A stretch of 64,000 nt of DNA, taken from positions 3,549,635 through 3,613,634 of the forward strand of contig CP139021.1 of NCBI GenBank assembly GCA_034044135.1. The letters are read 5' to 3'. The stretch comes from Flammeovirgaceae bacterium SG7u.111. GTDB lineage: Bacteria; Bacteroidota; Bacteroidia; Cytophagales; Flammeovirgaceae. This document shows positions 1-64,000 of this stretch, in pieces. The notes beneath the pieces are model-generated. The model was not told where the DNA came from. It searched no databases and saw nothing but the letters and a program-made list of their open reading frames with translations. The stretch's first letter is position 1. Every line of letters starts with the position of its first letter. The position numbers and the translations under genes are program-made.

Positions 1-1
1 T

Positions 2-181
2 ATTGAAGAAAAAAGAAGGTTAACACTTATGAGACTGGGTTTACTATACGATAGGGTAAAAAAATGCAACCCTTACTATGAGACCATAGAACCACATCAT
101 AATTTGTGGCCTATCCCATTTAGCGAAATTGAAAGAAATACAGAAGCAGAAATCACACAAAACCCAGGTTACCTACAATAA
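2..181 (+). CDS. SusD/RagB family outer-membrane lipoprotein, C-terminal fragment (5' end outside window)
   Basis: An open frame enters from the left edge and stops at 179-181. The 59 visible residues include 'LMRLGLLYDRVKK' and end with 'LWPIPFSEIERNTE' followed by 'QNPGYLQ'. This LWPIP...E...NP.L.QNPGY ending is the characteristic C-terminus of SusD family glycan-binding lipoproteins. SusD proteins sit on the outer membrane and pass oligosaccharides to a SusC TonB-dependent channel. The stop lies 2 bp before the GH115 start codon, so the two are surely co-transcribed. The partner susC should lie just upstream, outside the window. Confidence 0.85.
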   Translation: MEEKRRLTLMRLGLLYDRVKKCNPYYETIEPHHNLWPIPFSEIERNTEAEITQNPGYLQ

Positions 182-183
182 AA

Positions 184-3084
184 ATGATTCGAAAGTACAT
201 TCTTTGTTCAATTCAACCTCTATGTATTCTATTATTCTTTACCCTAAATCTAGAGGCAAAGTCTAGTACGTTTGAAATCTATGAAAAGGGAGGAGATGTC
301 ACTTCTATTCTTTACGATAGAGAAGGCTCCTCTCTAGATTCTATCACTGCTTTTTTACTTGCAAAGGATATTTATAACGTGGTGGGTAAGAGACCCTTGC
401 TCACCACACTTCCTTCGGAAGTAAAAGGCAATTGTATTGTAATTGGAGAAATAAATTCAAAACTGATCACCAGTCTTTTGCATAAACAAGTAGCTGATGA
501 TCAGTTCTTAACCCAAAAAGAGAGCTATTTATACAAAATAATTGAAAGCCCTTTTTCAAAGCAAAACAAATGTTTGGTTATTGCCGGGACTGACCCTAGG
601 GGAACAGCTTTTGGTGTATTCGATCTATCCAAGAAAATAGGAGTTTCGCCTTGGTACTGGTGGGCCGATGTTCCTGTTCAGAAAAATGAAGAACTCGTCA
701 TCGAGCAAGATGATTTCTATTCAAAAGAGCCTTCAGTAGCCTACAGAGGTATTTTTCTAAATGATGAAGACTGGGGCTTACAACCTTGGGCGGCAAAAAC
801 CTTCGAACCTGAAATTGGCGATATCGGTCCAAAAACTTATGCTAAAATTTTTGAGCTATTGCTTCGCCTCAAGGCAAATATGATTTGGCCAGCCATGCAC
901 CCAAGCACAAAAGCCTTTTTCCATTACCCTGGCAATCCAAAAATTGCGGAGCTTTACGACATCGTATTGGGCAGTTCACATGCAGAACCCATGCTCCGAA
1001 ATAATGTAGATGAGTGGAAAAAAGATTCGTTGGGAGCCTTTAATTATGTGGCAAACAAAGAAACCGTTATCAATTATTGGGATAAGCGAGTAGAAGAAGC
1101 CAAAAACATAGATGGGATTTATACCATGGGAATGCGAGGAGTCCACGATAGTGGTATGGAAGGGGTAAAAAGTATCGAACAAGCTGCCCAAGTTCTCGAC
1201 GATGTAATTGCCACCCAACGAGGTTTATTGGAAAAGCATCTTGACAAGAAAATCACTGATGTACCTCAAGTCTTTACCGTTTACAAAGAAGTATTAGCAC
1301 TTTACGACCACGGATTGAACTTGCCTGAAGACATTACCATCATGTGGACCGACGATAACTACGGCTACATAAGAAGGCTAAGCGACGAAGAGGAACGCAA
1401 ACGCTTAGGCGGCGGGGTGTATTACCATGCTTCTTACTGGGGCAGACCTCACGATTACTTGTGGTTGAATACTACTTCTCCCGCTCTTATCAGAGAGGAA
1501 ATGCTAAAGGCTTACCAAACCAACAGTCGAAAAATATGGATATTGAACGTGGGCGATATCAAGCCCGCCGAATACACCATTGACCTGTTTATGGACATGG
1601 CTTTTGATACGGAAAAATACCTCATTACACAATCCTTAGACCACCATAGCCAAGCATTTTATACATCTATATTTGGAAATGAATTAGGAAAAGAAATTTC
1701 TTCTATCCAAAAAGAATATTACCACCTTGCCTTTGAGCGTAAACCTGAATTTATGGGCTGGAACCAAACAGAACCAACCAAGCAAGTTAACCTGACCGAT
1801 TATACTCCTTTCTATTGGGGAGATGAAATCGACAAGCGTTTGGCTGATTATAAAGAGCTTGAAGAAGGAATAGAAAATCTACAACAACAACTTCCAAAAA
1901 GTTTAACTGATACTTATTTTGAGCTGGTTTATTACCCTGTAAAAAGTGCTGCTTTGATGAATAAAAAGTCGCTTTATCGAGATAAAGCATTGAAATATTC
2001 CGAACAAAACCGCCTCATTGCTGAAGATTTCAAAACTCTTTCAGCATCAAGTTACGATAGTATTCAATCGCTAACTAATATTTATAACACCTCCGTTTCC
2101 AATGGAAAATGGAATAATATGATGCATCCCGCACCTAGAAATTTACCTGTTTTCCAAAAACCAGAAATCAATTTGGAAAAAGGACACTCAACAAATGGAA
2201 ATGCTGGAATTTCCGTGGAAAACAACTCAGTCACCAAAACTGGGTTTGCTCTTCCAACCTTCTACCCCCACTCCGACCAATCCCATTTCCTTGACTTGTA
2301 TTTAACAAAAGAAGGCAAGGTTTCTTGGGCAATAGAAAAAATACCAGACTGGGCACTCCTCACTTCCACCAAAGGAGAACTGGATTCAAGTAGCCGTACA
2401 TTGCAACAACGGGTTTATGTGAAAATAGATGGGGGAAAATGGCGAGCAGCAAAGCAGCCTTCAAAAGGAAAATTTAAGGTCAAAATGGGTAAAGAAGCAT
2501 TTTCCATTTCCTTGAATATCAAAGAATATCAATTTGAAACAAATAAGAGCAATTTGTTTGTGGAGGAAAATGGTGTTGTTTCCATTTATGCAGAAAATTT
2601 TACAGGAAAAGCAGATTACCAAGAATTTAGCTGGGAACAAATTCCCAACCTAGGCTATTCAGATCAACTGATGCAGGCAAGCCCTCTCACAGAAATGCCT
2701 TTGGACACCCTCCAACTAAAAGAAAAAGCCCCCTACTTAAGCTATTCTATATTTACCGAGTCCGTTAACGAAAATACCGAACTGATTATCCATGCACTTC
2801 CTACCCACCCCATCACCAACAAGCATAGCGTGAGGATCGGCGTACAATGGGACGATGACCCTATCCGCATGGTAGATTTTAGGACACAAGGAAGAAGCGA
2901 GACATGGAAACTGAATGTGTTAAGCAATCTGGCGAAAGTAAAAATTCCGCTATCTATAGAAGAAGTAGGAAAACATGAACTGAAAATCTTCATGGTAGAC
3001 GAGGGAGTTGCCTTGGACTTTTTCTATCTCAATATGAAAAATGTCCCGCTTCCCTACGCTCTGCTAGATGAAACAAGGTATTAA
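184..3084 (+). CDS. Glycoside hydrolase family 115 protein (xylan alpha-1,2-glucuronidase)
   Basis: 966 residues with an N-terminal signal peptide (hydrophobic 'LCILLFFTLNLEAKS'), so exported. GH115 enzymes remove (4-O-methyl)glucuronic acid side chains from glucuronoxylan and related polymers. Family landmarks are 'GVSPWYWWADVPV' near residue 155, 'YRGIFLNDEDWGLQPW' near 190, 'LLLRLKANMIWPAMH' near 230, and 'YTMGMRGVHDSGMEG' near 315. The central barrel runs to about residue 530, followed by a helical region and C-terminal beta domains. Length matches the family. It starts 2 bp after a SusD stop codon, which places it in a polysaccharide utilisation operon. Family assignment is firm; the exact substrate is inferred. 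Confidence 0.93.
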   Translation: MIRKYILCSIQPLCILLFFTLNLEAKSSTFEIYEKGGDVTSILYDREGSSLDSITAFLLAKDIYNVVGKRPLLTTLPSEVKGNCIVIGEINSKLITSLLHKQVADDQFLTQKESYLYKIIESPFSKQNKCLVIAGTDPRGTAFGVFDLSKKIGVSPWYWWADVPVQKNEELVIEQDDFYSKEPSVAYRGIFLNDEDWGLQPWAAKTFEPEIGDIGPKTYAKIFELLLRLKANMIWPAMHPSTKAFFHYPGNPKIAELYDIVLGSSHAEPMLRNNVDEWKKDSLGAFNYVANKETVINYWDKRVEEAKNIDGIYTMGMRGVHDSGMEGVKSIEQAAQVLDDVIATQRGLLEKHLDKKITDVPQVFTVYKEVLALYDHGLNLPEDITIMWTDDNYGYIRRLSDEEERKRLGGGVYYHASYWGRPHDYLWLNTTSPALIREEMLKAYQTNSRKIWILNVGDIKPAEYTIDLFMDMAFDTEKYLITQSLDHHSQAFYTSIFGNELGKEISSIQKEYYHLAFERKPEFMGWNQTEPTKQVNLTDYTPFYWGDEIDKRLADYKELEEGIENLQQQLPKSLTDTYFELVYYPVKSAALMNKKSLYRDKALKYSEQNRLIAEDFKTLSASSYDSIQSLTNIYNTSVSNGKWNNMMHPAPRNLPVFQKPEINLEKGHSTNGNAGISVENNSVTKTGFALPTFYPHSDQSHFLDLYLTKEGKVSWAIEKIPDWALLTSTKGELDSSSRTLQQRVYVKIDGGKWRAAKQPSKGKFKVKMGKEAFSISLNIKEYQFETNKSNLFVEENGVVSIYAENFTGKADYQEFSWEQIPNLGYSDQLMQASPLTEMPLDTLQLKEKAPYLSYSIFTESVNENTELIIHALPTHPITNKHSVRIGVQWDDDPIRMVDFRTQGRSETWKLNVLSNLAKVKIPLSIEEVGKHELKIFMVDEGVALDFFYLNMKNVPLPYALLDETRY

Positions 3085-3129
3085 ATAATAATCCCCATGA
3101 CGGATAAAGCTGTCATGGGGATTATTATT
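3084..3129. terminator. Bidirectional stem-loop terminator between GH115 and NHL-repeat genes
   Basis: Perfect 18-bp inverted repeat (3084-3101 with 3112-3129) with a 10-nt loop and A/T-rich outer arms. It sits between two convergent genes and can serve both. Confidence 0.85.
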
Positions 3130-3155
3130 AATATCAGCTAATTATATCAACGTCA

Positions 3156-6100
3156 CTATTGCTTGACCGCCTTAAGCACTGCCTGTTTATCACCAGATGA
3201 AATCTCAACAAGGTAAATTCCAGAAGGACTATCTAGCTCCAATTTTATCTCACTAGTATTTTTAAACCCTTCCCTACTGATAACTTTTCCTGACACAGAC
3301 CTTATCACCACTTTGATATCGTTGTACAAACTTCCTAAATCAATTGAAAGTAATCCATCTGTAGGATTAGGATAGAGTGTCAACGTAGTAGTAAATGTAT
3401 TTTTTGCAAGTCCTACCGTCGTAATTTCCACACATGCTGAAGTATCGATACAGCTGTTGGAAGTAATCTCTACGGCAAAACTGCCATTTTCAGTTGCGGT
3501 AAAACTCTGCCCTACCTCTCCTTCTATCAATTCCATTACATTTCCACTACACTTGAACCAACGATATGCATCAGCTTCATTTGCAGTAATCACAGTTCCT
3601 GACAAAGTTGTTTCAGCTTCTATCGAATTGATAGTAAGATCCAAAGTAACTATCGAGTCACAACCGACCGCGTTTGGCAAAGTAAAGGTAGCTGAGTTGT
3701 TTGATGAAGTATATGTAATACCATCTATCCAAGTAAAACTACCGCATGCCTCCTGAATATCAATTGACGAAGTGGGTTGAATTATGGTCAGATCAAGCGT
3801 AATCAGCGAATCACCGCCTTCTACATTGGGAATAATATGCGTAGCTGAATTATTGCTTTCAGTATATGTGATCCCATCTATCCATGTGAAACTTTCACAA
3901 GCAGTTTGCACATCAGTACCCGAAGTGTTTTCGGGGATATTATTTACAATCACAGTCATGAAAACCGAAGAAGTCGTCTCTACTCCATCCGTTACCTTCA
4001 CTGGCACTTTTAATTCTCCATAGAAATCAGGGTCAGGGGTAATAGTAGAATCATTAACAGTGTAATTACTTCCACCTGATATAATTAGGAATAGATCATC
4101 GCCATCAACATCCGATGCGTCGGTCATTGACACATTCAATTGTAAAGAAGTATCCTCATCCATTTCTTGGGCATTAGCTGACGTTAAAGCTGGGATATCG
4201 TTTACTGGATTCACCGTCACGACCATATCAACACTTGCCGTTGTATCTATTCCATCGGTAACTTTTACGGGCACAGAGAGTGTCCCATTGAAGTTTGCCG
4301 CTGGGGTGATGGTAGAATCGCTTACCGTATAATTCTCCCCATCTCCAACTATAAGAATCAATCCATCGTCATCGATATCTACAGCATCCGTCATCGAGAC
4401 TGTCAAGCCAAGCGAGGTATCTTCATCCATGCTTTGAGCTGTGACTGAAGTTAGAGTTGGAGCATCGTTTACATTTTCAACCGTGATAGTGAATGTCTGC
4501 TCTATTGATTCTATCCCATCGCTTACTACTAAGGTGATTTCGTGATTGCCTACTTCGGAGTTAGACGGAGTCCCTAAAAGACCCACTTTTTTCGATTCTA
4601 CCTTTCTAATACGATGATTATCACTATCGGCAACATAAATAACCCCAGTCATGTCAACTGCCAATCCCCATGCCATACTGAACTTAGCAAGGTTGCCAGC
4701 CCCATCCACAAAACCACTGTCACCTTGACCAGCTATAGTTGATACAGTACCATTTGACAGTACCTTGCGGATTCTTTGGTTTTCGGAATCTGCAACATAT
4801 ATATTCCCATATTCATCGATAGCTATTCCATGGGGGAAATAAAAAATGGCAGCATCTCCCTTACCCTCTGCAAAACCGAGCTCCCCATTTCCAGCCAAGG
4901 TCGATACTGTACCATCTGGCAAGATCTTACGAATTCGGTTATTGTATGTATCTGCAACGTAAACTTGTCCATGTAAATCAACTGCCACACCATAAGGATA
5001 TTTAAACATAGCTGATGATCCATTACCATCAGCAAAACCCTCATTTCCATTTCCAGCAAGGGTTCTCACCATACCGTCTGGCAAGATCTTACGAATTCGG
5101 TTATTTAAAACATCTGATACATATATGTTTTCTGAATCATCGATTGCTATTCCAAAAGGAGCGCTAAACATCGCTGAAGAACCTACTCCATCTGCGAACC
5201 CGGCTTCTCCACCTGCAATAGTTGTCACTATTCCATTTGGCAAGATCTTACGTATTCTATTATTTCCCGTATCAGCGACATAAATATTACCCAACTCATC
5301 AACTGCCACACCAGAAGGCGAGTTGAAATTAGCAGATTGACCAACACCATCTTTAAATCCTGCATCTCCATTACCAGCTAAAGTTGATACGGTACCATCT
5401 GGTAAGATCTTACGAATCCTATTATTGTATGTATCTGCAACATATATTTGTCCTGAAGAATGTACAGCTACACTATAAGGATTTTTAAACATTGCTGATA
5501 CGCCTACTCCATCCACAAAACCGAAACTTCCATTACCAGCAACCGTGGCTACGTCCATGTCATTAATACCACCTATCTTAATTAAAGATATCCACCCTGG
5601 CAACTCCCCCTTCACAGAAACTGTCAACTCATCCCCATCCAAGTCTTCCACTTCTATTTCGTAGGAGTATAGGGAGTCTTCTTTTACAGTAAGGACTGGA
5701 GTTGATTTGAAAGTAGGGACATCATTTACATTTTCAACTGTAATAGTGAATGCCTGCTCTACTGAATCTATGCCATCGCTGACTATTAGAGTTATTTCGT
5801 GATCACCAACGTCTTGGTTTGCAGGTTTTCCAGAAAGATTTAGACCATCAACTGTTGAAACAAGCTTTCTGACGAGATTATTGTTCGTGTCAATTATATA
5901 GAAGTCCCCGTTCTTATCAATAGCCATCCCAAAAGGATAATAAAATGATGCGTCTATAGCTTTCCCATCTTTTGTTCCTAATAATCCAGAACCTGCTATT
6001 GTTGTAACCTCCCCTTTCTTTGAAAGCCTTCGCAATTTATGGTTATAAGTATCGACTATGATAAAATCTTTATTCTTATCTAGAATAATCTCACTTGGTC

Positions 6101-7097
6101 TATAAAACGAAGCATTTATTCCTTGACCATCTTGGCTTCCTTGAGAACCACTACCTGCAAAAGAACTTACTTGACCATCAGGAGTAATTTTACGAATCAA
6201 ATTATTCCAACTATCAGTAATAAATAAATTTTTATGCTCATCTATAGCAACTCCAATTGGGCTATAAAATGATGCTTCATTTGCTGATCCATTATTTGAT
6301 CCTTGTTGACCTGATCCAGCTACAGTTGACACTATCCCGCCTGAAGTGATTTTCCTAATCTTATTATTTCCAGTATCTGCAACATAAATATTACCTTCAC
6401 TATCAATTGCAAGTCCTGATGGATATAAAAAAGAAGCTGTTGCTCCACTACCATCTATAGAACCTTGGGAGCCATTGCCAGCTAAAGTACTTACTGTTCC
6501 ATCAGAAGATATTTTCCTTATTTTTTGGTTTCCATTATCTGCCACGAACAAATTTCCATTTTGATCTATGACAATTCCTTGTGGAGACTGAAAAGAAGCG
6601 GATTCTCTATCTCCATCCTCCGATCCAGGTACGCCTATTCCTGCATAGACTGTAACATTCCCATCTGCGTCAATTTTTCTAATCAAGTGATTATACATGT
6701 CAGAAACATAAATATTATTATTTGCACCAATAGCGGCATATCTTGGATTATAAAAAGATGCTTCGTTTCTAAATCCATTAGACTTCCCATTTGTGCCGGA
6801 CCCTGCCCATGTAATTACTTTTTTTTCCGAAGTAAGACTCAACCACTCCGGCAATCCCCCTTTAACCGATACCGACAACTCATCCCCGTCTAAGTCCTCC
6901 ACTTCTATTTCATAAGAATAAAGCGAGTCTTCTTTTACGGTGAGAACTGGTGACGACTTAAAAGATGGTGGCGTATTAACCGCTGCGCTCTTTTTTGCTT
7001 TTTTCTTTGTTGGTTCTTTTGAACTTGGGTCGCCTGCTATACTCAATAGCTGCCCAGCCAACAAAACCATAAACAATGTAAATAATAGTTTTTTCAT
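3156..7097 (-). CDS. T9SS-sorted multidomain protein: two NHL propellers inserted in cadherin-like domains
   Basis: 1313 residues. Order: signal peptide (1-22); Lys-rich linker; first half of a dystroglycan-type cadherin-like (CADG) domain (about 45-90, 'SLYSYEIEVEDLDGDEL'); six NHL repeats (about 92-418, 'IYVSDMYNHLIRKI' type); second half of CADG (about 418-458, 'SGKPANQDVGDHEITL'); a second CADG first half (459-503), six more NHL repeats (about 517-832), second CADG half (839-875); two further cadherin-like domains (876-1056, 'MDEDTSL'); two 'FTWIDGITYT' repeats (about 1067 and 1116); and a T9SS type A sorting tail from 'LYPNPTDG' (about 1241). It is predicted to be exported through the T9SS and anchored or released at the surface, with binding rather than catalysis as its likely role. 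The ligand is unknown. Confidence 0.9.
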   Translation of the reverse strand: MKKLLFTLFMVLLAGQLLSIAGDPSSKEPTKKKAKKSAAVNTPPSFKSSPVLTVKEDSLYSYEIEVEDLDGDELSVSVKGGLPEWLSLTSEKKVITWAGSGTNGKSNGFRNEASFYNPRYAAIGANNNIYVSDMYNHLIRKIDADGNVTVYAGIGVPGSEDGDRESASFQSPQGIVIDQNGNLFVADNGNQKIRKISSDGTVSTLAGNGSQGSIDGSGATASFLYPSGLAIDSEGNIYVADTGNNKIRKITSGGIVSTVAGSGQQGSNNGSANEASFYSPIGVAIDEHKNLFITDSWNNLIRKITPDGQVSSFAGSGSQGSQDGQGINASFYRPSEIILDKNKDFIIVDTYNHKLRRLSKKGEVTTIAGSGLLGTKDGKAIDASFYYPFGMAIDKNGDFYIIDTNNNLVRKLVSTVDGLNLSGKPANQDVGDHEITLIVSDGIDSVEQAFTITVENVNDVPTFKSTPVLTVKEDSLYSYEIEVEDLDGDELTVSVKGELPGWISLIKIGGINDMDVATVAGNGSFGFVDGVGVSAMFKNPYSVAVHSSGQIYVADTYNNRIRKILPDGTVSTLAGNGDAGFKDGVGQSANFNSPSGVAVDELGNIYVADTGNNRIRKILPNGIVTTIAGGEAGFADGVGSSAMFSAPFGIAIDDSENIYVSDVLNNRIRKILPDGMVRTLAGNGNEGFADGNGSSAMFKYPYGVAVDLHGQVYVADTYNNRIRKILPDGTVSTLAGNGELGFAEGKGDAAIFYFPHGIAIDEYGNIYVADSENQRIRKVLSNGTVSTIAGQGDSGFVDGAGNLAKFSMAWGLAVDMTGVIYVADSDNHRIRKVESKKVGLLGTPSNSEVGNHEITLVVSDGIESIEQTFTITVENVNDAPTLTSVTAQSMDEDTSLGLTVSMTDAVDIDDDGLILIVGDGENYTVSDSTITPAANFNGTLSVPVKVTDGIDTTASVDMVVTVNPVNDIPALTSANAQEMDEDTSLQLNVSMTDASDVDGDDLFLIISGGSNYTVNDSTITPDPDFYGELKVPVKVTDGVETTSSVFMTVIVNNIPENTSGTDVQTACESFTWIDGITYTESNNSATHIIPNVEGGDSLITLDLTIIQPTSSIDIQEACGSFTWIDGITYTSSNNSATFTLPNAVGCDSIVTLDLTINSIEAETTLSGTVITANEADAYRWFKCSGNVMELIEGEVGQSFTATENGSFAVEITSNSCIDTSACVEITTVGLAKNTFTTTLTLYPNPTDGLLSIDLGSLYNDIKVVIRSVSGKVISREGFKNTSEIKLELDSPSGIYLVEISSGDKQAVLKAVKQ

Positions 7098-7443
7098 TTG
7101 AAATTAATCGTTGTTTATATAAGCCAATAGTTAAGATAGTTATTAGAGCATATTAGTTACTTAATACCCTTTAGGGCTATTTCAACTAAATATGATTTGA
7201 TTAGTGGTCAGTGGTTGATTTGGTAAAAAATCAACCAAACGGCAGTATAGTTATATCCAAAAAAATCTTCTTATTATTCAACGCCAAAAGTATGGAATTT
7301 ATTCCTTCTCGACAAAAAATTAACATCCAAACATTTCTCTCAACCAATACAGCACGTTACAATGACAGTCCTCAATAAAAAACAGGGCAAAAATCACCTA
7401 TAAGTGACATTTGCCCTGTTTTTTTATATCATAAGGGTTAATT
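7098..7443. other. Intergenic region, no gene
   Basis: AT-rich spacer between two minus-strand genes. Apart from the stem-loop at 7378-7423 I see nothing; it should hold the promoter of the NHL-repeat gene, but I could not identify a convincing pair of promoter elements. Confidence 0.5.
7378..7423 (-). terminator. Stem-loop terminator of the metal efflux operon
   Basis: Arms 7378-7397 and 7404-7423 form a 20-bp stem with two mismatches. On the minus strand the stem is followed by a T-run. It lies 20 bp after the end of the cusB-like gene. Confidence 0.8.
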
Positions 7444-8634
7444 CTAATGATGATGCCCTGCCTCACCTTTTTTCATTTCGGCAATGAGGTAATAGGCTGA
7501 ACCTAGTGCAAACAAGGTGTTATTGGGAAGGGTTTTTAACGGTTTTATACCTATCCAACCGTCGTGAGTTTCTCCTACCAGTACTTCCACAGGGGTGAAC
7601 ATCCATTCCTCTTTCCCGTTGTTTACTTCCCTTACTGCGGTGAACGCTGTAAAGGCATCGCCAACTCGTGTGATGGCATCTTCGGGCAGAGCGGTGGTAA
7701 GCTCTTCGGATGTCAGTATCTCTCCTTTTATGTACATGCCTTGGATGAGCAGCTCAGGTTTTTCAACAATATCTGCGTGGATATGCACCGCCTTTGGGTC
7801 TTCTTCAAACTTCTTTCCCACCGAAAAAATCTCAGCATGAAGCTCCTGCTCTACCATAGACGTGGTAAACCGTACCTTCTGTCCCACTTTTACTTTATGC
7901 ACATCTTTTTCATATACCATAAGGTCGGCATGCACGTGGTCGGTATTGATTATTTCGAACATGCTGGTTTGGGGCTGGACAAACTGCCCAGTTTTTATAT
8001 CGACCAAGGTGATGCTACCAGGTATTGGGCTTAACACGGGTATTTGCCGCACAAGCTCTCCCTCAGCAACTTTTTTGGCATTTATGTGCAATTGAGAAAG
8101 CTGTATTTCCAAACTTTTTACCCTCGCTTGGTTGGCAAAATACTCCTGCTCGGTTTCTTGGAAACTCTTCCCCGACCCTACTTTTTCATCGTACAACCGC
8201 TTTTGCCTACTGTATTCCTTTTCTAAATAATTCATTTGGTGAAAAGCGTTAAGATAATCGCTTTGGAGCTGAATAAGGCTTGGGTGGGCAAGATACGCCA
8301 ACACTTGTCCTTTCTTCACTATTTCCCCCTCTATTACCTTAATGGACACCACATTTGCCCCTACAATGGCCGTTACCGTCGCTTCGTTTTGCGGAGGGAC
8401 CCGCAGCTCCCCATTTGCTTTCACATACGAAGTCATATTCCGTCTGGGAAGGGTATCTATTTTGATGCCCAACAACTCAACTTGCTCGGGGGAAAGATGG
8501 ACTGCACCTTTGTGATGCTCTTCTTCTGTAAGTGTGCCGTCATGATTTCCCGAATCTGTTTCTTTGCTGTTATCCGAACAAGCTACAAGGCTTAAAAGGA
8601 AAACAATTGCTATATATTTAGATAATGATTTCAT
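7444..8634 (-). CDS. Efflux RND transporter periplasmic adaptor (CusB/HlyD family lipoprotein)
   Basis: 396 residues from the start chosen here. It links the inner-membrane RND pump to the outer-membrane channel in heavy-metal export. The start at 8634 gives a clean lipoprotein signal ('LLSLVACSDN', lipobox LVAC); an upstream ATG at 8682 would bury it behind 16 extra residues. Visible parts: barrel-sandwich hybrid ('GANVVSIKVIEGEIVKKGQ'), a coiled-coil hairpin, a second lipoyl half ('SPIPGSITLVDIKTGQFV'), beta-barrel, and a His-rich C-terminus (GHHH) that could touch metal. It follows the CusA-TolC fusion by about 60 bp on the same strand. The metal is not determinable; Cu, Ag, Zn, Co and Cd pumps look alike here. 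Confidence 0.9.
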   Translation of the reverse strand: MKSLSKYIAIVFLLSLVACSDNSKETDSGNHDGTLTEEEHHKGAVHLSPEQVELLGIKIDTLPRRNMTSYVKANGELRVPPQNEATVTAIVGANVVSIKVIEGEIVKKGQVLAYLAHPSLIQLQSDYLNAFHQMNYLEKEYSRQKRLYDEKVGSGKSFQETEQEYFANQARVKSLEIQLSQLHINAKKVAEGELVRQIPVLSPIPGSITLVDIKTGQFVQPQTSMFEIINTDHVHADLMVYEKDVHKVKVGQKVRFTTSMVEQELHAEIFSVGKKFEEDPKAVHIHADIVEKPELLIQGMYIKGEILTSEELTTALPEDAITRVGDAFTAFTAVREVNNGKEEWMFTPVEVLVGETHDGWIGIKPLKTLPNNTLFALGSAYYLIAEMKKGEAGHHH

Positions 8635-8693
8635 AATCTTGAATTTGAATATTGATACGTTCTGTTTCAATTCACTTGCCAATGCTCATTTGG

Positions 8694-11600
8694 TTATCGA
8701 CCAGTAGTTAAGTAATAATCTAGCTTGAATTTTGCAGCTAGGTAGCTTGCCAAAGCTTCTTGTGCTCCCAGTTCTACAAACACCGCCTCTTTCATATTTT
8801 GGATAAAAGCTACGTAATCAATAGCCCCCTCTTCAAAAGCGACAACTGCTCCTTGGCGCTGTTCCCTAGCCAAAGGCAGGGCTTCTTCCTGATAAAACTG
8901 CCACGAAGCTTCCCATTTCCTATATTCCAACAACATGCTTTGGTAGGCCGTGTTCAGCTCAAACTTGGTTTGCATCAATTGGTACTCGGCTATTTTTTGT
9001 TGGATCTTTGCTGACTGTGCCCATCCTTGCTCCTTATTAAAAAACAAAGGAATGGTCAAGCCTAGCTGATACTGGTAAAACCCAGAAACATCGCCAATTT
9101 TCTGGCTTCCGTACATCCCATTGAGCTTGGGAAAGAAACTTGCATTTGCTGCTTTCAACTGAGCATTTGCCACCTCAATATTTTGCTGGCCAATCGCCAA
9201 TAAAGGATGGCTTTGCACCGAATCTACTACCACTATTGGGCCTAACCAGCTATCGTCATCCGAAGCATCAATTTCAAACACAGTATCGCTTACAAGCCAA
9301 AGGTTGAGTTTTTGCAAAGCAGCGGCATAATCGTAAGCCGCCTGCCCTTTTTGCAAGGCAATCTGTTTGGTTTGGTTGCTAGCTGCTAAATATTCCAGGC
9401 GAGAGCTTGCTTCCACTTCGTACCGCAACTCTGCTGCACGTTGAAATTCCAGGTAAATGGAATCGACCGAGGCATAGAGTACCAATTTGTTCCTTGCCAC
9501 AAATGCTTGGGCATAAGCTTGCTTTACTTGCTGTTCCAACTCTGCTTCGCTAAGGTGGTAAGCGGCTTCCGCCAAAAGCACTTTTTGCTTTTGAAGCTTC
9601 ACGTTGGGAGAAATACCAAACACATCTATGTTTTGCTGTTGGATACCCAAAACGGTGTAAACTCCATTTCCCACCCCATCTACTTCTTCCCCACTGGTGA
9701 GCACTTGCGTTTGCCCCAAGTCCCAAGCTGATTTCTTCAGCGAGCTTTGCTTTTCCACTTCCAACTTTGCCACTTGCAACTGAGGGTAGTTTACCTTTGC
9801 CCTCTCAAGCGCCTGCTCCATGCTAATAGGAACTCTCACCTGTTCTTGAGCTTGGGAAGAAGTTGGATACAACATTCCTGCAAAAAGGAGTAACGCTACC
9901 GCCACAGCAGGTGTGAGTTTTACTTTTTTAGAAGAACTTTTCTCCGTCCAGCGGTAAAGAATGGGCAGAACGAAAAGGGTAAGTAATGAAGAAGTCATTA
10001 AACCACCGATAACCACTGTAGCAAGTGGTTGCTGCACTTCAGCTCCTGCCGAAGAGGAAAGCGCCATGGGCAAAAAACCAAGCACATCGGTAAGGGCAGT
10101 GAGCAAAATAGGGCGCAGCCTTCTTTTTGCCCCTAGGTGAATACGCTCATCGAGATCGGTAATCCCTTCGGCTTTCAACTCATTCCACCCGCTGATGAGC
10201 ACCAGCCCGTTCAGTACCGCTACACCAAAAAGCACAATAAAACCAACCCCTGCCGAAATGCTAAAAGGCATTCCCCGCAGCCAAAGGGCAAAAATGCCTC
10301 CAATGGTTGCCAATGGAATAGCCATGTAAATCATAAAGGTTTGCTTCATGGAGCGCAAGGCAAAGAAGATAAGAATGAAAATGAGCACAAGGGCAAGGGG
10401 AACTACTACCTGAAGGCGCTTGCTGGCCCTCTCCAAGTTTTCAAATGCACCGCCATAGCGGATGTAATAGCCTGCGGGCAAATCAAATTGCCCTTCTAGC
10501 TTTTGCTTTATTTCATTCACCAAAGACTTTACATCCCTGCCACGCACATTTATCCCCACATACGTTCTGCGGTTTGTGTTGTCCCTACTTATTTGCATAG
10601 GTCCAGGTTCGTAACTGATTTCAGCCACTTCTTTCAATGGGATCTGCGAACCATTCGGCGTGTGGATGTAGAGGTTTTTAAGATCGTTGATATTGTTTCG
10701 CAAACCATTTTCTAAACGAACTACAATATCGAACCTTCTTTCCCCTTCAAAAAGCACCCCTGCTTTTCCACCTGCAAAAGCAGCTTGAACCGTGCTGTTT
10801 ATCTCTTCGATGTTCAGTCCATATTGCGCCAGCTTGTCCCGCTGGTATTTTATGGTCATGAGCGGAAGCCCGCCCGTTGCTTCTACCCGCATATCGGCAA
10901 CGCCATCTACAGTAGCGATGATCATTGACATTTCTTGTGCCTTATCCGCTAAGACCTGCAAGTCTTCGCCATAGAGCTTTATAGCAATATCTTCTCGCAC
11001 GCCCGTAAGCAGCTCGTTGAAACGCATTTCTATGGGTTGGGTAAATTCGTAGTTCACGCCGGGAATTTTTCCCAATTTATCTTTCATCTTTTCAATCAAC
11101 TTTCCCTTCGTCTCTGCGCTTGTCCATTCCTCTTTAGGTTTTAGCACAACAATCACATCAGCTATATCCATTGGCATGGGATCGGTGGGGAGTTCTGCCA
11201 CGCCAATTCTGCTTAAGACTTGCTCTACTTCAGGGAAATTGTCTATTACCAACTGCTCTATCTTAGTCGTGGTCTTTATAGTCTCATCTAGCGAACTTCC
11301 GGGCATAAGTGCGGCATGAAAAGCGATATCCCCTTCATCGAGCTGGGGGATAAACTCTCCTCCCATCTTCGTAAAGACAAAGACACTCAAAGCCAAGAAG
11401 GCTAGCGCCGAACAAACAATAATGACTGCTCTTTTCAAGGCTTTCGCCAACAATAGCTCATAGCGATCTTCTAACCAGTGGACAATTTTATCCCCTAAAG
11501 ACTCTTTTTCCTTATCTGGCACCCTTATGAACCATGCGGAAACCATAGGGACATAGGTAAGGCACAAAATCATAGCTCCGACCATGGCAAACATAAAAGT

Positions 11601-13037
11601 GAGCGCCATAGGCTTAAACATTTTCCCCTCTACGCCTTCTAAGAACAAAATGGGAAGAAAAACAATCAAGATAATCAGTTGCCCAAAGAATGCGGAGTTC
11701 ATCATTTTGGCAGAAGCTTCCTTTGCAACTTCGTCTCTCGTCTGAGCAGTATTCTTACCTAACTTCTTAATCTGCTGCACCAACATGAACACCGTACTTT
11801 CCACAATGATTACTGCCCCGTCTACGATGATCCCGAAGTCAATTGCCCCAAGGCTCATTAGGTTTGCCCAAACATCAAATACATTCATGAGGATAAAGGC
11901 AAAAAGCAAGGAAAGGGGAATTGTAGAAGCGACAATCAGCCCTCCACGCCAGTTCCCAAGCAAGATGACCAATACAAAGATCACAATCAGCGCCCCTTCC
12001 ATTAGGTTGCCAGTTACCGTACTTGTAGTTTTAGAAATCAGCGAAGTACGGTCTATGAAAGGTTCGATAGTCACACCCTCGGGCAAGGAAAGCTTGATTT
12101 GCTCTATTCGCTCCTTCACTTCCGCTATTACATTGTTAGAGTTCGCCCCTTTCAGCATCAAAATCATTCCGCCAACAGCTTCGCCCTTTCCATTTTTGGT
12201 CAACCCACCATAGCGCACTGCCGAGCCAAATTTTACCTTGGCAACATCCTTTACCAAGATGGGCATCCCTCCTTCGTTTGTAACCACTATTTCTTCTAGG
12301 TCTGAAATACTTCTTGCTAAACCTTCCCCACGGATAAAGTTTGCCATATGCCCCTTTTCGATATAAGCCCCACCCATATTTTGATTGTTGGCTTTAAGGG
12401 CATTAAAAATATCAGTAATAGAAATACCAATGGCTTTCAATTTATCGGGGTCGACAGTCACTTCATATTGTTTGAGTTCACCACCAAAAGCATTTACTTC
12501 TACCACACCCGGCACCATAGACATTTGCCTGCTCACTATCCAGTCTTGAAAAGTCCTCAAGTCCATAGCTGAGTAGGCATCTTCGTACCCGGGCAATACC
12601 TCCAAGGTGTACTGATAGATTTCTCCCAAACCTGTGGATATGGGTCCCATAAATGGCTCACCAAAGCCTTGGGGAATATCTTCCTTCACCAAAATTAATT
12701 TTTCACCTACCAACTGCCGTGGCAAGTACGTGCCCATATCATCTTCAAATACGATGGTAACGACCGAAAGCCCAAAGCGGGATACTGACCGAAGTTCAAG
12801 CAAGCCCGGCAGGTTTGCCATTGCTACCTCCACAGGGTAGGTCACAAATTGTTCAATATCTTCCGTGCCCAAGTTGGGGGCAACGGTAATTACTTGTACC
12901 TGATTGTTAGTAATATCAGGAACGGCATCGATAGGCACTTTGGTAATGCTCCATAAGCCCATACCTATTAATGCTAAGGTGAACAAGCCAATAAACAGCT
13001 TATTCTTGATTGAAAAAGCAATGATACGATCTATCAT
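8694..13037 (-). CDS. CusA/CzcA heavy-metal RND efflux pump fused to a TolC-like outer-membrane channel
   Basis: 1447 residues, against about 1040 for CusA alone. Residues 1-1035 form a heavy-metal RND antiporter: N-terminus 'MIDRIIAFSIKNKLFIG', proton-relay segment 'DFGIIVDGAVIIVE' in TM4 (around residue 405), and TM10-12 near 'LRPILLTALTDVLGFLPMAL'. A hydrophobic stretch at about 1041-1062 ending 'TSSQAQEQ' looks like a retained signal peptide. From about 1066 to the end the protein is a TolC/CzcC outer-membrane factor ('MEQALERAKVNYPQL', 'QLGLTIPLFFNKEQ'). Fused CzcA-CzcC proteins are known in Bacteroidota. With the adaptor downstream, the operon encodes a complete tripartite pump. Confidence 0.93.
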   Translation of the reverse strand: MIDRIIAFSIKNKLFIGLFTLALIGMGLWSITKVPIDAVPDITNNQVQVITVAPNLGTEDIEQFVTYPVEVAMANLPGLLELRSVSRFGLSVVTIVFEDDMGTYLPRQLVGEKLILVKEDIPQGFGEPFMGPISTGLGEIYQYTLEVLPGYEDAYSAMDLRTFQDWIVSRQMSMVPGVVEVNAFGGELKQYEVTVDPDKLKAIGISITDIFNALKANNQNMGGAYIEKGHMANFIRGEGLARSISDLEEIVVTNEGGMPILVKDVAKVKFGSAVRYGGLTKNGKGEAVGGMILMLKGANSNNVIAEVKERIEQIKLSLPEGVTIEPFIDRTSLISKTTSTVTGNLMEGALIVIFVLVILLGNWRGGLIVASTIPLSLLFAFILMNVFDVWANLMSLGAIDFGIIVDGAVIIVESTVFMLVQQIKKLGKNTAQTRDEVAKEASAKMMNSAFFGQLIILIVFLPILFLEGVEGKMFKPMALTFMFAMVGAMILCLTYVPMVSAWFIRVPDKEKESLGDKIVHWLEDRYELLLAKALKRAVIIVCSALAFLALSVFVFTKMGGEFIPQLDEGDIAFHAALMPGSSLDETIKTTTKIEQLVIDNFPEVEQVLSRIGVAELPTDPMPMDIADVIVVLKPKEEWTSAETKGKLIEKMKDKLGKIPGVNYEFTQPIEMRFNELLTGVREDIAIKLYGEDLQVLADKAQEMSMIIATVDGVADMRVEATGGLPLMTIKYQRDKLAQYGLNIEEINSTVQAAFAGGKAGVLFEGERRFDIVVRLENGLRNNINDLKNLYIHTPNGSQIPLKEVAEISYEPGPMQISRDNTNRRTYVGINVRGRDVKSLVNEIKQKLEGQFDLPAGYYIRYGGAFENLERASKRLQVVVPLALVLIFILIFFALRSMKQTFMIYMAIPLATIGGIFALWLRGMPFSISAGVGFIVLFGVAVLNGLVLISGWNELKAEGITDLDERIHLGAKRRLRPILLTALTDVLGFLPMALSSSAGAEVQQPLATVVIGGLMTSSLLTLFVLPILYRWTEKSSSKKVKLTPAVAVALLLFAGMLYPTSSQAQEQVRVPISMEQALERAKVNYPQLQVAKLEVEKQSSLKKSAWDLGQTQVLTSGEEVDGVGNGVYTVLGIQQQNIDVFGISPNVKLQKQKVLLAEAAYHLSEAELEQQVKQAYAQAFVARNKLVLYASVDSIYLEFQRAAELRYEVEASSRLEYLAASNQTKQIALQKGQAAYDYAAALQKLNLWLVSDTVFEIDASDDDSWLGPIVVVDSVQSHPLLAIGQQNIEVANAQLKAANASFFPKLNGMYGSQKIGDVSGFYQYQLGLTIPLFFNKEQGWAQSAKIQQKIAEYQLMQTKFELNTAYQSMLLEYRKWEASWQFYQEEALPLAREQRQGAVVAFEEGAIDYVAFIQNMKEAVFVELGAQEALASYLAAKFKLDYYLTTGR

Positions 13038-13329
13038 AAGTTTTATTTAATTCCAAAAATAAACACAACTCCCCACAGCTTTTACAAGCCAAAGATTAGA
13101 CTATATCACAGTTTGTATCAGTAAGTTTTTTAAATCAGTACTTACAGAATGTAGGCTATAAAGCCGAATAAATAGGCTTTAGCCTAAACTAAATTTTAAA
13201 CCAATAAGTCAATACAAATCAAAACGTGATAAACTCTATTTAACAAAGGAGATTGAAAAAGGGTGTTCGCCGCCTAGATGCAGCAATTATGCAACTAAAT
13301 AAGACGAAGCTATCCCAGAAGAAATGGAA

Positions 13330-13662
13330 TTAAACTTTTGGGGGATGAAAAGGCGGGTTTGTCGGCGCATCACAAAAAAGCTCTTTATACACTGAATTAT
13401 GCTTATCTAACCCAAGGCTTGCAACTATATGAACCAGCTCAAACTTTGGGCTTTCAACATGAATAGGGACGGCACGGCAGAAGCATAATGGGGAGCAACT
13501 CTCCGTATCCTCGTGCTCATGGTCTCCACAAGGAACACTATGTTGGCTCACAACAGCTATTGCTCTTTCTTTTTGAAGAGATTCAGATGCTTCGGGATCT
13601 GCACAGGGCGTTACCGAAAGCACAAGGAAGTACAAGGACAATATGGTGGCTAAGCTTTTCAT
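13330..13662 (-). CDS. Small secreted Cys/His-rich protein (DUF6660-like) at the head of the metal efflux operon
   Basis: 110 residues with a signal peptide ('LATILSLYFLVLSVTPCADP'). The mature part is dense in Cys and His: 'SVPCGDHEHEDTESCSPLCF' near residues 42-61. It resembles the short Bacteroidota family annotated DUF6660, usually found before CusA-type pumps. I infer a periplasmic metal-binding or sensing role; no function is established. It precedes the pump gene by 292 bp on the same strand. The Pro-rich end ('NPPFHPPKV') is also typical of the family. Confidence 0.75.
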   Translation of the reverse strand: MKSLATILSLYFLVLSVTPCADPEASESLQKERAIAVVSQHSVPCGDHEHEDTESCSPLCFCRAVPIHVESPKFELVHIVASLGLDKHNSVYKELFCDAPTNPPFHPPKV

Positions 13663-13757
13663 TTAGGGCTACAAAGGTAATGCATTGCTTGAGAAAAAGT
13701 AATGAATGGACGAAAGAGGAAAAAAACACACTAAAGTAAGTGTGCGGCGGTAATATA

Positions 13758-13791
13758 AAAATCCCCCTTTCAAAATAACCAGGGGGATTTT
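13758..13791 (-). terminator. Stem-loop terminator
   Basis: Perfect 11-bp arms 13758-13768 and 13781-13791. The minus-strand reading ends in a T-run, so it terminates the frameshifted gene that ends at 13820. Confidence 0.75.
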
Positions 13792-13819
13792 GGGAAATCT
13801 AGATCCGTTTACAACTCTA

Positions 13820-14459
13820 CTACCCCGCCTGCTCTTCTATCAGCGTAGCCGATATCTTACTCCAATTCTTCAGTCTCTTTTTGGTTTTGCTGTACCACTT
13901 TTCCAAGCCCAACTTGCTTTCCTCAAACTCGTCGTGCTCTTCACTGCGGAGTAATTCTGCACTTTCTTGGAACTTCTTTAGCTCCAACATATCCTGGTAC
14001 AACTTGATGCCATACTCAATATGGGTTTTGCTTATGTTTTTCCTTCATGAATGCGTTCAAAATAGGCTTATTTTGCAAAATAGCTGTGTAAAACTGAAAA
14101 GCTTGGAACTTCATCTCCTTGTAGTCCTTATCACGCTCACCTTCCAAGCTCAGAAAAGTATATTTCTCAGTATCGTCTTCAAAAATATCCCGAGCATAGC
14201 CTACCAAACTGATATAATGTTCCCAAAGGGCATCCTTAGCCCCGTTTAGAGCTTTGGTGGCAGCTTTCCTTCGGTTGAAAGCAAATGTGTATTCCTGCCG
14301 CTTTTCCACTATCTGGTTGTATTGGCTTAGCTTGGCTTCAAACTCTTTTTTGGTAAAACCTGCGGCAACCGCTACTTCCAACTCATTTGTGTTGGACAAG
14401 GTAAGCTCTATAAACTTCCTCATCTCTTCCATTTTCGCTGTTATACTTTTCTTAGACAT
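13820..14459 (-). pseudogene. Hypothetical protein gene interrupted by a single-base frameshift
   Basis: Two minus-strand frames belong together. The first runs from 14459 (start 'MSKKSITAKMEEM') to a stop at 14016, ending 'FMKEKHKQNPY'. The second is open through the overlap, reads 'HIEYGIKLYQDMLELKKF', and ends at 13820 with 'LIEEQAG'. Removing one C in the CAAAACCCAT stretch near 14026 joins them into about 212 residues. The protein is charged and mostly helical, without signal peptide. I do not recognise the family. The shift may be a real mutation or a sequencing error. The 5' side abuts an IS200-type element, so the promoter may also be displaced. Confidence 0.65.
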
Positions 14460-14487
14460 GCTATATGCTTTTAATATCAACTTAGAA

Positions 14488-15131
14488 ATCCACGCTCTAT
14501 GAGCGTGGTTAATAACCGCTCTGCGTGGCTAAGCCAGAAAACGGCCCAATGATTATATTCAAGAGTTGTCCCCACAACCGAAGAATATATTATGAGCCGT
14601 TTTCACAAATTGTCACATTCGATCTGGTATTGCAAGTACCATATAGTTTGGACACCTAAATATAGGTATAGAATCCTCGAAGGAGCAATAAAAAGGGCAG
14701 CAATAGAGCATATAATGCAGTACGCCTCCCAAAAGAAATGTATTATCGATACGCTGAACGTCCAAAAGGGCCATGTTCACTTGATTATCGATATCCCTCC
14801 CAAATATTCGGTTTCCGATGTGGTGGGGATCTTGAAGGGCCGGACAGCCATACGGTTGTTTTCAAAGTTCAAGAAGCTGAAGCAACGCCCCTATTGGGGC
14901 AACCGTTTTTGGGCAACAGGCTATTGTGTTGATACGGTAGGGCTTGACCCAGAAAAGATAAGGCTTTACGTGGAGTATCAAGAAGAACAGGAAAAAAAGA
15001 ACGAGAGCTAAGAATAACAAAGTAATAAAATAGATTTATAACCGGGGACAATGAATTCCTTTGCCTCCTTTGGGGGCAAGGGCAGTTTACCCCCAGGGGT
15101 TATCACAATTCCCCGCCCTTTGGGTGGGGAT
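14488..15131 (+). mobile_element. IS200-type element (IS200/IS605 family), tnpA only
   Basis: The single transposase gene lies between two hairpins. Left: perfect 8-bp stem 14490-14497/14501-14508, loop TAT. Right: 8-bp stem 15111-15118/15122-15129, loop TTT, with one G-T wobble. IS200/IS605 elements have no inverted repeats and use such subterminal hairpins as TnpA binding sites. No tnpB is present. The exact ends were not resolved; both flanks carry a CTTTTAAT string (about 14468 and 15131) that may relate to the insertion site. Confidence 0.65.
14592..15011 (+). CDS. tnpA: IS200/IS605 family Y1 transposase TnpA
   Basis: 139 residues, the usual size. HUH single-strand transposase: it cuts and rejoins single-stranded DNA at hairpin ends. 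The metal-binding pair is H61 and H63 in 'GHVHLIIDIPP'. The catalytic tyrosine is most likely Y126 in 'IRLYVEYQ', which corresponds to the Tyr of the C-terminal helix in characterised members. The N-terminus 'IWYCKYHIVWTPKYRYR' is diagnostic of the IS200 branch. The reading frame is intact, so the element may still be active. Confidence 0.92.
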   Translation: MSRFHKLSHSIWYCKYHIVWTPKYRYRILEGAIKRAAIEHIMQYASQKKCIIDTLNVQKGHVHLIIDIPPKYSVSDVVGILKGRTAIRLFSKFKKLKQRPYWGNRFWATGYCVDTVGLDPEKIRLYVEYQEEQEKKNES

Positions 15132-15373
15132 CTTTTAATAATGAATAAAATTTACACATCCATATGACACGGAGTTTTTACGGCTTTCTACGTAATTCCA
15201 CTTCCTGTACCTTGGGCAGGTCTGCCTTTTTAGGATTCATCCATGACATTTTTAAACTTATCCAAGCTATTTGCTCATCCTCCTTGCCAAGTCAAGCCTC
15301 CTCCCTGCCTTTTTACCCCTCCCTCTTGCCTTGTTGGTATAATTCCCTGCCTTACCGTTGTTCCCTTTAGGAT

Positions 15374-15425
15374 TACCAACAAACTTGGGCAGAGCATTGT
15401 CCCTCTTTATTTGGGCTCGCCTATC
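15374..15425 (+). pseudogene. Remnant resembling the signal-peptide region of the PIG-L gene at 32.3 kb
   Basis: These 52 bp align without gaps to 32300-32351 with 45 identities. In the matching frame the remnant reads 'LGRALSLFIWARLS' where the intact gene reads 'LGKALSLVILAQLS'. No start codon is kept at the matching position and homology stops soon after. This looks like the relic of a paralogous gene, close to a mobile element. Confidence 0.45.
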
Positions 15426-15482
15426 TATTGTTCCAGAAAAAGGTTGGGGCTTCGGGATTTATAACCCCGATAGCCACAAAAA

Positions 15483-15510
15483 AAGTCGGCAGCATCTTTG
15501 CTACCGACTT
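15483..15510 (-). terminator. Stem-loop terminator
   Basis: 12-bp arms 15483-15494 and 15499-15510 with one wobble pair and a 4-nt loop. On the minus strand it is followed by a T-run; it ends the phosphatase-superfamily gene that stops at 15546. Confidence 0.75.
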
Positions 15511-15545
15511 CACTTAAAATCTCATAAAATCACAGCCTACTTCTC

Positions 15546-16634
15546 TTACTCGCCTACTATTGCCGTTATTTCTTCACCCACAGTTTTCTCGTTGCTGTAG
15601 TCGAGTCCTAAAAGAGTGGCTACGGTTTTGGCTACTTGGTTTTGGTAGAGCTGAACAGGTTCTTTCACTTCGCCCAGCGCCTCGGTATGTGGCCCTATAG
15701 CGGCTATCCATATAGCACCAGCACCTTCTATCTTCAAGCCGTGGCTTTTCCACTCTTTGCCCTTGCCTCTACCATGGTCTGTGGTAATAATAAAGGTTGT
15801 TTTACCAGCATATGCTTCTTGGCTCTGCGTCCAGTCCCACAGTTCTTTGATGAAGCCATCCGTACGGTGGGCAGCATGTAGGTAGGCATCGTATTTGCCA
15901 TCATGCGCAAAATCATCAGTTTCCCCATAAGCTATGTAGAGGAGCTTGGGCTGCTTTTTCTTCAGGTATTCGAGGGCATAATTATGTGTAAAGGCATCGA
16001 GGCGAACAGCTGCCCAAGGGCTGGGTACTTGCGGCTGCAATTCGTTCAAGAACTTTTCCTTATCGCTCAATTTCCTGCCCGTTGCCAGTTCAAACCCTGC
16101 ATTCACAGGTATCTTGCTCCTTTTCTCATTGATAATAAATGGGAACACATCCCACGAACCGAAAGCGGCAACCTTGCCTTTGTATGCTGGAGAGTTGTTA
16201 GCAAATTCCAACACCGTCTTGTTGGGGTTCTGGATTTTATCGTTGCTTTTGATGCGTTTGTCATCGGAAAACCCTGTAAGAATCTCATTGTAGCCCGGAT
16301 AAGAGAACCACATTTGGTTTGATGCATCTACTTGGTTGTCATAAGCACGGTTTCCGTGGATCTGCCCTTTACTTGCCAAGGTGCTCCAAAAGAAAGGCAT
16401 CAGTTTTTTTCTCCTTTCTAGCGGATCTTTATCCCAAAAAGCCTCTTTTAGGGCTTTTACATCATGCACATAGTCCTTTTTATCGATCAGGTCGGGGTCG
16501 ACACCAGTAAAGAGTTCCTCCCAGCGCAACCCGTCGAGGGAGATCAGGATAACATTTTCAGTAGGTGCTTCATCTTGGGCAAATAGCCCGATGGAAAGCA
16601 AAAAAATAGGTAAGAGAATGGTAAGTTTTTTCAT
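15546..16634 (-). CDS. Secreted alkaline phosphatase superfamily protein (type I phosphodiesterase-like)
   Basis: 362 residues from the start at 16634, chosen because 'MKKLTILLPIFLLSIGLFAQ' is a typical signal peptide. The fold of the sulfatase/phosphatase/phosphopentomutase clan shows in 'NVILISLDGLRWEELFTG' (first metal Asp), 'YIAYGETDDFAHDGKYDAYL' (metal site Asp and His), and 'TTFIITTDHGRGKGKEW' (metal Asp-His). Such enzymes hydrolyse phosphate mono- or diesters in the periplasm; the substrate cannot be read from sequence. It stands alone, flanked by an IS remnant region and a divergent gene. Confidence 0.82.
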   Translation of the reverse strand: MKKLTILLPIFLLSIGLFAQDEAPTENVILISLDGLRWEELFTGVDPDLIDKKDYVHDVKALKEAFWDKDPLERRKKLMPFFWSTLASKGQIHGNRAYDNQVDASNQMWFSYPGYNEILTGFSDDKRIKSNDKIQNPNKTVLEFANNSPAYKGKVAAFGSWDVFPFIINEKRSKIPVNAGFELATGRKLSDKEKFLNELQPQVPSPWAAVRLDAFTHNYALEYLKKKQPKLLYIAYGETDDFAHDGKYDAYLHAAHRTDGFIKELWDWTQSQEAYAGKTTFIITTDHGRGKGKEWKSHGLKIEGAGAIWIAAIGPHTEALGEVKEPVQLYQNQVAKTVATLLGLDYSNEKTVGEEITAIVGE

Positions 16635-16658
16635 GTTTTCAATAACTATTGGTAGCAA

Positions 16659-17006
16659 GTTTCAGTCAACTCATTCAAATAAACGACTTATAAAAAGTAC
16701 TTGAATGAAGCTGAAAAGGTATCGATAAAACCACGATCTATCAATCTTAACCCCTAAGATTAGGAATATGTTAAAACTCAAGTCTTCTTCCATTCATATA
16801 TTCCTTGTATAAGTTGGATTCTTGGCAAGCTTTGGCATTGCCCTATAACAAACCTTTGCCTACCGCATTAAATTTGGTAAACTTGTATGCTCATAAGTGA
16901 GGCTAGAAGTTAGAAAAAAAAGTATTTGACTAAAGTAGCAAGTAGATTTATAAAGAACTATAAAACAGAACCCTTTTAACAAGCATTTAACCTACACTCA
17001 ACCACT
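16659..17006. other. Divergent promoter region
   Basis: 348 bp between two divergent genes. It must hold both promoters. I see AT-rich DNA but no full match to the TTTG...TAnnTTTG promoter. Confidence 0.4.
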
Positions 17007-18158
17007 ATGCTAACTTGCCAGAAAGAATTATTTGATTTACCTGAAGAAGTCACCTACCTCAATGCTTCTTATATGTCTCCCTTGCTCAAATCGGCAGCCG
17101 AAGAGGGTATTAAAGGCTTGAACAAGAAGCTAAGACCATTTGAGATTTACCCAAAAGACTTTTTTGAACATGCTGCATTGGTCAAGAAGGAGTTCGCCCA
17201 GCTCATCAATACTCCCGAGCCAGATAGAATCGCCCTGATCCCTGCGGTATCTTATGGAATGGCCGTTGTTGCCAATAACCTTCCTCTCAAAGAAGGTCAG
17301 AACATCGTAGTAGTTGGCGAGCAGTTCCCCAGCAATGTGTATCCATGGAGGGCACTAGCTTCTGACAAAGGAGCAAGCATACGAACTGTTTGTGCGCCAA
17401 GCTCAACCGAAAAAAGGGGGCTGCTATGGAACGAGCAATTGTTAGAAGCCATAGATGAGCAAACTGCGCTAGTTGCCATTGCTCCTTTGCACTGGGCAGA
17501 TGGAACGCTGTTTGATTTGATGGCAATCCGCAAAAAAACAAAGGACGTTGGGGCATGGATGGCGATCGATGGCACCCAATCGGTTGGTGCATTGCCTATT
17601 GATGTCTCCGAACTGCAGCCAGAGGCTTTGGTCTGCTCGGGGTACAAATGGCTATTGGGTTCTTATGGCTCTGGGCTGGCTTACTTCAGCAAGATCTTGG
17701 ATAACGGGAAACCCATTGAAGAAGGTTGGATTGGAAGGAAAGACAGCGAGAACTTTTCGGGCTTACTGAACTACAAAGATAACTATTTACCAGCTGCGAA
17801 CCGCTACGAAATGGGTGGAAGAAGTAATTTCATTAGCCTACCCATCCAGCTTGAATCTCTTAGGCAACTCAACAAATGGGGAGTGGAAAATATACAGGCT
17901 TATTGCAAGGCTATTTCAGAAAAAGCCATAGAGCGGATGAAAAATGCAGGGCTGATTATAGAAAAAGATTGCCTCGCTTACCACCTCTTTGGTGTAAGGC
18001 TTCCCGAAGGGATGGATTTGGAAAAAGTGAAAGAAGCCCTACAAGAAAAACAGGTTTTTGTTTCGTACCGAGGGAATTCTATTCGGGTCTCTCCACACCT
18101 TTACAATACCGAAGAACAGCTGAAGCTCTTTGTGGATACAATCTTAAATAAGTCATAA
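17007..18158 (+). CDS. Aminotransferase class V-fold PLP-dependent enzyme
   Basis: 383 residues, cytoplasmic, complete fold. PLP lysine lies in 'LVCSGYKWLLGSYG' near residue 215, and the cofactor Asp in 'AWMAIDGTQSVGALPIDV' near 190. 'YLNASYMSPL' at the N-terminus and 'RGNSIRVSPHLYNTEEQL' at the C-terminus fit the isopenicillin-N-epimerase/cysteine desulfurase-like branch. There is no active-site Cys loop of a true cysteine desulfurase and no iron-sulfur cluster genes nearby, so I do not assign a specific reaction. Single gene with its own strong terminator. Confidence 0.88.
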   Translation: MLTCQKELFDLPEEVTYLNASYMSPLLKSAAEEGIKGLNKKLRPFEIYPKDFFEHAALVKKEFAQLINTPEPDRIALIPAVSYGMAVVANNLPLKEGQNIVVVGEQFPSNVYPWRALASDKGASIRTVCAPSSTEKRGLLWNEQLLEAIDEQTALVAIAPLHWADGTLFDLMAIRKKTKDVGAWMAIDGTQSVGALPIDVSELQPEALVCSGYKWLLGSYGSGLAYFSKILDNGKPIEEGWIGRKDSENFSGLLNYKDNYLPAANRYEMGGRSNFISLPIQLESLRQLNKWGVENIQAYCKAISEKAIERMKNAGLIIEKDCLAYHLFGVRLPEGMDLEKVKEALQEKQVFVSYRGNSIRVSPHLYNTEEQLKLFVDTILNKS

Positions 18159-18195
18159 AAAAACAGCCCCAATGCAAGTCATTGGGGCTGTTTTT
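18159..18195. terminator. Bidirectional stem-loop terminator
   Basis: Perfect 16-bp stem (18159-18174 with 18180-18195), 5-nt loop, T-runs in both readings. It separates convergent genes. Confidence 0.9.
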
Positions 18196-18212
18196 CATTT
18201 TCTACCGCTAAC

Positions 18213-19613
18213 TTATACCCATGGACCTGTGATGGCCACGGTTAGCCCAGCATGTTGGATATTTACAAAGAAAGTTTTTCCTGATGGAGAAAAACAACCG
18301 CCGGCAAACTCGGAAGAATAGCCTACGTTTTCGGCAAGCTTATAAAAACTCCCGTCAGGCTTCACTCCTACTATTCTCGGGTGCTCATCGTCCTCGCAAG
18401 TGACCACATCGCCCCAAGGAGCGACCGTAAGGTTGTCGCAGTTGTTGACAATATTCGTATTGTTAGGCTCTACAAAAAGCTCTAGCGTGCCCGGTTGATC
18501 ATTTTCGCTTGTTGTACCTTCTTTGGGGCTTGGCGTGTACCTAAATATCTGCCCTTTCTCAATTTTGCCTCCATTGGTGCAGGCAAAATAAACCCCATCG
18601 TTTCCATACCACATCCCTTCTCCTCTGGCAAACCGTGCTGCACCATTTTCGAAGCCTCTTATTCTCAAATCATCTTTGGGGGAATCAATCTCGTCGATAT
18701 CTAGCCATTCTACTGGCAGTTTTTCGCCAATTGGCATAGGATTATCCAACTTCAACCTCTTCCAGTTCCTCGTATCAAAACTTTTCTTTCCTTTCAAAGC
18801 TAATACCTGTAGCTTTCCTCCTTGTGCTAGTTCGCCCGGAACGTTTGGAATGTACCTGTAAATCAAGCCATCGTGCCTGTCTTCGGTTTGGTACACAATC
18901 CCCGAGTTGGGGTCTACCGAGATGGCTTCGTGGTTGAACCTGCCCATTTCCTTGAGGGGAATGGGCTGAGCCATGCCAGGTTTCATCAAAGCTGGTACTT
19001 CAAAATTATAGCCATGGTCTTTTTCCACATCTCCCCCGGCTTTTTCCACTGTTTCCTCACAAGTCACCCAACTACCCCAAGGGGTTTTCCCTCCAGCGCA
19101 GTTGCGGATCGTCCCGGCCAAGCTCAAGTACTCCTCTTCAACTTCTCCAGTTTCCTCATTGTAGATCACCGTAGTGGTTCCTCCTAGTCCTGGGGTAACC
19201 CCTGAGCCATATTCATAGATCATCGATTTTTCTAAGTTGGGAAGCAACTCGTAATCTTTTCCAAACGGACCGTTTTCTGCATCGTCGCGGCTCACCTCAT
19301 GGTTTCTTACAATGATCACTCGCCCACCTTCTCCTTCAAAAGTCGCCATTCCATCTGGCTTGCCCGGTACTACAAACCCGTCTGACATGGGAGTTCCTGA
19401 GCGGGATATGATCTTATAAGAAAAGCCTTCTGGAAGCTTCAGTATTCCTTCTGGATCACGCTTAAGCTTTCCGTAACCAACTTGTATAGCGCCTTCAGCT
19501 ACTTCTTGTCCCTTTGTGCCCGCTGAGCAAGCGAAGTTTTGCAAACCGATAAACCCAAGGCTCACGATCCCTGATGTTTTTAAAAATGTTCTTCTGGTGT
19601 TGTTGTTTTTCAT
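18213..19613 (-). CDS. PhoX-family (DUF839) protein, Tat-exported
   Basis: 466 residues. The N-terminus 'TRRTFLKTSGIVSLGFIGL' is a twin-arginine signal followed by a possible lipobox ('NFAC'). The body matches the PhoX/DUF839 family: 'NCAGGKTPWGSWVTCEET' near 165, 'GRFNHEAISVDPNSG' near 225, and 'WGDVVTCEDDEHP' near 400. PhoX enzymes are calcium/iron-dependent alkaline phosphatases that release phosphate from esters outside the cytoplasm. Folded export by Tat fits a cofactor-loaded enzyme. Not all DUF839 proteins are proven phosphatases, so activity is inferred. A good promoter match lies about 100 bp upstream. Confidence 0.85.
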   Translation of the reverse strand: MKNNNTRRTFLKTSGIVSLGFIGLQNFACSAGTKGQEVAEGAIQVGYGKLKRDPEGILKLPEGFSYKIISRSGTPMSDGFVVPGKPDGMATFEGEGGRVIIVRNHEVSRDDAENGPFGKDYELLPNLEKSMIYEYGSGVTPGLGGTTTVIYNEETGEVEEEYLSLAGTIRNCAGGKTPWGSWVTCEETVEKAGGDVEKDHGYNFEVPALMKPGMAQPIPLKEMGRFNHEAISVDPNSGIVYQTEDRHDGLIYRYIPNVPGELAQGGKLQVLALKGKKSFDTRNWKRLKLDNPMPIGEKLPVEWLDIDEIDSPKDDLRIRGFENGAARFARGEGMWYGNDGVYFACTNGGKIEKGQIFRYTPSPKEGTTSENDQPGTLELFVEPNNTNIVNNCDNLTVAPWGDVVTCEDDEHPRIVGVKPDGSFYKLAENVGYSSEFAGGCFSPSGKTFFVNIQHAGLTVAITGPWV

Positions 19614-19943
19614 TTGTGAATAGTTTTGAGAAGTTCACCTTTGACGAAAGCCAATAGGCAATACTTAAAATGAGGGAAAAAATTGAGGTAGTTCTATTGC
19701 TTATAAAGTACCAAATATAACCGCTTTGGTATTACACCAAAATGATGCGTATGTTTTCTTTTTGCGAATAGACTATATACAGCTTGTGGCAATAAAGGTA
19801 TTTCTCAAAACTAATGACGGAAATAGTTTGGGATAAATACAAATACTTACAATGTTATCAAACAAAACAAAACACTTTCCATAGTGATAAAAACTCAATA
19901 AGGGAAGTTATCAGCGCATAAACCCTCCCTTTTTTTGGATGGA
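19614..19943. other. Intergenic region with PhoX promoter
   Basis: 330 bp between two minus-strand genes. It contains the promoter and inverted repeat described at 19709-19741; nothing else recognised. Confidence 0.5.
19712..19741 (-). promoter_or_regulatory. Predicted Bacteroidota sigma-ABfr promoter for the PhoX gene
   Basis: On the minus strand TTTG (19741-19738), 18-nt spacer, TATATTTG (19719-19712). This matches the -33 TTTG / -7 TAnnTTTG promoter of Bacteroidota, with a slightly short spacer. The implied leader is about 95 nt. Confidence 0.5.
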
Positions 19944-20501
19944 TTATGCCAAAAAGAATAAGAAAATGAGTGGGAATACAGCTCCAGCAAGGGCCATCCA
20001 CCAGCCACGTTTTTTAAAGCTAAACTTCCCAGAAGAAATGAACATTCCTGAAATTGCGATAAAAATCATGGCTACGCCAAAAATATCTGAGTACCAAATC
20101 CAAGCAGGGTTGGTGGTTTGGTGAAGGTCTGCCATTTCCGCCAAGCCATATCTCCTCCCAAAAAAATCGAGTTGCCCCTCCCCTGTTTCAAGGCTCACAT
20201 CGGCCATCGCATCTTCAAAATAAATCTTCAGCCTGCCTTCTTGCACACGCACTCTACGGTATTCATTCCCAATCCCTATCTGCGGAATAAGCGATTTGGC
20301 CACTTCGTCATCGTATTCCTCTACACCCTGAGGAAGCTTGAGCGTAAGCGACTCTGAAGTCATGGTAAACTGCCTCGAATTAAAGGATCTCCTATGGTTC
20401 AATGCTATTCCTGATATGGAAAAAGCGAGAATAAGCCCTACAAATACATAAGCAATGTCTCTGTGGTAATTGCGGCAAAAAGTCTTGAATTTCTTACTCA
20501 T
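19944..20501 (-). CDS. PepSY-associated TM helix domain protein
   Basis: 185 residues. The start at 20501 ('MSKKFKTFCRNYHRDIAY') is preferred over an ATG 8 codons upstream because the family begins with this basic segment. A TM helix ('YVFVGLILAFSISGIALNH') is followed by a periplasmic region with a PepSY-like beta structure, then two TM helices near the C-terminus ('WYSDIFGVAMIFIAISGMFI' and 'WWMALAGAVFPLIFLFFLA'). PepSY-TM proteins often accompany iron-siderophore uptake or peptidase control. No such partners are adjacent. Exact function unknown. Confidence 0.82.
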   Translation of the reverse strand: MSKKFKTFCRNYHRDIAYVFVGLILAFSISGIALNHRRSFNSRQFTMTSESLTLKLPQGVEEYDDEVAKSLIPQIGIGNEYRRVRVQEGRLKIYFEDAMADVSLETGEGQLDFFGRRYGLAEMADLHQTTNPAWIWYSDIFGVAMIFIAISGMFISSGKFSFKKRGWWMALAGAVFPLIFLFFLA

Positions 20502-20525
20502 TTTATTTAGACTGGTTAAAAACAA

Positions 20526-20845
20526 AAGGTCAAAGATAAGTTATCTTAAGTATTTAATGTGCTTGTGAGCCTATAGAAATATCGAAATTCCTGTGATTTT
20601 GGAAGAAAAGTGCTTTCTACAAAAATTGGTTGGGCAATTCGGAGGGGTGTGATAGAAACCCATTTGCCACCGAAGACGAGAAGTTTTTAATCTTTACAAG
20701 CGGCAGTGGAAGTATTGAAGAAAAGACTATTTTCAATATTACATCATTCCTTTTAAACCTTCCGAATTTAAAGTCAATAAAAAAGAGGGCTAGCGCCCTC
20801 TCGGTTTAGTTTAGTAGTTACATGCAGATTCAACAAATTATACTT
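20526..20845. other. Intergenic region
   Basis: 320 bp between minus-strand genes. Only the terminator at 20784-20801 is recognisable; the upstream half must hold the promoter of the PepSY gene. Confidence 0.4.
20784..20801 (-). terminator. Stem-loop terminator
   Basis: Perfect 7-bp GC-rich stem with loop TAGC; on the minus strand it is followed by a T-rich run. It ends the gene that stops at 20846. Confidence 0.7.
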
Positions 20846-21679
20846 TTAACGCCTACGTCTTTTATGAGTCTTACTTTTCTTTTGGTTTGGAATAATTCCT
20901 ACTTGTAAGCCCGCAGCTCCAAATTGAGTTTTAACATTGTTGTAGGTTGAATGAGAGAATGTAAAAACAGGTCCGAATTTCATATTTTTCACCACAAAAA
21001 GAAAGTCAAACTTCCCCCCGGTTACTCCCCTTGTACTAAGCAAAGCACTTGCTCCTACTTCGGCATGAAACCTAAAGTCTCCTGGAATAATCACTCCGGC
21101 ACCTATGGGCATATGAATCTGAAATTGACTTACTTCAGGCAATTCTGGAAAAGGTGTTTTCATATACATCAAGCCCAAAGTAATAAAATATCCTTTGTAG
21201 GCATATTCATCAACATCCCTTAATTCTGTTACAAAGCCCATTACTAAATCTCTTTTGGGTGCGGCTTCTTGGTAATTGTATTCCTCTGGAGCATCATAAC
21301 TACTCCACCTAGTAGAATAATCCGCTACCTGAACAGAATTATTATACACATTTCTGTCAAAAGAAGACGAGAATGAACCTACAGATTCATTATTTAGCAA
21401 TGCATTATCTCCCTCTAGTTGGAGAACTGCTTCGCTATGAATAGATGCATAATGGGCAAATACACTATAGGATGGTGTAAGTCTTTTGAAAAAACTTTTC
21501 TTACCCGAATTCCTCTTTTTCTTAAATGGAGATTTCTTCTTTGAATTATACGTGGTATTAATGCCAGCACTAGTTGGCATTTGAGAACGTGAGTTTTTTC
21601 TTGTACTGTTTGATTGAGCTACCCCTATACCTATAGTTAATAAAAATGAAATAATAAATAATGATATTCTTTTCATCAT
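20846..21679 (-). CDS. Hypothetical secreted protein, possible outer-membrane beta-barrel
   Basis: 277 residues with a signal peptide ('ISLFIISFLLTIGIGVAQ'). The mature N-terminus is very basic and low in complexity (Ser/Asn/Lys, about residues 22-68, 'KKKSPFKKKRNSGKKSFFKR'), and the C-terminus ends 'KSKTHKRRRR'. The centre, from about 140, shows alternating polar and hydrophobic strands with Gly ('MPIGAGVIIPGDFRFHAEVG'), as in small porin-like proteins. No family recognised. It has its own terminator and stands as a single gene. Confidence 0.6.
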   Translation of the reverse strand: MMKRISLFIISFLLTIGIGVAQSNSTRKNSRSQMPTSAGINTTYNSKKKSPFKKKRNSGKKSFFKRLTPSYSVFAHYASIHSEAVLQLEGDNALLNNESVGSFSSSFDRNVYNNSVQVADYSTRWSSYDAPEEYNYQEAAPKRDLVMGFVTELRDVDEYAYKGYFITLGLMYMKTPFPELPEVSQFQIHMPIGAGVIIPGDFRFHAEVGASALLSTRGVTGGKFDFLFVVKNMKFGPVFTFSHSTYNNVKTQFGAAGLQVGIIPNQKKSKTHKRRRR

Positions 21680-21849
21680 AAAATTTTGAATTGGTCAGAT
21701 AACTATTTTTATAGTATGAGTTATAATCGATTTCCCTTGCTTTCGCTATAACGAGTCCTCATGACAATGATTACCTACGGCTCGTAGAAACTTGTTAATA
21801 TATCTGTAGTACAGGTTTTTAATTCGATGAAATGGATATCATAAAGCAC

Positions 21850-21881
21850 AAACCCCTCTGAAGCACATATCAGAGGGGTTT
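21850..21881 (-). terminator. Stem-loop terminator of the Tricorn-like protease gene
   Basis: Perfect 12-bp stem 21850-21861/21870-21881 with 8-nt loop; flanked by T on the right and A on the left, so usable in both directions. Confidence 0.8.
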
Positions 21882-21923
21882 TACATAAGTAATTAATGAT
21901 ATAACTATCAGGGTTATACAATT

Positions 21924-24900
21924 CTAATTATTTCCCAAGCCTGTCTTGTTAGGGTAAGGAGGTTTTTGAGGTGTTTTAGGTGGATTTTTTTCCAATTCCT
22001 GCTTAATCACCTCTATAGCCTTGTCCAATTGAGGATCATCTCCTCTTCCCATCACATCTGCTGGGGCATCTACTTCATAGTCAGGGTCAACGCCGTAGCC
22101 CTCAACAGCCCATTTGCCATCCTCGGCAGTCCACATACCAAAGTTAGGGGAAGAGAGGAAGCCACCGTCAATCAATGGAGGAATTCCTGAGATACCCACA
22201 AGACCACCCCAAGTTCGCTTTCCTACCACAGGGCCTACACCCGCTTTTTTGAAGTAATAAGGGAAAGCATCTCCACCAGAGCCAGCCCATTCGTTGGCTA
22301 TCATCACTTTTGGTCCGTTGTTGTTCACAAAAGGAGTTTGCCAATCTTTGTGGTCTCTCCTGCCCCAGTAGTTGTAAACAGGACGGTTGAGCAACTCGAT
22401 GAACCTATCAGGAATCTGTCCTCCAGAATTGAAGCGTTCATCAATAATGAGAGCATCCTTATCGTACTGGCCTTGGAACATTCTTACCAGCTCGGTCTGC
22501 CCTTGTATTCCAGTATTTGGCACATAGATATACCCTACTTTCCCACCGGTCGCATCAGCCACTTTCTGGCGATTGTGCTCTATCCAAGCAAGATTTCTCA
22601 ACCTCGATTCATTTGAAATGGTTTTCACCAACACATCTTTTGCACCGCTCGTGTTGGGCTCACTGTTCACTGTAAGCATCACAGTTTCATTTGCCAAACC
22701 TTGGAACGAAGCCCAAATATCTTTAGCAGCATCCACTGGGATAGTATTTACGGCTAAAACATAATCGCCTTCGCTAATGTCAACACCAGGCTGTGCCAAA
22801 GGAGATTTAACATCTATATCCCAAGGAGAGCCTTTATAGATTTTCGTGATTTTGTAAGCACCGTTTTCCAACGCAAAATCAGCCCCGAGCATTCCTACTC
22901 CTTTGAAAGAAGCATATTCAGCATCGCCCCCGCCTACATAGGCATGGCCAACGTTAAGCTCGCCAATCAGCTCACCTATGATGTAATTCACATCTTGACG
23001 AGAAGTTGCAAAAGGAAGCAATTTTTCGTAGCGGTCGCCCATCGCTTTCCAGTCAACGCCGTGCATATTTGAGGCGTAGAAAAAGTCTCGTTGATGCCTC
23101 CAAGCTTCCTTATAAATCTGAGCCCATTCTTCTTTTGGTTCAATCGTTGCCTTTAGTCCATTCAGGCTGATTTTGCCATCCCCAACTTTTTTGCCCTTTG
23201 CCACCTCTATTATTCCATAGCTTCCGCTAGCGTTGTAGATAACTTGCTTGGCATCTGCAGAAATATCGTAGTTATTAATTCCCGAAATTATCGTACCTTC
23301 TTCTTTTTCTTCCAAATCAAAAAAGCAAAGCTCGCCGTTAGGCTGACCATCTGCCCCTGCTCCCGCAGCGGGAAACTTTAGGTAAAGAACTTTGCCTTCT
23401 GAGGCAAAAACACTTCCCACATTTTTCACATCTACAGGCAAGACTGTTGAGCGATATTCAAAGCCATCAAAGTCTATGGCTACTTTCATTTCTTCGTCCT
23501 CTTCCTTTTCTTCTCCTTTTTTGTCTTTTCCTTTCTTACCTTTCCCTTCATCATCTTCTTTCTTTTTCTCTTTCACTTCTTCCATATCATTTTCTGGAGC
23601 TAAGATGGAAGGAGTGCTTTTTTGGAGCGTAGTAGCCACCAAAGCAGATCCGTTGGGGTAAATCCAAGTAGCATCGTAGTCGCTGTAAATGGGAGAAAAG
23701 TTACGAATAGAAACGTAGAACAAGTATTTTCCATCGGTACTGAAAACTGGGGAATTGTCATTGTAAAAACCACTGGTAAGGTCTTTTACCTGTTTACTTT
23801 CGCTGTCGTAAACCGCTATTTTATTTTTAATGGTATTTACACTTCTGGGAAAAACCAACCAACGGCTATCAGGCGACCATTTGAAATCAGTGATTACATT
23901 ATAATCGTCTTTAAATACATTTTCCACAGCCTTGCTGGCTACATCTATTATTTTTATTTGCCCAGTTTTATCCGTAAAAGCAATCTTTTTGCTATCGGGC
24001 GACCACTCAGGGTGCATCAGGAACATCGAACCTTCTGTGGTTAATTGTTGCGCCTTTTCTTTTCCCTTCGAATCTTGGATATACAGCTCGTACTCACCTG
24101 TTTTGTCAGAGAAGTAGGCAATGTATTTGCCATCAGGCGACCATTTGGGATCGCGCTCGGCTACGCCCGAAGTGTTGGTCAAATTCAAGGTAACACCATC
24201 TTCTTTGGGCACGGTCAAAATTTCACCCCTTGCACCAAACAAAGCCCTTTTTCCAGTTGGTGAAACACAATAGGTAAACACTTGCCTACTCAAGTTTTTG
24301 GATTCTGTTCTGGTAGCCATCAGCTCCGAAGGAACTTGAATTTTCACTTCTGTGGTAGAATTGTCGCTCAGATTAAGCAAGAAAAGTTTTCCTCCATTTT
24401 CAAAAATAATCTCGCCATTTCCAATGTTCGGAAACTTCACATCAAACTCCTTGTAGTCGGTCACCTTGGCAAATTGCTTGATTTCCGTATCGTAGCTCCA
24501 GATGTTGAGCTTGGTCGTTTCCCTATCGCTCAGGAAATAAACTTTGTTGCCATCCCACATGGGCAAGGCATCGGTTCCCTTGTATGAAGTGATTTTTTCA
24601 GATTTCCCTGTACCAAAGTCATGGATCCATACATCGCTGGCCATACCACCTTGGTAGCGCTTCCACGTCCTTCCCAGCCTGTTGAGGTACTGGTACGCCA
24701 ATTTGCTACCGTCGGCATTAAACGAACCAAGCTCTGCGTAAAACAATGGTAGCTTTTCGGGCAAACCACCTGCTATTGGCTGTTTGTAAAACTGGCTGAA
24801 CCTCCCCGACGGGCTTTGCATTCTCGATGCTATCAACACCGATTTCCCATCAGGATACCAGCTCACCATGCGCTCGCCAGTTGGGTGGTGGGTGATCCGC

Positions 24901-25217
24901 TGAGCAAACCCGCCTTTGCTGGGGATGGTATAAATATCTGTGTTTCCATCGTAATTTCCACTAAAAGCGATGGTGCTGCCGTCAGGCGAAAACTGAGGGT
25001 TGGTCTCCATTCCTTTGGCAGAGGTTATTCTGCTCGCCAAACCGCCCGACTTGGGCACTACCCAAATATCTTCGGCATATACAAACGTGATTTGATTGTC
25101 GCTCACATCGGGAAAACGGAGCATCAACGCATCTGGCTGAGTGTTTTGCCCCAAAACTGATGTACTTAAAAGTGTGGCAAAAAATAGTAAAAATGAGTTC
25201 AGTGTGCTTATCTTCAT
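21924..25217 (-). CDS. Tricorn-type S41 family peptidase, secreted
   Basis: 1097 residues with signal peptide ('FLLFFATLLSTSVLGQ'). N-terminal TolB/PD40-type propeller repeats ('GMETNPQFSPDGSTIAFSG', 'DPKWSPDGKYIAYFSD', 'HPEWSPDSKKIAFTD') occupy about 30-530. A very charged Lys/Glu/Asp linker follows (about 542-572). Then a second beta region, the core domain, a PDZ domain around 800-890, and the S41 catalytic domain with 'NEWAGSGGDAFPYYFKKAG' (nucleophile Ser near 985). Tricorn-like proteases degrade peptides with gating by the propellers. Here the export signal indicates periplasmic or extracellular action. Length fits this Bacteroidota family. Confidence 0.92.
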   Translation of the reverse strand: MKISTLNSFLLFFATLLSTSVLGQNTQPDALMLRFPDVSDNQITFVYAEDIWVVPKSGGLASRITSAKGMETNPQFSPDGSTIAFSGNYDGNTDIYTIPSKGGFAQRITHHPTGERMVSWYPDGKSVLIASRMQSPSGRFSQFYKQPIAGGLPEKLPLFYAELGSFNADGSKLAYQYLNRLGRTWKRYQGGMASDVWIHDFGTGKSEKITSYKGTDALPMWDGNKVYFLSDRETTKLNIWSYDTEIKQFAKVTDYKEFDVKFPNIGNGEIIFENGGKLFLLNLSDNSTTEVKIQVPSELMATRTESKNLSRQVFTYCVSPTGKRALFGARGEILTVPKEDGVTLNLTNTSGVAERDPKWSPDGKYIAYFSDKTGEYELYIQDSKGKEKAQQLTTEGSMFLMHPEWSPDSKKIAFTDKTGQIKIIDVASKAVENVFKDDYNVITDFKWSPDSRWLVFPRSVNTIKNKIAVYDSESKQVKDLTSGFYNDNSPVFSTDGKYLFYVSIRNFSPIYSDYDATWIYPNGSALVATTLQKSTPSILAPENDMEEVKEKKKEDDEGKGKKGKDKKGEEKEEDEEMKVAIDFDGFEYRSTVLPVDVKNVGSVFASEGKVLYLKFPAAGAGADGQPNGELCFFDLEEKEEGTIISGINNYDISADAKQVIYNASGSYGIIEVAKGKKVGDGKISLNGLKATIEPKEEWAQIYKEAWRHQRDFFYASNMHGVDWKAMGDRYEKLLPFATSRQDVNYIIGELIGELNVGHAYVGGGDAEYASFKGVGMLGADFALENGAYKITKIYKGSPWDIDVKSPLAQPGVDISEGDYVLAVNTIPVDAAKDIWASFQGLANETVMLTVNSEPNTSGAKDVLVKTISNESRLRNLAWIEHNRQKVADATGGKVGYIYVPNTGIQGQTELVRMFQGQYDKDALIIDERFNSGGQIPDRFIELLNRPVYNYWGRRDHKDWQTPFVNNNGPKVMIANEWAGSGGDAFPYYFKKAGVGPVVGKRTWGGLVGISGIPPLIDGGFLSSPNFGMWTAEDGKWAVEGYGVDPDYEVDAPADVMGRGDDPQLDKAIEVIKQELEKNPPKTPQKPPYPNKTGLGNN

Positions 25218-25631
25218 TTGAGAAATAGTTAAGTTAAGATAAATGAAAAATCCATTGCGGCGTATGTAGTTGGAAGTTATATTGCTTATCAGAAGCTGAC
25301 CGTAACAAGCAACTTCTTACTTGAAAGATCAAAACTTTGCCCTACAAGTCAAATTGAAGATGTTTGCATGCAGGAAATTGGATGATGGTCGGCAAATAGC
25401 TTATTTGAGCATTTCCATGAAATATATTATTGACTGGGGAAAATTAATGTCACTCAACGGTAACTTTTTACATAGCCAAAGCGTTTTAAAGGAAAGTGTT
25501 TGATAATGAGCAAGTAAAAATCTTGCAAAGAATTTTTGTATGCATGCATAATATATAAGTCTTGGTGAGTATATTTGTATAAGTTATTGAGGAAGAAAGG
25601 AATTTATTGTTCATAAAAAACATATAAAAAA
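25218..25631. other. Divergent intergenic region
   Basis: 414 bp between the Tricorn-like gene (minus) and the phasin-like gene (plus). A TATATTTG (25570-25577) fits the -7 element for the plus gene about 55 bp before its start, but the nearest TTTG is 31 bp upstream, too far for a standard promoter. A 60-codon open frame at 25321-25503 lacks support as a gene. Confidence 0.4.
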
Positions 25632-25973
25632 ATGGAAGAATTGCTGAAAAGAATACTTTATACAGGTGTTGGAATAGTATCCCTCACAGCTGAGAAACTA
25701 CAAGAAGTAGTGGACGAATTGGTAAAGGACCAAAAGTTGAGCATCGACGAAGGCAAAAAAATAGTTGATGGCTTCGTGAAAGAAACAGATGGTAAAAAAG
25801 ACGAATTTGAAGCTCAAGTAAAAGGCATCACTGAAAAAGTGATTAAGACATTCAGCTTTGCCACTGGGCAACAAGTAGAAGAATTGACTGCGAGAATAGA
25901 AGCGTTGGAAGCAAAACACAAACCAACCAAAACTACTCGCTCCTCTAAAAAAGAAGAGGAATTAACAGCTTAG
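25632..25973 (+). CDS. Phasin family-like small coiled-coil protein
   Basis: 113 residues, no signal peptide. An amphipathic helix ('LLKRILYTGVGIVSLTAEKL') is followed by a long charged helical region, a coiled coil ('VEELTARIEALEAKHK') and a Lys/Ser/Thr tail. This matches proteins annotated as phasin or polyhydroxyalkanoate granule-associated. No PHA synthase or granule genes are nearby, and in Bacteroidota such proteins may do something else. The gene stands alone with a strong terminator. Confidence 0.7.
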   Translation: MEELLKRILYTGVGIVSLTAEKLQEVVDELVKDQKLSIDEGKKIVDGFVKETDGKKDEFEAQVKGITEKVIKTFSFATGQQVEELTARIEALEAKHKPTKTTRSSKKEEELTA

Positions 25974-26056
25974 TTTTTTTAGTTTATTTTGATAGCGTCT
26001 CTGAGTTTGGCGTAAGCCAATTATTCTTTTGCTAAAATTGATTTTATACAAGAATT

Positions 26057-26085
26057 GCCGAACCATATGGTTCGGCATTTTCTTT
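26057..26085 (+). terminator. Stem-loop terminator of the phasin-like gene
   Basis: Perfect palindrome 26057-26076 (GCCGAACC arms around ATAT), followed by ATTTTCTTTTT. Its position rules out the longest upstream start of the next gene. Confidence 0.8.
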
Positions 26086-26186
26086 TTACAGCCTCCTTAT
26101 TTCTCTCCCTCTATTTTGCTCCTTCCTTTTGGTTTTTCAAAAAAAAACTAACTTGCGAATTGACATACAACCTCATAATAAAACAA

Positions 26187-28724
26187 ATGAAGATGAAAAG
26201 AATGTACCAATTACTATGGGCAATGGGTTTATTCCTGTTAAGCCTTACTAGCTGTAAAAATGAAAATATGGAAAAAGTAACTATCAATGAGGTGGATGGG
26301 CTAGCCGTCACTTGGGAACTGATTGGGAATATGACCGGTGGGGGAAAAGAAGACAGCTATTCATGTGCCTTCACACTCTTCAACAACACTAGCAAAACCC
26401 TCGCCTCGGACTGGACAATGTATTTCAACGACCTGCCCCGAAAATTTTTCCAAGACAGCACTGCAGCCCTCCAAGTCCAGCATATCAATGGAGATTTTTT
26501 CAAACTAAGCCCCTCCAGCACCTTTACCGACCTCCAACCCGGCGATTCCATTAGGGTTGAGATGAAAGGGCAATTTTGGGCGATAAAAGAATCGGATGCG
26601 CCTTGTGGGTTATATTTTGTATTTGAGATAGGAGAAGGAAAAGAATCAAAACCAAGTGCCGTCGTTGCCAATTTCACTGTAAAACCGTTTGACAGACCCG
26701 AGCAATACACCCGCTCTACATCCGACAAATATCCCCACCCCGACGCCAACTACCTCTTTGCCCAATACAAAGACCTTGAAAAGCTTCCGCTCAAGCAGAA
26801 AGATATTATTCCGAATGTAAAAAAAACTAAAAACAGCGAAGGGCAATTCGAGATCACAACCGAAACCATCATCCTATTCGAAAGGGAGCTGGAAAGCGAG
26901 TCTGAATTTTTGGCTGAGAAAGTAAAAGAAACTATTGGGTTGACGCTGGAAGCGCTTCAAGAAAGCAGTTCAGAGCTTAATTCTATTTCACTGTCAATCA
27001 ATTCATCCCTCTCAGAAGAAGGCTATGAGCTGAAGGTAAGCCCAAGCGGCGTTTCCATAGAAGGCGGAAGTGCCGCAGGCGTTTTCTACGGAATACAGAC
27101 CTTGGTTGCCATGCTACCAATAGAAGGGAAAGCGCCGCTAGAAAGCGTTGAACTAAATGACTTTCCCGACCTGAAATACAGAGGTTTACACCTCGATGTT
27201 TCAAGGAATTTCCATAGCAAAGAAAGCATACTCAAACTGCTCGACCTTATGGCGAGCTACAAGCTCAATAAGTTCCATTTCCACCTCACCGATGACGAAG
27301 GATGGCGACTGGAAATCCCGGGCTTGCCCGAGCTAACCGAGGTTGGTGCTTTCCGAGGCCATACCCAAGACGAACTTGAAAACTTATACCCTTCCTACGG
27401 TTCAGGCCCTTCTACCGAAAACACGGTTGGAAGTGGATTTTATTCGAAAGAAGAGTTTATCGAAATCTTGAACTTTGCCAAAGTAAGACACATTGAGGTC
27501 ATTCCAGAAATAGACTTGCCCGGCCATGCACGTGCAGCAATAGTTGCCATGAATGTCCGCTACAAAAAACTAATGGCGGAAGGCAAACAAGCCGAAGCAG
27601 AAGAATTTTTGTTGCACGATCCCCAGGACAAATCAGTCTACGCCTCTGTCCAAAACTATACAGACAACGTAGTATGTGTTTGTCAACCCTCGCTTTATAC
27701 TTTCCTAGAAAAAGTAGTTGCAGAAATAGATGAGATGTACGATGCTGCTGATTTGGAACTCAAAACCTTGCACACCGGAGGCGATGAAGTTCCCAAAGGC
27801 GTTTGGACAGCTTCACCCATCTGCGAAGACCTGAAAAAAGAAAATACTGACCTAAAAACTCCCCACGATTTGGGAAGTTATTTCCTAGAAAATTTCCACC
27901 AAATTCTTCACACTAGAGGCATCACCACAGCAGGCTGGGAAGAAATAGCTATGAAAGACCACACCACACCCAATCCTGAGTTCGCAAACAGCAACTTCCT
28001 GCCGTTTGTATGGAATACCGTAACTGGCTGGGGAGGCGAACAAACCCCTTACAAACTGGCTAACGAAGGCTATAAAGTTGTGCTCTGCAATGCGCCAAAC
28101 TTGTATTTTGACATGGCTTATAGCAAACATTCCCAAGAACCCGGCTACTACTGGGCAGGATTTGTTGGAGAAAAAGAAGTCTTTGACCTTCGACCTTTCG
28201 ATATATACGAATCGTTGGAAATGGGCATGAACGGAGAAAAACTTAGCCCCAGCGAAGACCAAACAAAATTGGAGAAAAAGGAAAACATCATTGGGGTGCA
28301 GGGACAGCTCTGGAGCGAAACGGTAAAGGGACAAGACATGTTGGAATACTATATTTTCCCCAAGCTGCTTAGCCTTGCCGAAAGGGCTTGGAATGCCGAG
28401 CCTACCTGGATGAAATCTGGAAAACCCGGTGCTTACAAAACAGCTTGGAATTCGTTTAAAAATGTGGTGGGGCAAAAAGAACTCCCGCGCTTAGGCAAGC
28501 AGGACGTAGCCTACCGAGTACCCCCTCCCGGGGCTAAAGTGATAGAAGGCAAGCTCGCCATCAACACGCTCTACCCCAACTTGGTGGTTAGGTACACCAC
28601 CGATGGCTCAGAACCTAATGCAGACTCCCCCCTAGCTAGTGAAAGCTTGACTCCTAATAGCAACATTAAGCTAAGGGCTTTTGACCAATTAGGCAGAGGA
28701 AGCAGGACGGTGGTGATGGAGTAG
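26187..28724 (+). CDS. GH20 beta-N-acetylhexosaminidase, lipoprotein
   Basis: 845 residues from the start at 26187. The frame is open further up to 26055 but that would begin inside the phasin terminator; the chosen start gives a lipoprotein signal ('GLFLLSLTSCKNE'). Order: N-terminal carbohydrate-binding (CHB_HEX-like) domain with 'GLAVTWELIGNMTGG', GH20b domain ('VSIEGGSAAGVFYGIQTL'), GH20 barrel ('KYRGLHLDVSRNFHSKES', 'FHFHLTDDEGWRLEIPGLPE'), catalytic Asp533-Glu534 in 'HTGGDEVPKGVW', and a C-terminal chitobiase-type domain ('VVRYTTDGSEPNADS'). It cleaves terminal GlcNAc or GalNAc from chitin oligomers or glycans at the cell surface or in the periplasm. Confidence 0.93.
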   Translation: MKMKRMYQLLWAMGLFLLSLTSCKNENMEKVTINEVDGLAVTWELIGNMTGGGKEDSYSCAFTLFNNTSKTLASDWTMYFNDLPRKFFQDSTAALQVQHINGDFFKLSPSSTFTDLQPGDSIRVEMKGQFWAIKESDAPCGLYFVFEIGEGKESKPSAVVANFTVKPFDRPEQYTRSTSDKYPHPDANYLFAQYKDLEKLPLKQKDIIPNVKKTKNSEGQFEITTETIILFERELESESEFLAEKVKETIGLTLEALQESSSELNSISLSINSSLSEEGYELKVSPSGVSIEGGSAAGVFYGIQTLVAMLPIEGKAPLESVELNDFPDLKYRGLHLDVSRNFHSKESILKLLDLMASYKLNKFHFHLTDDEGWRLEIPGLPELTEVGAFRGHTQDELENLYPSYGSGPSTENTVGSGFYSKEEFIEILNFAKVRHIEVIPEIDLPGHARAAIVAMNVRYKKLMAEGKQAEAEEFLLHDPQDKSVYASVQNYTDNVVCVCQPSLYTFLEKVVAEIDEMYDAADLELKTLHTGGDEVPKGVWTASPICEDLKKENTDLKTPHDLGSYFLENFHQILHTRGITTAGWEEIAMKDHTTPNPEFANSNFLPFVWNTVTGWGGEQTPYKLANEGYKVVLCNAPNLYFDMAYSKHSQEPGYYWAGFVGEKEVFDLRPFDIYESLEMGMNGEKLSPSEDQTKLEKKENIIGVQGQLWSETVKGQDMLEYYIFPKLLSLAERAWNAEPTWMKSGKPGAYKTAWNSFKNVVGQKELPRLGKQDVAYRVPPPGAKVIEGKLAINTLYPNLVVRYTTDGSEPNADSPLASESLTPNSNIKLRAFDQLGRGSRTVVME

Positions 28725-28773
28725 AGTTTTCTTAAAAAGCTTTTATAAGATTAGAAAAGCCGGCTTAGAGAAC

Positions 28774-28899
28774 GATATCCTCTCGCTCGGCTCTGTCGAG
28801 TGAGGAATATCTATCGGGCGTCCACGCCCAAGGTAGCCAGAGACTACAACAATACTTACCACTCCATGCTAAAGCTTGACAAGCTCTAGAGCCGAGAGG
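28774..28899 (+). promoter_or_regulatory. Mutually exclusive inverted repeats upstream of a lipoprotein gene
   Basis: A local hairpin (28774-28782 with 28802-28811) competes with a longer-range pairing (28779-28794 with 28888-28899, 12 pairs with a 4-nt bulge). Both use the same CTCTCG segment. This could be a regulatory leader or a remnant of a repeat element. Confidence 0.3.
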
Positions 28900-28935
28900 T
28901 AGGTGTACGATACAAACTCAACGATTATTTTTCAT

Positions 28936-29325
28936 ATGGAACACATCAAAAGATTAAGCCTAGTATTTTTCATTTTTATGCTGAGTTTACAGCTAACAGG
29001 TTGTAACCTTCGTCAAAAATTTCAGCAAAAAATTTGTGAAAGCGAAGTTGAAAGGCTTTCAAAAGAGAGCATTTATGGTACATTAGTAAAAAAGTACGAG
29101 GATTTGCAAAGTCATGGTATTGAGACCATACAGATTCGTCAAGAAGGCCATCTTTATGAGGTCAATTTTGCATCTCTATACCACGTACACCAGCTCTGGG
29201 ATCACCTAGAAGTGGGCGACAGCCTTGTTAAAGAAAATGGCTCTGCAACGTACAAGGTGTACCGTGACGGGTACAAATCGTTCGAGGTTACTTTGGAATG
29301 CCCGAAAATGCCAGATGGGGAGTAA
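28936..29325 (+). CDS. Small hypothetical lipoprotein
   Basis: 129 residues from the start at 28936, which gives a lipoprotein signal ('FFIFMLSLQLTGCNLRQ', lipobox LTGC). An earlier ATG at 28903 would add 11 unlikely residues. The mature part is charged and mixed alpha/beta, ending 'SFEVTLECPKMPDGE'. No family recognised. Single gene, convergent with argS, sharing its terminator. Confidence 0.7.
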   Translation: MEHIKRLSLVFFIFMLSLQLTGCNLRQKFQQKICESEVERLSKESIYGTLVKKYEDLQSHGIETIQIRQEGHLYEVNFASLYHVHQLWDHLEVGDSLVKENGSATYKVYRDGYKSFEVTLECPKMPDGE

Positions 29326-29390
29326 CCTTGTATCCTAACTCTCTGTAAGACACAGGTGTAAGCTGAAACAGCGACACATAAGACATCCTA

Positions 29391-29433
29391 AACCCAAAAA
29401 TGCCGTTGCTTAAAGCAACGGCATTTTTGGGTT
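29391..29433. terminator. Bidirectional stem-loop terminator
   Basis: Perfect 20-bp stem 29391-29410/29414-29433 with a 3-nt loop. It lies between the convergent lipoprotein gene and argS. Confidence 0.9.
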
Positions 29434-29472
29434 TTCATCAGCACATCGGCACATTAACCAATTAGCAAATCA

Positions 29473-31296
29473 TTACATCTTCTCAGGGACATCTACGCCT
29501 AGGAGGAACATGCCTTTGGCTATTATGCTTGAAACCTGCTCGGAAAGCAATACTCGCAACGATTTCTTTGCCACGTCCTCTTCGCCAAAGATAGAAAGCT
29601 CAGCATAGAATCGGCTGTAGGTTTTTGCCAAGTCATACACATAGTTGGCTACTACCGAAGGGGCATAATGCTCTCCAGCTTCCGCTACTTTTTGAGGATA
29701 ATTGGTGATCATTGAAATTACCTCCGACTCCAACGGGTGCAACTCGGTGAGCTGAGCCGTGTCCAGTTCTTTGTAGTCTATTCCATCCAGCTCCGCTTTG
29801 CGGATAATCGCACGAATCTTTGCATGGGTGTATTGGATATAAACACCTGTGTTGCCTTGGAAATCAATCGATTCTTCTGGGTTGAAAAGCATGCGCTTCT
29901 TCGGATCGACTTTCAGCAAATAATATTTCAACGCACCTAAGGCTAGCATACTGTACAGTTTCTGTGCTTCCTCACTTGAGAAATCATCTATTTTGCCCAA
30001 CACTTCGGTACGCTCTTTCGCTGTAGCGGTCATATCTGCTATCAGATCGTCTGCATCAACCACCGTTCCCTCACGAGATTTCATCTTGCCCGATGGCAAA
30101 TCGACCATGCCGTAGGAAAGATGGAAAATTCCATCGGCATAGCTCCTGCCAAGCTTTTGCATGATAAGCTTCAATACTTTGAAGTGGTAATCTTGCTCAT
30201 TGCCCACCACGTAGACCGACTGCTGCATGGGAAAATCCTTAAACTTCAAATCGGCCGTTCCCATATCTTGGGTCATGTATACCGAAGTACCATCCGAACG
30301 GAGCAACAACTTTTCGTCCAAGCCATCAGGAGTCAGGTCTACCCAAACAGAACCGTCATCCCTACGGTAGAAAACACCTTTTCCCAACCCTTCTTCCACT
30401 ACTTCTTTCCCCAACAAATAGGTTTCAGATTCTTGGTAAATCTTGTCGAAGCTCACGCCCATAGCTGTGTAAGTAGCATTGAAGCCATCGTACACCCAAC
30501 CGTTCATTTTCTTCCAAAGCGCAACAGTTTCGGTATCTCCTTCTTCCCATTTTCGCAACATTTCCTTTGCTTCCAGCATCAAAGGAGCTTCCTTTTCAGC
30601 CCGGTCTTTCAACGCTTTTTCCTCTGCTTCTGCATTCTCTGCTTTCAGCTTTTCAAGCAGCTCGCTTATTTCCTTTTTATATTCTTGGTCGTACTTTACA
30701 TAGTAATTCCCAACCAGCTTATCTCCCTTCAGGTCAGCAGTTGGCGTTTCCCCATTCCCAAATTTTTGGTAAGCCAACATCGACTTACAGATGTGGATGC
30801 CACGGTCGTTCACTAAGTTGGTTTTGAGCACATCGTAACCGCAGGCTTCCATGATTCGGGCTACAGAAAAGCCTAGAAAGTTATTTCGCAAGTGCCCTAA
30901 GTGCAAGGGTTTGTTGGTGTTGGGAGAAGAATATTCCACCATCACTTTTTCCCCTTTGCTAGGCAGCTTACCAAAATCAGTATCACTTGAAATTTTCTTC
31001 AACTCACCTGCCCAAAAAGCATCGGCTATCACGAAGTTTAAGAATCCTTTCACCACATTGAACCCTGTTACCACAGAAACTTTTTCCTGCAAAAATTGCC
31101 CAATCAGTTCGCCTGTTTCCTCAGGTTTTTTCTTCGAGATTTTTAAAAATGGGAAAGTCACGAAGGTATATGTACCTTCAAAATCTTTTCTGGTAGGCTG
31201 TAGGGCAACTTTCCCTTCTTCCAATTTTTCTCCAAATACCTCTTCAAACGCTGCGTAAATCCCTTCGCAAATCTGCTTTTCTACTACCGAAGCCAT
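29473..31296 (-). CDS. argS: Arginine--tRNA ligase
   Basis: 607 residues, normal class I ArgRS length. It charges tRNA-Arg with arginine. The 'HLGH' version of the HIGH motif is at residues 132-135 within 'EYSSPNTNKPLHLGHLRNN'; 'GKMKSREGTVVDADDLI' takes the place of KMSKS. An N-terminal Arg-tRNA synthetase additional domain (1-85) and a C-terminal DALR anticodon-binding domain ('YIQYTHAKIRAIIRKAE' onward) are present. Convergent with the lipoprotein gene. Housekeeping, complete and intact. Confidence 0.98.
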   Translation of the reverse strand: MASVVEKQICEGIYAAFEEVFGEKLEEGKVALQPTRKDFEGTYTFVTFPFLKISKKKPEETGELIGQFLQEKVSVVTGFNVVKGFLNFVIADAFWAGELKKISSDTDFGKLPSKGEKVMVEYSSPNTNKPLHLGHLRNNFLGFSVARIMEACGYDVLKTNLVNDRGIHICKSMLAYQKFGNGETPTADLKGDKLVGNYYVKYDQEYKKEISELLEKLKAENAEAEEKALKDRAEKEAPLMLEAKEMLRKWEEGDTETVALWKKMNGWVYDGFNATYTAMGVSFDKIYQESETYLLGKEVVEEGLGKGVFYRRDDGSVWVDLTPDGLDEKLLLRSDGTSVYMTQDMGTADLKFKDFPMQQSVYVVGNEQDYHFKVLKLIMQKLGRSYADGIFHLSYGMVDLPSGKMKSREGTVVDADDLIADMTATAKERTEVLGKIDDFSSEEAQKLYSMLALGALKYYLLKVDPKKRMLFNPEESIDFQGNTGVYIQYTHAKIRAIIRKAELDGIDYKELDTAQLTELHPLESEVISMITNYPQKVAEAGEHYAPSVVANYVYDLAKTYSRFYAELSIFGEEDVAKKSLRVLLSEQVSSIIAKGMFLLGVDVPEKM

Positions 31297-31520
31297 GATA
31301 TATATCTTATATGTTGAGTTCTAAAGATTTTCAATTCCGAATTCAAGGAGGGCAAAATTAGAATTTTTTTAACAAAATAAGGGCTTGCGTCATTCGGGCT
31401 TTATGCTTAACTTGTTTTTAATTGATAGAGGCTGAGGTTTTCAACTCACAAAACAAGGCAGCTAGAGTTTGAGAACAGCGCAACATATGGTATTTTTTTT
31501 AAACTTCAACAAACCCGAAC

Positions 31521-31964
31521 ATGAAACTTGGAACTCTAACAATGAAGGCTGAAAGTATAGACAAAGGACTTATAGCAATAATTGAGAAGAAAAACTTTCT
31601 CAATCAGCTAGGTTATGACGATGAAACCTACGACCAAGTAGAAGATGAGCTGCACGACCTAGAAGATGAATTTGTAGAAGATTATGGGTATGAATTGGAA
31701 AAGGTGCTCAAAGAAGTTCATGATGAATTTTGCCCCGACACAGATTTGCTTTCCCCCTTGAGCTACATTGCCCAAGAGTACAGGCATGTTGGGCAAAATG
31801 AAATTGGACCAACCTTCGATGTGTCCCACGATCAAGGGGTTTTTGTAGAAGTCGATAACTACGAGCAAAAGCCTACCAAGTTGGTGATCTTGCCCAATCC
31901 TCTCCGCATTATCCTCAACATAGATCAATCTACCCGAAGGAAACTTTGGTCGGTAAATGATTAG
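31521..31964 (+). CDS. Conserved hypothetical acidic protein
   Basis: 147 residues, no signal peptide, strongly acidic first half ('DQVEDELHDLEDEFVEDYG'), with 'CPDTDLLSPLSYIAQEY' in the centre and a basic end ('RIILNIDQSTRRKLW'). I have the impression of a widespread Bacteroidota family without a name but cannot place it. An alternative ATG lies 7 codons downstream. It is divergent from argS. Function unknown. Confidence 0.75.
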   Translation: MKLGTLTMKAESIDKGLIAIIEKKNFLNQLGYDDETYDQVEDELHDLEDEFVEDYGYELEKVLKEVHDEFCPDTDLLSPLSYIAQEYRHVGQNEIGPTFDVSHDQGVFVEVDNYEQKPTKLVILPNPLRIILNIDQSTRRKLWSVND

Positions 31965-32292
31965 CTTACCGATAAGAAAATCACCTCTACTATACTTACT
32001 TTACTTTGCCATTCGGAAGCTTCTGAAGGGTATTTTTTATTCGTATGACGATATTGATATTGTAATGAACATTTGGGACTAATAAGGGCAAGCCTATTTT
32101 ATAAGGCATGAAACAAGTTCCGCGCCTTATTGGAAAACTTTCACCCCACATATAGACCTATCATTGAAAATACCTGCCCAAATCCAGCTTCATTGTTTTT
32201 ATACCCTTCCGCATATTTATTATATTCGCAAAATCCAAAACCAGCTTTGGATTGTTAAAAATACAGATAAGGTGAAACTAAACATAAACCCA
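31965..32292. other. Intergenic region before the PIG-L gene
   Basis: 328 bp. The downstream frame is open from 32164 (TTG) but lacks a signal peptide there, so I treat it as non-coding leader. No clear promoter seen. Confidence 0.4.
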
Positions 32293-34836
32293 ATGAAGAT
32301 ACCAGCAAGCTTGGGCAAAGCATTGTCCCTCGTTATTTTGGCTCAACTATCCCTTTTGGCTTCGGTCTTTGCGCAAGCAGGGCCTGAGCGCTCCAAAAGT
32401 GCTTCGGAGATAAAGCAAGCCCTGCAAAAGATGCAGGTAGTAGGCACGGTGCTCTACGTAGCCGCCCATCCCGATGACGAAAATACCAGAATGATCACCT
32501 ATATGGCCAACGATGTGGGCGTGGAAACAGCTTATCTTTCCCTCACCCGTGGCGACGGCGGGCAGAACCTGATAGGCAAGGAAGTCCGCGAGCAAATGGG
32601 CTTGATCCGTACGCAAGAGCTCCTTGCCGCAAGGCGTACCGATGGTGGACAGCAGTTTTTCTCCCGAGCCAATGACTTTGGTTACTCAAAGCACCCGACA
32701 GAGACCCTGAACATCTGGGACAAGGAGCAAGTACTTGGCGACGCGGTTTGGGTAATCCGAAAGTTCCGCCCCGATGTAATCATCACCCGCTTCTCTCCAG
32801 GTAGAGATGGGAAAACCCACGGACATCACACTACTTCTGCCAAGATCGCCTTAGAAGCGTTCTCGGCAGCAGCCGACCCAACTCGCTATCCTGAGCAACT
32901 GAAGTACGTAGAACCGTGGCAAGCCAAAAGAATTGTATGGAACACATCTTCTTGGTTTTTCCGTAGCCAAAAGAATCCTGATATGTCCAAGTATTTACAA
33001 GTGGATGTAGGAACATTCAACCCATTGCTAGGGAAATCGCACGGGGAAATCGCCGCAGCCAGCCGAAGTATGCACAAAAGCCAAGGCTTTGGTGCTGCCA
33101 TGCAACGAGGCATGGAAATAGAATATCTAGAGCACTTAGCAGGGGACAGCGCAACCACGGATTTGTTTGAAGAAATAGATTTGACGTGGGCACGCATAAA
33201 AGGAAGTGACAAGGTGAGTAAAACCTTGAAAGCTGCGCTTACAGACTTTGACATGGAGAAGCCTCATGAAAGCATTCCCCAATTATTGGAAGCCTTGGCA
33301 GAACTCAAAAAGCTTCCTCAGGAAAATCATTATGTGAAAATAAAAATCCAGCAATTGGAATCCCTTATTGTCCAGTGCGCAGGGATTTGGGGTGAGGCGA
33401 GCAGCCCTGTTTTTAGCGTAACCCCTGGGGATAGTTTGAAAATTGATACAAGGATTATCAAGCGTAGCCCTTACAATGTAAAGATTAAGCAAATTGTTTA
33501 TGGAATTGGGGAAAAGGTAAGTGCCATCAACCTTGAGGAAAATAAAATGGCGAGTTCGGAAGAGACTTTCCTTTTGCCAAAAGGGACTCCACTATCTCAG
33601 CCTTACTGGATAAAAGAAACACCTACCTTGGGGATGTTCGTGGTGAATGATCAGACGCTTATTGGTAAGCCAGAAAACGACCCGTCCTTATCTGTTGCCT
33701 TCCAGCTTCAGTTTGAAGGGGAATATCCTGCAACCATCTCTCTCAATACACCGCTGATGTACCGCTGGGTAGATCCTGTTGACGGTGAGCGTTACCGCCC
33801 ATTGGCCATTACTCCACCGGTAACCGCAAATATTGAAGAGCAAGTGTACATCTATGCAGACAAAACAAATAAGAAGATCAATGTGCTGCTGAAATCCCAC
33901 ACAGCTGGGGCAAAAGGCGACTTGGTGCTTGAGCTACCAGAAGGTTGGGGCGTTTCTCCAGAGAAAAAGGCATTTGAACTGGCAGAAAAAGGTGATGAGC
34001 TCAACGTTACCTTCAAAATCACTCCGCCAGAAGGGCAATTTGTAGGGAAGGCAAAAGCAGTAGTGAAGATGGGGGGAGAAAGTTATAATTACTCTCTCAA
34101 AGTAATTGATTACGCACACATTCCTATCCAAACAATTTTCCCTCCTGCCGAGGCAAAGCTTGCCAAGCTGGATATTCAAACCACCAACAAGCGGATAGGC
34201 TACATTATGGGTGCTGGCGATGCCGTTCCCGAAGCTTTGCAGCAAATTGGCTACTCGGTTGACCTACTCAGCGATACCGAGATGTCCCCAGAAAATCTTA
34301 GGCAATACGATGCCATCATCGTTGGCGTAAGAGCCTACAACACAAATCCTCGTCTCAAGTATCACCAAGATATGTTGATGGATTTTGTGGAAAAAGGCGG
34401 AAACATGATCGTCCAGTACAACACTTCCCACCGATTGGTAACGGAGGACGTTGGGCCATATCCAATCACACTCTCTAGGGACAGGGTTACTGTAGAAGAA
34501 GCTCCTGTAAAGTTCTTGAAGCCAAGCCACGAGGTGCTTAGCTATCCAAATACAATTACAGAAGCCGATTTCAACGGATGGGTACAGGAACGGGGCTTGT
34601 ACTTCCCCAACAAATGGGATGAAAAGTATGAGGCTATCTTAGAAATGAACGATCCTGGGGAAGATGCAAGGCAAGGCAGCTTGCTAGTCACCAAATATGG
34701 TGAAGGAAACTATATTTACACTGGACTATCCTTCTTTAGAGAGCTTCCTGCGGGTGTGCCGGGTGCTTACCGTTTGCTTTCTAACCTCATAGAATATGGC
34801 AAAAAGCCTCCTTTGAAAGTAGAAAAACCAAGATAG
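32293..34836 (+). CDS. Secreted PIG-L family deacetylase with C-terminal gatase/ThuA-like domain
   Basis: 847 residues. Start 32293 gives a signal peptide ('SLVILAQLSLLASVFAQ'). The PIG-L zinc-deacetylase domain follows: 'AAHPDDE' at residues 57-63 and the metal motif H176-G-H178-H179. PIG-L enzymes remove N-acetyl groups from GlcNAc-type sugars. Residues about 320-600 form beta-sandwich regions; the last 200 residues ('RIGYIMGAGDAVPEALQQIG', 'YDAIIVGVRAYN', 'GGNMIVQYNT') look like a class I gatase/ThuA-like Rossmann domain. This large layout recurs in Bacteroidota. The substrate is not known; an extracellular or periplasmic amino-sugar is likely. GH20 a few kilobases upstream may act on the same material. 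Confidence 0.88.
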   Translation: MKIPASLGKALSLVILAQLSLLASVFAQAGPERSKSASEIKQALQKMQVVGTVLYVAAHPDDENTRMITYMANDVGVETAYLSLTRGDGGQNLIGKEVREQMGLIRTQELLAARRTDGGQQFFSRANDFGYSKHPTETLNIWDKEQVLGDAVWVIRKFRPDVIITRFSPGRDGKTHGHHTTSAKIALEAFSAAADPTRYPEQLKYVEPWQAKRIVWNTSSWFFRSQKNPDMSKYLQVDVGTFNPLLGKSHGEIAAASRSMHKSQGFGAAMQRGMEIEYLEHLAGDSATTDLFEEIDLTWARIKGSDKVSKTLKAALTDFDMEKPHESIPQLLEALAELKKLPQENHYVKIKIQQLESLIVQCAGIWGEASSPVFSVTPGDSLKIDTRIIKRSPYNVKIKQIVYGIGEKVSAINLEENKMASSEETFLLPKGTPLSQPYWIKETPTLGMFVVNDQTLIGKPENDPSLSVAFQLQFEGEYPATISLNTPLMYRWVDPVDGERYRPLAITPPVTANIEEQVYIYADKTNKKINVLLKSHTAGAKGDLVLELPEGWGVSPEKKAFELAEKGDELNVTFKITPPEGQFVGKAKAVVKMGGESYNYSLKVIDYAHIPIQTIFPPAEAKLAKLDIQTTNKRIGYIMGAGDAVPEALQQIGYSVDLLSDTEMSPENLRQYDAIIVGVRAYNTNPRLKYHQDMLMDFVEKGGNMIVQYNTSHRLVTEDVGPYPITLSRDRVTVEEAPVKFLKPSHEVLSYPNTITEADFNGWVQERGLYFPNKWDEKYEAILEMNDPGEDARQGSLLVTKYGEGNYIYTGLSFFRELPAGVPGAYRLLSNLIEYGKKPPLKVEKPR

Positions 34837-34868
34837 GTTTATCTATAAAAAGAAATTGGTCGTTATGG

Positions 34869-34898
34869 AAAAGGGTGTAGCAAAAGCTGCATCCTTTT
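34869..34898 (+). terminator. Stem-loop terminator
   Basis: 13-bp RNA stem with two G-U pairs (34869-34881 with 34886-34898), loop AAAA, followed by a T/C-rich run. It ends the PIG-L gene. Confidence 0.65.
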
Positions 34899-34981
34899 TC
34901 CTTTTAAAAATTTCCTGTTGCCAGAAAAATTGCGGCAAAGAGATTGCTATTAAACCATTTTCAAATTTAATCTAGCGAAAC

Positions 34982-35515
34982 ATGATCAAAAAGACATTAA
35001 CTGCACTTGCTCTTTCATTTTTACTTTTTAGCTGTAGCCAAATTGATGAACTCACACAATTCAACTTGGATTACGATGCTTCTGTTGTCATATCCTCTTC
35101 TACAGTTCTCGATTTGCCTTTTACGGTAATCACTCCAGAAATAGAATCTAATTCTGAATCGGAATTCGCTGTGAACAACACAAAAAAAGACTTGATAGAG
35201 GAAATCGTATTAACCAAATTGACGCTAACAATTACCTCTCCTACAGATGGAAACTTTGATTTCTTAGAATCTACTTCTATCTACATTTCTGCTGATGGAT
35301 TGGATGATGTAGAAATTGCCTCAAAGACAAATATTGGCAATGGGGTTGGGAATTTCCTTGAACTGGAAACCTCAGGAGTGAACCTAAAAGAGTATGTGAT
35401 AAAAGATAACTTCACACTCAAATTAAAGAATGTGACGGATGAACTCATCACTTCTGACCACCACATCGACATCCATTCAGAATTCTTTGTAGATGCAAAG
35501 ATCTTGGGGCAGTAA
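34982..35515 (+). CDS. Hypothetical lipoprotein
   Basis: 177 residues with a lipoprotein signal ('LTALALSFLLFSCSQID', lipobox LFSC). The mature protein is Ser/Thr-rich and all-beta in appearance, with 'LTKLTLTITSPTDGNFDFLE' and 'DNFTLKLKNVTDELITSDHH', as in small Bacteroidota surface lipoproteins. No named family recognised. It follows the PIG-L gene after a terminator, so it is probably transcribed separately. Confidence 0.72.
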   Translation: MIKKTLTALALSFLLFSCSQIDELTQFNLDYDASVVISSSTVLDLPFTVITPEIESNSESEFAVNNTKKDLIEEIVLTKLTLTITSPTDGNFDFLESTSIYISADGLDDVEIASKTNIGNGVGNFLELETSGVNLKEYVIKDNFTLKLKNVTDELITSDHHIDIHSEFFVDAKILGQ

Positions 35516-35534
35516 AAAATTTACAGGCACATAC

Positions 35535-35570
35535 AAAAGGGCACATCTTGAAACCAAGATGTGCCCTTTT
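35535..35570. terminator. Bidirectional stem-loop terminator
   Basis: Perfect 16-bp stem 35535-35550/35555-35570, loop AAAC, with T-run. It separates the convergent lipoprotein and GH3 genes. Confidence 0.9.
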
Positions 35571-35593
35571 ACTTTTAAGGGAAAGCTATTCAA

Positions 35594-37780
35594 CTACTCC
35601 ACCACAATCTTCACCTCCTCAGCAATGTCTCTTGAAGAAGTGCCCACTAATAGCTTGAAAGCTCCTGCTTCAAGCTTCCAAGCCTTCGCCGACTCATCGT
35701 AAAAAGCCAAGCTACTAATAGGAAGGCTTAACTCAACCATTTTTGTTTCACCTGCTTTGAGCGCAACCTTTTGGAACGCCTTCAGCTCTTTCTCGGGACG
35801 CATCACGGAAGCTTCATTGTCGTGTGCATACACCTGAATAACCTCTGAGCCCTCTAATTCGCCTGTATTACTAATTTCCACAGTCACCTTCACCACATCT
35901 CCGCTTTTATAGTTTTCCTTATCGGCGTTTGCCTCTCCAACTTTGAAGGAAGTGTAAGACAAACCGAAGCCAAATTCAAAAAGTGGCTTGAGCTTTTTCG
36001 TATCATGCCAGCGGTATCCTACCAAGATATCCTCTTTGTATTCTTCGTTCACACCATCTCCAGGATAGCCGATTTCACCAAATTGGTGCGCTCCTACGTC
36101 GTCCAGTTTCACAGGGAAGGTAAAAGGCAATTTTCCCGAAGGGTTTACATCTCCACTTAATACATCAGCAATCGCATATCCGGCTTCGCTTCCTAAGTAC
36201 CAAGCTTGCACCACAGCTTTCACATCATCTAGCCAAGGCATGGCAACGGCATTGCCACTCACTAAAACAACAGCTACATTCTTATTCACAGCTGCAATTT
36301 CCCTCAGCAACTCATCTTGCCCAAATGGCAAGTTCAAGCTTGTACGATCACCTGCTTCGCAATCTTGCTCATGGTTTTTATTCAAGCCTCCTACATACAA
36401 AACAAGATCGGCTTGCTTGGCAACTTCGATAGCAGCAGCTTTCAAAGAATCTTGGTCTAGCGAAGAGGGAATTACCCTTCCATAAGCCGAAGGTCCTGAA
36501 GAATAGCCCATTGCATGAAGAACTTTGGCGTTGGCAAATCGTTCTTTGATTCCTTCTAAAGGAGATATTTCATGGATTGTCTTTAGTTCAGAAGAACCAC
36601 CACCAATGGTCATCATCCTTGTGGCATTCTCACCTATAACAGCAATCGTCTGGGTAGTTTTTGGATCAATAGGAAAAAAACCTTTCTTGTTTTTGAGTAA
36701 GACAATCCCTTCTTGAGCAATTTCCCTTGCCACGGCAAAATGCTCGTCGCTTCCTTTGCTCCCAAGCGGGCGATTTGTCGCCATATTGGTTCGGAACATC
36801 AGGCGAAGAATCCTTTTCACCTTATCGTCCACCACAGACTCTGCTATCTCTCCGTTTTTCAACATTTTCAAGAAAGGAAAAGCCAAATAATAACTGTCAT
36901 ATGCATTTTCAGTAGAAGAAGTAAGCCCATCAGTCCCTGTCCCCATTTCCATATCCAAGCCATACAAAGCTGCTTGCTTGGTGTCGTGAGCTGCTCCCCA
37001 GTCGGTAACTACCACACCGTCGAAACCCCAGTCGCCCTTCAATATATCATTGACAAGCACCTCGTTGTGGCTACACCATTGGCCAAGGTACTTATTGTAC
37101 GCCCCCATGATAGACCAAACATTTCCTTCTTGTACTGCTGCTTTGAAAGCAGGAAGGTAAATTTCATGTAGAGCCCTATCGCTTAATTCCACGTTGATTG
37201 TCCCTCTCCAAATCTCCTGATTGTTCAGTACATAATGTTTCACGCAAGCCGCTACGCCATTTTCCTGAACACCTTTAATATAAGGCACTACTAAGGTTGA
37301 AGCCAAAAATGGATCTTCGCCCATGTACTCAAAGTTGCGACCATTCAGCGGAGTACGGTAAATATTTACACCAGGTCCAAGCAAAATATCTTTCCCCCGA
37401 TAGCGAGCCTCTTCACCAATTGCCACTCCGTACCTGTGGGACAATTCTGGGTTAAAAGAAGATGCCAAGCAGGTAAGTGCTGGAAATGCAGTACACGAAT
37501 CATTTGTCCAATTGGCATAGCCCCAATCATCCCAGTTGATCTCGGCTCTTACACCATGGGGACCATCGGACATCCACACCTCGGGAATTCCCAAACGCGC
37601 AACGCCAGCCGTACTAAATTTAGACTGGGCATGGCACATTTTCACTTTTTCTTCAAGTGTCAATTGCTCGATGATCGAATCTATCTTTTTCTCTATTGTT
37701 GGATCATTAACCTGTTGGGCAAATAAAGAAAGGCTTCCCAATAATAGAGAAGCCATTGTAACTAAAGTAATTTTCTTCAT
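35594..37780 (-). CDS. GH3 family beta-glucosidase/beta-xylosidase, secreted
   Basis: 728 residues from the ATG at 37780 (signal peptide 'LVTMASLLLGSLSLFAQ'). GH3 retaining exo-glycosidase that frees glucose or related sugars from oligosaccharide ends. Landmarks: 'GIPEVWMSDGPHGVR', 'GRNFEYMGEDPFL', 'CVKHYVLNNQE', and the nucleophile Asp near residue 260 in 'GVVVTDWGAAHD'. The second, alpha/beta sandwich domain ('AVIGENATRMMTIGGGSSEL') and a C-terminal fibronectin-III-like domain ('VEISNTGELEGSEVIQVY') complete it. Single gene. Specificity among gluco- and xylo-oligosaccharides is not readable. Confidence 0.94.
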   Translation of the reverse strand: MKKITLVTMASLLLGSLSLFAQQVNDPTIEKKIDSIIEQLTLEEKVKMCHAQSKFSTAGVARLGIPEVWMSDGPHGVRAEINWDDWGYANWTNDSCTAFPALTCLASSFNPELSHRYGVAIGEEARYRGKDILLGPGVNIYRTPLNGRNFEYMGEDPFLASTLVVPYIKGVQENGVAACVKHYVLNNQEIWRGTINVELSDRALHEIYLPAFKAAVQEGNVWSIMGAYNKYLGQWCSHNEVLVNDILKGDWGFDGVVVTDWGAAHDTKQAALYGLDMEMGTGTDGLTSSTENAYDSYYLAFPFLKMLKNGEIAESVVDDKVKRILRLMFRTNMATNRPLGSKGSDEHFAVAREIAQEGIVLLKNKKGFFPIDPKTTQTIAVIGENATRMMTIGGGSSELKTIHEISPLEGIKERFANAKVLHAMGYSSGPSAYGRVIPSSLDQDSLKAAAIEVAKQADLVLYVGGLNKNHEQDCEAGDRTSLNLPFGQDELLREIAAVNKNVAVVLVSGNAVAMPWLDDVKAVVQAWYLGSEAGYAIADVLSGDVNPSGKLPFTFPVKLDDVGAHQFGEIGYPGDGVNEEYKEDILVGYRWHDTKKLKPLFEFGFGLSYTSFKVGEANADKENYKSGDVVKVTVEISNTGELEGSEVIQVYAHDNEASVMRPEKELKAFQKVALKAGETKMVELSLPISSLAFYDESAKAWKLEAGAFKLLVGTSSRDIAEEVKIVVE

Positions 37781-37968
37781 GTTGTAGAACACAGTTCAGT
37801 TTGAAAAATTAAAAAAATCTGCTTTAAATATATGAGTGTAGCATTCCACTTTTTTACCGTATTTATTCTTCTTTTTTTTGAAAACAATAAAAAAACAAAA
37901 TGCTTAAGAAATGTTTACCCTGATTACAAACTAAAAAAATGATGACACAATAGCTCTTAGGAAACAAA

Positions 37969-37994
37969 AAAGCCACGCTTTTCAGTGTGGCTTT
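37969..37994 (-). terminator. Stem-loop terminator of lon
   Basis: 10-bp stem with one wobble (37969-37978 with 37985-37994); minus-strand T-run follows. Lies 26 bp beyond the lon stop. Confidence 0.75.
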
Positions 37995-38019
37995 GGTAAT
38001 TTATATCAGTTAGACATCC

Positions 38020-40482
38020 TTATTTCTTTTCCTCTGAAATACTGAAACTTACAGGATTAGAAACCTTTTCTTGCATAAGAGCTAGTTCTAAAACAGCTTT
38101 GGCATTTTCCACATAGTTAATTTCAAGGTTTTGTCTGTACACCTCATTGATTTCTTCTACATCCTTCCTGTTCTTTTTACAGAAAATCAACTGCTTCACT
38201 CCTGCCCTTCTCGCCGCAAGTAGTTTTTCCTTAATTCCACCAACTGGAAGAACTCTACCTGTAAGGGTGATTTCCCCTGTCATCGCCAAATTTGGAACAA
38301 CCTTGCGCTGGGTATATACCGAGGCAATTGAAACCAGCATGGTGATACCTGCCGAAGGACCGTCTTTAGGAACAGCACCAGCCGGTACGTGCAGGTGAAG
38401 ATCATAATGCTCGAATAATCGAGCATCAACCCCTAATTCTTCTGCATGAGCTTTGAGGTAAGAAAGCGCCGCCGTAGCCGATTCTTTCATCACATCCCCT
38501 AATTGACCTGAAAGGGTAATTCTTCCTTTTCCTTGGCTCAAGCTCGATTCTATGTATAAAATCTCACCGCCACTCTGTGTCCAGGCTAAGCCTGTAACCA
38601 CACCGGCAATATCTCTGTCGGTATAAACTTCATGATCGTACATGGCCGCGCCCAATATCTCTTCAATTTCAGTAGCACCAATATTTTTCTTGTATTCCAC
38701 TTCCATGGCCACGGACTTGGCAATGTTCCGCACTACAGAACCAATTTGCCTTTCCAAGTTACGCACACCAGACTCCCTCGTATACGCTTCTATCAGTCTC
38801 TTTAAGCCTGGTTTGGTAAGGGTGAAATGCTTGGCGGTTAAGCCATGATCTTTTCTTTGCTTAGGAATGAGATGCTTTTTGGCAATCTCCATTTTTTCCT
38901 CTTGCGTATAGCCATTCACTTCTATGATTTCCATCCTGTCTAGTAATGCTGGGTGGATAGAGTCTAAAGAGTTTGCCGTAGCGATGAATAACATTTTGGA
39001 TAGGTCATATTCCACTTCCAAGTAGTTATCTACAAACGTATTGTTTTGCTCAGGATCAAGTACTTCAAGCAGTGCCGAAGCAGGATCACCTCTGAAATCT
39101 GCTCCAATTTTTTCTATCTCGTCTAAGATAAAAACAGGATTGTCAAAGCCTACTTTTTTGATGTTTTGCAAAATTCTGCCCGGCATAGCGCCTACATAGG
39201 TTTTCCTGTGTCCACGGATTTCTGCTTCGTCCCTCAGCCCGCCTAGGGACATACGAATGTATTTCCTGTTCAAGGCCTTGGCTATTGATTTGCCTAAAGA
39301 GGTTTTCCCAACGCCCGGAGGACCGTAAAGACAAAGAATAGGGCCTTTCATGTTTTTGGTCAGCTTAAGCACCGCCAAATATTCTATAATTCTATCTTTA
39401 ACCTTATCCAGGCCATAATGATCTTTATCTAATATCTTTTGTGCCTTTTGCAGGTCAAACTTATCTTCGGTTTGGTTTCCCCAAGGCAAATCGACCATAA
39501 ACTCACAATAACTCAATGAAATGGGATACTCCGCAGAAGCAGGGTTCATCCGCATTACCTTAGCTATTTCTTTGTCAAAGTGACGGCGAACCGTTTCAGG
39601 CCAAACCTTCTTTTTTGCCTTCACTTTTAATATTTCTATTTCCTGCTCCGAGCCTTCCATGCCCAGCTCATCTTGTAGCACTTTCATTTGCTGGCGCAAG
39701 AAATAATCACGTTGCTGCTGGTCTATATCCGAATGCACTTTACTTTGGATTTCGTGCTTCAATTCCAACATCTGGATTTCTTTGAGCATAAACTCCAAAA
39801 GGCGCGTGCCTCTTTTTTTGCCATCTTCCATTTCCAGCAACTTCTGCTTTTCTGTTACTTCAGCATTTATATTGGAAGAAAGGAAATGGGTAAGAAAACT
39901 AGGGCTTTCTATGTTTTCAAGGGCTACTTGAGCCTCTTGTGGTATTTCAGGATTGAGCTTTAGGATTTTAGCTGCCGCATCTTTAAGCGTTTGTACGAGC
40001 GCAACAGTTTCTTTCTTTTCTATATCAGGAAACTCATCGTGCTTCACCTCTACTTCAGCAGTGAAGTAAGGATCTTTCTGAACAATTCGCTCTATTTTGA
40101 ACTTGCGCTTTCCTTGAATAATAATGGTCGTGTTCCCATCAGGCAATACCAATAATTTGATGATTCGCGCTACTGTACCTACTTGATAAAGGTCGTCTTG
40201 GTCTGGATCGTCTGCATTCGTGTTTTTCTGGGCTACCACCCCTATTGTTTTATCCCCTTTGTAAGCCTTCTTCACGAGTTTTACAGACTTCTGTCTGCCT
40301 ACTGTTATAGGGATAACAACTCCAGGAAAAAGAACGGTATTGCGGATAGGCAATATGGGTAATTCCAACTTCGCTCCATTTTCAAACTCCTGATCATCCT
40401 CATCCTCTGGCAATACAGGGATAAGCTGGTCAGATTCCAACTCCGATATTTCACTAAACAAAAAATCTTTCTTATTACTCAT
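38020..40482 (-). CDS. lon: ATP-dependent Lon protease (LonA)
   Basis: 820 residues, the usual LonA length. It unfolds and degrades damaged and regulatory proteins in the cytoplasm. LON substrate-binding N-domain ('LELPILPIRNTVLFPGVVIP', 40-250), coiled-coil linker, AAA+ module with Walker A 'GPPGVGKTSLGKSIAKA' and Walker B 'VFILDEIEKIG', then the peptidase domain with catalytic Ser in 'KDGPSAGITMLVS' (about 690) and Lys in 'VGGIKEKLLAARRAG' (about 735). Divergent from the OmpA-like gene, with a well-matched promoter 70-100 bp upstream. Confidence 0.97.
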   Translation of the reverse strand: MSNKKDFLFSEISELESDQLIPVLPEDEDDQEFENGAKLELPILPIRNTVLFPGVVIPITVGRQKSVKLVKKAYKGDKTIGVVAQKNTNADDPDQDDLYQVGTVARIIKLLVLPDGNTTIIIQGKRKFKIERIVQKDPYFTAEVEVKHDEFPDIEKKETVALVQTLKDAAAKILKLNPEIPQEAQVALENIESPSFLTHFLSSNINAEVTEKQKLLEMEDGKKRGTRLLEFMLKEIQMLELKHEIQSKVHSDIDQQQRDYFLRQQMKVLQDELGMEGSEQEIEILKVKAKKKVWPETVRRHFDKEIAKVMRMNPASAEYPISLSYCEFMVDLPWGNQTEDKFDLQKAQKILDKDHYGLDKVKDRIIEYLAVLKLTKNMKGPILCLYGPPGVGKTSLGKSIAKALNRKYIRMSLGGLRDEAEIRGHRKTYVGAMPGRILQNIKKVGFDNPVFILDEIEKIGADFRGDPASALLEVLDPEQNNTFVDNYLEVEYDLSKMLFIATANSLDSIHPALLDRMEIIEVNGYTQEEKMEIAKKHLIPKQRKDHGLTAKHFTLTKPGLKRLIEAYTRESGVRNLERQIGSVVRNIAKSVAMEVEYKKNIGATEIEEILGAAMYDHEVYTDRDIAGVVTGLAWTQSGGEILYIESSLSQGKGRITLSGQLGDVMKESATAALSYLKAHAEELGVDARLFEHYDLHLHVPAGAVPKDGPSAGITMLVSIASVYTQRKVVPNLAMTGEITLTGRVLPVGGIKEKLLAARRAGVKQLIFCKKNRKDVEEINEVYRQNLEINYVENAKAVLELALMQEKVSNPVSFSISEEKK

Positions 40483-40982
40483 ATCTAATTATAAACCCTC
40501 GTAGATTTTTAGTCTCAGCTAATTAGTTTAACCGATCTTTTCACGCAAGCCTGCAAAACTATTTTTCTAAAATTACAAAACCAAATTCATAGTTAAAACT
40601 ATTTGTACACGAACAAAATTTGTTCAATGGATTTTTTGCCATAAAAATCTTCGGAAAAAGTAATTCTCCAATAAAAAAGCAGATATCAAGAAGGTTTTGT
40701 CTTTTTGCCGAGATATATTTGAAATCTATTCTGCAAAAAATGAATGATTATTGTTAATTTGAATATCGAACAGTTAGGCTGGTAATCTTAAAAACTACGT
40801 ACGATCATATTATTGTGAAAGATCGGCAACAACAATCTTAACCTACTATAGGGTTTTCAAGTAAAACACAACGTGTTTTAAGGTTGAGACAATTAACATC
40901 ACTCTCGCAGAAATTTTGAGGGTATATTTTTAAATGTTTTTTTGAAACCGGAAACTGTAAAACACCGGCGCCACTAAAAACG
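40483..40982. other. Divergent intergenic region between lon and the PD40-OmpA gene
   Basis: 500 bp. Holds the lon promoter (40554-40585) and a 15-bp palindrome GAACAAAATTTGTTC (40611-40625). The rest is AT-rich with a TATATTTG at 40714-40721 that could serve the plus-strand gene, though its nearest TTTG is only 14 bp away. Confidence 0.5.
40554..40585 (-). promoter_or_regulatory. Predicted sigma-ABfr promoter of lon
   Basis: Minus strand: TTTG (40585-40582), 20-nt spacer, TAGTTTTG (40561-40554). Both elements and the spacing agree with the Bacteroidota consensus. Implied leader about 65 nt. Confidence 0.6.
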
Positions 40983-41018
40983 ATGAAGCATCAGGCAATT
41001 GACCTATCGTTTTTCACC

Positions 41019-43064
41019 ATGAACAAGACAAACATCACACTTTCCAGCCCAATACCCAACTTGCAACTTCTAGTCGCAATCATGTTATTGCTGTCTCTTA
41101 GCTTTTCCGCTAACTCGCAAGGAAAAAAGAAAGAGGGCAAGAAAAAAGAAAAAGGCTTATTGGTAAGCGATTTTTTCCCTTCCGATTCTAGTAAAGTAGT
41201 AAAACTTCCAAAAGTCAGATTTGAGAATATAAACGTGATTCCAGATTACTATGACGCAACCAAGCTTGCCCAGATAAAACGCTTCAAAAAAAATAAGCAA
41301 TGGGACGAGTTCATGGTATCGCTTTATATGTATGTGAGCAAATTCGGCATCAACAATTTCATAAAGGACATGAACCTTATTTGGGAATTGGCCAGAGTTG
41401 CCGAATACAAGGGGGAGACAGAACTCACCAAAGACCTCTACCGGCTCATCATTAAGCATTACCGAGGCGACTTGCAAGAAGCCCTTACCCATTATGATAC
41501 TATCACGAAGTTTGAAAGACCTCTTTATGCCGACATAGAAGACTATTATAAGTTGGTAGAAAAGCGACGTCTCATAGACACGCTCCAACCGCCCGTTTCC
41601 ATTTTGCTAGATATGGGTGAAGGCGTAAATTCACTTTACGATGATTATGGAATCACCCTCGCCGGGGAAAATGACAACATAGTAGTCTTTACTTCCAGTA
41701 GAAACCAAGATACATCAAAGTATTTTGCCGATCTGATGGGAATCCATGAGATGGAAAATATTTACATTTCTGAAAAAGACGATGCCGATGAATGGTCACC
41801 TGCAAAGCCTTTTACAGAAATGAATTCCCAGTACAAAGAAGGGTCGCCCTGCATGTCTACCGATGGAAAGACCTTTGTATTTGCTCGCTGCCTTAGCCCA
41901 GAAGGCTATGGCGACTGCGATTTGTATATTTCCCACAAAAACGAAAAGGGGGAATGGTCGCCTCCGCAAAACCTTGGCGAGGGAATAAATAGTTACGCTT
42001 GGGATTCCCACCCCGCATTTTCTATTTCCGAAGACACCTTGTTTTTCGCTTCCAACCGAAGAGGCGGATTTGGAGGCTCGGATTTGTATTATTCGGTAAA
42101 AAACAGCAAAACGGGCCAATGGGGAAAGGCCATGAACATGGGACCTGTGATAAATACTCGTGACAGCGAAGTAAGCCCGTTCCCCCACCCTGAGTTTAAT
42201 GTTCTTTATTTTAGTTCAAATGGGCAAATTCTCAACTTCGGAGATTTTGATATTTTTAAAAGCTACTCAGTAGATGGAGGCTGGACAGAGCCGAAAAATG
42301 TTGGTCCCCTTGTGAATGGCGCTGGCAGTGAGCTATATTTTACCATAGACACCGATTCGAAATACCTTTTTTATGCAAAGTCCGCTTTTGACAATGGCAG
42401 AAACTTGGACTTGATGTCCTTTCCCCTGCCCATGGAAGCCAAACCCAACAATACGGTAAGGTTTTCGGGAAGGCTGATAGAGCCCGCCACTGGCGAGGTG
42501 TTCAAGGGTGTTGTTTCCGTTATTGACCTGGACGAAGGGGTTGAAGTCTCACCGAAAATCCTGCGGGAAGACGGCACGTTTGAGTTTGAGCTAATAGATA
42601 AACGAAAATATTTGTTGATAATAGAAGGAGATAACTTCTTCCGGATTGAAGAAATGTTCGATATGGAAGGAGATTTGGAAATGGAAGTGGTAGCTCAGAG
42701 AATCCAAAAGGTTTTCACTTTTGAGTCAATCGATTTTGAGAGAAATAGCAGTCGCTTGAAGCCAGAAATGGAAAATAACCTTCACTTAGTAATCGACTTT
42801 TTGGTGGCACATCCAGATTATAGCTTAAAAGTGACTGGACACACCGATTCGGACGGAGACGAGGAAATAAACATGAGGTTATCCCAAGAGCGAGCAGACG
42901 TTATTAAAAAATACATTATAGATTATGGAAGGATGTCGGACAACCGGATTATTGCGGAGGGCAAGGGAAGCAGCATGCCTATTATAGAAGAAGAACTAAC
43001 CGAGGCCGACAAGAGTATGAACCGCAGAGTGGAATTTGAGCTTTTCAACCCTGATGCTAAATAG
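41019..43064 (+). CDS. OmpA-family protein with PD40/WD40-like repeats
   Basis: 681 residues from the ATG at 41019, giving signal peptide 'LVAIMLLLSLSFSANSQ'; an ATG 12 codons earlier is also possible. Lys-rich linker, helical TPR-like region (about 75-185), PD40 propeller repeats ('GSPCMSTDGKTFVFARCLS', 'DSHPAFSISEDTLFFASNR', 'EVSPFPHPEFNVLYFSSNG'), a carboxypeptidase-regulatory-like beta domain ('FSGRLIEPATGEVFKG') and a C-terminal OmpA peptidoglycan-binding domain ('VTGHTDSDGDEEINMRLSQE'). The layout resembles PorE-type proteins that anchor type IX secretion components to peptidoglycan. Role in envelope structure or T9SS is inferred. Confidence 0.88.
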   Translation: MNKTNITLSSPIPNLQLLVAIMLLLSLSFSANSQGKKKEGKKKEKGLLVSDFFPSDSSKVVKLPKVRFENINVIPDYYDATKLAQIKRFKKNKQWDEFMVSLYMYVSKFGINNFIKDMNLIWELARVAEYKGETELTKDLYRLIIKHYRGDLQEALTHYDTITKFERPLYADIEDYYKLVEKRRLIDTLQPPVSILLDMGEGVNSLYDDYGITLAGENDNIVVFTSSRNQDTSKYFADLMGIHEMENIYISEKDDADEWSPAKPFTEMNSQYKEGSPCMSTDGKTFVFARCLSPEGYGDCDLYISHKNEKGEWSPPQNLGEGINSYAWDSHPAFSISEDTLFFASNRRGGFGGSDLYYSVKNSKTGQWGKAMNMGPVINTRDSEVSPFPHPEFNVLYFSSNGQILNFGDFDIFKSYSVDGGWTEPKNVGPLVNGAGSELYFTIDTDSKYLFYAKSAFDNGRNLDLMSFPLPMEAKPNNTVRFSGRLIEPATGEVFKGVVSVIDLDEGVEVSPKILREDGTFEFELIDKRKYLLIIEGDNFFRIEEMFDMEGDLEMEVVAQRIQKVFTFESIDFERNSSRLKPEMENNLHLVIDFLVAHPDYSLKVTGHTDSDGDEEINMRLSQERADVIKKYIIDYGRMSDNRIIAEGKGSSMPIIEEELTEADKSMNRRVEFELFNPDAK

Positions 43065-43116
43065 ATACAATCAACCTAATTCATAGCATAATTTTTAACC
43101 AAATAACTAATAAAAC

Positions 43117-43815
43117 ATGAAAGTTGGAGTCCTTTTATCTGGAAGTGGTGTATACGATGGAACAGAAATCCATGAAGCAGTCCTAACACTTTTGGCCCTT
43201 GATAAATTAGATGCGGAAGTGCAGTGTATAGCTCCAGATATTGAGCAGCACCATGTGATAAACCACATGACCGGTGAGGAAATGCCTGAGAAAAGAAATG
43301 TATTGATAGAGTCCTCCAGAATTGCGAGGGGAAATATAAAGCCGCTATCTGAGGTAAGTGCCGATGACTTTGATGCACTAGCCATCCCTGGTGGTTTTGG
43401 AGCAGCTAAGAACCATACAAAATGGGCATTTTCCGGACCAAAAGGAGATATAAACCCTGAGGTTAAAGCACTAATTGTCGAGTTGATAAAAAAACACAAG
43501 CCAATTGCTGCTCTTTGCATGTCCCCAACTACTCTTGCGAAAGCACTTGAAGGAACGGGTGTTGAAGCAAATCTCACTGTAGGGACAACCGAAGCTCCCT
43601 CACCTTATGACATTGAAGCTATTAGCGAAGGAATGGACTCTTTGGGGGCAAAAGCTGTTTATTGCGATACAACCCATGTAATTGTAGACGACACCAACAA
43701 TTTGGTTACTACTCCTTGCTACATGATGGAAGCTTCCGTAAGTGAAGTTTTTATAGGAATAGAAAAAGCAATGACGAAACTAGTAGAAATGGCAAACCTT
43801 CATGCCCAAAGTTAA
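43117..43815 (+). CDS. elbB: Isoprenoid biosynthesis glyoxalase ElbB
   Basis: 232 residues. DJ-1/PfpI superfamily, class I gatase-like fold. 'VLLSGSGVYDGTEIHEAV' at the start, 'ALAIPGGFGAAKNHTKWAF', and the nucleophile Cys in 'PIAALCMSPTTLAKAL' (about residue 134) are diagnostic of ElbB. It is a cytoplasmic glyoxalase-type protein reported to influence isoprenoid synthesis; its physiological substrate is uncertain. It follows the PD40-OmpA gene by 52 bp on the same strand. The IS630 remnant begins about 50 bp after its stop. Confidence 0.93.
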   Translation: MKVGVLLSGSGVYDGTEIHEAVLTLLALDKLDAEVQCIAPDIEQHHVINHMTGEEMPEKRNVLIESSRIARGNIKPLSEVSADDFDALAIPGGFGAAKNHTKWAFSGPKGDINPEVKALIVELIKKHKPIAALCMSPTTLAKALEGTGVEANLTVGTTEAPSPYDIEAISEGMDSLGAKAVYCDTTHVIVDDTNNLVTTPCYMMEASVSEVFIGIEKAMTKLVEMANLHAQS

Positions 43816-43865
43816 CTTCCTTCGTGAGAACCGTGAACTGAACAGTTTCGCATGAAAACATAAAT

Positions 43866-44808
43866 TTTAAGTAAGTGGACAAAAGAAACCGTATAATAAA
43901 AAAGCCTTAAATTAGCTTGATGGAAAAACGCTATATCACACTAAGTGCGTCAGAAGAGATGGAACTAAAAACCTTGAAAAAGCAGGGTGGTTCTGAACGC
44001 GAGCGCGACCGTGCCCATGCGCTGCTCCTGAGCAACAAAGGACATACGATAGATATGCTCAGGGACATATTCGAGGTGCGCAGGGCCACCATCTCGGAGT
44101 GGTTTGACAGATGGGAATCCTCAAAGGCGGCAGGATTGATGGATGCCCCCAAGAGTGGGCGGCCGAGTATCTATACGGTGGAAGAGCAAAAAAAATAGCA
44201 TCCCTTGCCCGGGAAGGGCCTGTCACCTGTCTCCGTTTTTTTGCCCAAGAGGTCTCCACCAAGTTCGGCAAGGACGCCTGTGGGAAGACCGTCAAGCGGA
44301 GATCGACCTGTGTTATTTTGACGAGACGGGGATAAGCCTGTGCCCGAACGTTCCGTATGCGTGGCAGCCCGTTGGCACGGCAAACAAGCTGCCCGCCCGG
44401 CGGGGCAACGGGGTCTCCGTCTTGGGCATACTCGACCCGTTGGCCAACACCTTCACGGGGAGCTATTACCATGGCGCGGCAAACTCGGCATGTGTCATAC
44501 AGGTACTGGACAGTTTCTCCGAGACGATCACGAAGAAGACCGTACTGGTCTTGGACAACGCAGCGATACATAGATCCAAAGAGGTAGGGGAAGCTATGGG
44601 AAAATGGAAGAAAAAAGGCCTGTACCTACAGTTTATCCCTGCATACTGTCCCGAACTCAACCTGATAGAGATCTTGTGGAAGATGCTCAAGCATTATTGG
44701 ATCAGGCCAAGGCACTATGCATCCATGCAATCTCTCATAGAGGCCACCTTGTACATCCTACAAAATTATGGAAAACAATATTCGATTTCTTTTGGGTAGG
44801 TACTTAAA
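43866..44808 (+). mobile_element. IS630-family insertion sequence, degenerate copy
   Basis: Imperfect 26-bp terminal inverted repeats at 43866-43891 and 44783-44808 (20 of 26 identical) enclose the transposase fragments. The ends are bordered by TTAA/TTAA-like DNA, in keeping with IS630 insertion at TA. The transposase is broken by frameshifts and a likely internal deletion, so the copy is probably inactive. Confidence 0.8.
43917..44799 (+). pseudogene. IS630-family DDE transposase, frameshifted and internally deleted
   Basis: Three frames make up one protein. Frame A from 43917 encodes the HTH part ('DIFEVRRATISEWFDRWES') and stops at 44198 just after a run of eight A. The -1 frame continues with 'IASLAREGPVTCLRFFAQEV' to about 44305. 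The third frame, open from there to 44799, holds the catalytic core: 'DLCYFDETGISLCPN', 'VLVLDNAAIHRSKE', and 'PAYCPELNLIEILWKMLKHY' (the three acidic residues of DDE). Compared with full IS630 transposases, about 45 residues between 'KTVKR' and 'EIDLCYFDETG' are missing. The A-run may be a programmed slip site, but the deletion with a second shift makes the gene non-functional. Confidence 0.85.
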
Positions 44809-44825
44809 CATACTCTTATAAAAAA

Positions 44826-44849
44826 CGTGGCACTTCGAGAAGTGCCACG
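44826..44849 (-). terminator. Stem-loop terminator of the susCD operon
   Basis: Perfect 10-bp stem with loop CGAG; on the minus strand it is followed by a T-run. It lies 43 bp after the susD stop. Confidence 0.85.
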
Positions 44850-44891
44850 CCATTAATTAAAAAAACAACTCTCAAAAAAAGCGGTATTATA

Positions 44892-46361
44892 TTATTTTTC
44901 CCACCAAACTTTTGTCTCAACTACATCTGCGCCTTGTCTGCTCAATACAGCATTGTAGTTTTCGGTATTTAGCGACTGTTCCTCAGTTGGGTACTGGAAA
45001 CGGCTCGGATAGTTAGGCAAGAAGGCATCCCTACCTGGCTTTATGCTACTTGGAAACCCTGTTCTTTTGAACTCGATAAAACCTTGGTAATCTGTATTTA
45101 TCAATGAAATCCATTTTTGAATCATGATAGTCTCTAACTCGCCATCATAAGCAACATTTGCTTGCTCAAGGTAACCTGCCGGCATTTCAGTTTTCCAATA
45201 ATCGAAAGAGGCTTTTATACCTTCTTCATAAAACGTTTTGGCATCGCCCGCAATCCAGCCTCTTTGTGCTGCTTCAGCCAAGATAAATTGAACCTCATCG
45301 TACTTGATCAACATCCCTTGGATAGTATTCGGCTCAAAGAAGAACTTGTCGGCAAATTTTGAAAGGTAAGCATCACCACCTTTGTACACATAAGCATCGC
45401 CATCAACCAAACCATTTGCCATTCCATCCCACTTTGGAGTTCCTTCCTCCACTGAGTTAGAAGTAGGGTTGAACCAAGCTTGAATCCTAGTATCATTCCT
45501 GTCTTGCAATGCACTTTGGATATTCTCGGCCATCCTATATTCGTTAAAAGAACCAGAACGGTAACCATCTGTCTCAGAAAAAGGAACTGCATTTGGCTTG
45601 TTTGTCAAGAAAGTCAAAGTGATGTTGTCATCGTTACTTTCCAACACAGGGTATTTTGTAAGGTCACCCATTATTTGCTTGATCACCGATTCAGCAGTTG
45701 CCGGTTTTGCTTCTGAAAGCCTTAAAGCAACTCTTAGTCTTAACGAGTTCGCAAATTTTCTCCACTTGTCCAAATCACCGTCCAATAAAATATCCCCTCT
45801 TATACCAGGTGCACTCGGGTCAGCCAACAAGTCATTAGCCTTAAGCAACATAGCTAATATGTCATCATAAATAACCTCTTGTGTGTCATATACTGGAGCA
45901 AAGTTTTTCTCTTTTCCTTTGATTGCCTCGGTCATAGGCACATCGCCCCACATATCAGTGAGTATCTGGAACATCCACGCTTGCATAATTAGAGAAACAG
46001 CTTCGTAGCTAGTATTTCCACTTTCGACCGCAACAGCTTCCAAATTCTTGGCATTTCGGATAGAAGTGTACAAGTTAGTCCATGCACCTGATTGGCTTCC
46101 CCACTCAAACTGGTCAAAAGAAGTAAATACGATACGAGCGCCGTATTGTGCCATCAGGTTTCCCTCACTCCAAGCAGAGCTTACCATTTCGGTAACAGGG
46201 TCGCGGAGCACACCTGTCAAGATCAGCTCAGGGCTATTGGCAACGGCATCGGCAGTAGCCACATCTGGATCTATGTTGTCAATTCCTGCTTTAAACTCAT
46301 CACACGAAGTGCTGAATAACATCAGGGTGAACAGAGAAATAAATACGATATATTTTTTCAT
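44892..46361 (-). CDS. SusD/RagB family lipoprotein (SusD_2-like)
   Basis: 489 residues with lipoprotein signal ('LFTLMLFSTSCDEFKAG', lipobox STSC). Residues 'NIDPDVATADAVANSPELIL' and 'LMAQYGARIVFTSFDQFEW' fit the SusD_2 branch rather than the classic SusD ending. It binds oligosaccharides (or peptides) and forms the lid of the SusC channel. It lies 78 bp downstream of susC on the same strand, as expected for a pair, and its terminator closes the operon. Confidence 0.92.
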   Translation of the reverse strand: MKKYIVFISLFTLMLFSTSCDEFKAGIDNIDPDVATADAVANSPELILTGVLRDPVTEMVSSAWSEGNLMAQYGARIVFTSFDQFEWGSQSGAWTNLYTSIRNAKNLEAVAVESGNTSYEAVSLIMQAWMFQILTDMWGDVPMTEAIKGKEKNFAPVYDTQEVIYDDILAMLLKANDLLADPSAPGIRGDILLDGDLDKWRKFANSLRLRVALRLSEAKPATAESVIKQIMGDLTKYPVLESNDDNITLTFLTNKPNAVPFSETDGYRSGSFNEYRMAENIQSALQDRNDTRIQAWFNPTSNSVEEGTPKWDGMANGLVDGDAYVYKGGDAYLSKFADKFFFEPNTIQGMLIKYDEVQFILAEAAQRGWIAGDAKTFYEEGIKASFDYWKTEMPAGYLEQANVAYDGELETIMIQKWISLINTDYQGFIEFKRTGFPSSIKPGRDAFLPNYPSRFQYPTEEQSLNTENYNAVLSRQGADVVETKVWWEK

Positions 46362-46439
46362 CTTTTTATCAATTTAGATTGATTGAGCTCCAATGCTACA
46401 CATCAGAAACCTTGGAGCCCAATTGTTTGAAGAATTGGA

Positions 46440-49400
46440 TTAAAACTTAAGGTTCACATTGAAGCCCCAGCTTCTTGCACTTGGGATTGGGTGAGCTTCT
46501 ATACCTGGCAAGAACTGCCCATTTACATAGCCCAATACTTCTGAGTCTCCATGAGGGAAACTGTTCCAGATAGCTAGGTTACGACCAACAGCCGACACAC
46601 TTACCGATTGCAAGAAGTTGTTCACAAACAAAGATGAAGGCAATTGGTAAGTCAATTTCATTTCTCTCAGTTTTATGAAAGAAGCATCGTACATACCTTC
46701 AGTCTCATTTTCTCTTTTGTAGCGTTTGTTATGATAAGATGAAGCAGCTGTCGCCACGTCATTCTTCACATAGCCAGTTACTTCACCTTCGCTGTTGAAT
46801 ACCTCTTTTACACCTTCGCCTATAATTCCATCAGTTCTGGTATTTCCATTTGCATCTACCCAAGACACCCCACCAAATTCAGTATCACGCCCAAATAATG
46901 TTTCATCAACGTTACCCGCAGTAGCTGCAATCAAACGTGTTTCTGAGTAAAGCTCTCCGCCTTCTCTCCAGTCAAACAAGAAGCTGAAAGACAAGTTTTT
47001 GTAACGGAACTCATTCGTCAAACCAACCATGAAATCAGGATTGTAATTGCCCAAATAACGAAGTTCGTTTGAGGCAACAGGAAGGCCTTCCCTGAAAATA
47101 ACTTCTCCTTCGTGCTCCAAGAAACCAGTTCCATACATAGCACCCATTGACTGTCCTACTTCAGCGATAACATCAACCCTGTTTCCTCCAAGGCTGTACT
47201 TGTCAATTCCATCAGCTAGCTCTACCACTTCGTTGCGGTTACGAGTGAAGTTCACAAACGCATTCCACTCAAATCCGCTAGCCGTTCTGATTGGTGTAGC
47301 GTTCAACATTACCTCTACGCCTTTGTTCACTATTTCACCTGCATTGATAATCTGAGAAGTGTAACCCGTTGTGATCGGAACACCTACACCGATAATCTGG
47401 TTTTTAGAAGAAGAGTAGTAGTAGGTAAAGTCAATCCCAACTCTATTTTGCAAGAAACGCAAGTCCGTTCCCACTTCGTAAGAAGTCAAAATCTCAGGTT
47501 TCAAATCGGAGTTAGAAAGTGTACCCGACTCGCTCACGATCAAATTAGATCCCCAAGTATTTTGGTCAAAGTTATATGGAGTAGTCAATCTATAAGGATC
47601 CGTATCATTACCTACTTGTGCCCATCCAGCTCTCAACTTGAAGAAAGAAATAGCTGAAGGAAGCTGAACCATCTCACTTACTACACCGCTCAAAGTTACA
47701 GATGGGTAGAAATAAGAATTGTTGTCTGAAGGCAAGGTACTAGACCAGTCATTTCTTGCAGTCAAGTCCAAGAATAGCATGTTTTTGTAAGCAACCTGGC
47801 CAAATCCGTAAAGGCTATTGATTTGTTTCTCTGGTCTGTCAATAGAAGTAGCCAAAGGAATGTCGGTGTTGGTGAATGTGTAAACACCAGGGATCACCAA
47901 CTGGTTGTTACTCACAGCATGAAATTGTCTTTCTTGGTGCATTTGGTTTCCTCCAAAAGAAACAGAGGCAAACCAATCGTCGTTAATCTGTTTTTTGTAG
48001 CTCAACAAGAAGTCTACGTTAGTTTCCTTGAAGTTGATTTTATCTTCACGGTACTGCCCCCTTGGGAAACGCTGTGTGCTATACGCTCTTTTTATTGGAC
48101 GGATTTCGCCGTAGAAATCTGTACCACCTCTCACCATTAAGCTAAGGTCGTCAGTGATGTCATAAGACAAAGATATGTTACCAATCAACCTGTTCTGATC
48201 CATTCCATTAGTATTTTCATACATAGTGAAATAAGGATTGTCATGGTAGTTGTAGTTATAGTTATACTGCTGGAAACCTTCTAAGCCTTCTTGCCAATAG
48301 TTTTCCAAGCTTTTGAAATTCACTTGCTGACCCAACCAAGTAAAAAGGTACATCACACTCTCGGTTCCATATCCGTTTACATGACGGTTATCGCTATGAG
48401 AATTGATATAAGAAGCTTTTGTATTTACCCTGAACTTATCAGTCAGTTTATAAGAAGCACTTAGGTTGAAAGTATTTCTGCTCAAATCGGTATTTGGCAA
48501 CATGCCTTTGTTGTCGAAGTTAGTGTAAGAAAGCCTAAAATCACCTTGGTCATTACTTCCATACAAAGAAATATTGTTGCTATAAGTAGTTCCTGTCTCA
48601 AAGAATTGCTCCACTGGATCACCATGATCAACCCATGGAGTTGGGGTGATTTCACCTCTTCTATCCAAATCGATACCACTTGGTCCCAATACTCTATCCA
48701 AACCATGGATATCGCCACCTCTTAGGCCATTTGCAGTAGGAGAATCAAACTGCTTAATGAGTCTTCCGTCCATTCTTGGCCCCCAGCTTTCATCCACACC
48801 ATCAAAAGTACCTGAGCCATATCCATTTACAAACTCAAATTCTTCGGCTTTACCTTGGCCATACACCCGTTGGTAGTTTGGTGATTTCAACACCTCTTCA
48901 AAAGTTACATTTGAGTTGATGCTCACACCAATGCCTTTCTTTCCTTTACCCGATTTTGTTGTAACCAAAACCACACCGTTAGCAGCTCTTGAACCATAAA
49001 GCGCAGTTGCATTCGCACCTTTCAAAACCGATATAGTTTCTATATCGTCTGGATTGATAGCGGCAGCTCCGTTACCGTAATCAATCGCCATGTTACTAGC
49101 AATATTTTTAGAAGTAGTTCGCGCATCTGTAGAGTTGTTGATAGGAATACCATCTACTACAAACAAAGGCTGGTTATCACCTGCCAATGATGACTCTCCA
49201 CGAATAGTGATCCTAGAAGTAGCGCCTACTCCATTGCTACCATTTGTGATATGCACACCAGCAACTCTACCTGCTAGCGAGTTTACCAAATTAGATTCAC
49301 GTGCTTCGGTAAGATCTTCTCCTTGAACCTCTTGCACCGCATAACCCAAAGCTTTTTTCTCTCTTTCGATACCCAATGCAGTTACAATAACCTCATCAAG

Positions 49401-49727
49401 CTGCTCTACATCTTCAAGTAAAATTACATTGATAGATGTTTGAGAACTGATTTCTACTTCTTGAGAAGCAAAACCAACGTACGAATAAATAAGCGTTTGA
49501 GCTGTTTCGGGCACGGTCAATTTGTACTTGCCATCTAAGTCGGTAACCGTACCTAAGGTAGTACCTTTCACCAACACACTCACACCAGGAAGCATCTCGC
49601 CTGCGTTGTCTTTTATTTCACCAGTAATGGTTCTTTCCTGAGCTAACGCCAAATTGCTTATAGAAACAAAAAGCAACATGCTCATTAAAAACTTCATGAA
49701 AAGTGTTCTGTGTAATAGAATTTTCAT
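46440..49727 (-). CDS. SusC/RagA family TonB-linked outer-membrane protein
   Basis: 1095 residues. Signal peptide at the N-terminus; the ATG at 49697 ('MKFLMSMLLFVSISNLALAQ') is an alternative start. Carboxypeptidase-D regulatory-like domain ('GEMLPGVSVLVKGTTLGTV', residues 35-120), plug domain with 'DEVIVTALGIEREKKALGYA' and 'SVLKGANATALYGSRAANGV', then the 22-strand barrel, ending 'SARSWGFNVNLKF'. It imports bound oligomers with TonB energy, paired with the SusD_2 protein. First gene of the operon. A candidate -7 element and inverted repeat lie about 225-250 bp upstream. Confidence 0.95.
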   Translation of the reverse strand: MKILLHRTLFMKFLMSMLLFVSISNLALAQERTITGEIKDNAGEMLPGVSVLVKGTTLGTVTDLDGKYKLTVPETAQTLIYSYVGFASQEVEISSQTSINVILLEDVEQLDEVIVTALGIEREKKALGYAVQEVQGEDLTEARESNLVNSLAGRVAGVHITNGSNGVGATSRITIRGESSLAGDNQPLFVVDGIPINNSTDARTTSKNIASNMAIDYGNGAAAINPDDIETISVLKGANATALYGSRAANGVVLVTTKSGKGKKGIGVSINSNVTFEEVLKSPNYQRVYGQGKAEEFEFVNGYGSGTFDGVDESWGPRMDGRLIKQFDSPTANGLRGGDIHGLDRVLGPSGIDLDRRGEITPTPWVDHGDPVEQFFETGTTYSNNISLYGSNDQGDFRLSYTNFDNKGMLPNTDLSRNTFNLSASYKLTDKFRVNTKASYINSHSDNRHVNGYGTESVMYLFTWLGQQVNFKSLENYWQEGLEGFQQYNYNYNYHDNPYFTMYENTNGMDQNRLIGNISLSYDITDDLSLMVRGGTDFYGEIRPIKRAYSTQRFPRGQYREDKINFKETNVDFLLSYKKQINDDWFASVSFGGNQMHQERQFHAVSNNQLVIPGVYTFTNTDIPLATSIDRPEKQINSLYGFGQVAYKNMLFLDLTARNDWSSTLPSDNNSYFYPSVTLSGVVSEMVQLPSAISFFKLRAGWAQVGNDTDPYRLTTPYNFDQNTWGSNLIVSESGTLSNSDLKPEILTSYEVGTDLRFLQNRVGIDFTYYYSSSKNQIIGVGVPITTGYTSQIINAGEIVNKGVEVMLNATPIRTASGFEWNAFVNFTRNRNEVVELADGIDKYSLGGNRVDVIAEVGQSMGAMYGTGFLEHEGEVIFREGLPVASNELRYLGNYNPDFMVGLTNEFRYKNLSFSFLFDWREGGELYSETRLIAATAGNVDETLFGRDTEFGGVSWVDANGNTRTDGIIGEGVKEVFNSEGEVTGYVKNDVATAASSYHNKRYKRENETEGMYDASFIKLREMKLTYQLPSSLFVNNFLQSVSVSAVGRNLAIWNSFPHGDSEVLGYVNGQFLPGIEAHPIPSARSWGFNVNLKF

Positions 49728-49950
49728 AGATTAGTAATTAGGGTTTGAAGAATGATTTACAAGCCCCACTTTGATGTCAGGCGTCCAAACTCGACTTCAT
49801 TGCAGGGTTTATTTAAAAGCCTCAATTAGGGACTGTTACAGCAGTCCTTTTTTTTAATTATGTAGTCTGCTTGTTAGAATTTTGACTTATGTAAATAAGA
49901 TAAAGCAAAATTGATATATTTTACATTATTCAATGTTTTTTGTACTTATA

Positions 49951-49977
49951 CTACATTTATTAACGCCACAAATGTAG
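49951..49977 (-). promoter_or_regulatory. Inverted repeat overlapping a -7-like element upstream of susC
   Basis: Arms CTACATTT (49951-49958) and AAATGTAG (49970-49977) are perfectly complementary with 11 bp between. Read on the minus strand, TACATTTG (49976-49969) fits the TAnnTTTG -7 box; the -33 box is not clear. A regulator site on the susC promoter is plausible. Confidence 0.35.
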
Positions 49978-50475
49978 TTTTTTAAGCTTCCCCTATTGTT
50001 TAAACTTCTTTACAGAATCTTTAATAATAATACTAAACAACACACACCCGCCCCTATTTAAATTAACAACAAGGTTAAGTTAAATAGATCATTAAATGTT
50101 ATTTGCATAATTTTTATAGTCTAAAACAGGTACTAGCGCATTAAGCTTAATGTGGAAGTCATTTCAGCTCAACAAATAATTCACAAACCCAAGAGTGACC
50201 ATTGAAATGTATGCTTTACAGACAGTTTATAAAAAAGAAAAATACTCGGCAACATACAAGATATCTCATTTAAGAGATTTTTTTATCTAGTCATTTTACA
50301 TCAATATTACGTGGATAAAAAAGCCATATGCTAAAGTTTTTTTTGCAGAAAAGAGATAGGATAACAGCCCGAAAAAAATACAAAAAAGTGAATGTTGTCC
50401 GATTTTTACAATCATTCCTCCTTCCCCGCCCTTATTATTGTATTACATTATTACATATTGCATTAAGCCATTCTG

Positions 50476-50590
50476 TTTGTAACTGTTTCAGTCATAATAG
50501 ATTTCTAAGGATAAGTGCGATATATAGTAGGAGCAAAATTAATTAATGTGAGCTATGAAAGGCCTTCACCTCAGGTGAGGGCCTTTTTTC
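50476..50590 (+). ncRNA. Possible small RNA or orphan transcript
   Basis: TTTG (50476-50479), 18-nt spacer and TAGATTTC (50498-50505, one base off TAnnTTTG) precede a strong terminator (stem 50560-50571/50575-50586, then a T-run) by about 55 nt. No credible coding gene ends here. This could produce a short RNA of about 80 nt; expression is inferred only. Confidence 0.3.
50560..50590 (+). terminator. Plus-strand terminator without an obvious gene
   Basis: 12-bp stem with one G-T pair, loop TCA, and six T after it. Oriented for a plus-strand transcript although both neighbouring genes are on the minus strand. Confidence 0.7.
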
Positions 50591-50683
50591 ATGCTTTAAC
50601 AAAAATCTGTATATGGATTATATTTATCTTTTGATAAGATAGTGTAGTATTATTTTATGTTTTACAATATCCAAACATAAAAA

Positions 50684-50707
50684 AGGCACGAGCGATTACT
50701 CGTGCCT
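50684..50707 (-). terminator. Stem-loop terminator of the BNR_4-GH105 gene
   Basis: Perfect 9-bp stem AGGCACGAG/CTCGTGCCT with a 6-nt loop; the minus-strand reading ends in a seven-T run. Confidence 0.85.
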
Positions 50708-50735
50708 ATTGCAAAGTTGAATATTCTAGTAAGAC

Positions 50736-53180
50736 TTATTCCCCAGCCAACTGATACATTTCTTTGCCTGCCAAAAGAAAAGCCCCTGTGGCATACACAT
50801 GCGATTCATCTTCGAAGAACGGATACGGATCGCCTGCAACTTGCTGTACAAAGCCTAATCTTCCTTCTGAGCTTACATTGTTGCAAAGGGCTTTCCAAGC
50901 TTTTTCCACCTGAGGCTGGTATTTCTTGTCTACCAATCCGTTGTTCAAGCCCCAAGCTAGAGCGAAGGTAAAGAAAGAACTACCGCTCGATTCGCCTTGG
51001 TCGAGGTATTCAGGGTCGAGCAAACTTACTCGCCACAGCCCGTCTTCGTCTTGGATGGAAAGTAGTTTATGCGCCATTTCCTTGTATTGTTGCTCAAACT
51101 TCGCCCGGTTGGCATAGTCTTTTGGAAGATGGGTCAAAAGCCTTGCAAGCCCGGCCACAACCCAACCGTTGCCCCTGCCCCACATGATTTTTTTGCCGTT
51201 GTCAGATCTTCTTTCAAAGTACCTGTCATCACGGAAATAGAGCGAATCTTCCTTTGAATACAGGTAATCGGAAGTCTTCCACCACTGGGTATCCATATAA
51301 TCTAAGTATTTTTCCTGACCTGTCACTTCCCACATTTGCACAAACGACGGCGGTCCCATATACAGCGCATCGCACCAGCTCCACCATTCGAGGTGGTAAG
51401 GATTATCTTTAAAGCGAACATCGGTAATTTTCTTATACCTCCTAGCCAAATGAATATCAAAAGTATAGAGAGACTTATCGATCATTTTTGGATCTTTTTC
51501 CAAGCTATTTAGCCAAGCCCAGTTATCAATAATGGTCAATCTATCGGCATGATAAATGTCGGCAATCGGTGTCCAGTTATTGATCTGCCCCACATTCAAC
51601 ATTTCGTTTTTATAGCGATCTTCACCAGTAAGCTCATACAAAGCTCGTACGCCAGTCCAAAGTGCGCCATAATGCCAATCGTGGAGTTTGTATTTATACC
51701 TTGGGTTGGACAAATGCCAATCTGCCGTTTGGCGCATGATATTTTCAATGTCCTCTTTTGCCAAAGGGTTGGTAATTGCCGGAGATAAAACATCCATCTG
51801 AATTGCTGTTTGATACCTGTCTTTAAACCCTTTCCCAACTTTTTTCACATAACCTGCATAGGCAAAATGAACATACTTCGTGTTCTGCATCCAAAGTACT
51901 TGAACGGGGTTGCCCTCTTCAGCTCCTCGCACCGCAAACGGACGGATGCTGTTTTTACTAGAGCCTTCGGTGATTTTCTCCACGCTCCACGATTTCCCTA
52001 AGTTCTTGGTCGTCCATTTTTCAATCTCAAAGATGCTATCACGCTTCACGGAAAGGTACACTGTATTGGGTGTTTCATGGTCAATATTCATCCCACCAGA
52101 GTAATTTGGTTCAGGCTCTACTACGCCTTCGGGGGTTTCGGGAAACCAACCTCCAGAGTTGATCAGGTCATAATTGTTCCACTTGCCTTTGCTCCAATTT
52201 GCATAGCAATAAATATGGTTTTTATCATCAGGGAATTTTGCATAAGCAATAATCGGATTGCCGCTTTCGTCTTGGGCAATATCCCAGTTCCAAGCTTTTG
52301 CTCCACCCGCTTTTCCACTATACACCATATCAACCTCCGATGGCAACACGGGTACGTCATCCAAGTCCTTTATTTTAGAACCATCGGCTTTATAAAAAGC
52401 ACCTGCTTGATAGTACATGTAATAAATGCTGTTTTCCTTTTCCCTTCGAGGGTGACCATCGGTAACGGTGATGTGGATTCTGTCTTTTCCATTCGAATAG
52501 ATTTTGGTGTAAGGTCTACGGAATTTGTAAATAGCTTCGGGCATAAAGAATACTTTCCCTTTTGCCCAAGTATCGCCATTATCGTCAGAAAAAGAATAGC
52601 TAGGTTTGCCATCTACCCCTCTCCAAAAGAGGTAAATCCTACCTTTTTCCCCAGATAGCTTTATAGGGTTGGTGTAGGTATGGTTCAATGAGCCACGGTC
52701 TTTCAGCGCTTTATCGTTTAAATGAAGCTCTTTCACTTCACCCCAACTTTCAATACTTTCCGCTTCAGTCGCTTTTACTATATATAGTGGCTGCGTTCCC
52801 TGCATGTGCCGATTAAAAAACACCAATAGCTTTCCTTCTTCATCAAACAAAATAGAAGGATTGTCATGGTCATCTACTTCAAGGCTATCGAACAAAACAG
52901 TTGAATGGATTTCTTTGGTATCGTGGTCGTAATACCCAATGGCAATGTCGCCATAGTTGTCTACCCAACCCGAATAGGTGCGCTTATGTTTCCCTTCATA
53001 ATACACCGCCCTTGGGTCTGAAAACCAGCACCATGCACCATTGAAAGTCATGGATTGGTACTCTTCGGAAGTAGGAGCGGGTTCTTTGGACAGTTTGTAC
53101 TTTGAAAATTTCTGTGCATAGCCAAACTGGATACACACCATCATAAACACTAGTAAAATGGTAATCTTTTTCATAAACAT
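50736..53180 (-). CDS. BNR_4 propeller - GH105 (unsaturated glucuronyl/rhamnogalacturonyl hydrolase) fusion, secreted
   Basis: 814 residues with signal peptide ('ITILLVFMMVCIQFGYAQ'; a second Met at codon 3 may be the true start). Residues about 40-430 form a BNR_4-type seven-bladed propeller ('NGAWCWFSDPRAVYYEG', 'DDHDNPSILFDEEGKLLVFF', 'RGSLNHTYTNPIKL'), the fold of ulvan lyase PL24/PL25 and GH145/PL42-type enzymes acting on Rha-GlcA linkages. Residues about 455-810 are GH105 ('DWHYGALWTGVRALYELTG', 'WWSWCDALYMGPPSFVQM', 'GRGNGWVVAGLARLLTHLP'), which removes unsaturated uronic acid from lyase products. A sulfatase lies upstream on the same strand and a SusC/SusD pair downstream. Domain families are firm; combined substrate (ulvan-like or rhamnogalacturonan-like) is inference. 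Confidence 0.88.
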   Translation of the reverse strand: MFMKKITILLVFMMVCIQFGYAQKFSKYKLSKEPAPTSEEYQSMTFNGAWCWFSDPRAVYYEGKHKRTYSGWVDNYGDIAIGYYDHDTKEIHSTVLFDSLEVDDHDNPSILFDEEGKLLVFFNRHMQGTQPLYIVKATEAESIESWGEVKELHLNDKALKDRGSLNHTYTNPIKLSGEKGRIYLFWRGVDGKPSYSFSDDNGDTWAKGKVFFMPEAIYKFRRPYTKIYSNGKDRIHITVTDGHPRREKENSIYYMYYQAGAFYKADGSKIKDLDDVPVLPSEVDMVYSGKAGGAKAWNWDIAQDESGNPIIAYAKFPDDKNHIYCYANWSKGKWNNYDLINSGGWFPETPEGVVEPEPNYSGGMNIDHETPNTVYLSVKRDSIFEIEKWTTKNLGKSWSVEKITEGSSKNSIRPFAVRGAEEGNPVQVLWMQNTKYVHFAYAGYVKKVGKGFKDRYQTAIQMDVLSPAITNPLAKEDIENIMRQTADWHLSNPRYKYKLHDWHYGALWTGVRALYELTGEDRYKNEMLNVGQINNWTPIADIYHADRLTIIDNWAWLNSLEKDPKMIDKSLYTFDIHLARRYKKITDVRFKDNPYHLEWWSWCDALYMGPPSFVQMWEVTGQEKYLDYMDTQWWKTSDYLYSKEDSLYFRDDRYFERRSDNGKKIMWGRGNGWVVAGLARLLTHLPKDYANRAKFEQQYKEMAHKLLSIQDEDGLWRVSLLDPEYLDQGESSGSSFFTFALAWGLNNGLVDKKYQPQVEKAWKALCNNVSSEGRLGFVQQVAGDPYPFFEDESHVYATGAFLLAGKEMYQLAGE

Positions 53181-53275
53181 ATTTTGTAGAATTGGTTGTA
53201 ATTAAAAAGTATAGCGAAAGCTTATCACTTGCGCTTGAAATTGTATTCAGTATCTTGAATCATTCGCCCTCTATT

Positions 53276-54763
53276 TCACTCTCCATACACTCCCGTATAC
53301 CCTTTTTCTAGCAATGGCATTAATTCAGCTTCTACTTCAGGATGCATTTCAATCACGTTTTCAGTCCCATTTGGGTCGTTTAATTGGTCAAACAACTCCA
53401 ATACTGGTTTTTCTTTACGGTAATATTTATTTAGCCTGTATTGAGCCGTTCTGAGGGAAAGTCCTCCTTTATAATAGCTATAAGCAGCTTCTTCCCAGTT
53501 TTCGGAAGCAGGGTTTTCTATCAGCGGGAGCAAGCTTCTTCCTTTGGTTTCATAAGGCATCGGGATTGCGCACAATTCCATCAGCGTTGGGTAAATATCG
53601 ACAGTGCCTACTACTTTTTCTATTTGCTTCCCTCCTTTGTTCGGAACATGCATCATCAGCGTAGAATGAACTGCCCTGTCCATCAGTGTATGCTTGCCCC
53701 AAACCCTGTGGTCGCCGAGGTGCCAACCGTGGTCGCCCCAAACTACCACTATCGTATTTTCTGCCAAACCTAGGTCATCCAGTTCCTTCAAAACCTTTCC
53801 TATTTGAGCATCTATGTAACTTACACAAGCCGCATACGCATGTCCCAGTTTTCTGGAATACTCATCTGAAAGAGCCGAGTCCAATGTAGCTTTTTCTTCG
53901 CCCAATTTATAATTATTGAACTCGCCCATGGTTTGCAAACTGCTCCTATGGACATTTTTAGGGAGATAATTGTTAGGCGTAAGCGGAATGTCTTCTCGCT
54001 CGTACAAATCCCAGTATTTGGCAGGCGCAGTGAATGGTAAATGAGGTTTGAAAAAGCCTAGACCAAGGAAAAAAGGCTGCCCTTTTCCCTTCAATTCTTG
54101 TAACTTTCCAATGGCTTGCTGGGCAATGATACCATCTATATAGCCTTCATCCCCCACCTCGGCTTTTTCGTAGGGCTTCACCTGCCCTTTTAGTGTATTT
54201 CGGTTCGATCCATCGGCATAGCCAAAAAAGGAATTGTGCCCCGAGCCCCATTTCTTCGAATCCAGCAACATTTCATCCCAGCTATGCGGAAGCTCCCATT
54301 TATCGCTCACTGGCTCGGTATAGCCATACACCCGCCCGTCAGGATGATGGGTGATTTTACCGATCCCCACTGTATAATAGCCGTTTCTTCTTAACTGATG
54401 AATAAATGTCTCAGGCAATTCCCCTTCAGGCTTTCCTGTCAAGGCTTTTACCGAAGCACTGTTTTTAATATCATCCAGCGATTGTGGCAGCCTTCCAGTA
54501 AGCAAACTGTGGCGAGAAGCTCCGCAAGTGGGCACGGAGACAAAATGTTTTTTGAAAAGAATTCCCTTTTGGGCAAAGTTATCAAGGTTAGGAGAATGAA
54601 TGTAATCTTTGCCATAGCAACCCAACTCAGGGCGAAGATCGTCCACGCAGATGAAGAGTACATTTGGCTTTTGGGTATCGGCAACGTCTTCTTTTGAAGA
54701 ACAAGAAGAAAACAGGAGGAAAAAGCAAAAAAGCCCCCCATAAAAAAATACTGGGTACTTCAT
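53276..54763 (-). CDS. Formylglycine-dependent sulfatase (lipoprotein)
   Basis: 495 residues with lipoprotein signal ('LFCFFLLFSSCSSKED', lipobox FSSC). Type I sulfatase that removes sulfate esters from carbohydrates. Metal residues Asp41-Asp42 in 'NVLFICVDDLRPELG'; the Cys to be converted to formylglycine is Cys80 in the C-G-A-S-R motif ('PTCGASRHSLLTGR'). 'VVVWGDHGWHLGDHRVWGKH' near residue 340 supplies further metal and substrate residues. It resembles the iduronate-2-sulfatase-like group of marine Bacteroidota. A maturase (FGE or anSME) is not in the window. It lies 95 bp upstream of the BNR_4-GH105 gene and is probably co-transcribed. Confidence 0.92.
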   Translation of the reverse strand: MKYPVFFYGGLFCFFLLFSSCSSKEDVADTQKPNVLFICVDDLRPELGCYGKDYIHSPNLDNFAQKGILFKKHFVSVPTCGASRHSLLTGRLPQSLDDIKNSASVKALTGKPEGELPETFIHQLRRNGYYTVGIGKITHHPDGRVYGYTEPVSDKWELPHSWDEMLLDSKKWGSGHNSFFGYADGSNRNTLKGQVKPYEKAEVGDEGYIDGIIAQQAIGKLQELKGKGQPFFLGLGFFKPHLPFTAPAKYWDLYEREDIPLTPNNYLPKNVHRSSLQTMGEFNNYKLGEEKATLDSALSDEYSRKLGHAYAACVSYIDAQIGKVLKELDDLGLAENTIVVVWGDHGWHLGDHRVWGKHTLMDRAVHSTLMMHVPNKGGKQIEKVVGTVDIYPTLMELCAIPMPYETKGRSLLPLIENPASENWEEAAYSYYKGGLSLRTAQYRLNKYYRKEKPVLELFDQLNDPNGTENVIEMHPEVEAELMPLLEKGYTGVYGE

Positions 54764-54991
54764 TATTGATAGTTTTAAGTTCAGGTATTGGTGAGTTTTT
54801 GCGAAATTTAAAACATAAAGAGGACTTTTTGGAGGAATGGGAAGGGAAAGTCCTAGTTAGCAATAAAATTGCACGACCTTAGTCGATACTACGCATGAAA
54901 AGCTACACGAAGCAAGGAAAAAAGCACTCATCTTTTTCCTCAATTACCTATAGTTCATTAGCTTTATAAAAAACCACAACCAATTGCACAG

Positions 54992-56185
54992 ATGTACGAA
55001 CTCAAAAGACTAATAGAAGCCTACAAACAAATAGATTTTTCCAATAGAAAAGCAGCTCTTGCTACCGTAGTGAAATTATATGGATCCTCTTACCGTAGGC
55101 CAGGCGCCAGGATGCTGGTGACAGACGATGGGCATTGGACGGGAGCTATCAGCGGTGGCTGCCTCGAAGGTGATGCGCTAAGGAAAGCCAGAAAGGTGAT
55201 GAACGAGGGCAAGCCCGCTCTGGTCACGTACGATACTATGAGCGATGGCAGCACCGAAATGGGCATCGCCCTAGGCTGCAATGGCATCATAGATGTCCTC
55301 ATTGAGCCGCTGAACCCAAACAACACCGAAAACCCAATTCATATCTTAGAAAAAGCAATAAGTGACGATAGGCTCTCGGTAATTGGTACTGTTTACAAAT
55401 CGGATGAAGAAGACGTTTTTCCTGGAGAACGGTTGATGATTGACTACACAGGTAAGGAAATCTCTACTATAAAAGGGAAAAACTTGTACAACCTGCTCAC
55501 CTCCGATATTCATAAAGTGGTAGAAGATGGAAAATCAGTTTCCAAAATTTATGAGATTATCCAAGGGAAAACAGAGGTCTTTTTTGAGGCAATTTTGCCG
55601 GGGATCAGACTGGTGATTTTTGGAGGAGGCTACGACGCTGTTCCTATGTGCCAGCAAGGCGCTTCCCTCGGCTGGGATGTAACCGTCACCGACAACTGCA
55701 TTGCTCACCTCGCCCCCAAGCGCTTTCCTGCTGCCAAAGAAATTGTGGCCGCCGAATTTGATCAGTTCTTGGACAAAATCTCCATCAACCAATACACCGC
55801 CATCATCCTCATGAGCCACGACTACTACAAGGACTTGGCAGTACTGAAGCAAGTCCTCAAATCGGAAGCGAATTACATTGGAATTTTAGGACCGAAAAAG
55901 CGGGGAGAAAAAATGAAAGAAGACCTCTCCGCAGAAGGCATCACGCTCAGTGAATTCGATATAAAGAGAATCCATAACCCCATGGGGCTAGACATTGGCG
56001 CAGAAACGCCTGAGGAAATCGCCCTTTCTACCCTAGCCGAAATCCAAGCACATTTTAGCAACAGAAAAGGAAGCCAACTGAAGGAAAAAGATGGCTACAT
56101 CCACGAAAGAACCGAACGAGGGCTAGACCCAAAACTTTCGGGTAAGTTGAAACCGACTTCTTGTAGTTTGCCTAAGAAGGGATAG
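54992..56185 (+). CDS. XdhC/CoxI family protein
   Basis: 397 residues, cytoplasmic. N-terminal XdhC_CoxI domain ('GSSYRRPGARMLVTDDG', 'GAISGGCLEGDALRKA', 'GIALGCNGIIDVLIEP') and a C-terminal Rossmann XdhC_C domain ('RLVIFGGGYDAVPMCQQGAS', 'YIGILGPKKRGEKM'). XdhC proteins bind molybdenum cofactor and help insert it in sulfurated form into xanthine dehydrogenase-type enzymes. No molybdoenzyme or cofactor gene is visible nearby, so its partner lies elsewhere. Divergent from the sulfatase gene. Confidence 0.9.
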   Translation: MYELKRLIEAYKQIDFSNRKAALATVVKLYGSSYRRPGARMLVTDDGHWTGAISGGCLEGDALRKARKVMNEGKPALVTYDTMSDGSTEMGIALGCNGIIDVLIEPLNPNNTENPIHILEKAISDDRLSVIGTVYKSDEEDVFPGERLMIDYTGKEISTIKGKNLYNLLTSDIHKVVEDGKSVSKIYEIIQGKTEVFFEAILPGIRLVIFGGGYDAVPMCQQGASLGWDVTVTDNCIAHLAPKRFPAAKEIVAAEFDQFLDKISINQYTAIILMSHDYYKDLAVLKQVLKSEANYIGILGPKKRGEKMKEDLSAEGITLSEFDIKRIHNPMGLDIGAETPEEIALSTLAEIQAHFSNRKGSQLKEKDGYIHERTERGLDPKLSGKLKPTSCSLPKKG

Positions 56186-56365
56186 GAGGTTTGTTTTCGC
56201 AATACTTAATCTTTGGAGCGGATACTAGTAAAGCTTAAAACCTATACTTGATCAACAACGTTACCCCTCACCTCTCTCCAGCAATTTAAAAAATCAGCAC
56301 AACTTGATTTTGAGTGGTTTTTCCTGTAAACTCAAAGAAACAACCGCAACATAAACCGAATTTCC

Positions 56366-58366
56366 ATGGTCTCACCAAGCACTGCTATTGCCTTTAATCG
56401 AGAAGGGTATTCAGATGACGAGTTGAAAAAACTGTACCTAGCCCTGCTCAAACCAAGAACCATTGAAGAGAAAATGTTGATTTTGCTCAGGCAGGGGAAA
56501 ATCAGCAAATGGTTTTCGGGGATAGGGCAAGAAGCCGTTGCCGTTGGAGCTGCAATGGCAATGGAAAAAACTGATTTCATCCTCCCCTTGCACCGAAACC
56601 TTGGCGTTTTCACCACTCGTAACACCCCTTTGGAAAAGCTGTTTGCTCAGTTCCAAGGAAAGAAATCGGGTTTCACCAAAGGGCGTGACCGATCCTTCCA
56701 TTTCGGCAGTTTGCCACACCACATCGTTGGTATGATTTCCCACCTGGGCGCACAGCTTTCCGTAGCATGCGGTATAGCCTTGGCGGAAAAACTGGATGGA
56801 AACCAAGCCGTCACCCTCGCATTTTCAGGCGATGGGGCAACTTCGGAAGGGGAATTTCACGAAGCCATGAACCTTGCCGCCGTGTGGGATTTACCTATCA
56901 TCTTTGTAGTGGAAAACAATGGTTACGGCCTTTCTACCCCTTCTTCCCAGCAGTTTCGCTGCGAATATTTGTCCGACAAAGCAAAAGGCTACGGAATGGA
57001 ATCGGTTAAATTGGAAGGGAACAATATTTTAGAAATGTACGATGGTATAAAGAAGGCAAGGGAGTTCGTTGTAGGCAATTCGAAGCCTATTTTTGTGGAG
57101 GCAATGACATTTCGGATGAGGGGGCACGAGGAAGCTTCAGGGAACAAATACGTCCCCAAACTGCTTTTGGAAGAGTGGGCTACAAAGGACCCAATTATCA
57201 ATTTTGAGCAATTCCTACTGACTGAAAAAATCATCTCAAAAGAATTAATTGACTCATCAAAAGAGAAATTTAAATTGGAAATCAATAAGGCTTTGGAAGT
57301 AGTTTTTAAAGAATCCAAAGCTGAAAGCTGTCCCGAAGAAGAACTTGGAGAGGTATACGCCCCTTCTTCCTACAAAGAAATCCAACCCGAACTTTCTTCC
57401 ACCAAAACACTCCGGCTAATAGATGCTATAAGAGATGGGTTAGATCATTCTATGGAGCAATTCCCCGAGCTTGTGCTGATGGGGCAAGATATTGCAGATT
57501 ACGGAGGCGTGTTCAAAGCAACGGAAAGCTTGATGGAAAAATACGGAAGTACTCGCGTGCGAAATACACCGCTTTGCGAATCGGCTGTAGTTGGAGCAGC
57601 CTTGGGGCTTGCTATAAAGGGTAAAAAAGCGATGATGGAAATGCAGTTTGCCGACTTTGCCACTTGCGGATTCAATCAAATTATCAATAATTTGGCAAAA
57701 ATCCATTACCGCTGGGGGCAAGCCGCCGATGTAGTTGTCAGGATGCCAACGGGAGCTAGCATGGGGGCTGGTCCTTTCCATTCCCAATCCAACGAAGCTT
57801 GGTTTTTCCATACCCCAGGTCTTAAAGTGGTTTATCCTTCTACTCCATCAGCGGCCAAAGGCTTGCTATGCGCTTCTTTTTCCGACCCCAATCCTGTTTT
57901 GTTTTTCGAACACAAAACGCTTTACCGCTCCATAGAAGAGGAAGTTCCCGATGGATTTTACACTTCTGAAATAGGAAAAGCAAAAATAGCGATGAAGGGA
58001 ACTACATTGAGCATCATCACCTATGGTCTTGCTGTTCATTGGGCATTGGAATTAGCCGAAGAAGTTGGAGATGGGTTAATCGAGGTCATAGACTTGCAAA
58101 CATTATTACCTTGGGACAAAGAGACGGTAAAAGCTTCGGTAATGAAAACAAACAAGGTATTGGTGTGCAATGAAGACTGCCTTACGGGAAGTATTTCTGG
58201 GGAAATAGCAGCATGGATAGGAGAAAACTGTTTTGAATATCTAGACGCTCCCATAATGAGGGAAGGCAGCTTGGATACTCCCATTCCTTTTTCAACCAAA
58301 CTAGAGGATGAGTTTCTGCCTAAGCAGCGGATTCGAGAGAAGGTAAGAGCTTTATTGAATTATTAG
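56366..58366 (+). CDS. 2-oxoacid dehydrogenase E1, fused alpha and beta subunits
   Basis: 666 residues. Residues 1-325 are the E1-alpha with thiamine pyrophosphate motif GDG...N ('AFSGDGATSEGEFHEAMN' to 'FVVENNGYGLSTPS'). Residues about 345-666 are the E1-beta ('VLMGQDIADYGGVFKATE', 'MEMQFADFATCGFNQIIN', 'PNPVLFFEHKTLYRS'). This fused form is common in Bacteroidota and is annotated as branched-chain or pyruvate dehydrogenase E1. It decarboxylates 2-oxoacids and passes the acyl group to an E2 lipoyl enzyme, which is not in the window. Substrate (branched-chain oxoacids most likely) is inferred. 180 bp downstream of the XdhC-like gene. Confidence 0.93.
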   Translation: MVSPSTAIAFNREGYSDDELKKLYLALLKPRTIEEKMLILLRQGKISKWFSGIGQEAVAVGAAMAMEKTDFILPLHRNLGVFTTRNTPLEKLFAQFQGKKSGFTKGRDRSFHFGSLPHHIVGMISHLGAQLSVACGIALAEKLDGNQAVTLAFSGDGATSEGEFHEAMNLAAVWDLPIIFVVENNGYGLSTPSSQQFRCEYLSDKAKGYGMESVKLEGNNILEMYDGIKKAREFVVGNSKPIFVEAMTFRMRGHEEASGNKYVPKLLLEEWATKDPIINFEQFLLTEKIISKELIDSSKEKFKLEINKALEVVFKESKAESCPEEELGEVYAPSSYKEIQPELSSTKTLRLIDAIRDGLDHSMEQFPELVLMGQDIADYGGVFKATESLMEKYGSTRVRNTPLCESAVVGAALGLAIKGKKAMMEMQFADFATCGFNQIINNLAKIHYRWGQAADVVVRMPTGASMGAGPFHSQSNEAWFFHTPGLKVVYPSTPSAAKGLLCASFSDPNPVLFFEHKTLYRSIEEEVPDGFYTSEIGKAKIAMKGTTLSIITYGLAVHWALELAEEVGDGLIEVIDLQTLLPWDKETVKASVMKTNKVLVCNEDCLTGSISGEIAAWIGENCFEYLDAPIMREGSLDTPIPFSTKLEDEFLPKQRIREKVRALLNY

Positions 58367-58855
58367 GATAGCCCTAAAATAAAAACTACTTCCATTTATT
58401 AATGGAAGCAGTCCGAATAGAAGATAAATTTAACTGAAACTATAAAACTTTATACTTTGTGCCTGTTAACAGATAGTAGTTAGGCGAATGTTTTTATTAT
58501 GATTGAGAATTGAAGTTCTTTTCTATCATTTGTGTTTATTACTTAACTCAAATGTAAGGGGGAAACTATAAAATTCCTAGTTTACGTCCTTTGCCCAGTC
58601 CTTACCCCATGTGCATTTAACATGTAAAATTTATAGCTTTACATACACAAAAATGGGAAAATGGCAGAAAAACAACTTCAAATCATAGCCTATCGGGAAA
58701 TTCAAAAAAGACAATTATCAAAATAATTCAGTTTTAGGCGAGTTAAAACGCTCTCCAAACTATCACAGTCCTAATTTTACACCGTTTTAAGCAATTCTCT
58801 CACCCAAGTAAGGAATTCTAGCTTTTTCAACAAAAACATCCTCCAAAGTGGCGCT
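58367..58855. other. Intergenic region, no gene
   Basis: 489 bp of AT-rich DNA between convergent genes. An 8-bp stem (58389-58396/58401-58408, loop TATT) lies 22 bp after the E1 stop; without a T-run on the plus strand it is a weak terminator. Nothing else recognised. Confidence 0.45.
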
Positions 58856-59794
58856 CTATTTTGAGAGTAGCTGCAAATGAGCAAAGATATCCATGCAAAC
58901 AGCCACTCCTACATGTACAATGATCCCTCCAAACACGCTTCGGGAATAATAAGCGATTACCCCTAACACATAGCCGCCTACTATGGAGGCAAGCGTTTCG
59001 GGCATTGGTTTTCCAAAATGCAGGATGCAATACAACGTCACCATGAGCCAAACTGAAGCCCCGCCCATATATTTTTGCAACCTCATGACAATGAAGCCCC
59101 TAAAGAATAGCTCCAGACACACGAATTGGCAGATATAGAATAGTTCAAATATTAAAACTGAGCTCCAGTAGTTTGTCTGCGAAGCAAGAATAGGCACATC
59201 CGCAGGCTTGTAGAATGGATAAACTTTTTGAAAACCTGCTGAAAAAGAAGCTCCTGCCAAGAAAGGAAGAGAAATAAGCAAGAGGAAAATATAGGGCTTA
59301 GCATCAAACCCTTTCCTAGTTAATCCATAGAAGTTGTCAGGATATTTTTTTTTGTCTATGACCAGCCAATAGGAAATGGGGAGTAAAAAATATAGAAAAA
59401 CACTATTGGATGAGAAAATGAGTTTCCCAAAAAAAGCAGGAATAGTTGGGGCAAATGTGCGAATAAGTTCTGGTCGGTAAAGGCTAAGGCAATACCTCAA
59501 CACAAAAAGCACCGTAAGGATTAGCAAAGAATCAATCCAAAACCCTTTTTTCTTAAAGAAATTTTCCTGAGGCTTTTTGAACAGGTAATACAAGCCCGCT
59601 GCTGTGTAAAAAGGTACAGCATAAAGCAAAAATCCCCACAAATACCTATACTCAAGCCCCCAAAAGCGAACATTGGTACCTGTTGAATATTTCCAAAAAA
59701 TCAGCCCTCCCAACAAAACGAGCCAAGCTAGAAGGAAGCGTGGCTCGTAAAATTCTGAATGATGTTTTTTTAGACTCGAAATAATCTTTTTCAC
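58856..59794 (-). CDS. CPBP family intramembrane metalloprotease (Abi/CAAX)
   Basis: 312 residues with about eight hydrophobic segments. The CPBP core lies near the C-terminus: 'VCLELFFRGFIVMRL' (motif 1), 'TLYCILHFGKPMPE' (His), and 'GGIIVHVGVAVCMDIFAHL' (last motif His). The first of the two motif-1 glutamates is replaced by Leu; the second and the Arg are kept. CPBP enzymes process membrane or exported peptides. The ATG lies 8 bp after the stop of the upstream glycosyltransferase, so the two form an operon. A role linked to lipid-carrier sugar chemistry is possible but unproven. Confidence 0.82.
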   Translation of the reverse strand: MKKIISSLKKHHSEFYEPRFLLAWLVLLGGLIFWKYSTGTNVRFWGLEYRYLWGFLLYAVPFYTAAGLYYLFKKPQENFFKKKGFWIDSLLILTVLFVLRYCLSLYRPELIRTFAPTIPAFFGKLIFSSNSVFLYFLLPISYWLVIDKKKYPDNFYGLTRKGFDAKPYIFLLLISLPFLAGASFSAGFQKVYPFYKPADVPILASQTNYWSSVLIFELFYICQFVCLELFFRGFIVMRLQKYMGGASVWLMVTLYCILHFGKPMPETLASIVGGYVLGVIAYYSRSVFGGIIVHVGVAVCMDIFAHLQLLSK

Positions 59795-59802
59795 GTGAGT
59801 AT

Positions 59803-60534
59803 CTATCTATGGTAGGAGGAAAACAAACTCATCACTTTTAACTGGATCACTCCTAAAAAGGCTTCTTTGAATATTTTTGAAGACATTTTAGATGTCCCTT
59901 TAGTCCTATCGGTAAAGATGATAGGCACTTCTTTTATCTTAAAATCATATTTCCAAGTCTTAAATTTCATTTCGATCTGGAAAGCATACCCTACAAACTT
60001 GACCTTATCCAAATTGATCGTTTCCAACACTTTTCGGGTATAGCATTTGAAACCTGCCGTAGCATCGGCAACTGGCATTCCCGTGATAAACCTCACATAC
60101 ACACTAGCAAAATAAGACATCAACACTCGCTTCATGGACCAGTTGACCACATTGACACCTGTAGCGTATCGAGACCCGATCGCCATATCGAAACCTTCTT
60201 CGGCACATGCCGCATGGAGCTTTACCAAATCGTTTGGATTGTGGGAAAAATCCGCATCCATTTCGAAAATATAGTCAAAGCCATTTTCGAGGCAATACTT
60301 GAAACCGGCAATATAAGCCGTTCCTAATCCCGACTTTTCTTTCCTCTCCAACAAATGAACCCGTCCTTCAAACTCTTTTTGAAGTTTTTTCACCACATCT
60401 CCAGTTCCGTCTGGCGAATTGTCATCTACTATGAGAATATCTGCTTCTATTGGCAATGCCAACACCGTCTTCATTATAGCTTCAATATTTTCTATCTCAT
60501 TGTAGGTCGGTATAACAATAATTTTCTTGTCCAC
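59803..60534 (-). CDS. Polyprenol-phosphate mannosyltransferase (Dpm1-like GT2)
   Basis: 243 residues. GT2 family: 'IIVIPTYNEIENIEAIM', 'ILIVDDNSPDGTGDVV', the Asp-x-Asp metal site in 'IFEMDADFSHNP', and 'IGSRYATGVNVVNW'. There is no C-terminal membrane domain, so it is the soluble Dpm1 type. It moves a sugar, probably mannose, from a nucleotide donor to a polyprenyl phosphate at the inner membrane face. First gene of a two-gene unit with the CPBP protease. The smc stop lies 52 bp upstream on the same strand, so read-through is possible. Confidence 0.92.
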   Translation of the reverse strand: MDKKIIVIPTYNEIENIEAIMKTVLALPIEADILIVDDNSPDGTGDVVKKLQKEFEGRVHLLERKEKSGLGTAYIAGFKYCLENGFDYIFEMDADFSHNPNDLVKLHAACAEEGFDMAIGSRYATGVNVVNWSMKRVLMSYFASVYVRFITGMPVADATAGFKCYTRKVLETINLDKVKFVGYAFQIEMKFKTWKYDFKIKEVPIIFTDRTKGTSKMSSKIFKEAFLGVIQLKVMSLFSSYHR

Positions 60535-60586
60535 TTACGTATTAGTCTGTTTGAGCTCTTGCGAGCAGTCTATATTTATATATTAA

Positions 60587-63500
60587 TTATTGGTCTTCTA
60601 TTGTTTTCAAATCCACTGCTACCACAGTTGAAACCCCCTGTTCTACCATAGTGACGCCATAAATAACATCGGTGCTGGACATGGTTCTCTTGTTGTGGGT
60701 AACGACTATGAACTGTGAGTTCTTCGAAAACTCTTTGATGATATTATTGAACTTATCAATGTTCGCATCATCAAGCGGAGCATCCACTTCATCAAAGATA
60801 CAGAAAGGAGCTGGCTTGAGCAGATAAATTGAAAACAACAATGCCGTTGCTGTCAAGGTTTTTTCTCCACCAGACAACTGATTGATAGTCAATGGTTTTT
60901 TCCCCTTAGGTTGAGCAATGATTTCAATCTTTGAATTCAGAGGGTCGCTTTCGTCTACTAAAATTAAATCGCAGCTGTCTTCTTGGGTAAAAAGCGAACG
61001 AAAGACCCTTTTGAAATCCTCTCGAATCTGAAGAAAAGCAGCCATAAAATTCTCTTTGGCCACCGTATCTATTTCTGAAATAGTCTCCTCCAGTGAAGCA
61101 ATTGCCTTCTCCAAGTCTTCCTTTTGTTCCAATATAAAGTCATGGCGCTCTTTTATTTCGTTATAGGCTTCTATTGCCATATGGTTGATGGCACCCATCT
61201 TGTCCATCCGCTCCTTTATCTTGGTTACCTCTTCCCGTAGGTATTCTACCGTAAGCTCAATCACTTCCGTATTCTCCAGCATCTCTTCAAAGTCCAGGTC
61301 AAACTCCACCGAGATTCTTTCCTTCACAGACGACATCTCCATACGCGTGTTGCTAACCTTTTCCTTCAACTCCATCATAACAGCACCTATACTGTCTTTC
61401 TTTTGCCTAACCTCCCTCGTTTGCTTTTCAATCTCCGAGATGTTTCCACGAGAATTATAGTATTCTTTTTCTGCTTCATTTACCGCACCTTCTATCCCCT
61501 CTTTCTCAGCATACATTTCTATAAGCAGTTGCTCATTGTCCCCAGAAGACTCTTGCAAATGGCGGATTTCATCTTCTGTGTGTTTCAGCTCGCTTTTGTT
61601 GTTGTCAATTCGGGCATTTCCCCGTTCAAATGAAGTCTCCTTATATTCAATCTCTTTTTCGGTACTTTCTAACTTATTGCTCTGCTGGTGAAAGAGTATA
61701 TTTTGCTGGTTGAAAGCTGCCGATTTTTGGGCAAGCGCTTCATTTTCTTGCTCCAAATCATCTCTCAAATAATCGTATTGCTCTTTTAACTCTACCAATT
61801 CCTTTTCATCGTCTTCTAATTGCGGAGCTGTCTGATGCACACTGTCCGTTAGCTGGGCAATCTTTTCAGTGATAGCCTCCCTCCTGTTCTCCTTATCTTG
61901 CAATAGCGAGATAAATTGTTCCTTTCTCGTTTTCACTGTTGCATACTCTTGCCCCAAAAGGTTGATTTCTTCTTGCAGTGCAAGCATGTCTTCCCGTGGC
62001 AAATTTTCTTTGAGTGAAGCCAAATCATTTTGCCTTTCCTCAATGATTTTATCTAGCTCTCTGTTTTTCACCTGAAGCTCTTTTATCCGTAAAGCCAGTT
62101 TATCTATATTTTTTGCTCGCCCTATTTTTTTTCCTTCAAACAAGCCAACCGACCCCCCAGAAATGGTATATTTCTGCTTGATGATTTTTCCATTTTGGGT
62201 TATAAAAACCAACTCATCATCGGAAGGAAGGTGGTCTTGGTTCTCGGTAACCACGTAGACTTTTTCGAGAAGATAATAAGCGAGTGCTTTATACTTTTCA
62301 TCGTACTCTACAATGTCAAGTGCTGAAATAGCATCTTCAAATTGTTTTTGGCTAGAAGGCTTATAATGTTTGAATTCATCAAGCAGCAAAAAATTGCCTT
62401 TCCCTTTTGCCGCATCGCTGAGCATATTTACAGCCTCAAAAGCTTGTGCTTCATTTTCCAGTACATAATAATTGAGGTAAGGCTCTAGGTAATTTTCAAC
62501 CGCAACTCTGTATTTTTCATCACAGGTAATGATGTCGGAAAGTAAAGGTGCATTTTTACCCCACGGTGTATTTTTCTTTAAAAACTTGATAGCTTGCGGA
62601 TATCCTTCCAAGTTGTCGAGCATGGACTTGGTAAGGCTATATTCGTTTTGTTTGGCATCAAGCTCTCTCAAAGTCTTTGCTTGCTGCTGTTGAAGCGATT
62701 GCAAGGATGCCTCATTCGATTTGATTTGAGCATCAATTTCCGTTTGCTTTTGTTGCAACGATTGCAAGCGTTCTTTTTTAACTTTTAGCTGCCCTTCAAA
62801 TTCAGCGATTTTCGCATCAAAATCCTCAAGGTTAGCTGTGCTTTCCGTAGAATTTTCCGATTCCCGTTCAAGCTCCTGTTTCAAGGAATTGATCTGAACT
62901 TGGTTAATCTCCAAAGTTTTCTTTTGGTGGAAAACCGAAGCTTGCTTGCTTTGGATACGCACATCCAGCTCTTGGGAGGTTGTTTTCAAACTCGTTGTTT
63001 TTTGCTTTTGCTCCTCATATTCTTTCTTGAGTTGCTCCACCAAAAACTCCGTTTCCCTCAATATTTTTTCTAACTGCTCTTGCTCCCTCACCAAGCCTTC
63101 TAGGCTAAATTTAGCCCTATCACTACTTTTCACATCTTCGTCTAATTGGTTTTGAAGCTTGGTAGCCCGCTCAGTCAAAAACTTCAAGCGCTCGTTCTTT
63201 ATCTTTTTCTCGCTTTCAAACTGACGGATTTTATGAACATGCTCGTTCAACGTTTTCTGCCGGCTCGAAAGCAGTTTTTCTTTTTGGATTAAGGAAGCTT
63301 GCTCTTTTTCAATTTCAGCATCGAACTGAGCTAACTGACTTTCTATCTGATGCTGTCTATCTGTTTCAGCATTAATTCGCTGATTGAGACTTTCCAGCAA
63401 ATCAATTTGTGCACTTACCGATTTCTTTGCGAGCTGAAGGCTTAACCGGCGATATTCCTCCTTCATTTTCAAATATCGCTCAGCTTGCTTGGCTTGCCGC

Positions 63501-64000
63501 TCTAGCGAACGCATGTTCTTCTCAATCTCAAATACCAAGTCCTCTACCCTTTCCAGGTCTGCATTGGTATCGCTGAGCTTTTTGAGTGTTTCCTTTTTCC
63601 GTTTTTTAAACTTTGAAATACCTGCTGCTTCTTCAAAAAGCCCTCGCCTCGATTGGTTTTGATCGTTCAAAATCTCATCGACCATTTTTAGCTCTATGAT
63701 AGCATAACTATCTGACCCTATGCCCGTATCCAAGAAAAGTGTTTGGATGTCTTTCAGCCTACAACTCACTCCATTGAGCAGATATTCACTTTCTCCAGAG
63801 CGGTAGTAGCGGCGGGAAATCGTTACTTCAGAATATTCGGTTGGGAGAAGGTTTTTTGTGTTTTTAAAGCTAAGGGAAACTTCTGCCATTTGGAGCGCAC
63901 GCCTGTTTTTCGTCCCATTGAAAATTACGTTTTCCATCTTGTCGGAACGTAAAGCTTTTGAGCTCTGCTCACCAAGCACCCAACGAATAGCATCAACCAC
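60587..64000 (-). CDS. smc: Chromosome segregation protein SMC (N-terminus outside window)
   Basis: 1137 residues seen; the first 35-40, with the Walker A loop, lie beyond 64000. The visible start 'VVDAIRWVLGEQSSKALRSD' is the segment just after Walker A, and is not a true start codon. Long coiled coils, a hinge at about residues 467-577 ('DNLEGYPQAIKFLKKN' to 'KGKGNFLLLDEFKHY'), a second coiled coil, and the C-terminal head with signature 'LSGGEKTLTATALLFSIYLL' and Walker B 'FCIFDEVDAPLDDANIDKF'. SMC with ScpA/ScpB compacts and segregates chromosomes using ATP. Intact over the visible part. Confidence 0.97.
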   Translation of the reverse strand: MVDAIRWVLGEQSSKALRSDKMENVIFNGTKNRRALQMAEVSLSFKNTKNLLPTEYSEVTISRRYYRSGESEYLLNGVSCRLKDIQTLFLDTGIGSDSYAIIELKMVDEILNDQNQSRRGLFEEAAGISKFKKRKKETLKKLSDTNADLERVEDLVFEIEKNMRSLERQAKQAERYLKMKEEYRRLSLQLAKKSVSAQIDLLESLNQRINAETDRQHQIESQLAQFDAEIEKEQASLIQKEKLLSSRQKTLNEHVHKIRQFESEKKIKNERLKFLTERATKLQNQLDEDVKSSDRAKFSLEGLVREQEQLEKILRETEFLVEQLKKEYEEQKQKTTSLKTTSQELDVRIQSKQASVFHQKKTLEINQVQINSLKQELERESENSTESTANLEDFDAKIAEFEGQLKVKKERLQSLQQKQTEIDAQIKSNEASLQSLQQQQAKTLRELDAKQNEYSLTKSMLDNLEGYPQAIKFLKKNTPWGKNAPLLSDIITCDEKYRVAVENYLEPYLNYYVLENEAQAFEAVNMLSDAAKGKGNFLLLDEFKHYKPSSQKQFEDAISALDIVEYDEKYKALAYYLLEKVYVVTENQDHLPSDDELVFITQNGKIIKQKYTISGGSVGLFEGKKIGRAKNIDKLALRIKELQVKNRELDKIIEERQNDLASLKENLPREDMLALQEEINLLGQEYATVKTRKEQFISLLQDKENRREAITEKIAQLTDSVHQTAPQLEDDEKELVELKEQYDYLRDDLEQENEALAQKSAAFNQQNILFHQQSNKLESTEKEIEYKETSFERGNARIDNNKSELKHTEDEIRHLQESSGDNEQLLIEMYAEKEGIEGAVNEAEKEYYNSRGNISEIEKQTREVRQKKDSIGAVMMELKEKVSNTRMEMSSVKERISVEFDLDFEEMLENTEVIELTVEYLREEVTKIKERMDKMGAINHMAIEAYNEIKERHDFILEQKEDLEKAIASLEETISEIDTVAKENFMAAFLQIREDFKRVFRSLFTQEDSCDLILVDESDPLNSKIEIIAQPKGKKPLTINQLSGGEKTLTATALLFSIYLLKPAPFCIFDEVDAPLDDANIDKFNNIIKEFSKNSQFIVVTHNKRTMSSTDVIYGVTMVEQGVSTVVAVDLKTIEDQ

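Follow-up and report, generated by a model that had tools for sequence, protein, structure and literature searches.

A propeller and a GH105 domain in a single chain

The question raised by this locus is what a beta-propeller does when it is joined to a GH105 domain in one chain, i.e., whether it generates the unsaturated uronate that the hydrolase removes or merely holds the polymer. We addressed it in a 64,000-nucleotide stretch of the Flammeovirgaceae bacterium SG7u.111 genome (the window), where the relevant features, in order of transcription, are as follows.

53276 to 54763, minus strand: sulfatase, 495 aa, 95 bases upstream of the fusion gene (Pfam, S1 fold)
50736 to 53180, minus strand: fusion gene, 814 aa, BNR_4 propeller plus GH105 (open reading frame and Pfam)
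51816 to 53114, minus strand: propeller half, residues 23 to 455, BNR_4 core 68 to 339 (Pfam and model)
50739 to 51776, minus strand: GH105 half, residues 469 to 814 (Pfam and Foldseek)
50684 to 50707, minus strand: terminator-like hairpin, 10 pairs plus a T-run, directly after the fusion gene
49728 to 50735, no strand: 1,008 noncoding bases between the fusion gene and SusC, no open reading frame of ≥120 aa
46440 to 49727, minus strand: SusC/RagA-type transporter (Pfam)
44892 to 46361, minus strand: SusD-like lipoprotein (SusD-like_2; Pfam)

The fusion gene is an uninterrupted open reading frame, and Pfam searches assign its product to BNR_4 (residues 68 to 339; E = 2.6e-40) and to Glyco_hydro_88, a model that covers GH105 (residues 483 to 811; E = 2.2e-67), confirming the first-pass annotation in its placement of both domains in one chain. 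By eye, the N-terminus resembles a type I signal peptide with no lipobox Cys. Two-domain relatives are found at 72% identity in Aureibaculum luteum, 71% in a Flammeovirgaceae metagenome-assembled genome (MAG), 68% in a Saccharicrinis MAG, and 66% in a Cyclobacteriaceae MAG; since numerous relatives of the same layout occur in other genomes and the frame is single and open, a gene prediction or assembly artifact was ruled out. Within the source genome (7.7 Mb, two contigs), the fusion is the sole BNR_4 match, and additional GH105 relatives are located elsewhere. For comparison, relatives were sampled from 395 and 397 genomes with at most two candidates scored per genome, the list of fused proteins being a lower bound; near-copies and rows with <330 aligned propeller residues or <200 aligned GH105 residues were dropped, giving sets of 54 propellers and 69 GH105 domains.

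Lyase-type residues in the propeller

A profile of 36 propellers (A1), searched against chains of solved structure, recovered the GH145-type chain 4irt (E = 3.5e-12), which is closely related to the GH145 chains 5muk, 5mum, and 5mvh and distantly to FoRham1, and the PL25 ulvan lyase 5uam (E = 2.3e-9), along with sialidases, which have BNR repeats in common with it (from E = 1.4e-8). No PL24 or FoRham1 chain was matched at E values of up to 1, and these were therefore compared by residue spacing and fold only. The 5uam alignment places chain positions 99, 119, 164, and 180, which with an offset of 24 are PL25 H123, H143, Y188, and R204, on H105, H125, Y169, and R187 of the fusion protein, whose codons are listed here with their equivalents.

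52866 to 52868, minus strand: H105, candidate base/acid (PL25 H123, FoRham1 H85, BtGH145 H90); His in 50/54 propellers
52806 to 52808, minus strand: H125 (PL25 H143, FoRham1 H105); His in 49/54 propellers
52674 to 52676, minus strand: Y169 (PL25 Y188, FoRham1 Y150, BtGH145 Y143); Tyr in 51/54 propellers
52620 to 52622, minus strand: R187, candidate charge neutralizer (PL25 R204, FoRham1 R166); Arg in 49/54 propellers

The equivalences to GH145 rest on direct alignment for H105 and Y169 and on spacing plus the PL25 alignment for the remaining residues. The spacing is also consistent with FoRham1 H85, H105, Y150, and R166, and Y224 corresponds to FoRham1 Y202. D103, lying two residues ahead of H105 just as Asp83 does relative to His85 in FoRham1, completes a His-His-Asp motif (its column is Asp in 45/54 and Asn in 5/54 propellers). 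The site as a whole (H105, H125, Y169, R187, Y224, and H243, i.e., HHYRYH) is intact in 48 of the 54 distinct propellers. The excerpts available from the PL25 and PL42 lyase literature (PMC8377490, PMC10951650, PMC13193363, PMC9096561) describe the His-His-Asp motif as common to PL24, PL25, and PL42 and report that most or all activity is lost in His and Tyr mutants of PL25 and in H85, H105, Y150, R166, and Y202 mutants of FoRham1; likewise, the H90 and Y143 alanine mutants of BtGH145 are inactive in an excerpt of PMC8406133.

The propeller departs from the GH145 hydrolases and from PL25 in specific residues. The posterior His48 of GH145 (BT3686) aligns with Y61, and a His occupies that column in only 3/54 propellers; with this residue replaced by Tyr, the GH145 hydrolase mechanism was ruled out and the fusion is not filed as a GH145 hydrolase. 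PL42 lyases, too, do without the posterior His48 in the excerpted literature. Among the PL25 zinc ligands (His208, His264, Cys266, and His278), only H264 has a His counterpart, H243, an alignment-based assignment of moderate certainty, and the fusion is for that reason not filed as PL25 either. R333, the triad Arg of BtGH145, is distinct from the residue aligned to PL25 R204; R413 of the fusion protein (Arg in 51/54) is a candidate for it by order only.

The structural model of the whole protein has intermediate quality scores (pLDDT 69.5, pTM 0.62); in Foldseek comparisons, 4ce7 matches the C-terminal half (E = 2.6e-21), and PL25 (E = 1.9e-15) and GH145 (E = 3.3e-13) match the N-terminal half. 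For a model of the propeller only (moderate quality; pLDDT 76, pTM 0.81), the 10 top Z-scores all belong to GH145/PL42 and PL25 chains (29.9 to 24.6; e.g., 5mum, 29.9; PL25, 29.4; 7esl, 26.1), at structure-based identities of 12 to 19% to characterized lyases. Photorhabdus seven-bladed lectins reach 22.7, i.e., above the PL24 lyases (17.7 to 19.6; Uly1, 19.6; LOR_107, 18.6). Because lectins score between the lyase groups, the fold cannot settle whether the propeller is a lyase or a lectin; the residues do. The initial reading of this DNA had wavered between a new lyase and a binding module. With the lyase fold in place and the catalytic residues present, aligned to those of PL25 and GH145 and matched to FoRham1 by spacing, a new lyase is favored, and the sequence evidence makes a working lyase the most likely identity of the propeller.

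The GH105 half

The nearest solved relative of the GH105 half is 4ce7 of the ulvan pathway (E = 1.3e-76; Foldseek identity, 38%), and Foldseek matches it to both 4ce7 and YteR. One residue stands out as a catalytic candidate.

51369 to 51371, minus strand: D604, candidate catalytic Asp; Asp in 69/69 aligned GH105 domains

D604 is presumably the equivalent of YteR D143. Its counterpart is missing from six Kordia-type proteins, whose GH105 remnants lie outside the set of 69 because of the 200-residue cutoff. GH105 is, in line with the earlier suggestion, a fitting partner for the product of a lyase. GH105 is also found in other fusions, namely, with DUF2264 in a 1,015-aa open reading frame of the same genome (contig C1, ~125 kb before the window; L079:4609-7656), with DUF4861 (L011, Duganella), and with DUF1961 (L093). 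It seems to be joined to several uncharacterized partners, which may make or prepare its substrate.

A proposed two-step excision of uronate

The conserved catalytic residues, the fold match, and the repeated two-way fusion and reciprocal decay described below lead us to regard the protein as a likely two-step uronate-excision enzyme, with a propeller lyase followed by GH105 in one chain. In the mechanism that we propose from these sequence features, the anterior pocket of the propeller would bind a chain containing a 4-linked glucuronate-type residue. R187, aided by H125, Y169, and Y224, would neutralize the carboxylate, and H105, tuned by D103 and H125, would abstract the C5 proton and donate it to the leaving oxygen. 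Such a beta-elimination would give the new nonreducing end a 4,5-unsaturated uronate (X-uronate-Y -> X + Δuronate-Y), which the GH105 half, on the precedent of its family, would remove, for a net outcome of X-uronate-Y -> X + keto sugar + Y by one chain. The reaction would probably take place in the periplasm on imported oligosaccharides, and the upstream sulfatase may unmask the substrate.

The locus and the case for an ulvan-type system

A different reading is that of an endo-acting ulvan-type lyase with GH105 in a locus for ulvan or a sulfated uronan, served by the sulfatase and SusCD. Three relationships speak for it: the closeness of 4ce7 to the GH105 half, that of PL25 to the fold, and the affinities of the sulfatase. 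The sulfatase carries CGASR, which we take to be the S1 signature, and its N-terminus looks, by eye, like a lipoprotein signal; among solved structures, it is closest to 6hhm (E = 1.7e-67), with iduronate-2-sulfatases next, and 6hhm is the ulvan enzyme P18_S1_7, an endo-2-sulfo-xylose sulfatase of the S1_7 subfamily. Against this reading, the GH105 tree puts 4ce7 in another clade, together with stand-alone GH105s, and the PL25 zinc ligands are mostly missing from the propeller; moreover, the neighborhoods of the richest relatives hold PL8, heparinase II/III, GH89, and GH20 genes, and sequence signals do not support a joint transcription unit with SusCD.

As to the last point, the sulfatase upstream and SusCD downstream of the fusion gene do occupy the same-strand positions initially ascribed to them. 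Their proposed unity as one compact system is not supported, given the hairpin and the 1,008 noncoding bases before SusC and the varying neighbors of the relatives. Terminator-like sites number 8 against 4.8 in shuffled sequences, and promoter-like sites, at 15 against a mean of 13.7, are not commoner than in shuffled sequences; accordingly, only the strongest hairpin was used as evidence, and SusC is probably a transcription unit separate from the fusion gene. Sulfatase-like genes were surveyed by blastp against the window sulfatase, with a cutoff of 1e-5 that may miss distant sulfatases. Among 24 fused relatives with ≥10 kb of fetched DNA, 9 have such a gene in the fetched stretch, and none of these nine shows the arrangement of the window, in which the sulfatase gene immediately precedes the fusion gene on one strand. 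On balance, we judge the ulvan-type system unlikely.

Several other features of the window deserve mention. The susC leader contains a strong hairpin (9 pairs; 49828 to 49849) that is terminator-like on the plus strand, and a DDE_3 transposase-like open reading frame (44143 to 44799, plus strand) lies just past the susD end on the opposite strand. Carbohydrate enzymes away from the fusion gene include GH115 (184 to 3084, plus strand), GH20 (26055 to 28724, plus strand), and GH3 (35594 to 37792, minus strand). A 1,313-aa secreted protein (3156 to 7097, minus strand) combines NHL-type propeller repeats with Ig/cadherin-like domains and a type IX secretion tail.

Reciprocal decay of the two halves

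The preferred two-step reading can be set against that of a carbohydrate-binding module, in which the site of the propeller would be that of a lectin holding the polymer for GH105, by following what happens when one half decays. The propeller site is lost and GH105 is complete in four fusions, three of the window's family (L065, L066, and L067) and L070, a second copy in genome G124. Between L070 and its intact orthologue L119, dN/dS is 0.31 for the propeller and 0.046 for GH105, and in the first-copy pair, which is intact in both genomes, the values are 0.051 and 0.042, all rates given here being pairwise counts, some with saturated dS. Conversely, the six Kordia-type proteins keep all of the propeller residues, with GH105 segments 600 to 608 and 665 to 671 deleted, and in one Kordia pair the propeller has a dN/dS of 0.091 and the GH105 remnant one of 0.192. 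Two pseudo-propellers of family f1 are still constrained (dN/dS, 0.20), perhaps for binding or folding. Conservation of one half after loss of its partner means that this half has a function in its own right, and for the intact propeller the residues show what kind of function that is.

These data bear on the binding module in both directions. The four site-lost fusions fit it, at least there, and they count against the lyase reading insofar as their propellers may only bind; the match of the propeller model to the Photorhabdus lectins also favors it. However, the residues of the lyase mechanism are kept in 48/54 propellers, whereas a lectin requires neither His-His-Asp nor the Arg; purifying selection acts strongly on intact propellers (dN/dS, 0.05 to 0.09); and the Kordia-type propeller site is kept despite the loss of catalytic segments of GH105. 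We hold a binding module to be improbable for the propeller of the fusion protein. Since natural knockouts of each half exist among the relatives, the choice between lyase and binding module can be tested on native proteins.

Least probable is an oligosaccharide dehydratase that takes water, rather than a sugar, off an unsubstituted terminal uronate before GH105 acts, which would account for a GH105 partner without a substituted uronate, would suit the fusions lacking polysaccharide genes (Kordia, Aureibaculum, and reversed), and has a precedent in ulvan degradation, where P29_PDnc feeds GH105, but in the same excerpt (PMC8511951) that enzyme is predicted with PL37 and has key residues (D248, an Arg, and K303) other than the propeller set, and the characterized enzymes with this propeller site, among those described in the excerpted literature, cleave glycosidic bonds.

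Repeated fusion in both orders

By the classification test applied, the 54 propeller rows comprise 20 with the propeller-GH105 order (the window included), 6 with the reversed GH105-propeller order, 5 with a shrunken GH105 after the propeller (6 with L084), and 23 separate propellers, for three of which (L076, L077, and L030) the next gene is a GH105. The L030 propeller gene is the gene in L078, and the split adjacent pairs are those of L076 to L078. On the propeller tree, fusions appear in a main clade that includes the window protein, in a second clade (L073 and L116), as L068, which is nested among the split adjacent pairs, and in a reversed clade. On the GH105 tree, L068 groups with its split partners, L073/L116 lie near the reversed fusions without joining them, stand-alone GH105s being placed between the two, and the main fusions fall together with weak support (80/15). 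Read most simply, these trees suggest no fewer than three fusion events, probably four, and the pairing of propeller and GH105 seems to have originated repeatedly among related bacteria.

Two further observations concern this family. One member (L075:5813-9100) is fused to a PL10-type Pec_lyase domain (E = 6.7e-94), with its catalytic propeller residues intact. Among the reversed fusions (L110 to L115), the neighbors of L110, L111, and L115 resemble, by N-terminal sequences only, one housekeeping set and not a polysaccharide locus.

Gene neighborhoods and substrate

The neighbors of fused relatives vary. In the L065 to L067 loci, a sulfatase is accompanied by GH78 or GH3 (from Pfam searches of the L065 and L066 genes); the L071 locus has GH51, GH2, GH16, and a second BNR_4 gene; and that of L005 has a second BNR_4 gene, a GH88-like gene, GH95, and two sulfatases. 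The G646 locus encodes GH89 and GH20 (alpha- and beta-N-acetylglucosaminidases, respectively), GH31, and a NagB-like protein, and those of G124 and G712 encode GH89, GH20, heparinase II/III, PL8, and a sulfatase; all three loci also hold SusCD. In two propeller clades, that of L069/L120 and that of L116, the direct neighbor is a PL8 gene. No obvious polysaccharide genes were noted in the open reading frame lists of the Kordia, Aureibaculum, and reversed-order loci. These neighbors suggest uronic polymers of differing composition (with rhamnose, with arabinose/galactose, or with GlcNAc) or give no indication at all, and what the fused loci appear from sequence to have in common is uronic acid, not one polymer. 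A 643-aa protein with NagB-like and PIG-L deacetylase domains (L118:15346-17277) lies beside two tandem propeller-GH105 fusions and GH89/GH20.

A bolder and rather doubtful reading is that the fusions represent a beta-propeller lyase family reaching beyond rhamnose-uronate links, in which the G124, G712, and G646 propellers might cut GlcNAc-uronate bonds in a glycosaminoglycan-like polymer, with GH105 finishing the job. If true, such a fusion would be a self-contained route in place of a beta-glucuronidase and GH88, and the window enzyme could be a further example. The source genome has no GH89 match; its one PL8, located far away, and its six heparinase II/III-like matches all lie outside the window. 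On these family matches, a G124-type glycosaminoglycan locus was rejected for this genome.

Relation to known systems

The propeller is most readily compared with PL42/GH145 (the L-rhamnose-alpha-1,4-D-glucuronate lyase FoRham1, BtGH145 [BT3686], and BpGH145), enzymes that act beside GlcA in the excerpted literature. They share with it the seven-bladed BNR_4 propeller and the anterior-face His-His-Asp, Tyr, and Arg; in contrast, the fusion propeller is only 12 to 18% identical to them, has no posterior hydrolase His, and is joined to GH105 in one chain. By analogy, the closest experimentally known counterpart is the trio of Bacteroides plebeius, in which separate neighboring genes for BpGH145 (lyase), BpGH105, and a sulfatase act on sulfated arabinogalactan (excerpt of PMC8406133). 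The PL25 ulvan lyases (PLSV_3936 [5uam/5uas] and SH2L_Ulv3) share the fold and the catalytic His, His, Tyr, and Arg, but their identity to the fusion is 17 to 19%, three of their four zinc ligands have no counterpart in it, and the solved PL25 enzymes have no GH105 partner. An excerpt mentions a Draconibacterium "BNR_4 two-domain protein" related to SH2L_Ulv3, the second domain of which is not named there. The unsaturated rhamnoglycuronyl hydrolase 4ce7, although nearest to the C-terminal half, stands alone and belongs to another clade. In Formosa agariphila, P29_PDnc likewise makes an unsaturated uronate that P33_GH105 removes, but the former is PL37-type with other key residues, and the two are encoded by separate genes (excerpt of PMC8511951). 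No description of a propeller-GH105 fusion was found in open-license PubMed Central papers.

Lyases and GH105 have hitherto been known as separate, successive steps. A fusion that performs both would offer a one-enzyme tool to cut uronates out of algal or animal-type glycans. If the two-step reading is true, a single chain that does both, fused repeatedly and in both orders, would mean that immediate transfer of the unsaturated intermediate is advantageous.
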